DNA of 64,000 nt, taken from positions 3,224,001 through 3,288,000 of the forward strand of contig OX359191.1 in the NCBI GenBank assembly GCA_947172415.1. The letters are read 5' to 3'. The translations under genes and the position numbers were made by a program. Position 1 is the stretch's first letter; the number at the start of each line of letters is the position of its first letter. This DNA is from Chondrosia reniformis (taxonomy: Eukaryota; Porifera; Demospongiae; Chondrillida; Chondrillidae). Under the pieces are notes generated by a model. It did not search any database, was not told where the DNA came from, and saw only the letters and a program-made list of their open reading frames with translations. This document shows positions 1-64,000 of this stretch, one piece after another.

Positions 1-1132
1 CATCTCTCAGGGAATTCGTTGAAGAGCACCAGCTTACTCTCAATCAAATTTTCAATTTTGATTAGACTGGACTTAACTTTCGCTTGTTGTCAGACAAGAC
101 ACTAGCTGCTTCCTTTGAGCACTCTGCTGATGGAAGAAAGCTGAGCAAAGAGAGAGTCACAATCAATGCCTGTGCAAATGCTACAGGCACCATCAAGTTA
201 CCTCTCCAGGTTATCGGAAAAGCAAAACACCCAAGGTGTTTTAGGGGTTTGAGGATGGACCTCCTACCTGTGGAGAACTGTGGCCAGAAAAGTGCATGGA
301 TGAGCCCGAGATTTTTCATGCCTGGTTTCACAACTCATTCATCCCTACAGTACGCAAAGAGCTCTCTTCTCTTGGCTTGGAGCCAAGGGCTGTTCTGGTG
401 CTGGATAATTGCCCTGCCCACCCCAGTGAAGAAGGCCTCATTAGTGGATGATGGAAAGATCACTGCCTTTTACTTGCCACCAAATGTCACTTCCTTGATT
501 CAACCAATGGATCAAGGGGTACTTGTGGCACTCAAGCACCACTACAAGAAGAAATTGTTACGAAGGCTATTGATAGAAGATGAGAATGGCGTATCTCTCA
601 TTGATTTCCTGAAGTTAGTGAATATGAAAATTGTCACAGAGCTAATCGCAGAGTCATGGGGTGAAATCAAGGAATCCACACTACGCAAGTCGTGGAGAAA
701 GATCATGCCTATTCAAGAAGCAAAGGAGAGTGAAGATCAGACTGAAGGAGAGGAAGATGTGCAAGATTTTATACATGAATTTCAGGAGATGGGATACAGT
801 ATGGATGAAAATGAGATCAGTTCCTGGCTTAACAGTGATTCCAATGATCCTGGCTTTCAGCTGATGACAGATGATAAAATCTGTGACCATGTTCTTTCAG
901 AGCAAGTGCCTGACCAGGAAGATGAGCCTGAACCAGAGGAAGGAGAATCGAATGTCTGTCCTGTCTCCAACTGGCAACTCATATGATTGAGAAGTGCCTC
1001 ACATGGCTTGAATACCAGCCTGAAGTAAATCTATACAACACATGCATGTTGAGAGAACTCCATGCCCTCGCAGTCCGTAAACGAGGAGAGTCCCTAAAAC
1101 AGAGGACCTTACTAGAGATGCTGCAAAAGTAA
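1..1132 (+). pseudogene. Tigger/jerky-like DDE transposase, degenerate
   Basis: This is the catalytic and C-terminal part of a pogo/Tigger transposase (DDE_1 type), the enzyme that would cut and paste the element in the nucleus. The first catalytic Asp is at 60-62 in the NFD-x-TG context, but the following Glu codon of the usual DETG motif is TAG (63-65). The second Asp is at 404-406 in LVLDNCPAHP, and the third at 510-512 in LIQPMDQGV, a DD35D-like spacing. Three frame changes are visible: near 297 (frame lost), near 445 (frame regained) and near 970-980, after which the C-terminal part (TWLEYQPE, SLKQRTLLEML) continues to a TAA at 1130-1132. The stop plus frameshifts make it inactive. The open frame starting at 84 is only an internal part, and its residues between about 300 and 445 are out-of-frame nonsense. 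Confidence 0.85.
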
Positions 1133-1348
1133 ATGTATGTATGAGCACATGCATATGTATTTGTACTATGTTATAGAATGTTATACAGTCATTAAAGTGA
1201 TCTATACATGTTTTGTTGGCGTGCTGATTGTCCAAAGAAATTGTTCTACTGTTATACATATTTGATTGTATTTCACTTATCCGAACTTTTCACTTAATTT
1301 TTGGGCCATTTGACCAATGGGGTTCGGATAACTTCACATAATTCACTG
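1..1348 (+). mobile_element. 3' part of a Tigger/jerky-type DNA transposon (left end outside window)
   Basis: The left part runs off the window. The right end is seen as a terminal sequence ending in CACTG at 1348, followed by the dinucleotide TA (1349-1350) and then satellite, as expected for a Tc1/mariner-superfamily (Tigger/pogo) element inserted at TA. The terminal 27 bases (1322-1348) read outward-in as CAGTGAATTATGTGAAGTTA followed by TCCGAAC. A second copy of the TCCGAAC core lies inverted at about 1279-1286, giving a subterminal hairpin. The transposase remnant occupies 1-1132; 1133-1320 is its 3' untranslated part. Confidence 0.8.
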
Positions 1349-1350
1349 TA

Positions 1351-1800
1351 CTAGTTGAATGTACTAGTTGTATGTGCTAATTGTATGTACTAGTTGTGTG
1401 TACTACTTGTCATGTACTAGTCGTATGTACTAGTTGCATGTTCTAGTTGTGTGTACTAATTGTTTGTACTAGTTGTATGCACTAGTTATATGTACTAGCT
1501 CTAGTTATATTTACTAATTGTAGGTACTAGTTGTATGTAAAAGTTGTATGTAGTAGTTGCATGTACTAGTTATGTACTAGTTGCATATACAAGTTGTATG
1601 TTCTAGTATTATGTACTCGTTCTATGAACTAGTAGTATGTACTAGTTGTATGTACTAGTTGTATACACTAGTTGTTGATTCTTGTGCTAGTTATGTAAGG
1701 TACTAGGTAGGTTCTAGTTGTATGTACTAGTTGAATGTAATAGTTGTATGAATTAGTTGTATGTACTAGTACAAGTTATATTTACTAGTTGTATGTATTA
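1351..1800 (-). repeat. 13-bp satellite, reverse orientation
   Basis: This is a degenerate tandem array of TGTATGTACTAGT (period 13). Most units differ by one to three substitutions, and some units are shortened to TAGTAACTAG. It abuts the Tigger right end directly at the TA target, so the Tigger element inserted into pre-existing satellite. No genes are seen. Confidence 0.9.
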
Positions 1801-1868
1801 ATTATTAATGAACAAATAATTATAAGTACATAAAGAAACTAGGATTTACTCAAAAGCCATACAAACAG

Positions 1869-2955
1869 GGATACAGCGATGGGCACGACAAACCAGAAAC
1901 GGTTTAATTTCGTATGAATTTTCTCAGAAAAATCAAATTTCTAGAAACTCACCTACCTCCACCCATTTGCAGTCATGGTATACCCTCTTGGAACTCTGGT
2001 ATGTCCACAATAAGAGTAAATCAACAAGTAAATTTAATTATAAAAAACATGTCTAGGCGATCCTTCACAATCAAAGCATCTTGTCCTAATTTACCATCAT
2101 GAAACTCTCTTTAATGCAAATGATGCCAAACCTGGAGGGGGACAGCCTCGTATGAGACCAGGAAGACTACCAGATGGGAGGGAGCAGTTAATGGTTTTTC
2201 GTGATGGAACACCAAAAGGCCTTGAAGTTGTTCTTCAGGAGCAAGGAGTTAACACTACACACCTTAATCGATGCGAAATATTAGAGGAGTTTCCAGACTT
2301 TAAGTATGAAAAGCCTATGGTGCAAACGTTTTTAGAAGAAAGGGGCCATGAATGTCTATTCAATCCAAAGGTATGTACAAATCAGGAAAAACTGAACGTT
2401 TAATGGGTGTACCAGTGCACATAGTCCTTGCCATGTTAATCAAATAAACAAAAAGTGTCAAATATTTCAGTTTATCACATTGAAATATAAGCACAAAGAC
2501 ATCCATTTTATAGAACTGAAAAAAGGTACTTTACCGTTTTCAAACACTTTCTAAAAACCTTCCGCTTTACAATCCGTGCACTCATTGAGTGTTCAGATTT
2601 TGCTGATTTGTACTGTACATGCCTCAAATCACCTCACAATGTGCTAATGTGAATGTGCTGGTATGTACTCACATAATAGTTCCACCCAGAGCTCAACCCT
2701 ATTGAGCGATGCTGGGCCAAGGCTAAGCAGTATACTAGAGAAAGATGTGACTACTCTATGGCTGGTTTAAGAAGGACAGTTCCACTTGCATTAGAGTCAG
2801 CTGATGTAGACCTCATTCTTAAATTTTTCAGAAAATACCGGGACTACAACCATGCCTATCTTAATCCAGATGGGAATGCCACCACTGGGAGAGCTGCAGA
2901 CGTGAAGGTGAAAGAATACAAATCTCATAGGAGAGTGCCCACCGAGACCATATAA
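1869..2955 (+). pseudogene. Intron-bearing DDE-transposase-like gene, 3' exons, with disabling changes
   Basis: Three exons can be assembled: 1869-1998, 2057-2370 and 2680-2955. Their introns (1999-2056 and 2371-2679) begin GTATGT and end TAG, and the codon phases match across both junctions. The joined frame contains FLRKIKFLETHLPPP, then YHHET where relatives carry YHDES (the presumed first catalytic Asp is His here, codon 2098-2100), then GTPKGLEVVL, and finally HPELNPIERCWAKAKQYT, a DDE_3-like motif with the usual catalytic Glu in NPIE, ending in YKSHRRV near a TAA stop. A TAA at 1905-1907 interrupts the first exon, and 5' exons are missing; satellite begins just upstream. Similar intron-containing genes are, to my recollection, common in cnidarian and sponge genomes; the exact transposon class is uncertain. 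I infer a decayed, possibly once domesticated, transposase gene. Confidence 0.7.
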
Positions 2956-3844
2956 AGTTTTATCCTTATATATATATTATTTACATAACACCTATAATAT
3001 CATGGTAATTAAAATTAGGTGTTATTTTGAAATTACAAACAACACTAAAACTTTGAGATACATTCTATAACAAGAAGGAAAAATACAATCAAATGTTCAA
3101 CGGATATGCTGAATTTGTAAACCATACAATGCGTAGATTATGTTAATAGGCATTAAGGTGACAAATCATCATAGTTACATAAAGAAAGGTACCAAGTTAC
3201 GAGGGAGAATGGAAATCCTGGAAAAGCTATCCGATAAGTTTTTGACAAGACCTGATTAAGTAAGGATACAAAGTCCCTGGGATGCTGAAATGGCCTAAAG
3301 GTCTACCAAATTCCAATACGCATGCATAACTTTGAGCAGCCTAAACAAACACAATATCAAAATATAGACAATTATCTCCTTATTGAAAGGGAAACTAGGC
3401 AAAAACTATCCGTCACAATCTAGCACACTTATGTCTTCTTCATATGCCAAAGTGTCAGCGCCAGCACGGTAGACGTTACTGGCTGAAATTACAGAATGTC
3501 CCAACAAGTCGATTGGCCGACTTGCCTAAAAATCATACCTTAAGTTTGTCATATGATGTTTAAATCAATATCCAACTTTAGGAAATACATTATTATAACT
3601 ATTTGTAGAAAAGTATTGGCTTACCTCTTAACGTTAGTGAGATACAAAGACTGAAGCTTTCAATTCTCTTCTTCTTCTTCAACGCTATTGCGCAACACTC
3701 TAAAAACCTTAGCAACCAATGTCACAATATTGTAAGGTGTTTTCATGGTAACCCACCTGTCATAAATTGGTTGCCATGGTGAAATAAGTCAACTTTTTCA
3801 AAATAATCGTTTTTGTCAGCTATTTTTGCATTTATGGTGAAATG
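2956..3844. other. Non-satellite AT-rich sequence without recognisable gene
   Basis: This follows the stop codon of the DDE-like pseudogene and runs to the next satellite block. It is AT-rich single-copy-looking sequence with TA-rich runs near 2965-2985 and a short CTTCTT run near 3665-3680. No long open frame, RNA gene or terminal inverted repeat was recognised. Confidence 0.5.
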
Positions 3845-4879
3845 CACTATAGTTGTTTGTTCTAGTTGTATGTACTAGAAACTATTAGTATATATAAGTA
3901 CTAGTTGTATGTACTAGTTGTATGTACAAGGTGTATGTAGTAGCAACTAGTCACATGTAATAGATATTTGTACTAGTTGTATGTTCTAGTTTTATGTACA
4001 GGTTGTATGTACTAGTTGTAAGTACTGGTAACTATCTGTATGTCCTTGTTGTATGTCCAAGTTGTATGCTCTAGTTGTATGTAGTTATATGTACTAGTTG
4101 TATGTATTAGTAACTACTTGTATGTACTAATTGTATGTACTAGTTGTGTACTAGTCGTATATTTGTACCAGTAACTAATTGTATGTACTAGTGGTATGTT
4201 CTATATAGTTGTATGTACCAGTAACTAGTTGTATGTACTAGTTTTATGTACTAGTACTGGTTTTGTTTATTAGTTATAGGTACTGGTTATATGTACTAGT
4301 TCTATGTACTAGTTAAAGAACTATTTGTATGTACTTGTTGTATGTACAAGCTGTATGGACTAGTTGTATTTACTAGTTCCATGTACTAGTAACTAGTTGT
4401 AAGTACTAGTAACTAGTTGTACGTACTAGTTATATGTAGTAGTTGTATGTACTAGTTTATGTACTAGTTGTATGCGCTAGTTATATGTACTAATTGTATG
4501 TATTAGTTGCATATACTAGTTGTATGTACTAGTAACTATCTGTATGTCCTAATTGTATGTATATACTAGTTGTTTGAACTAGTTGTATGTAATTATATGT
4601 TTTACTTGTATGTACCAGTCGTGTTCAATTGTTGTATACACTAGTTGTTTGTGCTAGTTTTAGTTACTAGTTGTATGTACTAGTTGTATAGACAAGGTGT
4701 ATGTAGTAGTAACTAGTCGTATGTACTAGTTGTATGTACTAGTTGTGTGTACTAGTAACTATCTGTATGTCCTAGTTGTATGTACTAGTTGTATGTAGTT
4801 ATATGTACTACTTTTATATACTAGTAACTAGTTGTATGTACTAGTAACTAATTGTATGTACTAATTGTATGTATATACA
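3845..4879 (-). repeat. 13-bp satellite, reverse orientation
   Basis: This is an array of TGTATGTACTAGT variants with frequent inserted TAGTAACTAG half-units, which lengthen the local period. It ends at about 4870-4880, where the sequence GTATGTATATACACAC passes from the reverse to the forward orientation. Confidence 0.88.
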
Positions 4880-7800
4880 CACAACTACTACATATAACTA
4901 GTACATACACATTTAACTAGTACATATGAATAATACCTACAGCTAGTTCATAGAACTTTTACCTAAAACTAGTTACTAGTACATACAACTAGAAAATGCA
5001 ACTAGTAAAATCCACTATTACCTATAGCTAGTTCAAATAAATATATAGTACAAACAATTACTGCATATAACTAGTACATACACATATAACTATTACATGT
5101 AAATAGTACACACAACTAGTAAATACAACTAGTACATGCAACTAGTACATACAACTAGTACATACAACTAGGACCTAAAACTAGTAAATACAACTATTAA
5201 ATACAACTAGTACATGCAATTAGTACATACAACTAGTACATAAAACTATTAAAAAAACAACTAGTTCATTCAACTGGTACACGAAACTAGTACATAGAAC
5301 TATATAGTCCATACACCTACTAAATACAACTAGTATCTAGCACATACAACTAGTACATAGAACTAGTCCATACAACTACTACATACACCTAGTATGTAGC
5401 ACTTACAACTAGTACATACAACTAATACATACAAGTAGTAGACACAACTAGTACACACAACTAGTACATACAACTAGTACATACAACTAGTACATACACA
5501 TATAACTAGTATATATATATAGTACGTACATTAAACTAAAACTCCAACTAGTACATAGAAGTATTACATAGAATTAGTACATACATCTAGTACATACAAC
5601 TAGTACATACAACTGGCACATACAACTAGTACTAACAACTAGTTCCCACAACTTGTACTTACAACTAGAACCTATGATTAGAACATACACATATAACTAG
5701 TACATATAAATAGTACGTACATTAAACTAGAACTCCAACTACTATATAGAATTATTACATACAATTAGTACACACATCTAGTACATACAACTAGTACAAA
5801 CAACTGGGACATACAACTAGTAAATATAATTAGTGCCTACAGTTAGTAAATATTATCAGTACTGGTACATACCACCAGTTCATGCAACTTGTACTTACAA
5901 CTAGTACCTATGACTAGAACATACACATATAACTAGTACATAAATATAGTACATACAACTAGTACATTAAACCGGAACTCCAACTAGTACGTAGAATTAT
6001 TACATACTATTAGTGCATACATCTAGTACATAAAACTAGTACATACAAATAGTACACACAACTAGTACACACAACTAGTATATGCAATTAGTACATACAA
6101 CTATTACATTCAACTAGTATATATAACTAGTACTTAAAACTAGTTAATTTAATTAGTACTAGTACATACGAGTACCTACTTAGAACGTAGTTTTACTAAT
6201 ACCAGAACCTACAACTAGTACATAAAACTAGTATATACAACTAGTACATCAAACAAGTACCTATAACTAGTACCCAACTACAACATATAACTAGTAAATA
6301 TGCATAAACCTGGTACCTATACACCTAGTACATACAATAAGTACCTGCAAACAGTACATACAACTAGTACATACAAGTAGTATACAATTAGTACATACAG
6401 CTAGTTCAAACAATTAGAACAAAAAACTACATACAATAATACCTATAATTACTATATATAACTTGTACTAGTACATTCAACTAGTACAAACAATTAGTAT
6501 TTACAACTACTAAATATTACCAGTAATAGTACAAACAAGTAGTTAATACAACTACTATGTAAAACTAGTAGATAACTAGTACATATTGGTAGTACATAAA
6601 ACTAGGACATACAACTACTACATTCAATTAATAAATACAACTATAACATTCAACAAGTACTTGCAACTAGAACCTACAACTAGTAAATATAACTAGTGCT
6701 ACTAAATACAACTAGTACCTCCCTAGTACCTAGTATAACTAGTACTAGAACCTACAAGTAGTACATATACTAGTATATACAACTAGTACATACAACTAGA
6801 ACATATAACTAGTACATACACATATAGCTAGTACATATAAATATTACATAGCATAGTACATACAACTAGTACAAACAACCACTGCGTATAACTAGTACAT
6901 ACACATGTAGCTAGTACATATAAATAGTACATAGCACAGTACATACCACTAGTTCATACAACTAGCACATACAACTAGTACCTATGAATATAACATACAC
7001 AACCTAACCAGTATCTAGTTTAACTAGTACTAGGACCTCCTACTAGTATATACAACTTGTACATACATATTAAATTAGTACATACACCTAGTTCTAAAAC
7101 TATTAAGTAGAACTAGTATATACTATATAGAACGAGTACATGATAACTAATACATATAACTAGTACATACAACTAGTACATATACAACTAGAACCTCCCT
7201 AGTACATAGTATAAGTAGTACAAGAATCAACAACTGGTACATACACATAGTACAAACAACTAGTACTTACAACTATTACATACAACTAGAACCTAGTAAC
7301 TAGTACATACCTAGTACATACAATTAGTACATAGAACTAGTTCAAACAATTAGAACATACAACTAGTACAAAGCTAGTACATACAACTAGTATAAACATA
7401 CAACTAGTACACCGAACATATACAAACAATTAGCACATACAACTAGTACTTTTAACTAGTACTTATACCAAGTTCACACACCTACTACATATAACTAATA
7501 CATAAACATATAACTAGTATATATGAATAGTACAAACACATAGTACATACAACTAAAACTAGTACATACAACTAGTATATATATAAAACTAGTACCTTTA
7601 GCTAGTACATACAAGTATTACATAAATTTCGTAGGTTCAACTAGTTCATAAAAGTAACTAGTAAATATAATTAGTACATGCGACTAGTATATACAACTAG
7701 TCCATACAACTGGTACATGCAACTAGTACATACAATTAGGCCATATAACAAGTACATACACCTACTACATATAACTAGTACAATACACGTATACCTAGTA

Positions 7801-8003
7801 AATGTAAACAGTATCTACAACTGGTACATACAGCTAGCGCATACAACTAGTACATATAACTAGTACCCACACATATAAATAGTACATACAAATAGTAAAT
7901 ACAACTAGTACATATATACAACTAGTACATAGACTTAGTACATACAACCAGCTAATACAGCTAGTACCCACAAGTAGTACATATACTTAGTACATAAACA
8001 TAT
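4880..8003 (+). repeat. 13-bp satellite, forward orientation
   Basis: This is an array of ACTAGTACATACA variants. The strand is very poor in G, which is nearly confined to the AGT of each unit. Longer composite units are visible, for example blocks containing CCTCCCTAGTACCTAGT and CAACAACTGG. From about 7185 onward the array is the mirror of the right-hand array near 20.9-21.0 kb. No gene is seen. Confidence 0.88.
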
Positions 8004-8763
8004 CAGGGAGTACGGTAGTACTCCCTATGTAGGGATGACACGTTTTTTTGCATTCCCCATACATCGGTATAGGAGCAAAATCCCGAAATAAGCTGAAAAT
8101 CGATAAAATAAGGCTATGTATAGCTAAATATACAATATACATACTCTAAATAGACCTTAAAGGCAAGCAAATATGTCCCGCTGGCAAAATAATAAACTTT
8201 AAAAATTCCCATTTTCGTCTTCTTCATATTCTTCTTGTTATTATTCTTCTTCTTCGTCAGCCATAACTAAAAAACTAAATAAGCTTTTGGACTAATTGTT
8301 AAATGAAACTATTGCAAATTTTCCGAACTGTATTCTTTTGTAGAAGCGAGAGCGATAACGCTATTATTGAGTATGACGGTTTTCATGGCCCCAGAGGCAA
8401 GGCCTCAATAAATTCGCCATTTTAATGACGTCATAATCAGTCGAAGATTGCAAAACCAAAATGGGTTTTAATACAATCAAATTCCTAGCTTATGCTCCAT
8501 AAAAAGTACAGAAACTAGAGAAAAATAAAAATTTTCTACAAAAATAGTGAAGATGTAGGGATGGCACAAAAAGCACTTAAACAAGAAAGGGATGTTACAC
8601 CGTGAAGTATTAGCTATGCATGAATCCTACAAGCAAGGGTGTTGTATGATTCATGCATATATAGCTAATGCTTCACTGTGTAACATCCCTTTCTTGTTTA
8701 TGTGCCTTTTGTGCCATCCCTACATCTTTACTATTTTTGTAGAAAATTTTTATTTTTCTCTAG
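8004..8763 (-). mobile_element. Foldback/MITE-like element, 760 bp (left palindrome copy)
   Basis: One end has a compact hairpin with 9-bp arms AGGGAGTAC (8005-8013) and GTACTCCCT (8018-8026) around a 4-base loop, followed by TGTAGGGATGACAC. The other end is a 249-bp near-perfect hairpin (8515-8763) whose arms begin CTAGAGAAAAATAAAAATTT and contain GATGTAGGGATGGCAC. The shared TAGGGATGRCAC motif in inverted orientation acts like a terminal repeat. The roughly 490-bp core has no convincing ORF. The copy at 19444-20203 has exactly the same length and reads as its reverse complement. It is a non-autonomous element of unrecognised family. Confidence 0.75.
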
Positions 8764-10954
8764 TATATAGTACATATAAATACTACGTACAACTAGTATA
8801 TATAACTAGTACAAACAACTGGTACATACACCCAGTACATACAAATGTAACAAGTACATATAAGTAGTACATACAACTAGTACATATAACTAATACACAT
8901 AACTAGTACATATAACTAATACATACATCTAGTCTAGTTTATACAACTGGTACCTCCCTAGTACGTAGTACAATTAGGACTAGAACCTACAACTAGTATA
9001 TACTACTAGTACATACAACTAGTACATGCAACTAGTACATATAACTAGTACATATAACTAGTACATATGACTAGTACATACACATATAACTAGTGCATAA
9101 ATATTATACATATAACTAGTACAAAAAAATAGTTCACACAAACAAACAAGTAGTTCATAGAACTAGTTCATTCCTAGTACCTAGTATAACTTGTACTAGA
9201 ACCTAAAACTAGTTCAAACATCTCGTACATACAACTAGTAAATACAATTAGGCAATAGTACATACAACTAGTACATTCAACTAGTACATACAAATAGTAC
9301 ATACAAAGAGTACATACAACTAGTACATATAAGTAGTACATACAACAATTACCCACTACTTATACATTCAACTAGTACAAATAACTCCAACATTCGCTAG
9401 TACATACAAATAGTTTTGAGTACATTTAAACTGTACATTCAACTAGTACTTACAACTAGTACATACAACTAGAAACTAGTAATTAGTACATACTTAGTAC
9501 ATACAATTAGTACATAGAACTAGTTTAAACAATTAGAACATACAACTACCACATACACCTAGTACGTACAAATAGTATTTAAAACTAGTTCATATAACTA
9601 GTACATAACTAGTACATAACTAGTACATTTCTAGTATATACAATTAGTACATAGAACTAGTTCAAACAATTAGAACATACAACTACTACATTCACCTAGT
9701 ATACACTATTTGTACATACAATTAGTACATACAAATAGTACATGCAACTAGTACATAAAGCTAGACTATACAACTAATAACTAGTACATATAACTAGTAC
9801 ATAGCTACTACTTACAACTAGTATATACATACAACTAGTGCATACAACTAATACAGACAATTAGTACATACAACTACTACATACAACCAGAACCTACAAC
9901 TAGTAAATATAACTAGTACTAGTACATAGAACTAGTACATAAAACTAATTCGATATAGTAGTACTTACAACTAGTGCGTACAACTAATGCCTACTTAGTA
10001 CCTACTATAACTAGTACTAGAACCTACAACTAGTACATACAGCTGGCGCATACACGTAGTATAGGCAACTTGTACTTACAACTGTTACATACAACTACTA
10101 CATAAAACCCGTACATACACATAAAACTAGTATATAAAAATAGTACATCCACTTAGTACATGCAACAAGTACATACAAAACGTACATACAACTAGTACAT
10201 ACAACTAGTACATACAACTAGTACACACAACTAGAAACTAGTACATACACCTAGTTCAAAGAACGAGTGCATAATACTAGAACATACAACTTGTATATAC
10301 AACAAGTACATACAAAACGTACATACAACTAGTACATACATTCAGGCAATAGAATATTCAACTACTACAAACAACTAGTACATACAAATAGTACATACAA
10401 CAAGTACATGTAACTAGTACATACAACAATTACACACTACTTATACATTCAACTAGTACAAATAACTATTACATTCGACAATTACATACAAATAGTATTG
10501 AGTACATACAACTAGTTCATACAACTAGTGCATACAATTAGTACACACGGATAGTACATACAGCTAGTAAATATAACTAGTACATACTACTAGTACATAA
10601 AACTATAGAGTACATATAACTGGTACATATAACTAGTAGAAATAAACAGTACACACAACTAGTTCATAAAACTAGTTCATACAACTAGTACATGTAACAA
10701 GTATCTAGTATATACAACTAGAATCTACCTAGTACATTGTATAAATAGTACAAGAATCAACAACTGGTACATACACATAGTACATACAACTAGTACTTAC
10801 AACTAGTACTTACAACTAGAAACTAGTAACTAGTACATACCTAGTACAAACAATTAGAACATAGAACTAGTTGAAACAAATAGAACATACAACTACTACA
10901 TACACCTAGTACATACAACTAGTACTTAGAACTAGTTCATATAACTAGTACATA
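8764..10954 (+). repeat. 13-bp satellite, forward orientation
   Basis: These are ACTAGTACATACA variants between the foldback element and the Tigger element. It contains repeated composite blocks, for example the block with CAAACAAACAAGTAGTTCAT near 9140-9160, also present at about 21.74, 23.33, 26.60, 35.80, 39.17, 52.74 and 54.86 kb. Near the Tigger end it is an almost exact mirror of the right flank from 14351. Confidence 0.88.
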
Positions 10955-11180
10955 CAGTGGAAGCTGAGTAAGCGGTCACCTTATTAAAGCGGTCACCTCC
11001 CTTTTCCGGTCGCCAACGTATACTCCCGAACAATCCACTATATTGAAGTATACATCGAGACCTTGTTAATGTGGTCACCTGCGTAATGCGTTTTGCGGTC
11101 GCCCTTCCGTGGCCCCGAAGGGATTTCTCTACTCTGTAATGCGGCCATACAGATTTGAAAGTACGTAAATGACAACAATT
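10955..11180 (+). promoter_or_regulatory. Tigger left terminal region with repeated GCGGTCACC motifs
   Basis: Within about 160 bp of the terminus GCGGTCACC occurs twice (about 10971 and 10988), with variants CCGGTCGCC, TGGTCACC and GCGGTCGCC further in. The same set appears inverted at 14140-14348. Iterated subterminal motifs are expected to be transposase-binding sites; here that role is inferred from position only. Confidence 0.5.
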
Positions 11181-11238
11181 TATCGATAAAATGTTCTAAA
11201 GAGTCTCCTTTACTCCTTCAGTGACTCTTGCAGCTTTC

Positions 11239-11583
11239 TTATAAAGTTCTGGTGTCCATCGAAATGATAAAACATGGAACTTCCAGCCCGAGACCAACAC
11301 CACGATTCACAGGGCTGCCAGTGACCTCACACACAATCTGGTTCCCTTGTCTGAGGAGGAAAAAGGGAGTATATCGAGCGAATGACCTTGGAACGTGACC
11401 TACAACCTGTCCGTTCTTCTTTACCGCTGTTGCCATTGGGTCATACGGGTTGGACGGCTCTGCTTCCACCTCTAAAACTTCTCCTGGCTCTGGTGTCCAC
11501 AAGTCTTTATAATCATGGAACCCACGAATAAACGATGTGTAGCTAAAGTGAGAAACAGATACAGAAGTGGCGTTCGCAGCCAT
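11239..11583 (-). CDS. HIRAN-domain protein, left copy, C-terminus altered by a 1-nt deletion
   Basis: This is a 114-residue ORF. Residues about 15-100 match a HIRAN domain: an FIRGFHDYKDLW opening strand, PSNPYDPMATAVKKNGQVVG (the NPYDP-x-A-V-x-V core) and HVPRSFARY. HIRAN domains bind ssDNA 3' ends in HLTF/Rad5 helicases and also occur as stand-alone proteins. Here nothing but the domain is present, with no helicase or nuclease part. The start codon lies 80 bp from the divergent transposase start at 11664, so the two probably share a promoter. Compared with the right copy, one T is missing from a T-run (about 11270), so the last residues read FIISMDTRTL instead of the fuller FYHFDGHQNFIRKLQESL. 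It may therefore be impaired. It lies inside the transposon's mirrored arm. Confidence 0.75.
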   Translation of the reverse strand: MAANATSVSVSHFSYTSFIRGFHDYKDLWTPEPGEVLEVEAEPSNPYDPMATAVKKNGQVVGHVPRSFARYTPFFLLRQGNQIVCEVTGSPVNRGVGLGLEVPCFIISMDTRTL

Positions 11584-11663
11584 ACGACCGAAGCTTGATT
11601 AGGTAGCAGCTGCCTTACACCCACGCTAACACGTTTCGTTATAGTTATGCTCGTGCCTCTAAC
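11584..11663. promoter_or_regulatory. Divergent intergenic region between HIRAN and transposase starts
   Basis: Eighty bases separate the HIRAN start (minus strand) from the transposase start (plus strand). The same spacing is kept in the right arm (13640-13719). No clear TATA box is seen. A shared bidirectional promoter is inferred from the head-to-head layout. Confidence 0.35.
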
Positions 11664-13202
11664 ATGCCTCGAAAAGAATTGACATTGAAACAACGTGTGG
11701 AGGTGATTAGGCACCAAAAGAGCCACCCAAAAGTAGGAACTCAAATTTTGGCAGAACGTTTTGGCTGTGGCAGAACACAGATTCAATCAATTTTGAAAGC
11801 CAAGGAGGAGATTCTTTAAGATTTTGAAAAGAATGGAAGTGAAGACAAGAAGAGGAACAGAAAAGCTGAATTTCCGGACATTGATGATGCTGTTTACAAA
11901 TGGTACTGTCTTGGTCGGGAAAGGAACATTCCCATATCAGGACCAATGCTCCAGGAGGAGGCCCATTTGATTGCTGAACGACTCGAGAATTCCCGGTTCA
12001 AGGCATCCAATGGTTGGCTCCAGTCATTCAAAGCTCGCCACAATTTAAAAATGCTCACAGTTTGTGTAGAGTCAGCTAGTGTTCCCCAAGGAACGGTGGA
12101 GGCATGGCATAGCAGAGTGAAGGATTTGGTAATAGGGTATGTACCAAAGAACATTTGGAACACTGATGAGACCGGCTGCTTTTTCCGAGCCCTACCTGAT
12201 AGAACCCTTGCTCAATCTGCTTCACAGTGTAAGGGTGGCAAAAAATCAAAAGACAGGGTGACTGTTGTCTTTTTCATCAATGCGGCTGGTGAGAAAGAAC
12301 CACCAATTGTAATAGGCAAGTCAAAATCTCCTCATTGCTTTGGCGGCCTCAAAGATAAGCAAAAACCACATGGAGTGCCATACTATGCAAATAAGAAAGC
12401 ATGGATGACTTCAGAGATTATGGATGATATCCTAGCATCACTTAACCAAAGACTGAAAAGGGAGGACCGCCACATTCTTCTTCTGCTTGATAATGCTCCT
12501 TGCCATCCTCGGGATTATCAAGACAGCTCCACATTTTCCAACATCAAAGTGGTATTCTTTCCAGTGAATACCACATCTCGTCTGCAACCACTCGATGCGG
12601 GAGTAATTCAAAGCTTCAAGTGCCAGTACAGGGCACTTTTGATCAAACATACATTAGCAGCAATTGATTCGTCAGCCAGCTTGTCCGCATTTGACATAGC
12701 CAAATCAGTGGATATCCTGACTGCCACTCGAATGATTAAACTTGCATGGCACAAAGTCAAAGAAGACACAATCATTAAGTGCTTCAAGAACTGTGGCGTG
12801 GTTGTGGGTAAAATAGACCACCTTTCAGATCCCTTCGCTGAAGTTGACGAATTGGAGGAGCTTGTCCACCACATTAACCCAACGATTTCTGCCCAGGAAT
12901 ACATTCAGGCTGAGGAAGACATGCCAGCTTATGCCACTGTGCCAGAAGGAACAACATTGGAAGATCTACGTACACAGTTGCGTGAAAAAGCCATCAGTGG
13001 AGAACTGCCATCCAATAGCCAAATCGAACTCTAGGACAACAGTGACGATGATGATGATGATGATGATGTAGGTAGTGAAAATGATACCCCAAGTTCAGAA
13101 GTGAACAATTACACCATCCACACGTTTGATGAAGCCATTAGAGTCTCACATGACTTGTTCCATTTTTTGACCACTACTGCACTTTATACATGTTCTACCT
13201 TG
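11664..13202 (+). pseudogene. Tigger/pogo transposase, near-intact catalytic domain, two stops
   Basis: Translation from the ATG at 11664 gives a pogo/CENP-B-like N-terminus (MPRKELTLKQRVEVIRHQ, then AERFGCGRTQIQSILKAK), broken by TAA at 11817-11819. The frame then runs open as 11946-13034 (362 residues from the next ATG) through the CENP-B-type second DNA-binding domain (ASNGWLQSFKARHNL) and the DDE_1 catalytic domain: Asp 12164-12166 in NTDETG, Asp 12489-12491 in LLLDNAPCHP, Asp 12594-12596 in LQPLDAGV, giving DD35D spacing. A TAG at 13032-13034 is followed by an in-frame poly-Asp tract (GAT repeat, about 13048-13071) and TFDEAIRVSHDLFHFL, typical of Tigger C-termini, until the frame enters the inverted copy at 13203. 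With two stops, full-length protein is not expected. A DNA-binding-deficient product from 11946 is possible but speculative. Confidence 0.85.
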
Positions 13203-13639
13203 TCCACAGTTCCTTGGGGAACACTAGCTGACTCTCCACAAACTGTGAGCATTTTTAAATGGTGGCGAGCTTTGAATGACTGGAGCCAACCATTGGATGC
13301 CTTGAACCGGGAATTCTCGAGTCGTTCAGCAATCAAATGGGCCTCCTCCTGGAGCATTGGTCCTGATATGGGAATGTTCCTTTCCCGAACAAGACAGTAC
13401 CATTTGTAAACAGCATCATCAATGTCCGGAAATTCAGCTTTTCTGTTCTTCTTCTTGTCTTCACTTCCATTCTTTTCAAAATCTTAAAGAATCTCCTCCT
13501 TGGCTTTCAAAATTGACTGAATCTGTGTTCTGCCACAGCCAAAACGTTCTGCCAAAATTTGAGTTCCTCCTTTTGGGTGGCTCTTTTGGTACCTAATCAC
13601 CTCCACACGTTGTTTCAATGTCAATTCTTTTCGAGGCAT
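13203..13639 (-). pseudogene. Inverted partial copy of the transposase N-terminus
   Basis: On the minus strand this repeats the transposase from its ATG (13637-13639) through the CENP-B-like DNA-binding region and stops at the palindrome junction (13203), before the catalytic domain. It carries the same premature TAA as the left copy, and its alignment to 12100-11664 has only scattered substitutions. It has no catalytic residues. Open frames called on the plus strand here (13101-13409 and 13357-13596) are antisense to it. Confidence 0.82.
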
Positions 13640-13719
13640 GTTAGAGGCGCGAGTATAGCTATAACGAAACGTGTTAGTGTGGGTGTATAGCAGCTGCTAC
13701 CCAATCAAGCTTCAGTCGT

Positions 13720-14094
13720 ATGGCTGCGAACGCCACTTCTGTATCTGTTTCTCACTTTAGCTACGCATCGTTTATTCGTGGGTTCCATGATTATAAAGAC
13801 TTGTGGACACCAGAGCCAGGAGAAGTTTTAGAGGTGGAAGCAGAGCCGTCCAACCCATATGACCCAATGGCAATGGCGGTAAAGAAGAACGGACAGGTTG
13901 TAGGTCAAGTTCCAAGGTCATTCGCTCGATATACTCACTTTTTCCTCCTCAGACAAGGGAACCAGATTGTGTGTGAGGTCACTGGCAGCCCTGTGAATCG
14001 TGGTGTTGGTCTCGGGCTGGAAGTTCCATGTTTTTATCATTTCGATGGACACCAGAACTTTATAAGAAAGCTGCAAGAGTCACTGAAGGAGTAA
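13720..14094 (+). CDS. HIRAN-domain protein, right copy, intact
   Basis: This is a 124-residue stand-alone HIRAN protein, nearly identical to the left copy (for example T to A near residue 16, T to M near residue 51, H to Q near residue 61) but with the C-terminus intact, ending FIRKLQESLKE. The core NPYDPMAMAVKKNGQVVG and the QVPRSFARY segment match the family; GLGLEVPCFY before the end is typical of related animal HIRAN proteins. No signal peptide or membrane segment is seen, so a nuclear or cytosolic site is likely. HIRAN domains recognise free 3' DNA ends, so a role in handling transposon ends or in host repair recruitment is conceivable, but this is inference. It lies head-to-head with the truncated inverted transposase copy, 80 bp apart, inside the transposon terminus. 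Confidence 0.8.
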   Translation: MAANATSVSVSHFSYASFIRGFHDYKDLWTPEPGEVLEVEAEPSNPYDPMAMAVKKNGQVVGQVPRSFARYTHFFLLRQGNQIVCEVTGSPVNRGVGLGLEVPCFYHFDGHQNFIRKLQESLKE

Positions 14095-15150
14095 AGGAGA
14101 CTCTTTAGAACATTTTATCGATAAATTGTTGTCATTTACGTACTTTCAAATCTGTATGGCCGCATTACAGAGAAGAGAAATCCCTTCGGGGCCACGGAAG
14201 GGCGACCGCTATATGCATTACGCAGGTGACCACATTAACAAGGTCTCGATGTATACTTCAATTAGCGGATTGTTCGGGAGTATACGTTGGCGACCGGAAA
14301 AGGGAGGTGACCGCTTTAATAAGGTGACCGCTTACTCAGGTTCCATTGTATGTACTAGTTATATGAACTAGTTCTAAGTACTAGTTGTATGTACTAGGTG
14401 TATGTAGTAGTTGTATGTTCTATTTGTTTCAACTAGTTCTATGTTCTAATTGTTTGTACTTGGTATGTACTAGTTACTAGTTTCTAGTTGTAAGTACTAG
14501 TTGTAAGTAGTAGTTGTATGTACTATGTGTATGTACCAGTTGTTGATTCTTGTACTATTTATACAATGTACTAGGTAGATTCTAGTTGTATATACTAGAT
14601 ACTTGTTACATGTACTAGTTGTATGAACTAGTTTTATGAACTAGTTGTGTGTACTGTTTATTTCTACTAGTTATATGTACCAGTTATATGTACTCTATAG
14701 TTTTATGTACTAGTAGTATGTACTAGTTATATTTACTAGCTGTATGTACTATCCGTGTGTACTAATTGTATGCACTAGTTGTATGAACTAGGTGTATGTA
14801 CTCAATACTATTTGTATGTAATTGTCGAATGTAGTAGTTATTTGTACTAGTTGAATGTATAAGGAGTGTGTAATTGTTGTATGTACTAGTTACATGTACT
14901 AGTTGTTTGTACTAGTTGTATGTTCTATTGCCTAATTGTATGTACTAGTTGTATGTACTAGATATTTGAACTAGTTTTAAGTTCTAGTTCTAGTCAGTTA
15001 TACTAGGTACTCGGAATGAACTAGTTCTATGAACTACTTGTTTGTTTGTGTGAACTAGTTTTCTGCATTAGTTGTATGTATTATATTTATGTACTAGTTA
15101 TATGTCTATGTACTAGTCATATGTAATAGTTATATGTACTAGTTATATGT

Positions 15151-15930
15151 ACTAGTTGCATGTACTAGTTGTATGTACTAGTAGTATATACTAGTTGTAG
15201 GTTCTAGTCCTAATTATACTAGGTACTAGGGAGGTACTAGTTGTATATACTAGACACTAGTTGTTTGTACTAGATATATGTACTAGTTATATGTACTAGT
15301 TGTATGTACCAGTTTTGTGTAATTGTTGTATGTACTAGTTGTATGTACTACTTATATGTACTCGTTACATTTGTATATACTGGGGGTCTATACTAGTTGT
15401 TTGTACTAGTTATATATACTAGTTGTACGTACTATTTATATGTACTATATTTTTGTGTATGTACTAGGTATATATACTACTTGTAGGTACTACCTGTATC
15501 AGCTGGTTGTATGTACTAAATCTATGTACTACTTATATGTACTAGTTGCATGTACTAGTTGTATGTATTAGTAGCATATACTAGTTGTAGGTTCTAGTCC
15601 TAATTATACTAGGTACTAGTGAGGAACTAGTTGTATATACTAGACACTAGTTGTATGTATTAGTTATATGTACTAGTTATATGTACTAGTTGTATGTACC
15701 AGTTTTGTGTAATTGTTGTATGTACTGGATGTGTGTACTACTTTTATGTACTCGTTACATTTGTATATACTGGGTGTATATACTAGTTGTTTGTACTAGT
15801 TATATATACTAGTTGTACGTACTATTTATATGTACTATATTTATGTGTAAGAACTAGGTATACGTACTACTTGTAGGTACTAGCTGTATTAGCTGGTTGT
15901 ATGTACTAATTCTATGCACTAGTTATATGT
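15151..15930. repeat. Tandem duplication of a 390-bp satellite segment
   Basis: The segment starting ACTAGTTGCATGTACTAGTT at 15151 recurs at 15541, with the same rare features in order (GGTTCTAGTCCTAATTATAC, GGAGG/GTGAGG, CTGGGGGTCTATA/CTGGGTGTATATA, AGCTGGTTGTATG). Scattered substitutions distinguish the copies. The second copy ends at about 15930. Confidence 0.75.
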
Positions 15931-16201
15931 ACTAGTTGTATGCGCTAGCTGTATGTACTAGTTGTATGTACTATTTACATTTACTAGGTATTCGTGTAAT
16001 GTACTAGTTATATGTAGTAGGTGTATGTATTAGTTATATGGCCTAGTTGTATGTACTAGTTGCATGCACTAGTTGTATGTACTAGTTGTATGTACAAGTT
16101 GCATGTACAAATTATACTTATTAGTTACTAATTTTATGAACTAGCTCTACCTACAAATTTTATGTACTACTTGTAAGTTCTAGTTGTATGTACTAGTTGT
16201 A

Positions 16202-17640
16202 TGTATATACCAGTTGTATGTACTAGTTAAATGTACTATTTTTTATATATCCTAGTTGTATGTTCTAGTTTCTAGTTGTATGTACTATGTGTATGTACTA
16301 TTCATATATACTAGTTATCCGTTTATGTATTAGTTATGTGTAGCAGGTGTGTGAACTTGTGACACGTACTAGTTCAAAAGTACTAGTTGTATGTGCTAAT
16401 TGCATGTACATGTTCGGTGTACTAGTGGTATGTTTATACAAGTTTTATGTACTAGATACTAGTTGCATGTACTATTTGCATGTCCTAGTTGTACGCACTA
16501 GTTTTATGTTCTAGTTGTATTTACTATTTGTATGTACTAGTTATATGTGTGTGTACTAGTTCGATGTTCTAGTTGTATGCACTAGCTGTATGTACTAGTT
16601 GTATGAACTATTTATATTTTCTAGGTATATGTGTATGTACTCGTTATATGGAATAGGTGTATGTATTAGTTATGTGACCCAGTTGTTTGTGCTAGTTGTA
16701 TGTACGAATTGAATGTACTAGTTGTATGTTCAAGTATTATGTACTCTTTCTATGAATTAGTTGTATGTACTAGTTGTATGTACTTTTTGTAGGTTTATGT
16801 ACTAGGTGTATGTACTATTTTTATATACTAGTTATATGTGTATGTACTGGTTATATGTAGTAGTTGTATGTACCACTTGTTTGTACTAGTTTCCTGTACT
16901 TGTTGTATGTGCTAGCTGTATGTATATACCAGTTGTATGTACTAGTTAAATGTACTATTTTTTATATATCCTAGTTGTATGTTCTAGTTTCTAGTTGTAT
17001 GTACTATGTTTATGTACTATTCATATATACTAGTTATCCGTTTATGTATTAGTTATGTGTAGCAGGTGTGTGAACTTGTGATACGTACTAGTTCAAAAGT
17101 ATTAGTTGTATGTGCTAATTGCATGTACATGTTCGGTGTATTAGTTGTATGTTTATACAAGTTTTATGTACTAGATACTAGTTGCATGTACTATTTGCAT
17201 GTCCTAGTTGTACGCACTAGTTTTATGTTCTAGTTGTATTTACTATTTGTATGTACTAGTTATATGTGTGTGTACTAGTTCGATGTTCTAGTTGTATGCA
17301 CTAGCTGTATGTACTAGTTGTATGAACTATTTATATTTTCTAGGTATATGTGTATGTACTCGTTATATGTAATAGGTGTATGTATTAGTTATATGACCCA
17401 GTTGTTTGTGCTAGTTGTATGTACGAATTGAATGTACTAGTTGTATGTTCAAGTTTTATGTACTCTTTCTATGAATTAGTTGTATGTACTAGCTGTATGT
17501 ACTTTTTGTAGGTTTATGTACTAGGTGTATGTACTATTTTTATATACTAGTTATATGTGTATGTACTGGTTATATGTAGTAGTTGTATGTACCACTTGTT
17601 TGTACTAGTTTCCTGTACTTGTTGTATGTGCTAGCTGTAT
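16202..17640. repeat. Recent tandem duplication of a 719-bp satellite segment
   Basis: 16202-16920 and 16921-17640 are near-identical, from TGTATATACCAGTTG to TTGTATGTGCTAGCTG, including irregular motifs such as TTTTTTATATATCCTAGT, CATGTTCGGTGTA and GTTTCCTGTACTTG. Only a handful of differences were noticed, far fewer than between neighbouring 13-mers, so the duplication is young. Confidence 0.82.
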
Positions 17641-19443
17641 GTACTAATTGTAGGTTCTAGTACTAGTTATAGTAGGTATTAAGTAGGCATTAGTTGTATG
17701 TACTAGTTGTTAGTACTACTTTTACGTACTAGTTGAATGTACTAGTTGTATGTACTAGTTCTAGTTATATTTACTAGATGTAGGTACTGGTTGTATGTAG
17801 TGGTTGGATGTAGTAGTTGTATGTACTAATTGTTTGTACTAGTTTTATGTACTAGTTGTATGTATATATTAATTGTAAATACTAGCTATGTACTAGTTGT
17901 GTGTATATACTAGTTTGTTGTTTATGTAGTAGTTGTATATGCCAGTTTTATGTACTCGTACTATGTACAAGTTCTATGTACTAGTTATGTACAAGTTCTA
18001 TATACTAGTTATGTACAAGTTGCATGTAGTAGTTATATACCAGTTGTACGCACTAGTTTGTATGTATGTACTAGTTGTATGCAGTTGCTATGTACTAGTT
18101 GTATATACAAGTTGTATGTTCTAGTATTATGCACTCGTTCTTTGAACTAGGTGTATGTACTAGTTTTTAGTTGTGTGTACTAGTTGTATGTACTAGTTGT
18201 ATATACGTTTTGTATGTACTTGTTGTATGTACTAAGTGTATGTACTATTTTTATATACTAGTTTTATGTGTATGTACGGGTTATATGTAGTAGTTGTATG
18301 TAACAGTTGTATGTACAAGTTGCCTGTACTACGTGTATGCGCTAGCTCTATATACTAGTTGCAGGTTCTAGTACTAGTTATAGTAGGTACTAAGTAGGCA
18401 TTAGTTGTACGCACTAGTTGTAAGTACTACTATAACGAATTAGTTGTATGTACTAGTTCTATGTACTAGTACTAGTTATATTTACTAGTTGTAGGTTCTG
18501 GTTGTGTGTAGTAGTTGAATGTAGTAGTTTTATGTACTAATTGTCTGTATTAGTTGCATGCACTAATTGTATGTATATATTAGTTGTAAGTAGTAGCTAT
18601 GTACTAGTTGTATGTACTAGTTATTAGTTGTATAGTCTAGCTTTATGTACTAGTTGCATGTACTATTTGTATGTACTAATTGTATGTACAAATAGTATTT
18701 ACTAGGTGTATGTAGTAGTTGTATGTTCTAATTGTTTGAACTAGTTCTATGTACTAATTGTATATACTAGAAATGTACTAGTTATGTACTAGTTATATGA
18801 ACTAGTTTTAAATACTATTTGTACGTACTAGTCGAATGTAGTAGTTTTTTCTACTAGTTGAATGTATAAGTAGTGGGTAATGTTTGTATGTACTAGTTAT
18901 ATGTACTAGTTGTGTGTACTCTTTGTCTGTACTAGTTGTATGTACTAGTTGTATGTTCTATTGTCTACTTGTATGTACTAGTGTTATGTACTAGCTGTAT
19001 TTACTAGGTGTATGTAGTAGTTGTATGTTCTAATTGTTTAAACTAGTTTTATGTACTAATTGTATGTACTAAGTATATACGAATTACTAGTTTCTAGTTG
19101 TATGTACTAGTTGTAAGTACAAGTTGTATGTACTGTTTGTTTGTACTAATTGTATGCACTAGTTGCATGTACTAGTTGTATGTACTAGTAGTGTATAGTA
19201 GTTGTAGGTTGTAGTCCTAATTGTACTACGTACTAGGGAGGTACCAGTTGTATATACTAGACTAGATGTATGTATTAGTTATATGTACTAGTTATATGTA
19301 TTAGTTATATGTACTATTTATATATACTAGTTGTATGTACTACTTATATGTACTTGTTACATTTGTATGTACGGGGTGTATTTACCAGTTTTTTGTACTA
19401 GTTATATATACTAGTTGTACGTACTATTTATATGTATTATATA

Positions 19444-20203
19444 CTAGAGAAAAATAAAAATTTTCTACAAAAATAGTTAAGATGTAGGGATGGCACAAAA
19501 AGCACATAAACAAGAAAGGGATGTTACACAGTGAAGCATTAGCTATATATGCATGAATCATACAACACCCTTGCTTGTAGGATTCATGCATTGCTAATAC
19601 TTCACTGTGTAACTTCCCTTTCTTGTTTAAGTGCTTTTTGTGCCATTCCTACATCTTCACTATTTTTGTAGAAAATTTTTCTTTTTCTCTAGTTTCTGTA
19701 CTTTTTATGGAGCATAAGCTAGGAATTTGATTGTATTAAAACCCATTTTGGTTTTGCCATCTTCGACTTATTATGACGTCATTAAAATGGCGAATTTATT
19801 GAGGCCTTGCCTCTGGGGCCATGAAAACCGTCATACTCAATAATAGCGTTATCGCTCTCGCTTCTACAAAAGAATACAGTTCGGAAAATTTGCAATAGTT
19901 TTGTTTGACAATTAGTCCAAAAGTTTATTTAGTTTTTTAGTTATGGCTGACAAAGAAGAAGAATAATAAGAGGAAGAATATGAAGAAGACGAGAAGGGGA
20001 ATTTTTAAAGTTTATTATTTTGCCAGCGGGACATATTCGCTTGCCTTTAAGGTCTATTTAGAGTGTGTATATTTATATTTAGCTATTCATAGCCTTATTT
20101 TGTCGATTTTCGGCTTATTTCGGGATTTTGCTCCTATACCGATGTATGGGGAATGCGAAAAAACGTGTCATCCCTACATAGGGAGTACTACCGTACTCCC
20201 TGA
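19444..20203 (+). mobile_element. Foldback/MITE-like element, 760 bp (right palindrome copy)
   Basis: This is the reverse complement of 8004-8763 with scattered differences and equal length. The large hairpin is at 19444-19692 (starts CTAGAGAAAAA, ends TTTTTCTCTAG). The small hairpin AGGGAGTAC/GTACTCCCT at the other end is followed by GATAT. The 79-codon frame at 19980-20219 runs off the element into satellite and is not considered a gene. Its mirror-image flanks show it arose by the palindrome, not by independent insertion. Confidence 0.75.
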
Positions 20204-21003
20204 TATGTTTATATACTAAGTATATGTACTACTTGTGGGTACTAGCTGTATTAGCTGGTTGTATGTACTAAGTCTATGTACTAGTTATATGTACTAGTTG
20301 TATGCGCTAGCTGTATGTACTAGTTGTAGATACTATTTACATTTACTAGGTATACGTGTATTGTACTAGTTATATGTAGTAGGTGTATGTACTTGTTATA
20401 TGGCCTAATTGTATGTACTAGTTGCATGTACCAGTTGTATGGACTAGTTGTATATACTAGTCGCATGTACTAATTATATTTACTAGTTACTAATTTTATG
20501 AACTAGTTGTACCTACGAAATTTATGTAATACTTGTATGTACTAGCTAAAGGTACTAGTTTTATATATATACTAGTTGTATGTACTAGTTTTTAGTTGTA
20601 TGTACTATGTGTATGTACTATTCATATATTCTAGTTATATGTTTATGTATTAGTTATATGTAGTAGGTGTGTGAACTTATTATTTGTACTAGTTAAAAGT
20701 ACTAGTTGTATGTGCTAATTGTTTGTATACGTTCGGTGTACTAGTTGTATGTTTATACTAGTTGTATGTACTAGCTTTGTACTAGTTGTATGTTCTAATT
20801 GTTTGAACTAGTTCTATGTACTAATTGTATGTACAGGTATGCACTAGTTACTAGTTTCTAGTTGTATGTAATAGTTGTAAGTACTAGTTGTTTGTACTAT
20901 GTGTATGTACTAGTTGTTTTTACTATGTGTATGTACCAGTTGTTGATTCTTGTACTACTTATACTATGTACTAGGGAGGTTCTAGTTGTATGTACTAGAT
21001 ACT
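20204..21003 (-). repeat. 13-bp satellite, reverse orientation, to a strand switch
   Basis: This mirrors 7185-8003. The reverse orientation ends at about 21000-21005 in CTAGATACTACAACTAGAAA, after which forward units begin. This point marks the outer edge of the right palindrome arm. Confidence 0.85.
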
Positions 21004-21096
21004 ACAACTAGAAACTAGAATATACATATAGTATATATATAAAACTAGTACATTTAAATAGTCTACAACTGGTATATACATACAACTAGTACAAAC

Positions 21097-21480
21097 AAGT
21101 ATTTCGAGTTTAAAAAGTCGTGGGGCTACCGCCCCCGCATTAACTGGAACTACTTGGCCATATCGTTGGGATTTAATATATATATTCGTAATACTAACGA
21201 TTGAGGACGATTTAGTGTCCTGAACTTTATAAATAACGATGGAAAAGCTTCGTAAACTAAAGCTTCCTGAACGCCGCCATTTTCAAAAATGATGTATTGC
21301 CGTATAAATTAAGTGTTACAATAGTTGCGTATGAACTAGTATTATACATATATCGACTTATAAAATAAGTGTTATAATAGTTGCGTATTAACCTGTATTA
21401 TATATATAGATATATATATATATATACTCTTTCCGTAACATGAAGCTGTACAACATAATCGACAAATGAAAACAATATAA
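21097..21480 (+). mobile_element. AAGTATTTCGAG-family element, copy 1
   Basis: This non-satellite insert opens with AAGTATTTCGAGTTTAAAAA, followed by a GC-rich segment (GGGGCTACCGCCCCC) and TTAACTGGAACTACTTGG, which is roughly the inverse of the opening, so the first 90 bases can fold. The rest is AT-rich with a GAACGCCGCCATTTT motif and an internal approximate duplication around ATTAAGTGTTACAATAGTTG, then a TA run. No ORF. Family unknown. Confidence 0.55.
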
Positions 21481-24400
21481 GGTATACAAGTAGTACATAA
21501 AATTCGTAGTTACAAGTAGATCATAAAATTAGTAGTTACAAGTAGTTCATAAAATTAGTAACTAGTAAATATAATTAGTACATGCGACTAGTATATACAA
21601 CTAGTCCATACAACTAGTGCATGCAACTAGTACATACAACTAGGCCATATGAATAGTACATACACCTACTACATATAACTAGTACAATACACGTATACCT
21701 AGTAAATGTAAATAGTACATACAACTAGTACAGAACACTAGTTCACACAAACAAACAAGTAGTTCATAGAACTAGTTCATTTCTAGAACCTAGTACCTAG
21801 TACTAGGAATACATAAATACATACAAAAACATAAATACACTCAGTACATACAAATGTAACGAGTACATATAAGTAGTACATACAACTATAACATACAACT
21901 AGTACATATACCTAGTACATAAATATAGTACATACAACTAGTACAAATAATTAGTACATACCACAATTACCCACTACTTATACATTGAACTAGTGCAAAT
22001 AACTACTACATTCGACTAGTACATACAAATAGTATTGAGTACATACAACTAGTACATACAACTAGTGCATACAATTAGTACACACAAATAGTATATAAAG
22101 CTAGTAATTATAACTAGTACATACTACTAGTACATATAACTGGTACATATAAACAGTACATACAACTAATTCATAAAACTAGTTCATACAACTAGTACAT
22201 TCAACAAGTATCTAGTACATACAACTACAACCTACCTAGTACATAGTATAACTAGTACAGGGATCAACAACTGGTACATACACATAGTACATACAACTAG
22301 TACTTACAATTAGTACATATATACAACTAGAAACTAGTAACTAGTATATACTTAGTACATAGAATTAGTACATAGAACTAGTTCCAACAATTAGAACATT
22401 CAACTACAACATACACCTAGTAAATACAGCTAGTACATAACACTAGTACATACAATTAGACAATAGAACATACAACTAGTACATACAACTAGTACAGACA
22501 AAGAGTACACACAACTAGTACACATAACTAGTACATACAAACATTACCCACTACTTATACATTCAACTAGTAGAAAAAACTACTACATTCGACTAGTACA
22601 TACAAATAGTATTGAGTACATTCAACTAGTACATACAACTAGTGCATACAATTAGAACACACGGACAGTACATACAGCTAGTAAATATAACTAGTACATA
22701 CTACTAGTACAGAAAACTATAGAGTACATATAACTGGTATACATAACTAGTAGATATAAAGAGTACACACAACTAGTTCATAAAACTAGTTCACACAACT
22801 AGTACATGCAACAAGTATCTAGTACATACAGCTAGAACCTACCTAGTACATAGTATTAGTAGTACAACAATCAACAACTGGTACATACACATAGTTCATA
22901 CAACTAGTACTTACAACTAGTACATACAACTAGAAACTAGTAACTAGTACTCACCTAGTACATACAATTAGTACATAGAACTAGTACACACATATATAAA
23001 TAGAACATACAAATAGTAAATTCAACTATTGCATACAACTAGTACATAGAATTAGTACATACCACCAGCTAGTACAGCTAGTACCTACAAGTAGTACATA
23101 TACCTAGCACATACACATATATATAGTACATATAAATAGTACGTACAACTAGTATATATAACTAGTACAAACAACTAGTACATACACCCAGTACATACAA
23201 ATGTAACGAGTACATATAAGTAGTACATACAACTAGTAGATATAACTAGTACACATAACTAATACATATGACTAGTATATACACATATAACTAGTACATA
23301 AATGTGGTACATACAACTAGTACAGAAAACTAGTTCAAACAAACAAACAAGTAGTTCATAGAACTGGTTAATTCCTAGTACCTAGTATAACTTGTACTAG
23401 AACCTAAAACTAGTTCAAACATCTAGTACATACAACTAGTACATGCAAATAGTACATAAAAGAGTACACACAACTAGTACGCATAACTAGTACATAAAAC
23501 AATTACCCAATACTTATACATTCAACTAGTAGAAATAACTCCAACATTCGACTGGTACATACAAATAGTATTGAGTACATACAACTAGTTCATAAAACTA
23601 GTTCATACAAGTAGTACATGCAACAAGTATCTAGTATATAATACTACAACCTACCTAGTACATAGTATAAGTAGTACAAGAATCAACAACTGGTACATAC
23701 ACAAAGTACATACAACTAGTATTTACAACTAGTACTTACAACTAGAAACTAGTAACTAGTACATACCTAGTGCATACAATTAGTACATACAACTAGTACC
23801 CAGAACTATATAGCACTTAAAACTGGTTCATACAACTTGTACATAACTAGTACCAACAATTAGTACATACAACTGAGTTAAAACAATTAGAACATACAAC
23901 CACTACATACACCTAGTATATACAATTTGTACATACAATTAGTACATTCAACTAGTCCATACAACTACGACAAACAGCCAGGACATATAACTAGTACATA
24001 CCCCTACTACATATAGCTAGTAAATACACATACCTTGTAATTATAAATAGTACACACAACTAGTACATACAACCAGTACATAAAACTAGTACTTACAACT
24101 AGTACATACAACTAGAAACTAGTATATACAACTAGCTCACAGAATGAGTACATAATTCTAGAACGTACAACTTGTATATTCAACTAGTACATAACTACTA
24201 CACACAACTAGGAAAAACAAGTAGGACATATAAATAGTACATACACCTACCACATATAACTAGTACATACACTTTTACCTAATAATTATAAATAGTACAT
24301 ACAACTAGTACATACAACAATTACATCCAATTAGTATATACTACATACAACTAGTACCTTCCTAGCACCTAGTGTAACTAGTACAAGAACCTACCGCTTG

Positions 24401-25646
24401 TACATACAACTAGTACATATAACTAGAACATAAAACCAGTACATAGCTAGTACATACAACTAGTATATACATACAACTAGTACATACAACTAGTACCTAC
24501 TACTAGTAAATATAACTAGTACTAGTCCATACAACTAGTACATACAACTAGTACTTGAAATTAGTTCATATAACTAGTACACACATCTACCACATATAAC
24601 AATTACATAAAAATGTAACTAGTACATATAAATAGGACATAAACATACTACGAACAAGAAGTCCATACAACTACTAGTACATAGAACGAGTACATAAAAC
24701 TAGGATCTATAACTAGTACACACCTTCTACACACCTTCTACATATAATTAGTACATGTGAATAGTGCATCCATATAGTATATATAACTAGTACATAAAAC
24801 TAGTACATGCAACTAGAAACTAGTACATACAACTATTATATACATAAAACTAGTACATTTAACTAAATCATACAACTATTATATACAAACAACTAGTTCA
24901 TACAATTAGGTCGTCCAACTAGTTCCCAGAACTATAACTAGTACATATAACCAGTACATGCAACTAGTACATTCAACTAGTACATACAACTAGTTCATAA
25001 AACTAGTACACACATTTAGTTTATACAACTAGTATTTACCATTAGTACGTACAACCAGTTCATACAACTATTAACTAGTGCATATAACTAGTACATTCAA
25101 CTAGTACATACAACTAGGACAAACAACTAGTATATATAACTAGTACATACACCAACTACATATAACTAGTAAATACACATATACCTTGTAATTATAAACC
25201 GTACATACAACTAGTACATACAGATAGTGCATACAACTAGTATATATAACTAGATCACAAACGTATAACTACTACATACATATAACTGATACTTATAAAT
25301 AGTACATGCCCTTAGTACATACAAATAGTAGATACAAATAGTACATACATCTGCTACATATAACTAGTACCTACAACTAGTAAATATAAATAGAACTAGT
25401 TCATAAAACTAGTGCATACAAATAGTACATATAACTATAGTTAGTTCTAGTACACACAACTAGTACATACAACTAGTACTTTCAACTAGTACATAAAACT
25501 GGTACAGACACCTACTACATATAACTAATACATAAAAATTTAACTAGTTCAAATAAATAGTGCATCCACATAGTACATACAACTAGTACATAAAACTAGT
25601 AAATACAATTTGAAACTATTACATACAACTAGTATATATATAAAAG

Positions 25647-25912
25647 AAGTATTTCGAGTTTAAAAATTCATGAGGCTGCCGCCCCCCAAATTAACTCGAA
25701 CTACTTGGCCGCATCATTGGGATTTGATATATACATTCGGAATACTAACATTTGAGGACGCTTGAGTGTCCTGAACTTTATAAATAACGATGGAAAAGCT
25801 TCGTTAACCAAAGCTTCCTGAACGCCGCCATTTGCAAAAACGATGTATTGACGTATAAATTAAGTGTTACAAAACTTGAGTATGAACTCATATTATACAT
25901 AATACAGCCCCT
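25647..25912 (+). mobile_element. AAGTATTTCGAG-family element, copy 2
   Basis: This aligns to 21097-21480 over most of its length (AAGTATTTCGAGTTTA opening, CCGCCCCCC, AACTCGAACTACTTGGCC, GAGTGTCCTGAACTTTATAA, CTTCCTGAACGCCGCCATTT) but ends earlier, at about 25912. A common start and variable end point suggests end truncation or decay. Confidence 0.55.
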
Positions 25913-28900
25913 AATAAGTACATTTAACTAGTACATACAACTGGTATATACATACAACTAGAACATACAACTAGTACATAAAATTAATAGGTACAACTAG
26001 TTCATACAACTAGTAACTAGTACATATAACTAGTACTTGCGACTAGTACATACAACTAGTAAATACAACTAGTACATACCAGTAGTACATAGAATTCGTT
26101 CATTCAACCAGCTAATACAGCTAGTACATACAAGTAATACATGTACCAAGTACATGTATTAATATATATAGTATATAGAAATAGTACGTAAAACTAGTAT
26201 ATACAACTAGTACAAACAACTAGAACGTACAACCAGTACATACATGTATGTAATACATGTACATACATACATACAAATGTAACGAGTCCATATACGTAGT
26301 ACATACAACTAGTACATACAACTAGACATATAAGTAGTAAATACAACTAGTACATATAACTAGTACATATAACTAGTACATACAACTAGTGTCTAGTATA
26401 TACAACTAGTTCCTCCCTAGTACCTAGCATAATTAGGATTAGAACCATCAACTAGTATATACTACTAGTACAAGCAACTAGTTCATGCAACTAGTACAAA
26501 TAACTATTACATATAGGTATTACATATAACTAATACATACACATATAATTAGCACATAAATATAGTACATACAAGTAGTACAGAAAACTAGTTCACACAA
26601 ACAAACAAGTAGTTCATAGAACTAGTTCATTCCTAGTACCTAGTATAACTTGCACTAGAACCTAAAATTAGTTCAAACATCTAGTATATACAACTAGTAC
26701 ATACAACTAGTACATACAAATGGTATATACAACAATTACACATTACTTATACATTCAACTAGTACAAATAACTACTACATTCGACTAGTAGATACAAATA
26801 GTATTGGGTGCTAACAACTAGTACATACAACTAGTACATACAACTAGAAACTAGCGACTAGTACATACCTAGTACATACAATTAGTACACAGAACTAGTT
26901 CAAACAATTAGAACGTACAACTACAACATTCACCTAGTACATACAACTAATACATACAAATAGTACATACAGCTATTCCATACAAGTTGTACATAAAACT
27001 AGTTCATACAACTAATACATGCAACACGTATCTAGTACATACAAATAGAATCTACCTAGTACATAGTATAACTAGTACAACAACTGGTACATACACATAG
27101 TACATACAACTAGTACTTATAACTAATACTTACAACTAGAAACTAGTAAATGCTACTAGTTTATAGAACGAGTACAAAATACTATATAGAACATACAACT
27201 TGAATATACATCTAGCATAGCTAATATTAACAACTAGTATGTACATACAACTATGAAGTACAACTGGTACATAACTAGTACATACAAATAGTACATACAA
27301 CTAGTACATACCAAATAGTACACACACCTAGCACATACAATTTGTACATACAACTAGTACATTCAACTAGTCCATATAACTAGGACAAACAACTAGGACA
27401 TATAACTAGTACATACACATATACCTAGTAATTACAAATATTACATAAATCTAGTATATTCAACTAGAAACTGGTATATACAACTAGTATATATATAAAC
27501 ACTAGTACATTTAACTAGTACATAAAACTAATATATACATACAAAGAGTACATACAATTAGTACATAGAATTAGTAGGTACAACTAGTTCACACAACTAG
27601 TAACTAGTACATCTAACTAGTACATGCAACTATAACATACAACTAGTACATACAACTAGTACATACAACTAGCACCTACAACTAGGAAATATAACTAGTT
27701 TTAGTACATACAACTAGTACAATTACACACAACTGGTACATGCAACTAGTACATACAATTAGTAACTAGTACATACAACTAGCAATTCGCAATTACCTAA
27801 TATGACTAGGACTTGAACCTACAACTAATACATACAACTAGTACATATAACTATTACATTTGATTGGTACATACAAATAGTATCAAGTACATACAAGTGG
27901 TATATACAGCTAGTACATTCAACTAGTATATACAACCACTACATAAACAGGAAACTAGTACATACAACTAGTACATAGCTACTACATACAACTAGTATAT
28001 ACATACAAATAGTGCATACAACTAACACACACAATTAGTACATACATCCACTACATCCAACTACTACTTACAACCAGTACTTACAACTAGTAAATATTAA
28101 TTAGTACTGGTTCATAGAACCAGTATATACAACTAATAAAGTAGTTAAAGTAGTCCTAACAACTAGTACAAACAACTAATTCCTACTCAGTACCTAATAA
28201 AACTAGTACTAGCACCTACAACTTATACATACAGCTAGCACATACACGTAGTACAGGCAACTTGTACATCCAACTGTAACATACAACAACTACATATAAC
28301 CAGTACATACACATATAACTACTATATAAAAATAGTACATACACCTAGTACATACAACCAGTACTTACAAAAAGTACATACAACTGGTATATACAACTAG
28401 AAACTAGTATATACAACTAATTCATAGAACGAGTACAAAATACTTGAACATACAACTAGTACATTCAACTCGTATGTACAACTAGCACAAACAACTAGGA
28501 CATATAACTAGTACATACACCTACTACATATAACGAGCACATACACATATATCTAGAAAATATAAATAATACATACAACTAGTACATACAGCTTGCGCAT
28601 ACAACTAGTACATATAACCAGTACACATACATACCAATAGTACATACAAATAGTTAATACAACTAGAACATACAACTAGTACAAAGCTAGTATATACAAC
28701 TAGTATAAACATACAACTAGTACACAGAACGTGTACATACAATTAGCACATACATCTAGTACTTTCAACTAGTACATATAACAAGTTCAAACACCTACTA
28801 CATATAACTAATACATAAACATATAACTAGAATATATGAATAGTACACACACATGGTACATACAACTAGAAACTAGTACATAAAACTAGAACATACAACA

Positions 28901-31900
28901 AGTACATAGCTAGTACATACAACTGGTATATACATACAACTAGTACATAAAATTAATAGGTACAACTAGTTCATACAACTAGTAACTAGTACGTATAACT
29001 AGTACATGCGACTAGTACATACAACTAGTACATTCAACTAGTACATACAACTAGTTCATAAAACTAGTATACAGCTAGTACAAAGAACTAGTGCATACAT
29101 CTTGTACATACAACTGGTTCATATCTAGTGCAAACAACTGGTACATACACCCAGTACATACAAATGTAATGGGTACATATAAGTAGTACATACAACTAGT
29201 ACATACAAAAATTACACAAAAGTGGTACATTCAACTAGTACATATAACTGGTACATATGACTAGTACATACACATATAATTAGTACATAAATATAGTACA
29301 TGCAACTAGTACAAAAAACATGTTCACACCAACAAACAAGTAGTTCATAGAACCGTTCATTCCTAGTACTTAGTATAACTTGTGCTAGAACCTAAAACTA
29401 GTTCAAACATCTAGTACATCCAACTAGTACATCCAACTAGTACATCCAACTAGTACATACAACTAGTACATATAACTAGTACATACAACAATTACACACT
29501 ACTTATACATTCAACTAGTACAAATAACTACTACATTCGACTAGTACATACAAATAGTATTGAGTACATACAACTAGTACATACAACTAGTGCATACAAT
29601 TAGTACAAACAGATAGAACATACAGCTAGTAAATATTACTTGTACATACTACTAGTACATAAAACTAGTACATATAACTGGTACATATAACTAGTACATA
29701 TAAACAGAACATACAACTAGTTCATACAACTAGTTAAGAAAACTAGTACATGCAACAAGTATCTAGTACATACAACTAGAACCTACCTAGTACAAAGTAT
29801 AAGTAGTACAAGAATCAACAACTGGTACATACACATAGTACATACAACTAGTACTTATAAATAGTACATACAACTAGAAACTAGTAACTAGTACATATCT
29901 TGTAACTAGTTCAAACAATTAGAACATACAACTACTACATACACCTAGTACATACAACTGGTACATGCAACTCGTACATACAAATAGTACATACAACTGG
30001 TACAATTACACACAACTGGTACAAACAATAAGTACATATAATTAGTATCTAGTACATAGAACTAGCACCTCCCTAGTATCTAATATAACTAGGACTTGAA
30101 CCTACAACTAGTACATACAACTAGTACATACAACTAGTACATGCAAATAGGACATACGAATCGTACTTGCAACTATTAAATACAACTAGTACCTACAACT
30201 AGTACATAAAACTGGAACTAGTTCATAAAACTAGTACTTACACCTACTACTAACAACTAGTAACGAGTACACAGAACTAGTACATTGAAGTAGTATGCAG
30301 AACATGTTCATGCAACTAGTACATGCAACTTGAACATACAATTAGTAGATAAAATTAGTACATATAACTAGTACATACAAAGAGTACATACAACTAATAC
30401 ATTCCATTTAGTACACACACTTAGGACATACAATTAGTACATACAACTAGTGTATACATACAACAAGTACATACAACTAGTATCTACAACTAGTAAATAT
30501 AACTAGTACTAGTCCATACAACTAGTACATACAACTAGTACTTGCAACTTGTTCATTTAACTAGTACACACATCTACCACATATAACTAATACCTAAAAA
30601 TATAACTATCACATATACATAGTACATTAACATAGTATATACAAGTAGTTCATACAACTACTAGTACATAGAAGTAGTACATAAAACTAGGACCTAAAAC
30701 TAGTACACACCTACGACATAAAATTAGTATAAATATATAACTAGTACATATGAATAGTGCATCCATATAGTATATATAACTAGTACATAAAACTAGTACA
30801 TGCAACTAGAAACTAGTACATACAACTAGTATTGACAATTAGTACGTACAACTAGTTCATACAACTATTAACGAGTACATATAACTAGTACATTAAACTA
30901 GTAGATACAACTAGGACAAACAACAAGGATAGATAACTAGTACATACACCAACTACATATAACTAGTAAATATACATATACCTTGTAATTATAAATAGTA
31001 CACACAACCAGTACATACAGCTAGTGCATACAACTAGTATATAATACTAGTTCACAAACATATAACAACTAGTAAATATAAATAGAACTAGTTCATAAAA
31101 CTAGTGCATACAACTAGTACATGCAATAAGTATATACAATTAGTACATCGTAACAATACACACAAATAGAATATACAACTAGTACATACAACTAGTACAT
31201 TCAACTAGAACATATAACTAGTACAAACAACTAGGACATATAACTAGTACATACACCTACTACATACAACTAGTACATACACATATACCTAGTAATTATA
31301 AACAGTACTTACAACTAGTACCTTGAACGGGTACATAAAACTAGTACATACAACTAGACACTAGTCCATACAACTAATATATATATAACACTAGTACATT
31401 TAACTAGTACATAAAACTAGTATATACATACAAAGAGTACATACAGCTAGTACATAAAATTCGTAGGTACAACTAGTTTTTAAAATTAGTAACTAGTAAA
31501 TATAATTCTTACATGTGACTAGTACATACAACTGGAACATACAACTAGTGCTTGCAACTAGTACATAGAACTAGGACATATAACTAGTACATACACGTAT
31601 ACCTAGTAAATGTAAATAGTACATACAAATAGTACATACAGCTAGCGCTACAACAAGTAAATATAATTAGTACACACACATAAAAATAGAACATACAATT
31701 AGTAAATAGAACTAGAACATACAACTAGTACGTACAACTGGTACATACAACTAGTATATACATACAACTATATAGTACACAGAACTTGTACTTACAATTA
31801 GCATATGCAACTACTACATACAACGAATACATACAACTAGTACCTAAAACTAGTAAATATAGCTAGTTCTAGTACCTACAACTAGTACATACAACTAGTC

Positions 31901-34900
31901 CTTTCAACTAGTACATATAACATAAAACATAACATAATACATAAAAATATAACTAGTTCAAATAAATAGTGCATCCACATAGAACATACAACAAGTTCAT
32001 AAAACTAGTATATAGCTAGTACTAAGAACTAGTGCATACATCTTGTACAAACAACTGGTTCATATCTACTATATAAAACTAGTACATATAACTAGTATGT
32101 AGAATTAGTACTTACAACCAGCTAATACAGCTTGTACATACAAGTAGTACATATGCCTAGTACATACACATATATATATAGTATATATAAATAGTACGAA
32201 CAACTAGTATATATAACTAGTACAAACAACTAGTACATACACCCAGTACATACAATTGTAACGAGTACATATAAGTAGTACATACAACTAGTGCATACAA
32301 TTAGAACACACAAATAGTACATACAGCTAGTAAATATAACTAGTACATATAACTGGTACATAAACCTAGTACATATAAAGACTACACCCAACTAGTTCAT
32401 AAAACTAGTTCATACAACTAGTACATGCAACAAGTATCTAGTATATACAACTAGAACCTTCCTAGTACATAGTATAAATAGTACAAGAATCAACAACTGG
32501 TACATACACATAGTACATACAACTAGTACTTACATCTAGTGCATACAACTAATACATACAACTAGACTATACAACTATTAACTAGTACATACAACTAGTA
32601 CAAAAATTTAATAGTTACAACTAGTTCATACAACTAGTAACTAGTACATATAACTAGTACATGCGACTAGAACATACAACTAGTCCAAACACATAGTACA
32701 TACAACTAGTTCCTAAAACTAGTATACAGCTAGTACAAAGTACTAGTGCATACATCTTGTACATACATCTGGTTCTATCTACTACATATCACAAGTACAT
32801 ACAACTAGTACATAGAATTAGTACATACAACCAGTTAAAACAGCTTGTACATGCAAGTAGTACATATACCTAGTACATTCACATATATTTAGTATATATA
32901 AATAGTACGTACAACTAGTATATATGACTAGTACAAACAAGTGGTACCCACACCCAGTACATACAAATGTAACGAGTACATATAAGTAGTACATACAACT
33001 AGTATATACAACCTATACATATAAACAGTACATGCAACTAGTACATACAACTAGTACATATAACTAGTACACATAACTAGTACATACAACTAGTGTCTAG
33101 TATATACAACTAGTTCCTCCCTAGTACCTAGTATAATTAGGATTAGAAACTTCAACTTGTATATACTACTAGTACATACAACTAGTACATGCAACAAGTA
33201 TTTAGTACATACAACTAGAACCTACCTAGTACATAGTATAACTAGTACAAGAATCAACAACTGGAACACGCACATAGTACATACAACTAGTACTTTAAAC
33301 TAGTGCACGCAACTAGTACATACAACTATACTATACAACTATTAACTAGTACATACAACTAGTATATGCAAATAGGACATACGAATCGTACTTGCAACTA
33401 ATATATACAACTAGTACCTACAACTAGTACATATAACTGGAACTAGAACATAAAACTAGAACACACAACTACTACTAACAACTATTAACGAGTACATACA
33501 ACTAGTACATTGAACTAGAACACACAACATGTACATGCAGCTAGTACATGCAACTTGTACATACAATTAGTTGATAAAATTAGTACATATAAGTAGTACA
33601 TACAAATTGGAATGAAAACATACAACTATTACATTGAACTATTACACACAACTTGTACATAAAACTAGTAAATAGTACAATCAGCTAGGACATACAACTG
33701 GTACAAACAACTAGGTCATATAACTACTTTATATAACAAGTACATACAAGTAGTTTCTAGTACATATAACTATAAAGAACCTACCTAGTACCTAGTTTAA
33801 CCAGTACTAGAACCTACAACTAGTACATACAACAAGTGCATACAATTAATACACACAAATAGTACATAAAGCTAGTAATTATAACTGGTACATACTACTA
33901 GTACATATAATTGGTACATATAACTGGTACATATAACTAGTACATATAAACAGTACATACAACTAGTTCATAAAACTAGTTCATACAACTAGCACATACA
34001 ACAAGTATCTGGTACATACAAAAAGAACCTACCTAGTACATAGTATAACTAGCACAAGGATCAACAACTGGTACATACACAGAGTACATAAAACTAGTAC
34101 TAACAACTAGTACATACAACTAGAAACTAGAAAATACTACTAGTTCATAGAACGAGTACAAAATACTATATAGAACATACAGCTTGAATATACATCTAGT
34201 ACATAGCTAATATTAACAACTAGAATATACATACAACTATTACGTACAACTGGTACATAACTAGTACATAGAAATAGTACATAGAAATATTACATACAAC
34301 TAGTACATACCAAATAGTACAAACACCTAGCCCATTCAATTAGTACATACAACTACTACATTCAACTAGTCCATATAACTAGGACAAACAACTAGGATAT
34401 ATAACTAGTACATACATCTACTACATATAACTAGTACATACATATATACCTAGTAATTATGAATAGTACATACAACTAGTACATACTATTTACAATTAGG
34501 TCGTACAACTAGTTCACACAACCATTAACCAGTACATATAACCAGTACATACAACTGGTAACTAGTACATATAACTAGTACATTCAACTAGTACATACAA
34601 CTAGGACAAACAACTAGGATATATAACTAGTACATACACCAACTACATATAACTAGTAAATACACATATACCTTATAATTATAAATAATACATACAACTA
34701 GTACATACAGCTAGTGCATACAACTAGTTGATATAACTAGTTCACAAACATATAACCACTACATTCATATAACTGGTACTTTTATATTGTACATACACAT
34801 AGCACATATATATAAACAGTAGATAAAAATAGTACATACATTTGCTACATTTAACTAGTACCTACAACTAGAACATACAACTAGTACAAACAACTAGGAC

Positions 34901-37733
34901 ATATAACTAGTACATACACCTACTATATATATCTAGTACATACACGTATACCTAGTAAATGTAAATAGTACATACAATTACTACATACAGCTAGCGCATA
35001 CAACTAGTACATATAACTAGTACACACATATATAAATAGAACATACAAATAGTAAATACAACTAGTACATACAACTAGTACCTACAACTAGTTGTATGCA
35101 ACATTCAACTAGTATCTAGTATATACAACTAGAACATACAACTAGTACATAGCTAGTAATAACAACTAGTATATACATACAACTAGTACACAGAACTTGT
35201 ACATACAATTAGGACATGCAACTCCTCCATACAACTAATACATACTACTAGTACCTAAAACTAGTAAATATAGCTAGTTCTAGTACATATAACTAGTACA
35301 CACACCTATTACATATAACTAATGCATAAAAATATAACTAGTTCAAATAAATAGTGAATCCACATAGTACATACAACAAGTACATAAAACTAGTAAATAC
35401 AACTGGAAACTAATATATACAACTAGTATATATATAAAATTAGTACATTTAGCGAGTATATACAACTGGTATATACATACAACTAGTTCATCCAACTAGT
35501 ACATAAAATTAATAGGTACACCTAGTTCATACAACTAGTAACTAGTACATATAACTTGTATATGCGACTAGTACATACAACTAGTACATACAAGTAGTAC
35601 AGACAACTAGTGTCTAGTATATACAACTAGTACCTCCCTAGTACCTAGTATAATTAGGACTAGAACCTACAACTAGTATATACCACAAGTACATACAACT
35701 AGCACATACAACTAGTACATATAACTAGTACATATGACTAGTACATACACAAATAATTAGCACATAAATATAGTACATGCAACTAGTGCAGAAAACTAGT
35801 TCACACAAACAAACAAGTAGCTTATAGAACTAGTTCATTCATTTAATAAGTACATACAACAATTACACACTACTTATACATTCAACTAGTACAAATTACT
35901 ACTATATTCGACTAGCACATATAAATAGTATTGAGTACATACAACTAGTCCATACAACTAGTACATATAACTAGTACATTCAACTAGTACATACAACTAG
36001 GACAAACAACTAGTATATATAACTAGTACATACACCAACTACATATAACTAGTAAATACACATATACCTTGTAATTATAAATAGTACATACAACTAGTAC
36101 ATACAGCTAGTGCATACAACTAGGATATATAACTAGTTCAAAAACATATAACTACTACATACATAAAACTGGTACTTATAAATAGTACATACACATAGTA
36201 CATACAAATCGTACATTCAACGTGAACATACAACGATTACAAACAAGTAGGATATATAACTAGTACATACACCTACTAAATACAACTAGTTCATACACAT
36301 ATACCTAGTAAATATAAAGAGTACATACAACTAGTACATACAACAAGAAATTAGTCCATACAACTAGTCCATACAACGAGTATATATATAACACTAGTAC
36401 ATTTAACTAGACATAAAACTTGTATATACATACAAAGAGTACATTCAACTAGTACATAATATTAGTATGTACAACTAATTCACGCAACTAGTACATACAA
36501 CAAATTCATAAACCTAGTATATAGCTAGTACAAACAACTAGTGCATACATCTTGTACTTACAACTGGTTCATATCTAGTTCATACAACTAATACATACAA
36601 CTAGTACATCCAACTAGTACATACAATTAGTACATACAACTACCACATACAACTTGTACATACAACTAGCACCTAGAACTAGTAAATATAACTAGTATTA
36701 GTACTTACAACTAGTAGATAGAATTAGTACATACAACCAGCACATACAGCTAGTACGTACAAGTAGTGCATATACCTAGTACATAAACATATAAATAGTA
36801 CAAACAACTAGTACAATTACATACAACGGGTACATACAACTAGTACATACAATTAGTATCTAGGACTTCAACCTACAACTAGTACATACAACTAGTACAT
36901 ACAACTAGTATATAGGATTAGTACAAAAAACTAATTCAAACAAACAAACAAGTAGTATATAGAACAAGTTCCTTCCTAGTTCCTAGTATAACTTCTACAA
37001 CTAGTTCAAAAAAATAGTACATACAACTAGTACATACAATTAGTCACTAGTACATACAACTAATACATACAACTAGTACATATAAATACTACATTTGATT
37101 GGAACATAGTATCGAGTTCATACAACTACTATATACAGCTAGAACATTCAACTAGTATATACAACTACTACATAAAGAGGAAACTAGTACATACAACTAG
37201 TACATAGCTACTACATACAACTAGTATACAGATAAAACTAGTGCATACAACTAATACATAGAATTAGTACATACAACTAATACATATAATTAGTACATAC
37301 AACTACTACATCCAACTACTACATACAACCAGTACCTACAACTAGTTAATATTACTAGTACTAGTACATAGAACTAGTACATACATCTAATATGTTCAAA
37401 TAGTCCTAAAAACTAGTATATACAACTAATGCCTACTTAGTACCTAATATAACTAGTACTAGAACCTACAACTAGTACATACAGCTAGTGGATACACGTA
37501 GTACAGGCAACTTGTATATACAAAAGTTACATACAACTACTACATATAACCAGTACATACACATATAACTAGTATTTAAAAATAGTACATACACCTAGTA
37601 CAACCAACAAGTACATACAAAACGTACATACAACTAGTACATACAACTAGTACACACAACTACATACAACTAGTATATACATACAACTAGTACGTTCAAC
37701 TGGTACATAACTAGTACATACAACTTTTACATA

Positions 37734-37839
37734 GTGTAACCAAAAGCTCTCTTTAGGTTTAGTTCCCCTATAGGCTCTTTTTACAGAATAGGCATATAGC
37801 ACGTAGGAAAATGGTATCCTAGATTTTTCATAGTGTGAG
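37734..37839 (-). repeat. Dispersed 106-bp non-satellite unit, copy 1
   Basis: This stretch of unrelated sequence (GTGTAACCAAAAGCTCTC through TTTCATAGTGTGAG) is embedded in the satellite. The identical sequence lies at 40709-40814, 2,975 bp away, with matching flanks, so it marks a higher-order repeat. The 65-codon minus-strand frame across it (37647-37844) is mostly satellite translation. Confidence 0.7.
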
Positions 37840-40708
37840 TACATAAAACTAGCATATACAACTACTACATATACAACAAATTAATATATACATACAACTA
37901 GAACATAGCTAGTACTTACAATTAGAATATACATACAACTGGTTCATACAACTAGTACTAACAAATAGTACATACAACTACTACATCCAACTACTACATA
38001 CAACCAGTACCTACATCTAGTAATTATAACTAGTACCAGTACATAGTACTAGTACATACAAAAACTACATACAACTAGTATATACAACTAGAAACTAGTA
38101 CATACAACTAATTCATAGAACGAGTACATACACATATACCTAGAAAATATAAATAGTACATTCAACTAGTACATACAGCTAGTGCATACAACTAGTGCAT
38201 ATAACTAGTACACAAACATACAACTAGTACATGCAGATAGTAAATACAACTAGAACATACAACTAGGACGTACAACTAGTACATGCAAATAGTACATGCA
38301 ACTAGTATCTAGTACATACAACTAGAACATACATCTATTTCAAAGCTAGTACATTCAACTAGTATAAACATACAACTAGTACACAGAACGTGTACATACA
38401 ATTGGCACATATATATAACTACTACTTTCAACTAGTACATATAACAAGTTCACACACCTACTACATTTAACTAGTACATACAACTGGTATATACATACAA
38501 CTAGTACATACAACTAGTACATACAAGCAGTACATAAAATTCGTAGGCACAACTAGTTCATAAAATTAGTAACTAGTAAATATAATTAGTACATGCGACT
38601 AGTACATACAACTAGTACAAACAACTAGTACATGCAACTAGTACATACAACTATGACATATAACTACCCCATACACCTACTACATATATCTGGTACCTGC
38701 ACGTATACCTAGTAAATGTAAATAGTACATACAACTAGTACATATAGCTAGCGCATACAACTAGTACATATAACTAGTAACCACACATATAAATAGTTCA
38801 TACAAATAGTAAATATAACTGGTACATACACCTAGTACATACAACTAGTACATACAACTAGTATCTAGTACATACAACTAGAACCTACAACTAGTACAGG
38901 GCTAGTATATACAACTAGTATATACATGCAACTAGTGCATATGAATAGTACATACAACTAATGTCTAGTATATACAATTAGTACCTCCCTAGTCCCTAGT
39001 ATAATTAGGACTAGAACCTACAATTAGTATATACTACTAGTACATGCGACTGGTACTTTCAACTAGTACATATAACTAGTACATATAACTATTACATTTG
39101 ACTAGCACCTACACATATAATTAGTACATAAATATAGTACATACAACTAGTACAGAAAACTAGTTCACACAAACAAACAAGTAGTTCTTAGAACTAGTTC
39201 ATTCCTAGTACCTAGTAAAACTTGTACTAGAACTTAAAACTAGTTAAAACATCTAATACATACAACTGGTACATACAAATAGTACATACAACTAGTACAT
39301 ACAACTAGTACATATAACTAGTACATACAACAATTACCCACTGCTTATACATTCAACTAGTACAAATGCCTTCTACATTCGACTAGTACATACAAATAGT
39401 ATTGAGTACATACAACTAGTACATACAACTAGTACATACAAGTAGTACACACAAATAGTACATACAGCTAGTTAATATTACTAGTTCATACGACTAGTAC
39501 AAAGAACTAGTTCAAAAAATTAGAACATACAACTACTACATACACCTAGTATATACAATTTGTACATTCAATTAGTATATACAAATAGTACATACAACTA
39601 GTACATACAACTAGACTATACAACTATTAACTAGTACATACAACTAGTACATAGAAATAGGACATATGAATCGTACTTGCAACTAATAAATACAACTAGT
39701 ACCTACAACTAGTACATATAACTGGAACTAGTACATAAAACTAGTACATACAACTACTACTAACAACTAGTAACGAGTACATACAACTAGTACATTGAAC
39801 TAGAACGCACAACATTTCCATGCAACTAGTACATGCAACTTGTACATACAATTAGTAGATAAAATTAGTACAAATAACTAGTAAATAGTACAATCAGCTA
39901 GGACAAACAACTGGTACATACAACTAGGATATACAACTGGTATATACAACTAGGTCACATAACTACTTTATATAACAAGTACATACAAGTAGTTTCTAGT
40001 GCATATAACTATATAGTCCCTCCCTAGTACCTAGTTTAAGTAGTACTAGAACCTACAACTAGTACATACAATTATTGCATACAATTAGTACACAAATAGT
40101 ACATACAGCTAGTAAATATAACTAGTACATACCACTAGTACATAAAACTAGTAGATATAACTGGTACATATAACTAGTACATATAAAGAGTACACACAAC
40201 TAATTCATAAAACTAGTTCATACAACTAGTACATGCAACAAGTATCTAGTACATACAAATAATATCTACCTAGTACATAGTATAACTAGTACAAGAATCA
40301 ACAACTGGTACATAACATAGTACATACAACTAGTACATATAACTAGTACTTACAACTAGAAACTAGTAAATACTACTAGTTCATAGAACTAGTAGATAAT
40401 ACTATATAGAACATACAACTTGAATATACATCTAGTACATAGCAAATATTAACAACTAGTATATAGATACAACTATTACATACAAATGGTACATAAATAG
40501 TACATCGAAATAGTACATACAACTAGTACATATCAAATAGTACATACACCTAGTTCATAGAGTGCATAATACTAGAACATACAACTTGTATATACAACTA
40601 GTACATAGAACTACATACAACCAGTATATACATACAACTAGTATGTTCAACTGGTACATAACTTGTACATACAACTTGTACATAACTAGTACATACAACT
40701 TGTACATA

Positions 40709-40814
40709 GTGTAACCAAAAGCTCTCTTTAGGTTTAGTTCCCCTATAGGCTCTTTTTACAGAATAGGCATATAGCACGTAGGAAAATGGTATCCTAGATT
40801 TTTCATAGTGTGAG
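40709..40814 (-). repeat. Dispersed 106-bp non-satellite unit, copy 2
   Basis: It appears identical to 37734-37839 and is followed by the same satellite variant (TACATAAAACTAGCATATAC). The two copies define a roughly 3-kb higher-order unit. Confidence 0.7.
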
Positions 40815-42516
40815 TACATAAAACTAGCATATACAACTACTACATAAACAACAAACTAGTATATACATACAACTAGAACATAGCTAGTACTTACAATTAG
40901 TATATACATACAACTGGTACATACAACTAGTACAAACAATATTAACAACTAGTATATAGATACAACTATTACGTACAACTGGTACATAACTAGTACATAG
41001 AAATAGTACATACAACTTGTACATACCAAATAGTACACACGCCTAGCACATACAATTAGTACATACAACTAGTACATTCAACTAGTCCATACAACTAGGA
41101 CAAACAACTAGGACATATATCTAGTACATACATCTACTACATTTAACTAGTAAATACACATATACCTAGTTATTATGAATAGTACATACAACTAGTACAT
41201 ACAGCTGGTGCATACAACTAGTACATATAACTAGTAAACAAACATATAACCAGTAAATACATATATAACTGGCACTTAAAAATAGTACATACGCATAGTA
41301 CATACAATTAGTACATACAACAAGTACATACAACTATAAACTAGCACATACAACTGGTTAATGGAACGAGTACATAATACTAGAACGTAAAACTTGTATA
41401 TACAACTAGTGCATAGCTATTATTTATAACTAGTATATACATACAACTAGTACATACAACAGGTACATAACTAGTACCTACAACTACTAAATATAGCTAA
41501 GACTAGTACATAAAACCAGTGAATACAACTACATACAATTATTACATACAACTAGTACATGCAACTAGCACATACACCTACTACATATAACTAGTAAATA
41601 CACATACCTTGTAATTATAAATAGAACATACAACTAGTTCATAAAAGTAGTACACAAAATTAGTATCTTCTACATACAACTAGTACCTTCCTAGCACCTG
41701 GTATAACTAGTAAGAGAACCTACCATTTGTACATACAACTAGTACATACAACTAGAACATACAACCAGTACATAGCTAGTACATACAACTAGTATATACA
41801 TACAACTAGTACATACAACTAGTATCTACAACAAGTAAATATACCTAGTAGTAGTCCATACAACTAGTACATACAACTAGTACTTGCAATTAGTACATAT
41901 AACTAGTACACACATCTACCACATATAACTAATACATAAAAATATAACTAGTACGTATAAATAGTACATAAACATATTACATACAAGTAGTTCATACAAC
42001 TACTAGTACATAGAACGAGTACATAAAACTAGGACTTATAACTAGTAAACACCTACTACATATAATTAGAACATAAATATATAACTAGTACATATGAATA
42101 GTGCATCCATATAGTATATATAACTAGTACATAAAACTAGTACATGCAACTAGAAACTAGTATATACAACTAGAAACCAGTATATACAACTAATATATAC
42201 ATAAAGCTAGTACGTTTAACTAGTTCATACAACTATTATATACAAACAACTAGTTCATACAACTAGTATTTACAATTAGGTCGTACAAGTAGTTCACACA
42301 ACTATTAACTAGTACATATATATAACCAGTACATGAAACTAGTACATACAACTAGTATATACATACAACTAGTTCATACAACTAGTATTCACAATTAGTA
42401 CATTCAATTAGTCCATACAACTAGGACAAAAAACTAGGATATATATCTAGTACATACACCAACTACATATAACTAGTAAATAAACATATACCTAGTAATT
42501 ATAGATAGTACATATA

Positions 42517-42583
42517 CTGGTTAAATGTACTAGTTTTATATATATACTAGTTGTATGTACTAGTTTCTAGTTGTATGTACTAT
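42517..42583 (-). repeat. Short reverse-orientation satellite stub beside the EnSpm element
   Basis: Reverse units run up to the TAT target duplication (42581-42583) of the EnSpm element. The orientation switch at about 42516 therefore precedes the insertion and is not caused by it. Confidence 0.75.
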
Positions 42584-42800
42584 CACAAGAAAAGTTACGT
42601 ACGTATACGGACCGTCTGTTTACAGAAAATGTCCCGTCTTTTCAAAGAAGACGGCCAGAAGACAATCCGTTTTCTCGGAAAAGACGATATCGTCTTTTAC
42701 CGTGTGTCGCTTTCCCAGAAACAGTATGGAAACGGTAAGTAGACGGCATCGTGTACAAACCCGTCTATTAAACGTATATGTCTTGTATGTTTTCCGTAGT
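42584..42800. promoter_or_regulatory. Left EnSpm terminal region with iterated CCGTCT/AGACGG motifs
   Basis: CCGTCT or its complement occurs at about 42612, 42634, 42649, 42752 and 42771, with related GACG forms between. A perfect 20-bp palindrome, AAAAGACGATATCGTCTTTT, lies at 42679-42698. CACTA elements need such subterminal arrays for binding of their TnpA-type protein; here the role is inferred from position and repetition. A further CCCGTCTTCGTG copy lies near 42877. Confidence 0.6.
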
Positions 42801-43117
42801 ATTCGACTATAAATAGTGTTTATAATGATTTTTAATGCTTCCTACAGGCCTGTAATCATACTTATTTTGTATTCTCCCGTCTTCGTGTTCACGTATATAT
42901 ATATACATGTAGAGAATTAACAAGTTGTGATAACGAAAATTGAATAAATTGTAAAAACAAAATTAAATCAAAAAGCTTAATTAAATAAACTTCTAAATAT
43001 TAATATGTTTGTAATAAAATGGATAATATAAAAGAGGTTAACAGCTAGTACAGTACTACCTATATATGTACTGAGTTCAAAAATGCAAACCTATTTCTAT
43101 GTCCTTTGTGAATGCTA

Positions 43118-45286
43118 TTAGTAGCACTCCCCAAGAAGTTCGTCCATAGAACTAAAACTGTTATCTTCAATGCCATCATCTTGCGCCGTAACAGCAGTAA
43201 TGTTTACTGAAGGAGATGGCACGACTTCTGAAACTGGTAGACTTTCTCTTTGAATTTCCAATTCTTCATCCCCATTTTGCCAAGTCCTACTAATAGCCCA
43301 ATCAGGTGTACCCCTAGGTGGCTCTGAAGGATTGGTAGGTCCTGGGACACGTTTCACCAGACCATTTCCTCTGCTCTTGGGCAGTTTTTCCAGCCTTCTA
43401 TCTAACTTCTTGATAAAGGCTTGAAAGACTATAATAATAGAAAATGGAAATTACACTTTTGCTTTAAAAATACAGTTTAATTTAGATACCTACCTTCTGA
43501 TCTCCAACAAGGCGAGGAAATTGTAAAAGTTACTTCATTTCTGTCATCATAGTCCGACTCTTCCTGAGACATACATTTTATAGGTAGCTTTTTCCAAGCA
43601 TTACTTTCATTAATACAGTACTCCTCCTCTGGAACAACTATTAAGGAATGGATATATATCACAGATATGGATAAATTTATCCAAGACTAGATGATGAATT
43701 GGTAACATATATATACCCTTTTTTGCCTGTTGTAAACTTTGGTGACTGCCTTGTTTTTTTTCTGAAATATCTTTCCTGCTGTCCCTTTCATCTAGTACAA
43801 GTCTACTTCTAGACTCGTAATACCTATAAACAGCACCTTTATATTGAAATTATGAAAAGAGTATTTAATGACTTTGTGATTGAATTCAAGTCCAACTTAC
43901 GTGATATAATTGCCTCACTAAACTTGTCCCTAAAATGACCCTTAATTTGTCTCCTCAAATACGTGGCCACATCTTGATTGTGTGCTTCTTTATATCTATA
44001 TAAAACAAAGTCTCATGCACTAAACACAACATGAGCCATGTATTCTTGCTAACTGAACTGTATATAGTACATAGTGTACCGAAGCATAATACATACCATA
44101 TATATATTATGTGTACACATTCAATAATCATGTATATATTATACTATCAATTATTTAAGCATTTATATGAATCTATATACCTACTAACTGCATCAGTAGA
44201 TACAACATGAGCCATGTTCTCATACTGAGCTAGCTCGGAGGAGAGTACTATCTAGTAGACATTCAATTAAATACTTTTAAAACAATTGGTGTAATTGCTA
44301 GCCGAGCATCAGTAGACACAACATGAGCCATGTTCTCATACTGAGCTAGCTCGGAGGAGAGTACTATCTAGTGGACATTCAATTAAAAACTTTTAAAACA
44401 ATTGGTGTAATTGCTAGCCGAGCATCAGTAGATACAACATGAGCCATGTTCTCATACTGAGCTAGCTCGGAGGACAGTACTATCTAGTAGACATTCAATT
44501 AAAAACTTTTAAAACAATTGGTGTAACTGCTAGCCGAGCATCAGTAGATACAACCTGAGCCATGTTCTCATACTGAGCTAGCTCGGAGGAGAGTACTATC
44601 TAGTAGACATTCAATTAAAAACTTTTAAAACAATTGGTGTAACTGCTAGCCGAGCATCAGTAGATACAACATGAGCCATGTTCTCATACTGAGCTAGCTC
44701 AGAGGAGAATATTAACTACATAGTAGACATTCATTGACAATTAATTGTAATTACTTTGCTATATATAAATTCTAAATGCCTGCCACTAACCCTAATTTTC
44801 CATTAAATAGGTTTGGAGCATTTGAGTGCAAGTGCTTTATTTCACCCTGTTTATGACAGGCAGGAGGAAGTATAATAAACCCAGCTGTTGTACATATATC
44901 AAACCAGTTGATTTAATATAATTTTTATTTCAATTATTGTAGTTATATATATACAAATTTACTTACAGAGAGCTCCTTAGGAATAAGTGTTTTTCCTTTA
45001 TTGTGGTTTTCCTGCATAGCAGTTAAAATATTGGTCTTATCCTCCAGAGCTTGAAACTTTTCTGAAGCATCTTCTGCTGCTCAACCACCTTCTCTAAAGA
45101 AGTTAAAACCTGTTGTTGAAATGGTTGTCTGCTCCCTGCCTGAATACTTTGCAGCTCATGATGTTGATTTTGAGGTGTTGTGGGGCGATTGAACGCTGAT
45201 TGTCTACCGATTGTGGGTCTCGTAGTTGACCTAGGAGTACTAGTAGAAGAATAAAATCCGTTTAAGCGACGACCAGAACTTGTCAT
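43118..45286 (-). pseudogene. EnSpm second gene (TnpA-position), six exons, one 1-nt frame break
   Basis: Exons on the minus strand: 45286-44967, 44233-44181, 43995-43901, 43836-43717, 43637-43494 and 43428-43118. All junctions are GT/AG and the phases agree throughout, giving about 347 residues. The first exon is Ser/Thr/Gln-rich (FYSSTSTPRSTTRPTIG), then a probable helix (TSLEKVVEQQKML); after this one A appears to be missing from an A-run near 45061, and the following KFQALEDKTNILTAMQENH is read one base out. Middle exons give AQYENMAHVVSTDA, YKEAHNQDVATYLRRQIKG and RAVYRYYESRSRL. The last exon ends acidic (SFSSMDELLGECY). No known domain is recognised. By position and partnership it may be the DNA-binding accessory protein that plant CACTA elements encode as TnpA, but no sequence similarity to TnpA is claimed. 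Confidence 0.68.
44190..44715. repeat. 116-bp tandem repeat, 4.5 copies, containing exon 2
   Basis: CATCAGTAGA starts at 44191, 44307, 44423, 44539 and 44655, an exact 116-bp period with only a few substitutions. Each unit holds the 3' splice site and most of exon 2 of the minus-strand gene (44181-44233 in the lowest copy). Only the lowest-coordinate copy, last in transcription, keeps the 5' splice site (AG then GTATAT). In the others the exon runs into GCTCGGCTAGC without a donor. Confidence 0.88.
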
Positions 45287-45465
45287 GTTTGCCTATGAAG
45301 TCGTTGTCTTCGGCAGTTGCTCCCAAATGCGACGTGATTGATGACGTCGTAGTGGTGAAATCACGCTCAAATATCTTGACGTAATTTATTATAATATCAT
45401 CGAGAAGCCATTATATATAAGGCGACAGCTGAACGATTCCTTTAATTGAAAAGATTATCGAAAAG
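45287..45465. promoter_or_regulatory. Bidirectional promoter between the two divergent EnSpm genes
   Basis: This 179-bp region separates the start codons at 45286 (minus) and 45466 (plus). A strong TATA box (TTATATATAAGG, 45411-45422) lies 44 bases upstream of the plus-strand ATG. TGATGACGTCG (about 45339-45349) and TTGACGTAATT (about 45377-45387) resemble CRE/ATF sites. No second TATA box toward the minus gene was identified. Confidence 0.55.
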
Positions 45466-46312
45466 ATGAGGTTTTCCCGCAAGAATACATTAGAAGAGAA
45501 GAAGCAAAGAAGAAAGAAGCAGCGTGAAAGAAATCGTCAAAAGAAAAGAGCATGTCGTAAGCCTTTTGTCACCGATCAATCGCCAAAAACGAAAACCAGC
45601 GCCCCGTTGCTCTACCCCACTTTCCGAGAATTCGATTGTAGTCAATCTTTCTGAACTTTACAACGCTGCTAAATCAAATACAGTAAGTTTTACAAACTGG
45701 CCATGGAGTGTCTCTCCTGAAGTTTCCGCGAATGAATCCTATGTTCAGCGGAAGACTTTAGAGTGGTGTGATGAATTGGATAATGATAGGGATAAGATGA
45801 AAAATGACCTAACCAGGCTTAAGAATCAGGCTGAGTCAGCTCTTAAAGAAGTAAAAGAAAAAATGCTGGAGCTCAGAAAGAACTGTAAAGTGATTGAGGA
45901 CATGCAAGAGGATGCTATTGCAACTGAGGAGGATTTGGGTACACAGACTGCATTTTCTCAAAGGAATTGCAAGTATTTTAGCATTGCACAACCGACAGAA
46001 AGTCTGAAATTCACTGAGTCTCTAGAGACTAATATGTGGGGCATGGAAAAGCATGATGTTATAAAACATGTAAGGAAACTAGAACAAAGGGAAAGAGAGG
46101 CTCTGGTATTTGCTAAAACAATTTCATTGAAGGCTGAAACATTGGAGATGGAGTTAAAAAGTCAGAGGTCAGAAGCAGAAAAGACAATTGCAGAAGTTAG
46201 GCAATTTAGGAGAGATAAAGTTTATTCCAAACACACCAGAGGCGGAATGATGCTAATGAACTCTCTACATAAGACTATACACCAATTTGACTCATACTTG
46301 GAGGACAATTAG
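45466..46312 (+). CDS. EnSpm third gene: coiled-coil protein with basic N-terminus, two exons
   Basis: Exon 1 is 45466-45556 and exon 2 is 45642-46312. The 85-bp intron starts GTAAGC and ends TTGTAG, and splicing restores one frame of 253 residues without any mutation. The N-terminus is strikingly basic (EEKKQRRKKQRERNRQKKR), like a nuclear localisation or basic DNA-contact region. Residues about 60-120 and 185-235 are heptad-like, charged helices (DKMKNDLTRLKNQAESALKE; VRKLEQREREALVFAK). The C-terminus is short and uncharged up to TAG. Start choice: the ATG at 45466 follows a TATA box. The alternative ATG at 45524 opens a 262-codon frame that skips the basic region and reads through the intron. 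The function is unknown. It is transcribed toward the transposase gene (convergent, 198 bp apart). A basic coiled-coil factor encoded by the transposon is the best inference. Confidence 0.7.
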
Positions 46313-46510
46313 CTATTAATATCTTATTGATATTATAATCAGTAGAAGTCTTGTTATATAATACAATTATTATAATTATGAAAAAACAGCTGTGGTCTGG
46401 TGGTAATTAAGATGAATGTGAGGGGAAACATGAAATTAAAAAGAAAAGGACTATAATAAACTGTCCATATTATTCTATATAATATATATATGCATTGTAT
46501 GCAATACTAT

Positions 46511-49500
46511 TTATAAAACTGAGAAGTTAAATGGCATAGGATTCACAACAATAACTTCATCTTCAGGATAAGGTGGAATAGTGATGGTTAGTTTTACATA
46601 TGCACATCTTGCTATTATCCTTTGTAGAGGAATGTATTGGTGGTTAGACAAAGCAGGGTCATACACATTCTCTACAACTATGCATGGAGATCCAAAATAG
46701 TTTGGTTGAGGGTGGAATTTATACCACCAAATTTCAAGAGCTATGTGGTCCAATGCTAGCTCTTCTCTAGATTCATTGGTGAAGAGTATCTTATGTTTCA
46801 GTATGTTCCTGACCTCACCTATCCTTTCAGAATTGTCTCCAAGAGGCCACTTTGCTGTAACTATCTGTCCTTTCTTTATCTTCTCCCCTGCATAAACCAT
46901 ATTCTTCGATGTCTCTGCATATGCACTTGAGGTATTAATAAGGACAGTCTGGCCATACCGAGATTTGTACATGGTAGATAGCCCAGTCTGCTCATCCAGC
47001 CTAAGTACTGATGTGGTACTGTGCTTCAGTTGCATCAAATAAATTTCATGTTCTTGCAAGGCATACTGTAATTGTTGACTGGGTGAAAGATAATTTTGAA
47101 GAGTTTCAATTCTATGTAACTGACTTACTGAGATCACAGTAGAACAGTCATCAATGAAGACATCATTAACATATGACTTCAGATGGTCATAACCTGGTGG
47201 TACAGACATTGTACGAATAAATTGTCCTTTCAAAAATATTTTGGCTAGTTGTTTTTCAAAGCTTTTGCGATTTGTCGAATAAGCAGCAATTGTTCCATTA
47301 TACCTTTCAAAGGGAAAACACCAATAGCCATAGAGAGGGCCATAATCAAGTACACATGATGTTAGATGGAGATGTAAATGCATGTTCATTGTGCATGACT
47401 GTTTTCCAAAATAATTTTGCACGCCTTCACAAAATGCTTGCAGTCTCAACCCTGCCTCTTCATTCATATCTTTCTTGATAGCTCTTCGGCACAACAACCA
47501 ACAAGCATGAACAAAGTTCATCCAAATATCATAAAGTTCTGGTGTAATAGAATCTTTCAGGACTATTGGACTGTATATTATTGTCCAGTTCCTCCATTGA
47601 TCAGCAATAAAACCACTGTAATTGGAATCAATTTTCATTGGTAAACGGCCAATCTTCACAGGAGTAACAATTGCTTTAGAAACATTTTTAACTATACCCA
47701 TATTAATCAAGTTGTTTTCCAAGAGTAGCTTCATGAAGTACTTGGCAGAACCCTCAAATAGGTTGTGCATAGGATCAATAACATGATATCGGATGATATC
47801 AAAATATGGTAGGTCAAGCAGCTGACAAAACCTTAGGCCATGTTCCACTTCAAAGGCTCTCTGCCTAGAATTGTTAGGTAACTCTTTGTATTTATAAGCA
47901 AGTTCCCTATGAAGAGAAGAATCACGTTTAGGCCAAATGCTAATGTCAAATCCTGAAAAATCTGGCTTTTCTCCAAAATGATTTACCTTAAATGATTTTA
48001 GGCATTTTGAACATCCTAAAGTAGCTGAATGTCCTGGAAGAGCAAGAACTTTCCGAGTCGCGGGAATGTCACAAGCAATTAGATTTATTACAGCATGTAA
48101 CTTCAAGGACACACTGCCAACTTCAATTTCATAACCTTCATATAATGTTATTAGTTCTGATGCCAATGGTTGTAAAAAGGAATTAGGATTTAAAGGTGGC
48201 TCCTTGGGACCTGGAATTATTCCTATAAGTATAGCATTTTCCTCTTTAAATCTGAGGGCCCTGGATAGATTTAAAATCGACAGGTATTGCACCAACAGAA
48301 TACTGTGTGTGTTTAAATGGTTGGAACCAGTCTACATTTAAGGCTAAGTACAACCATAAGGCGTCATCATCATCTAAAGTACTGGAAAATTCTTTCCAAA
48401 CCAGTCCATCATGTATATCACATAACAAATTGGCATCATCATTTTTCCTTTGCTTCCAAGAGAAGCATAATTCTAGCATACAAGGCCTTGAAAGCATAGC
48501 CTCTAATGATGAACATAGTGAAATGTATGGAAATGTCAATTTAGGATAAATGCTTTCTTCAAAGAATAGGCTATTACCACATATGCCTCTCCGTGAAGCC
48601 TGTGAATGTACAGGAGCCTCCTGATGAATACACTGATTTAATTGTGGGTTACGGCTATCATTGTCATATACAGAGTAACATTTGTCACACACAGTAAATA
48701 ATTTTGGTTGCAATTCTTCTTTTAGCTTAAGGAATTTGTAGCCATTTACCAAAGAAGTTGGAAAAGCAGCAGAAAACTGTGAAAATATTTCGGAAGAAAC
48801 AGCTGCTTCCATTTTGGCAAACAATGACTTTAAACTTTTTAACAAGGATGTCATTGCATTGTCTCCAATATTATTCAGCACAGACCAGAGCAGCAGGATG
48901 TGCATGAATTCAGACAAGTGTGGAATCCTCTCATCTGACCTTAAGTCACCAATTTCTTCACTTTCTTCATCAGAGTCAAAGTCTTCCAAATTGATATCAC
49001 ATTGAGAAATCTACAACAATACAAATGAGTACATAATTATCTATCTATCTATCTATCTAACTATATATATATGCGATTGTGCATATGATTATGTTCACAT
49101 TAGTAAAAACAAGGTGCAGTGTGAACATTGCAGGAAGGCTACTCATTAATTCATAAATCATATACCGTGGGAAGATCATGCTGGTACAGAAAGTAGTTTA
49201 AGGGCTGAATTATGGCAGTGCAATTAAGCTTTTAGTGAATTGGATTATAGAGATAGTCATTGCGTACCTAGTATAAAATTCATTGAGGTGAAGTGGGTTG
49301 AATAGTAAAAATACTGTAAAAAATAAATTATGTCTAAAGAAAGTCCACAACACATGCAAAGTGGGAACTATATAATTATGATAAGCACTCCTGCACAGGT
49401 CCTTGTTACATACCTCTGTGGATGTGTCTGAAAAAATTTTTATTTCTTCAGGATGATCAGCTTCAGTATATTCAAAATTGTTCAATAATTCTGATTCTTC

Positions 49501-49782
49501 AAAGTCATTCTGTATGGTTATCTCACCAGTCTCCATTAATTGATAGTGAAGGCAAGCTGATAAAGCTTCGCTTGAACTACCTCGCCTTGAAACCGTATCA
49601 TTGACTTGTGACTCGTGCATTTCGCTGCTTGAAGATGAAGAACACAATAGTGTATCTGCTAGATGATCGCTCATGATTCTCACAAACGCGCAACCGTATC
49701 GACAGCTGGAGTGAATGACTTCAAATCCCATCATAATATCATTATTACACAATGAAGTGATATAATAATTATATAAACCCAT
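46511..49782 (-). pseudogene. EnSpm/CACTA TNP2-like transposase, two exons, one frame break
   Basis: Exon 1 is 49782-49414 (start uncertain among several Met codons) and exon 2 is 49010-46511, with a 403-bp intron (GTATGT...TTGTAG) and phase 0. Together they give about 956 residues. Near 48285-48295 the frame changes: DWFQPFKHTQYSVGAI continues one frame away as YLSILNLSRALRFKEEN, consistent with loss of two bases (TA) in this copy. Downstream blocks are the CACTA transposase signature: GIIPGPKEPPLNPN, CDIPATRKVLALPGHSATLG, CSKC, FDIIRYHVIDPMHNLFEG, then NMHLHLHLTSCVLDYGPLYG and WCFPFERYNG (Transposase_21 and DUF4218-type regions). Exon 1 is Ser/Glu-rich with CRYGCAFVRIMSDHLAD. The enzyme would excise the element by cutting at its CAC ends. 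The break predicts a truncated product unless frameshifting occurs. Confidence 0.88.
49037..49072. repeat. ATCT/TA microsatellite in the TNP2 intron
   Basis: This is a run of TATC units followed by TA units inside the 403-bp intron. It lies between usable splice sites and needs no function. Confidence 0.8.
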
Positions 49783-49799
49783 GCATATTAATGATTTCA

Positions 49800-49951
49800 G
49801 TAAAGGGGCGGGCGAAATACGGTATCCGTTCTCTTTTTGATTAAATACGGCACCATCATTCTCCCGTATATTTTTTTCCCGTCTTCGTCACTTCCAATTT
49901 CAATAACACGGATTCTGTGGTCTACCGTCTTTCCTTACGTAATTTCTTGTG
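49800..49951. promoter_or_regulatory. Right EnSpm terminal region
   Basis: This contains CTCCCGTATA, CCCGTCTTCGTC and CCGTCTTTCC, the same motif class as the left end, within 100 bp of the terminus at 49951. It lies just upstream of the transposase start and so could serve both as a transposase-binding region and as promoter. The assignment is by analogy with CACTA elements. Confidence 0.5.
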
Positions 49952-49954
49952 TAT

Positions 49955-51362
49955 TCATATATACTAGTTATATGTAGTGGGTGTGTCTTTTTGTTATATG
50001 TAGTAGGTGTGTGTACTTGTTATATGTACTAGTTGAAAGTACAAGTTGTTTGTCCTAATTGTATGTACACATTCTGTGTACCAGTTGTATGTTGATACTG
50101 GTTGTATGTACCTAGTTGTATGTACTAGTTGTATGTACTAGTGTTTTGAACTAGTTGTAGGTTCTGGTACAAGTTATACTAAGAACTAGGAAGGAACTCG
50201 TTCTCTATACTACTTGTTTCTTTGTTTGAACTAGTTTTATCTACTAATTGTATGTACTAGTTGTATGTACTAGTTTTAGGTTCAAGTCCTAGGTACTAGG
50301 GAGGGGCTAGTTGTATGTACTAGTTTCTAATTGTATGTACTAGTTGTATGTACTAGTCGCATGCACTAATTATATTTACTTTTTACAAATTTATGATCTA
50401 GTTGTACCTTGTATGTACTAGTTGTATGTACTAGTTGTATATATACACTAGTTGTATGTACTAGTTTCTAGTTGTGTGCAGTATGTGTATGTACTATTCA
50501 TATATACTAGTTATGTGTTTAGGTATTAGTTATATGTAGTAAGGTGTGTGTACTTGTTATATGTACTAGTTGAAGGTACTAGTTGTATATACTAATTGTA
50601 TGTACACATTCTGTGTACTAGTTGTATGTTTATACTAGTTGTATGTACTAGCTTTATCTTAGTTGTATGTACTAGTTGTATGTACTAGTTTTTTGAACTA
50701 GTTGTAGCTTCTGGTACAAGTTATACTAGGAACTAGGAAGGAACTCGTTCTATATACTACTTGTTTGTTTGTTTGAACTAGTTTTTGTACTAATTGTATG
50801 TACTAGTTGTAGGTTCAAGTCCTAGTTATATTAGGTACTAGGGAGGGGCTAGTTGTATGTACTAGATACTAATTGTATGTACTACTTGTATGTACTATTT
50901 ATATGTATTATTTATATGTTTATGTACTAGGTATATGTACTATTTGTATGTACTTGCTGTATGTTCTGGTTGTATGTGCTAATTGTATGTACTAGTTGTA
51001 TGTACTAGAAATGAGCCTGTTGTATGTACAAGATGTATGCACTAGTTGTTTGTGCTAGCTGTATACTTGTTTTATGAAGTTATTGTATGTTCTAGTTGTA
51101 TGTACTAGTTGTATGTAATATTCGCATGTACTAGTTATATGTACTAGTTACTAGTTGAGTGAACTAGTTGCATGTACTATTTATAATTACTAGGTATATG
51201 TGTATGTACTAGTTGTATGTAGTAGGTGTATGTACTAGTTATATGTCCTAGTTGTTTGTACTAGTTGTATGTTCTAGTTGAATGTACTAGTTGCATGTAC
51301 TAGTATTTGTGTGTACTATTAGGATGTATTAGTTTTATGTACTAATTGCATGTACTAGTTGT
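49955..51362 (-). repeat. 13-bp satellite, reverse orientation
   Basis: These are TGTATGTACTAGT variants right of the EnSpm element. Two parallel blocks (about 50040-50345 and 50515-50880) repeat the same irregular order (CACATTCTGTGTA, GGTTCTGGTACAAGTTATAC, GGAAGGAACTCGTTCT, GGAGGGGCTAG), showing a further higher-order period of roughly 0.5 kb. Confidence 0.87.
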
Positions 51363-51605
51363 ATGAAAAATCTAAGATACCATTTTCCTACATGCTATAT
51401 GCCTATTCTGTAAAAAGAGCCTATAGGGGAACTAAACCTAAAGAGAGCTTTAGATGAAGATACAGTAGTCTTTTCTTCCTTCTTTTCCCTTCTTTCATCT
51501 TCTTCTCCACTGGGTCAGACAGCCGTTTCTGGGAATTCCACCCTTCATCAGTGATCCTGGGAGTCTTTTTCTTTTTCTTTATCTTGATCTTCTGTGAATC
51601 CTTGG
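51363..51605 (-). other. 106-bp-unit relative plus lysine-rich open frame fragment
   Basis: Bases 51363-51452 are a diverged inverted relative of the 106-bp unit at 37734 and 40709. The adjoining 51453-51605 occurs only here and, read on the minus strand, is open for about 60 codons through the junction: KDSQKIKIKKKKKT, then ITDEGWNSQKRLSDPVEKK, then a basic tail. It has no start codon. It could be a captured exon of a lysine-rich (nuclear or nucleolar) protein; the source is not recognised. Confidence 0.45.
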
Positions 51606-51665
51606 CACTAGTATGTATGCACTAGTTTTATTAACTAGTTCTATTTATATTTACTAGTTGTATAA
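51606..51665 (-). repeat. Last reverse satellite units before a strand switch
   Basis: These are a few reverse units, ending TTTACTAGTTGTATAAAACTGG, where forward units begin (about 51666). Confidence 0.7.
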
Positions 51666-54600
51666 AACTGGTATCTATATACAACTAGTGCATACATCTA
51701 GTATATACAAGTAGTACATAAAATTCGTAGGTACAACTAGTTCATAAAATTAGTAACTAGTAAATATAATTAGTACATGCGACTAGTACATACAACTAGG
51801 ACATATAACTAGTAGATAAAACTTCTACATATAACTAGTACACACACGTATAAATGTAAGCAGTAAATACATCTAGTACATACAACTAGTACCTACAACT
51901 AGTACATACAACTAGCATCTAGTACATACAACTAGAACATACAACTAGTACATAGCTAGTACATACAACTGGTATATATATATACAACTAGTACACAGAA
52001 CTTGTACACACAATTAGCACATGCAACTACTACATACATCTAATACATACAACTAGTACCTAAAACTAGTAAATTAAGCTAGTTCTAGTACATACAACTA
52101 GTACATACAACTAGTACTTTCAACTAGTACATATAACTAGTACAAACATCTACTACATATAACTATTACATAAAAATATAAATAGTTCAAATAAATAGTG
52201 CATCCACATAGTACATACAACTAGCACATAAACGTAGTAAATACAACTAGAAACTAGTAGATACAATAAGTATATATATAAAATTAGTACATATAACTAG
52301 TACATACAACTGGTATATACATACAAGTAGTACATGCAACTAGTACATAAAATTAATAGGTACAACTACTTTATACAACTAGTAACTAGTACATATAACT
52401 AGTACATGTGACTAGTACATAGAAGTAGTACATATACCTAGTACATACATATATATATAGTACATATAAATGGTACGTACAACTAGTATATATAACTAGT
52501 ACAAACAACTAGTACATACACCCAGTACATACAAATGTAACGAGTACATACAAGTAGTACATACAACTAGTACATATAACTAGTACATATAAATAGTACA
52601 TACAACTAGTACATACAACAATTACACAAAACTGATACATACAACTAGTACATATAACTAGTACATATGACCAGTGCATACACATATAATTAGAACATAA
52701 ATATAGTACATACCACTAATACAGAAAACTAGTTCACACAAACAAACAAGTAGTTCATAGAACTAGATCATTCCTAGTACCTAGTATAACTTGTACTACA
52801 ACCTAAAATTAGTTCAAACATCTAGTACATACAACTAGTACATACAATTAGGCAATAGTACGTATAACTAGTACACACAACTAGTACATACAACTAGTAC
52901 ATAAAACCAGTCCATATAACTAGTACATACAACAATTACCCACTACTTATACATTCAACTAGTACAAATAACAACTACATTCGACTAGTACATACAAATA
53001 GTATTGCGTACGTACAACTAGTACATACAACTAGGACAAACAACTAGGACGTATAACTAGTACATACATCTACTACATATAACTAATAAATACATATATA
53101 ACTAGTAATTATGAATAGTACATACAACTAGTACATACAGCTAGTGCACACAACTAGCACATATAACTAGTACACAAACATATTACCAGTAAATACACAT
53201 ATAACTGGCACATATAATAGTACATACAAATAGTTCATACAATAACTACATACAACTAATACATACAACTATAAAATAGTACATATAACTAGTTCATAGA
53301 GCAAGTACATAATACTAGAACGTTCAACTTGTATATACAACTAGTGCATAGCTATTATTTATAACTAGTATATACATACAACTTATACATACAACTGGTA
53401 TATATCTGGTACATACAACTAGTATATACAAATAGAACAAACAATTAGTACATACAACTATTACATACAACTTTTACATACAGCTAGTACCTACAACTAC
53501 TAAATAGAAGTAGGTCTAGTAAATAAAACTAGTTCATGCAACTTGTACCTACAACTGGTAAATATAACTAGTACTAGTCCATACAACTAGTACATAAAAC
53601 TAGTACTTGCAATTAGTACCTATAACTAATACACAATCTACCACATATAACTAATACAGAAAAATATAACTAGTACGTATAAATAGTACACACAAGTAGT
53701 TCAATCAACTACTAGTACATAGAACGTGTAAAAAAAACTAGGACCTATAACTAGTACACACCTACTACATATAATTAGTATATAAATATATAACTAGTAC
53801 ATATGAATAGTGCATCCATATAGTATATATCACTAGCACATTTAACTAGTTCATACAACTGTTATATACAAACAACTAGTTAATACAACTAGTAATTACA
53901 ATTAGGTCGTACAACTAGTTCACACAACTATTAACTAGTACATATAACTAGTACATTCAACTAGTACATACAACTAGGACAAACAACTAGGATATATAAC
54001 TAGTACATACACCAACTACATATAACTAGTAAATACACATATACCTTGTAATTATAAATAGTACACACAACTTGTACATACAGCTAGTGCATACAACTAG
54101 TATATATAACTAGTTCACAAATATAACTACTACATACAAATAACTGGTACTTATAAATAGTACATACACATAGTACATACAAATAGTAGATACAAATAGT
54201 ACAAACATCTGCTACATATAACTAGCACCTACAACTAGTAAATAAAAATAGAACTACTTCATAAACCTTGTGCATACAACTAGTACATGCAATTAGTACA
54301 CACAACTAGTACATCCTAACAGTACACACAAAGAGTACATACAACTAGTACATACAACTAGTACAATCACCTAGAACATACAACTAGTACAAACCAACTA
54401 GGACATATAACTAGTACATACACCTACTACATACAACTAGTACATACACATATACCTAGTAATTATAAATAGTACATACAAAGAGTACATAGAACGGGTA
54501 CATAAAACTAGTACACACAACTAGAAACTAGTCCATACAACTAGTATATATAACACTAGTACATTTTGCTAGTACATAAAACTAGGATATACATACAAAG

Positions 54601-57504
54601 AGTACATACAACTAGTACATAAAATTAGTAGGTACAACTAGTTCACACAACTAGTAACTAGTACATATAACTAGTACATACAACTAGTGTCTAGTATATA
54701 CAACTAGTAACTCCCTAGTTCCTGGTATAATTAGGAATAGAACCTACAACTAGTATATACTATTAGTAAATACAACTGGTACATGCAACTAGTACATGCA
54801 ACTATTACATATAATTAGTACATAAATATAGTACATACAACTAGTACAGAAAACTAGTTCACACAACAAACAAGTAGTTCGTAGAACTAGTTCATTCCTA
54901 GTACCTAGTATAACTTGTATTAGAACCTAAAACTAGTTCAAACATCTTGTACATTCAACTAGTACATACAATTAGGCAATAGTACATACAACTAGTACAT
55001 CCTAACAGTACATACAAATAGTACATACAACTAGTGCATACAACTTGGACATATAACTAGAACAAACACCTACTATATATTACTAATGCATAAAAATGTA
55101 ACTAGTTCAGTAGTGCATCCACATAGTACATACAACTAGTACATGAAACTAGTAAATACAACTAGAAACTAGTACATACAACTAGTATATATATACAACT
55201 AGTACATACAACTAGTACATACAACTAGATCATAAAACTAGTATATAGTTGTACCAAGAACTAGTGCATACATCTTGTACATACAACTAGTACATACAAA
55301 TAGTACATTCAACTAAACTTTACAACTATTGACTAGTACATACAACTGGTACATGCAACAAGTATCTAGTACATACAAATTAAACCTACCTAGTACATAT
55401 ATAACTAGTACAAGAATCTACAACTGGTACATGCACATAGAACATACAACTAGTACTTACAACTAGTACCTATCACTAGAAACTAGTAAATACTACTAGT
55501 TCATAGAACAAGTACATAATACTATATAGAACATACAACTTGAATGTACATCTAGTAAATAGCTAATATTAACAACTAGTATATACGTACAACTATTACA
55601 AACAACTGGTGTATAACTAGTACATACAAATTGTACATACAACTAGTACATACCAAATAGTACACACACCTAACACATACAATTAGTACATACTACTAGT
55701 ACATTCAACTAGTCCATACAACTAGGACAAACAACTAGGACATATAACTAGTACATACATCTACTACATATAACTAGTAAATACACATATACCTAGTATT
55801 TATGAATAGTACATACAACTAGTCCATACAGCTAGTGCATACAATTAGTACATACAACTAGTACATACAACTATAAACTTGAACATATAACTAGTTCATA
55901 GAACAAGTAAATAATACTAGAAAGTACAACTTGTATATACAACTAGTGCATAGCTATTATTTATAACTGGTATATACTAACAACTAGTATATACAACTGG
56001 TACAAAACTAGTACATACAACTAGTACACACAAATAGAACAAACAATTAGTACATACAACTAGTACATAACAAATAATACCCACAACTAGTACATACTAT
56101 TTAGTACATACAACTAGTACATTCAACTAGTCCATACAACTACGACAAACAGTTAGGACATATAATTAGTACATACACCTACTACATATAACTAGTAACT
56201 ACACATAAATTGTAATTATAAATAGTACATACAACTAGTACATAAAACTAGTACATAAGATTAGTACACACAACTAGAACACACAACTAGAAACTAGTAT
56301 ATACAACTAGCTCACAGAATGAGTACATAATACTAGAACGTCCAACTTGTATATTCAACTAGTACATAACCACTACACACAACTAGGAAAAAACAACTAG
56401 GACATATAAATGGTACATACACTTTTACCTAATAATCATAATTAGTACATACAACTAGTACATACAAATAGTACTTGCAATTAGTACATATAACTAGTAC
56501 ACACATCTACCAGGTATAACTAAAACAGAAATATATAACTAGTACATAAACATAGTACATACAAGTAGTTCATGCAACTACTAGTACATAGACCGAGTAC
56601 ATAAAACTAGGACCTATAACTAGTAAACACCTACCACATATAATTAGTACATAAGTATGTAACTAGAACATATGAATAGTGCATCCATATAGTACATATA
56701 ACTAGTACATAAAACTAGTGCATTTAACTAGTTCATACAACTATTATATACAAACAACCAGCCAAAATACAACTAGTATTTACAATTTGGTTGTACAACT
56801 ACACACAACTATTAACTAGTACATATAACCAGTATATGCAACTAGTACATACAACTGGAACATACAACTAGTTCATACAACTAGTAACAAGTACATATAA
56901 CTAGTACATTCAACTAGTACATACAACTAGGACAAACAACTAGGATATATAACTAGAACATCCACCAACTACATATAACTAGTAAATACACATATACCTT
57001 GTAATTATGAATAGTACATACAACTAGTACATACAGCTAGACCATACAACTAGTCTATATAACTAATTCACAAACATATAACTACTACATACATATAACA
57101 GGTACTTATAAATAGTACATACACATAGTACATACAAATAGTACATACAAATAGTACACATCTGCTACATTTAACTAGTACCTACAACTAGTAAATAAAA
57201 ATAGAACTACTTCAAAAAACTAGTGCATACAACTAGTACATGCAATTAGTACATACAACTAGTACATCCTAACAGTACACACAAACAGAACATACAACTA
57301 GTACATACAACTAGTACATTGAACTAGAACATACAACTAGTACAAACAACTAGGACATATAACTAATACATGCACCTACTACACACAACTAGTTAATACA
57401 CATATACCTAGTTATTATAAAAAGTACATCCAACAAGTACATAGAACGGGTACATAAAACTAGTACATAAAATTAGTAGGTACAACTAGTTCACACAACT
57501 AGTC
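51666..57504 (+). repeat. 13-bp satellite, forward orientation
   Basis: These are ACTAGTACATACA variants with the same composite blocks as the 21-42 kb domain, for example TTCACACAAACAAACAAGTA at about 52734 and GGACAAACAACTAGGATATA at about 53970 and 56930. No gene is seen. Confidence 0.88.
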
Positions 57505-58324
57505 TACAAGTAAATAAAAACATTTAAAAAATGAAATGAGAAGTAGGGATGGCAGTCCCTGCAAAAGTATCTATCACATCTAGAAAAAGTAACGAAACAA
57601 GAAAGTGATCATATGGTAAGGCTATCATTGCAGAAGTGGCTTACTGAAACTTAACTATGCACATCACTTCTATGTTTGGGCGCATCATGGATATACTAGA
57701 AGTAGGGATCGATGACTGCCATACCTATTTCTCATTTCATTTTTTAAATGTTTTTATTTACTTGTATTCCTTCTTTTTTTGTAATGTTATATAATTATTA
57801 AAATTAGTTTTGTAATTTTTTTGGCGAAAACTCGAAATATAACGTCGTAGTCGAAGGCAATCAGGAGATGACTAAGAACTCCTAATTGGAAAATGGCGAC
57901 AAAAGGTTCCAATTTCCTTACGCCACACAGAAAACCGTCTTTGCACAAATCGTTTGAAGACAGATAGGTAGCTATTCCCTAGTTTCTAAAACATTTAGAC
58001 AATATGCCCCTAAAATGTATTTATCTACAAGCGCATTTATGCACTAGCGTGAAATAAAAGGAAGAATAATAATAAGAAGAAGAAGAAGAAAATGAGGAAA
58101 ACCGGAAGTAGGCCTGAAACCGATTTACAAACTTGGAGCCTTTATGCGCTCTTGAAAACAGCTTCCCTCAATTGAAATCGTACAACAAAGACACATTATG
58201 AGTTTAAAAAAGGTAAAAACGCATTAGCTGCTTACTTATAAAGTGTTAACCCGTAATACATTGAATACGGCATCCATTTTTTGGGGCCATCCCTACTTAG
58301 AGAGTACTGCCGTACTCTCTGATA
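57505..58324 (+). mobile_element. Foldback/MITE-like element, diverged family member, 820 bp
   Basis: It has the same architecture as 19444-20203 but little sequence identity. A long hairpin (57505-57766; arms begin TACAAGTAAATAAAAACATT and contain GTAGGGATGGCAGTC) comes first, then an AT-rich core with AAGAAGAAGAAGAAG, then CCATCCCTACTT and a terminal hairpin AGAGAGTAC/GTACTCTCT (58299-58307 and 58312-58320), followed by GATAG. The conserved pieces are the TAGGGATGRC motif at both ends and the GAGTAC-loop-GTACTC hairpin. No convincing ORF. Confidence 0.72.
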
Positions 58325-58749
58325 GCTACTACAAAAAACTTGTGCCCATATCTTGTACATACAACTTGTTCATATCTAGTACACACAACTAGTACATACA
58401 ACTAGTACATCTAACTAGTACATAAAATTAGTACATACAACTACCACACACAACTTGCACATACAACTAGCACCTACAACTAGTGAATATAACTAGTATT
58501 AGTACATCCAACAAGTACATACAACTAGTCCATACAACTAGTACATACAATTAGTACATAAAACTAGTTCAAACAAACAACACAAGTAGTATAGAGAACG
58601 ACTTCCTTCCTAGTTCCTAGTATAACTTGAACCAGAACCTACAACTAATTCAAAAAACTAGTACATACAACTAGTACTCTCAACTAGTACTTTCAACTAG
58701 TACATATAACTAGTACATGCACCTACTACATATAACTAATATATTAAAC
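58325..58749 (+). repeat. 13-bp satellite, forward orientation
   Basis: A short forward block between the foldback element and the AAGTATTTCGAG island. Confidence 0.85.
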
Positions 58750-59042
58750 AAGTATTTCGAGTTTATAAACTCGTGGAGGGCCAGGCGCCCCTAAGTAAAC
58801 TCAAACTACTTGGCATGTTCCCATAGATAGCCGGTTAACTGATTTCCGATCGACTCTTGTTGGTCGTCAATTTTTCAAGGCCATATCTCGTAGAAAACGT
58901 TTTTCGCAAGCTTCACTTTACATAGTATTAGTAAGGGTGGTTTTTAAGTCCATTTCGTTCGTTCAATGTTCTACGCTAAGGAAGAGAAAGCTAATTTTAA
59001 GCTAGAAAACGGAAGCTAGCCGAACGTCCGCCATTTTTTGAC

Positions 59043-59072
<30 letters not shown>
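58750..59072 (+). mobile_element. AAGTATTTCGAG-family element, copy 3, ending in a TA microsatellite
   Basis: It opens with AAGTATTTCGAGTTTATAAACTCG and, after GGCGCCCC, has TAAACTCAAACTACTTGG, the same fold-back start as at 21097 and 25647. The body differs but keeps a GAACGTCCGCCATTTTTTG motif before a run of TA repeats (about 59044-59073). It may extend as a larger element to about 60735, where GGGGAACCTGCGGCGCCCC precedes satellite; this is unproven. Confidence 0.5.
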
Positions 59073-59078
<6 letters not shown>

Positions 59079-59181
59079 AAACTTTGGTAATTGAAGCTCT
59101 GTCTTCTCTTCTTACGCTTTTTGTTCATATTTTAACTTGTCCATGTGTAGGAATTAGGAGTGTTTGTTGCGATCATTATGA

Positions 59182-59330
59182 GAATAAAGCCTTGTTGAGC
59201 TTCAGGAAAACGAATTTACTAATTTACTACTTGATATTCCCTTTCCTGTATTACTGATGAAGACTTCCGGGTTGAAACGTCCAGAACTAGTAAATTTATG
59301 TTACTGATGTTCAACAAGGCTTTATTCTTA
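59182..59330 (+). ncRNA. Possible type I hammerhead-ribozyme-like motif within an inverted repeat
   Basis: The catalytic-core strings appear in order: CTGATGA (59254-59260), a 13-base segment able to form a weak stem II, GAAAC (59274-59278) and GTC (59279-59281). This is the spacing of minimal hammerheads with a very short stem III. Outer arms AATAAAGCCTTGTTGA (59184-59199) and TCAACAAGGCTTTATT (59312-59327) could form an extended stem I. The inner part of stem I and stem II pair poorly, so activity is uncertain. Minimal hammerheads are known from Penelope-like retroelements of invertebrates. Confidence 0.4.
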
Positions 59331-59740
59331 TCCATGTGTGTATGTTTTCCATGTGTACAGTAGAATCTCATAACAAAATTCCTCATAGTGAATGTCTTAA
59401 GTATAGTGAGGCTAATTACACTCAAGTACACTACGCAGTGAAAGTTACTGGCAATATTAAAATTACTATCAAATACTACACAGTACAAGTTACAAGTTTA
59501 ACAGGGCCAAGTGACTATACAATATTAAAATTACAATCAAGTACTAGCTACACATGCAGTGCAAGTTACAAATTTAAAGAGATCCAAGTGACCCCTAGGA
59601 TAATCAGTATTTTAAACAGCACAAGACTTTAGTCACACTAGTACTGTTGCAGGTTTTGAAATTCTCAACTACTGCCTTGTGAGGGAGCTAAGAACACCGA
59701 CGGTTGGTTGCATGCATTGGCATAATCAACAGGGTTAGAG

Positions 59741-59830
59741 ACCATTTTGTAACTTGTACACAAGGGACATAAAAGGCCAAGGCCTTTATATACGTATATG
59801 ATGTCCCTTGTGTACAAGTTACAAAATGGT
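59741..59830. repeat. Perfect 90-bp hairpin (30-bp arms)
   Basis: The arms 59741-59770 and 59801-59830 (outer end ACCATTTTGTAACTTGTACA) are perfectly complementary. The 30-bp loop itself holds the palindrome AAAGGCCAAGGCCTTT. The absence of any mismatch in a decayed island suggests a recent insertion or a folded RNA under constraint. Confidence 0.85.
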
Positions 59831-59920
59831 ATTGGTATGATATGGCTACACATGGACAAGTAAAATATGAACAAAAAGCGTAAGAAGAGAAGACAGAGCT
59901 TCAATTACCAAAGTTTTATT

Positions 59921-60735
59921 AAGGTCGACTAAACCAATTTCTTTTGCATCAATATAGGGACAATTCTGCCTCAAACTTAACGGAAACGTACACAAATACG
60001 CTTTATCTAACCTTCGCTACAACTCGTTTATTCCGTAGCTCCTTCTCGTAGTAGAGCGTCGACTTGTCATAGCCGTTCTCGAAAGGATGATCTTCTTTTG
60101 CAACGAGCCGTGACGTTTTCCCAACGTCACATGATAATCCATTAAATATGTACCGAGCAACAAACGAGGTGTTGGTGACGCACTAGGGAAACATCATAAT
60201 ACATCACCAGATTCCACAATAGTAAACTTGCATTCTTCATTATATCTTGATTGTGTTGCAATTTTAATTAAGCAAAACTTCGCCAGACGTTTGTCATACA
60301 CATGTACCATGATATATATCGGTTTCACAGTGATCTGAGCAATTGATAATTTTTATTAATATAACACTTGGTTTCAATATAAATTTCACATAGGTTTTCT
60401 ATAGTCCTATGGCATTTTATATACAGACTTTGTCCTCCATTTTCTACCAAACCGAGACTTAAATAAAAATTCCCTTAATTAATCCTTTTATACCCTAAAC
60501 TTTATGATACTATGCCCATTCTGTTGCTAGGTCCTTTCCTGGAGTCATATGAATTATTTATATTATATTATATTATATTATATTATTTATTTATTTATAT
60601 TAATTACCTTAGTGTATTGTAACTTGTACTGCATATATATATATGTATATGTATACAAGACTACGAACAGGAAACCATACGTTAACATAATTTCTTAAAA
60701 TAATATAGGGGAACCTGCGGCGCCCCAAAAATGTA
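59921..60735. other. Non-satellite sequence, no gene recognised
   Basis: Moderately complex sequence (AACGAGCCGTGACGTTTTCC, AACAAACGAGGTGTTGG) follows the 76-bp repeat, then AT-rich sequence with a TATTA microsatellite (about 60556-60597). It ends in GGGGAACCTGCGGCGCCCC before satellite resumes. No open frame with domain features was found on either strand. Confidence 0.45.
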
Positions 60736-60897
60736 ACTAGTTCAAACAAATCATGCATCCACATAGTCCACACAACTAGTACAAAACACTAGTAAGTACA
60801 ACTAGAAACTAGTACATACAATTGGTATATACATACAACTGGTATATACATTCAACTAGTACATAAAATTAATAGGTACAACTAGTTCATACAACTA
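60736..60897 (+). repeat. 13-bp satellite, forward, to a palindromic switch point
   Basis: Forward units end in ATACAACTAGTTGTAT (about 60889-60904), a perfect 16-bp palindrome at the ACTAGT core, after which the array reads in reverse. Confidence 0.8.
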
Positions 60898-61673
60898 GTT
60901 GTATATTTAAGTTGTATGTTCTATATAGTATTATGTACTCGTTCTATGAACTAATAGTAGTTACTAGTTGTATGTACTCAATACTATTTGTATGTACTAG
61001 TCGACTGTAGTAGTTATTTGTACTAGTTGAATGTATGAGTAGTGTGTAATTGTTGTATGTACTAGTTATATATAGTAGGTTATGTACTATTTGTATGGAC
61101 TAACTATATGTACTAGTGTTATGTGCTATTGCCTAATTGTATGTACTAGTTGTAGGTACTAGATGTTTGAACAAGTTTTAGGTTCTAGTACAAGTTATAC
61201 TAGGTACTAGGAATGAATTAATTCTATAAATTACTTGATTGTTTGTGTGAACTAGTTTTCTGTACTAGTTTTTTGTACTATATTTATGTACTAAGTATAT
61301 GTGTATGTACTAGTCATATTTAATAGTTATATGTACTATTTATATGTACTAGTTGCATGTTCTAGTTGCATGTACTAGTAGTATATACTAGTTGTACGTA
61401 CTATATATATGTACTATATATATATATGTAAGAACTATGGATATGTACTACTCTTATGTACTAGCTGTATTAGCTGGTTGTATACTCTAATTCTATGTAA
61501 TAATTGAATGTACTAGTTGTATGTACTAGATATGAACCATTTGTATGTATAAGATGTATGCACTAGTTCTCTGGACTAGCTATATACAAGTTTTATGAAC
61601 TAGTTGTATATACTAGTTGTGTGTACTAGTTGTATATACTTGTCGCATGTACTAGTTATATGTACTAGTTACT
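60898..61673 (-). repeat. 13-bp satellite, reverse orientation
   Basis: A short reverse domain between two forward domains. It contains the reversed composite blocks (GTACTCAATACTATTTGTAT, GATTGTTTGTGTGAACTAG) seen in the right palindrome arm near 14.8-15.05 kb. Confidence 0.83.
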
Positions 61674-63055
61674 AGTACATAGCTTATATTAACAACGACT
61701 ATATACATACAACTATTATGTAAAACTAGTACATACCAAATAATACCCACAACTATTACATACAATTAGTACATACAACTAGTACATTCAACTAGTCCAT
61801 ACAACTACGACAAACAGCTAGGACATATAACTAGTACATACACCTACTACATATAACTAGTAAATAAACATCCATTGTAATTATAAATAGTACATACAAC
61901 TAGTAAATACAACTAGTAAATAAAAGTAGTACATACAACTAGTACATACAACTAGAAACTAGAATATACAACTAGCTCACAGAATGAGTACATAATACTA
62001 GAACGTACAACTCGTATAATCAACTAGTACATAACTACTACACACAACTAGGAAAAAAATGGGTACATACAACTACTACATATAACTAGTATATAGACTT
62101 TTACCTAATAATTATAAATAGTATATACAACTAGTATCTACTACATAGAACTAGTACCTTCTTAGCCCCTAGTATAACTAGTACAAGAAACTACCACTTG
62201 TACATACAACTAGTACATACAACTAGTATATACATACAACTAGTACATACAACTAGTATTTGCAATTAGTACATATAACTAGTACACACATCTACAACAA
62301 ATAACTAATACATAAATATATAACTAGTACATATAAATGGTACATAAACATAGTACATACAAGTAGTTCATACAACTACTAGTATATAGAACGAGTAAAT
62401 AAAACTAGGACCTATAACTAGTAAATACCAACTACATATAATTAGTACATAAATATATAACTAGAACATATGAATAGTGCATCCATATAGTATATATAAC
62501 TAGTACATAAAACTAGTACATGCAACTAGAAACTAATACATACAACTATTATATACAAACAACAAGTTCACACTACTAGTATTTACAACTAGTATTTACA
62601 ATTAGGTCATACAACTAGTTCACACAACTATTAACTAGTACATATAACCAGTACATGTAAATTCGTGGGTACAACTAGTTCATAAAATTAGTAACTAGTA
62701 AATATAATTAGTACATGTGACTAGTACATACAACTAGTACATACAACTAGTGCATTAAACTAGTACATACAACTAGGACATATAACTAGTACATAAACCT
62801 ACTACATATAACTAGAACATACACCTATACCTAGTAAATGTAAATAGTACATACAACTAGTACATACAGCTAGCGCATACAACTAGTACATATAACTAGT
62901 ACACACAAATAAATAGTACATACAAATAGTAAATATAACTAGTACCTACAACTAGTACGTACAACTAGTATCTAGTAGATACAACTAGAACATACAACTA
63001 GTACATAGCTGGTACATACAACTAGCATATACATACAACTAGTACACAGAACTTG
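61674..63055 (+). repeat. 13-bp satellite, forward orientation, right edge of the block
   Basis: The switch at about 61665-61680 reads TACTAGTTACTAGTA. Forward units continue to about 63055, where satellite ends for the rest of the window. Confidence 0.85.
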
Positions 63056-63885
63056 TGTACGCTAGTGGAACATGTCAACACTTCCGCAAATTTTCAAAAA
63101 AACTCGCTAACTAAGACTCTTTTTTTATTTATTCTATTTTACTTTAGAAACATCGTATCGTTAAACAAATTATATAGAATTGAAGCGCTATTCTTTCTTA
63201 ATATTTTGGCTACAACAGCGTCACTATTGCAGGCTTAAAGGAGAAGGGAAGCGGCCGTAAGTGATAGGTGCCAAATCGGCAAAAACGTTCTACCAGACAG
63301 TGGAAAATACGAAAATAGAATAAATGGTGACACCAATCTATGAAGGACAATGATATTTAACGATTGTATGTATACTCCTTTTAAATTCCCTTTAGTTTTT
63401 GAATTATAATCGAAAACGTGTTTTCTTACCTTAATCGGGCGCCTCTAGTACTTCATATCTCAGTTAAACAAGAGAATATTCCAGGAGTATACATACAACT
63501 TTTAGGCGATCACTTACTGAAGAGATTGATGTCAAAAAATGGTTTGATATACAATCCTCCACTGTCTGGTAATCGGTTCGTTTTCCATTTGTCTCTTCTC
63601 CTTCGAATAACGGTATTGTCATGTGACAGTCAGCCTAATACTGGTAGTATTGCAATCATACAATGACGTTTTATGACGTGGCATATGCACCCAAATATTT
63701 GGTTACACGTTATACAAACATTTCCGAAGTTGATATGTCAAGTATGGCTTCTCGGTAGCGCCCCTTGATCGAAGTTTTTTGTTGTCGTAAGAGGTAAGTG
63801 GAAACAGTAAGCATATTGCATGTCTACTAATATCTATGTAATTGTCAATGCCGAGAATGTATGAATAATTAACAAAGTATAATCA
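63056..63885. other. Non-satellite flank, no gene recognised
   Basis: AT-rich single-copy-looking sequence. The short open frames at 63053-63238 and 63418-63666 lack domain features. A GT-donor-like GAGGTAAGTG near 63790, just after a GC-richer stretch (CGGTAGCGCCCCTTGATCG), could be the end of a first exon, but no start or downstream exon can be shown within the window. Confidence 0.4.
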
Positions 63886-64000
63886 AAAGAAAATAGACCG
63901 TTTCGGTCACGTATAGGCCTTACTTCCTCAGCTATTATACGACGTTAATAATAGCTGAGGAATTAAGGCTTACGTGACCGAAACGTTCTATTCTTCTTTT
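63886..64000. repeat. Long hairpin at the window edge
   Basis: AAAAGAAAATAGACCGTTTC at 63886 pairs with the inverse of the window's last bases. The arms (about 63886-63938 and 63946-64000) contain CGTTTCGGTCACGTA and TTCCTCAGCTATTA with few mismatches. It is probably a MITE or foldback end; sequence beyond 64000 is needed to see its full extent. Confidence 0.7.

Follow-up and report, generated by a model that had tools for sequence, protein, structure and literature searches.

HIRAN and transposase genes at the locus

Within the window, the whole 64,000-nucleotide stretch of DNA that was analysed, an open reading frame (ORF) encoding a 124-aa HIRAN protein lies head-to-head with a pogo/Tigger transposase gene (11664 to about 13200), and the start codons of the two are 80 bp apart. 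A Tigger-type end is found on the outer side of the HIRAN gene and the transposase on its inner side, which places HIRAN inside both the terminus and the subterminal repeats (Table 1). The gene is intron-free and has its own start and stop codons; in the right arm, its stop lies 106 bp from the innermost of the subterminal repeats. A preliminary description of the locus had already placed HIRAN between the terminus and the transposase start, and the coordinates, strands and motifs it gave were confirmed. An Rfam search of the window returned no matches.

Table 1. Features of the HIRAN-transposase locus, with positions counted from the first nucleotide of the window
Feature	Position	Strand	Remarks
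Host minisatellite flank, left of mirror	10376..10954	.	9 mismatches to the right flank over 581 aligned bases
Left (original) Tigger-type terminus, CAGTGGAA...	10955..11105	+	TA before it; four GYGGTCRCC subterminal repeats at 10972, 10989, 11071 and 11095
HIRAN gene, left copy (original position)	11213..11583	-	28.2 bits; 1-base difference near residue 105 causes a frameshift
80-bp gap separating the two start codons	11584..11663	.	Possible shared promoter
Tigger/pogo transposase pseudogene	11664..13202	+	CENP-B_N, HTH_Tnp_Tc5, DDE_1; gene end and right transposon end missing
Inverted duplicate of 10955-12100 (transposase start, gap, HIRAN, left terminus)	13203..14348	.	
HIRAN gene, duplicated copy	13720..14094	+	124 open codons; 24.8 bits
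Mirrored Tigger terminus	14201..14348	-	Duplicate of the left end rather than the element's original right end; same four repeats
Host minisatellite flank, right of mirror	14349..14927	.	

The subterminal repeat occurs eight times in the window, four times per mirrored end, where 0.18 matches are expected from shuffled sequence. The left end and its adjoining TA are present, and the original right end has been lost. Since the minisatellite is rich in TA, this dinucleotide beside the terminus is weak evidence. Another Tigger-type element of the window has the same kind of end at 1348, with CAGTG... and a TA abutting minisatellite.

Identity of the two encoded proteins

Both HIRAN copies matched the Pfam HIRAN profile (PF08797, curated cut-off 24.7 bits), the left copy with an E-value of 1.7e-6 (28.2 bits) and the right copy with 1.9e-5 (24.8 bits, only 0.1 bit above the cut-off). 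The ORF contains both the NPYD core and the GLEVPC motif. A profile of phage HIRANs, from which the window was excluded, picked exactly the two copies among 320 window segments (E 8.2e-15 and 3.2e-14), a result favoured by the ranking of the phage set by similarity to the window protein. This set started from at least 120 contigs matching one HIRAN core pattern, of which 41 passed filters for length, redundancy and score and 25 were aligned. The invariant columns E42, P43, N45, P46, Y47, D48, A51 and V54 of the HIRAN alignment (A1) were dropped as evidence, because the phage search pattern already demanded them. Scored with the codon usage of the transposase, the HIRAN coding frame ranks first among the six, and in 1000 dinucleotide shuffles of 13638-14346 an ORF as long as the right copy turned up 16 times. 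As ORF length alone is weak evidence, the case for HIRAN rests on the profile match. The data support a real HIRAN ORF residing within a Tigger-type element.

Two AlphaFold models of the HIRAN protein, a poor one from the single sequence and a slightly better one with the 25 phage HIRANs added, were of low confidence (mean pLDDT 55.2 and 58.9) and served for ranking only. The top Foldseek match was the HLTF HIRAN domain for both models, with no match reaching an E-value of 0.001. For the alignment-based model, the best 17 chains comprised 13 of HLTF HIRAN and four of the bacterial protein lp_0118, with E-values of 0.0042-0.041 for the first 16 and 0.46 for the 17th. In the sequence alignment, the equivalents of HLTF N91 and Y93 are kept and that of N90 is S; the part matching HLTF Y72 falls in the low-confidence N-terminal region of the model. 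The role of N90/N91 in HLTF HIRAN is treated in excerpts of PMC11237066. Binding of 3' DNA ends, which the preliminary description attributed to HIRAN domains at large, applies to HLTF HIRAN but is not universal across HIRANs, as no preference for a free 3'-hydroxyl could be detected for the Rad5 HIRANs (PMC7804152, in part).

The transposase carries the Pfam domains CENP-B_N (6.5e-8), HTH_Tnp_Tc5 (1.1e-19) and DDE_1 (4.5e-39), matched on the uninterrupted stretches of the gene, which has two stops, TAA at 11817-11819 (both arms) and TAG at 13032-13034. The catalytic spacing is DD34D by visual count on the translated sequence, within the DD29-36D range given for pogo/Tigger elements in an excerpt of PMC7386202 (section 8). 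The transposase is not intact and the element is dead. An alternative genetic code behind the TAA and TAG codons was considered and rejected; the HIRAN frame itself stops at TAA, and the element is otherwise decayed.

Inverted duplication of a single insertion

The mirror symmetry of the locus continues past the element into the host minisatellite. The mismatch between the two flanks is 1.55% (98.45% identity), whereas none of 19 equally sized background windows exceeds 72.5% identity. Within the element the arms mismatch by 1.60, 1.84 and 2.78%, with 9.76% in an 82-bp gap. Mirroring of the host flank implies a single insertion that was later duplicated in inverted form; the possibility of two independent insertions in opposite orientation was rejected on the same ground. 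Thus, the two arms do not amount to two pieces of evidence, and the earlier observation of HIRAN in both arms stands with this qualification: the right copy is open and the left one frameshifted, but the second arm, as part of a mirrored flank, is no repeat observation. Since the duplication the copies have come to differ by five nonsynonymous and one synonymous base (5/238.5 and 1/73.5 sites) and by one indel. A dN/dS-type comparison, suggested earlier as a check, thus revealed no sign that constraint had acted on the two copies after the duplication, the differences being those expected without selection.

Palindromes in satellite DNA are prone to assembly error, and the locus might on that account be a chimeric or mis-joined palindrome built on one ordinary insertion whose right end is not seen. 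We regard this as very improbable, because arms arising as an artefact from a single molecule would be almost indistinguishable, whereas those here differ by 1.55-2.78% (more across the 82-bp gap), with an internal expansion of the right flank. Least probable of all is a reading of the long inverted repeats (10955-12100/13203-14348) as the element's own terminal inverted repeats (TIRs), with HIRAN doubled by design. Long TIRs do have precedents: lengths of 392-856 bp are given for certain unclassified pogo elements of insects (PMC7386202, section 8, in part), and intact Porifera Tigger elements are listed with a range of 20-741 bp (excerpt of PMC9219625). The two flanks of a transposed unit, however, would be unrelated to each other, whereas the flank here is mirrored with a mismatch as low as that of the element interior, and the right arm terminates inside the transposase gene. 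The duplication was joined within that gene, so that the left end has supplied both of the ends now visible.

Origin and possible role of the HIRAN gene

We consider it probable that the locus represents one copy of a two-gene Tigger/pogo transposon, with HIRAN as an accessory gene of that lineage, which was inserted and later inversely duplicated. The copy would have carried a TIR, HIRAN in reverse orientation, a short and probably shared promoter region and the transposase in forward orientation, and would have inserted at a TA in the 13-bp host minisatellite. Inverted copying of the left part of the element and its flank would have followed the insertion and the appearance of the first transposase stop. 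HIRAN would be expressed divergently from the transposase, if family membership and the shared promoter are inferred correctly, and its product would most likely be a small DNA-binding helper acting on the single-stranded ends or gaps of cut-and-paste transposition. Such a helper may aid the completion of transposition or host repair, and the end-processing or host-repair hijack role proposed in the preliminary description may be envisaged. A more tentative extension, which we hold to be possible, is a Tigger/pogo lineage in which a conserved, divergently transcribed HIRAN acts on transposition intermediates (single-stranded ends or gaps) or steers host fork and gap repair; this would make it a cut-and-paste transposon of eukaryotes that brings along a repair-type helper protein. 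If true, the HIRAN-carrying lineage would be a natural test of which repair step limits pogo transposition, and would also provide a way for HIRAN genes to spread among genomes by transposon.

Searches of viral contigs for the HIRAN, the transposase and the TIR found no relative, all pattern matches (1 and 37 in separate scans) being unconfirmed by tblastn, and viral contigs scanned with the HIRAN of phage Elanor gave none. In genome contigs, the HIRAN C-terminal motif had no matches and the N-terminal motif three (one Enterococcus, two Treponema), which were judged to be chance: these short, pattern-selected stretches had tblastn E-values of 0.51 and 0.004, their translations lack the HIRAN core, and PF08797 was not found in the one genome examined behind such a match. 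No relative was found in plasmids, and phages yielded three weak records only, two of them from the same phage. The literature reports a phage-like contig that carries a HIRAN domain.

Against the two-gene lineage stand the single insertion, the single original end and the lack of another copy in the collections scanned; a host HIRAN gene captured on a single occasion would look identical. Such a capture, by a single Tigger copy from its host or another element and with no bearing on the family, is in our view unlikely, even though the insertion is the only one known, HIRAN-like genes that stand alone occur commonly elsewhere (e.g. the at least 120 phage contigs with one core pattern) and complete Tigger elements, mostly around 2.8 kb, have a single ORF in most cases (PMC9219625, in part). 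The HIRAN gene is complete, intron-free, tightly packed (80 and 106 bp from its neighbours) and in keeping with the codon usage of the transposase, while a captured fragment would be expected more often to be partial or arbitrarily spaced.

The two-gene Tigger/pogo reading can be set against known systems. The element shares CENP-B_N, HTH_Tnp_Tc5 and DDE_1, the DD34D spacing and the TA at the terminus with the Tigger family of pogo, as described in excerpts of PMC7386202 and PMC9219625. Those excerpts present Tigger/pogo elements as transposase-only, pogo elements having one or two transposase ORFs (PMC7386202), and do not mention HIRAN; here, there is a second gene. The word HIRAN does not occur in the main text of the pogo/Tigger surveys consulted, and no paper joining HIRAN with Tigger or pogo was among the literature matches listed, in agreement with the earlier remark that it is not known as a described Tigger feature. 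Pogo/Tigger transposases have given rise to the domesticated genes TIGD1-TIGD7 and CENP-B (excerpt of PMC7325037). HLTF HIRAN (PDB 4s0n, 4xzf, 4xzg, 5bnh and 6kcs) has the NPYD core in common and is the top-ranked, though weak, PDB match by both sequence and fold, but in HLTF the domain is embedded in a large RING/SWI-SNF protein, whereas the protein described here is stand-alone. Phage stand-alone HIRAN genes likewise encode small proteins, on viral DNA, with only 17-29% identity in the 25 aligned, and none of the 125 phage HIRAN loci listed lies beside a sequence resembling this transposase. The ciliate Tec/TBE elements are likewise of Tc1/mariner type with extra ORFs, but the extra gene of Tec encodes a site-specific recombinase rather than a HIRAN protein (PMC7325037, in part).

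Element layout and inverted duplication

Most of the window is a minisatellite with a 13-bp unit, TGTACTAGTTGTA or its complement, in which transposon islands are embedded, and this repeat borders the Tigger/pogo-type element at 10955-14348 abruptly at both ends. The motif GYGGTCRCC matches eight times window-wide, always within the two mirrored ends of the element, against a chance expectation of 0.18. A complete gene for a HIRAN-domain protein lies inside the terminus, head-to-head with the transposase gene, and this order and the 80-bp spacing between the two starts (11583 and 11664) agree with the preliminary description.

Features of the Tigger-type elements, with mismatches between the mirrored arms
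Feature	Position	Strand	Details	Arm mismatch
Minisatellite flank	10376-10954, 14349-14927			9/581 (1.55%), count taking in the last two transposon bases
Left end of element			TA, then inward CAGTGGAAGCTGAGTAAGCGGTCACC..., then four GYGGTCRCC copies	
Subterminal part				7/252 (2.78%)
HIRAN gene, left arm	start 11583	minus		6/374 (1.60%)
Spacer between HIRAN and transposase start codons	11584-11663		80 bp	8/82 (9.76%)
Transposase gene	start 11664, to about 13200	plus		8/435 (1.84%), transposase part
Reversed copy of the element's left part	after ~13200, out to 14348			
Second Tigger-type element	1-1348		transposase ORF 84-983, DDE_1 7.4e-25; left half beyond window	

The arms (10376-12100 and 14927-13203) pair without net length change, as 10376 + 14927 = 12100 + 13203. 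Background similarity, taken from 19 windows of 581 bases of the same satellite compared ungapped with the nearby opposite-orientation array, reached at most 72.5%. Because the flank is mirrored like the element interior, the structure reflects one inverted duplication, after insertion, of the flank together with the element's left part. The right-hand terminus is a duplicate of the left one. HIRAN is indeed present in both arms, as had been claimed, but the two occurrences are not independent evidence, since the arms represent a single duplication that includes the flank. The next listed mirrored stretch outside the palindrome covers 510 bases at 91% (14418-14927 with 22490-22999), and outer mirroring links 8134-8931 to 19276-20073 (96%) and 7173-7948 to 20998-20207 (91%).

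The gap between the start codons (11584-11663 and 13638-13719) differs between the arms ~3.5 to 6 times as much as the other parts. A 14-base imperfect palindrome (GTTCCCCAAGGAAC) lies at 12081-12094 and 13209-13222, near the inner arm ends and close to the join, and could have seeded a fold-back. The minisatellite switches orientation about five times across 1347-63046. A block at ~42.5-49.9 kb also sits between opposite-orientation arrays, its flank mirroring not above background (at best 75% among the ten best matches), and 44190-44733 holds a tandem repeat distinct from the 13-bp satellite (116-bp unit, 4.7 copies, 96% alike).

Transposase and HIRAN gene

Stop-free pieces of the transposase match the Pfam families CENP-B_N (6.5e-8), HTH_Tnp_Tc5 (1.1e-19) and DDE_1 (4.5e-39), and a PDB search with the portion past the first stop finds CENP-B (2.5e-6). 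A count by eye along the translated sequence gives a catalytic spacing of DD34D; family names and spacing agree with those of Tigger in the consulted section 8 of PMC7386202. The transposase is a pseudogene, interrupted by TAA at 11817-11819 in both arms and TAG at 13032-13034, with its end lost. As the TAA is common to both arms, it most simply predates the duplication.

Both HIRAN copies exceed the 24.7-bit Pfam cut-off for PF08797 (right 24.8, left 28.2 bits), the profile match for which a check had been proposed, and no second family appears up to E 1. The right copy is fully open, as previously described, with 124 codons free of stops; an ORF of this length arose in 16 of 1000 shuffles and is not striking by length alone. 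Under transposase codon usage, the coding frame ranks first of all six (0.051 vs -0.040 to -0.108). Five HLTF HIRAN sequences rank first in a PDB sequence search, weakly (E 0.14-0.21), followed by bacterial Ps01740 (0.91) and a ribosomal protein (1.8). Two low-confidence AlphaFold models (mean pLDDT 55.2 and 58.9) both have HLTF HIRAN chains as top Foldseek ranks (E 0.069 and 0.0042, none at or below 0.001).

In PHROGs, the matches are to phage families without an assigned function, the best at E 4.2e-5. A profile of 25 phage HIRANs, built without the window rows from proteins that a core-motif pattern had selected and that were ordered by their resemblance to the window protein, matches 2 of 320 six-frame window segments of at least 40 aa, which are the two HIRAN copies (E 8.2e-15 and 3.2e-14).

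The suggested dN/dS analysis was run on the two duplicate copies only. Across 104 codons (238.5 nonsynonymous and 73.5 synonymous sites), five differ, four nonsynonymously (five bases) and one synonymously, alongside a 1-base indel; so small a number of changes makes the ratio no more than consistent with no constraint. The minisatellite flank has diverged equally. The element is dead at the present locus, and the retained HIRAN core suggests that any selection on the gene would have acted earlier.

Relatives and other transposon remnants

No close relatives were found across the viral_contigs, genome_contigs, plasmids and phages scanned. The phage collection gave three weak records (E 0.3-0.4), two of which come from a single Xanthomonas phage; Pfam classifies the protein of that phage as HIRAN (E 2.2e-16). 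Phages often carry HIRAN-like genes (at least 120 contigs), and sequence resembling the transposase of the element occurred in 0 of 125 fetched phage HIRAN loci. The consulted part of PMC7785012 describes a virome contig bearing a HIRAN domain of phage-like type, and cites the first report on HIRAN, by Iyer, Babu and Aravind (2006).

Among the literature matches listed, Repbase and subscription papers lying outside the search, no work joins HIRAN with Tigger or pogo, in keeping with the earlier remark that HIRAN cargo is not known as a described Tigger feature. HIRAN combined with pogo and mariner as whole words matched no publication, and 'HIRAN' is absent from the main text of PMC3537659 and of three pogo/Tigger surveys. 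Word-start matching of HIRAN also catches names such as Hirano; in the part consulted of PMC13237565, 'Hiran' is an author's name.

The second Tigger-type transposase is 32% identical to that of the element over the aligned part, and its right end (CAGTGAATTATGTGAAG... on the reverse strand) stops at 1348, meeting the minisatellite at TA. In its right half, the portion within the window, nothing HIRAN-like was found between transposase and right end. At 46511-48989 (minus strand), two long ORFs with one sub-threshold Transposase_21 (tnp2) match (27.5 bits, cut-off 28.6) are possibly a CACTA/EnSpm-like remnant. Broken frames at 2152-2955 (plus strand) contain, as read by eye, the phrase HPELNPIERCWAKAKQ, a motif that suggests a remnant of a Tc1/IS630-type DDE transposase; ORF 2152-2400 has no Pfam match.

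Proposed role and comparison with known HIRAN proteins

Stand-alone HIRAN proteins whose C-terminus resembles the present one are numerous in invertebrate protein sets; if that holds, the Tigger-HIRAN arrangement may prove widespread. We consider HIRAN to be probably an accessory gene of the present Tigger lineage; the main rival, a one-off capture of the gene, appears rather unlikely. As an accessory gene, HIRAN would be co-expressed with the transposase from the 80-bp gap and might act where transposition leaves DNA ends or gaps single-stranded.

The 3'-end binding invoked in the preliminary description holds for HLTF HIRAN, but the Rad5 HIRANs, in the consulted part of PMC7804152, bind ssDNA without detectable 3'-end preference and also bind PCNA, so that binding to ssDNA or to the clamp is a possibility on a par with end binding. 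HLTF HIRAN takes up a dinucleotide in a pocket flanked by Y72 and Y93 (PMC4666394, in part), and an N90A-N91A change disrupts HIRAN function (PMC11237066, in part). Compared with HLTF in the PDB-search alignment, the window protein retains residues matching Y93 and N91 and has S at the position of N90.
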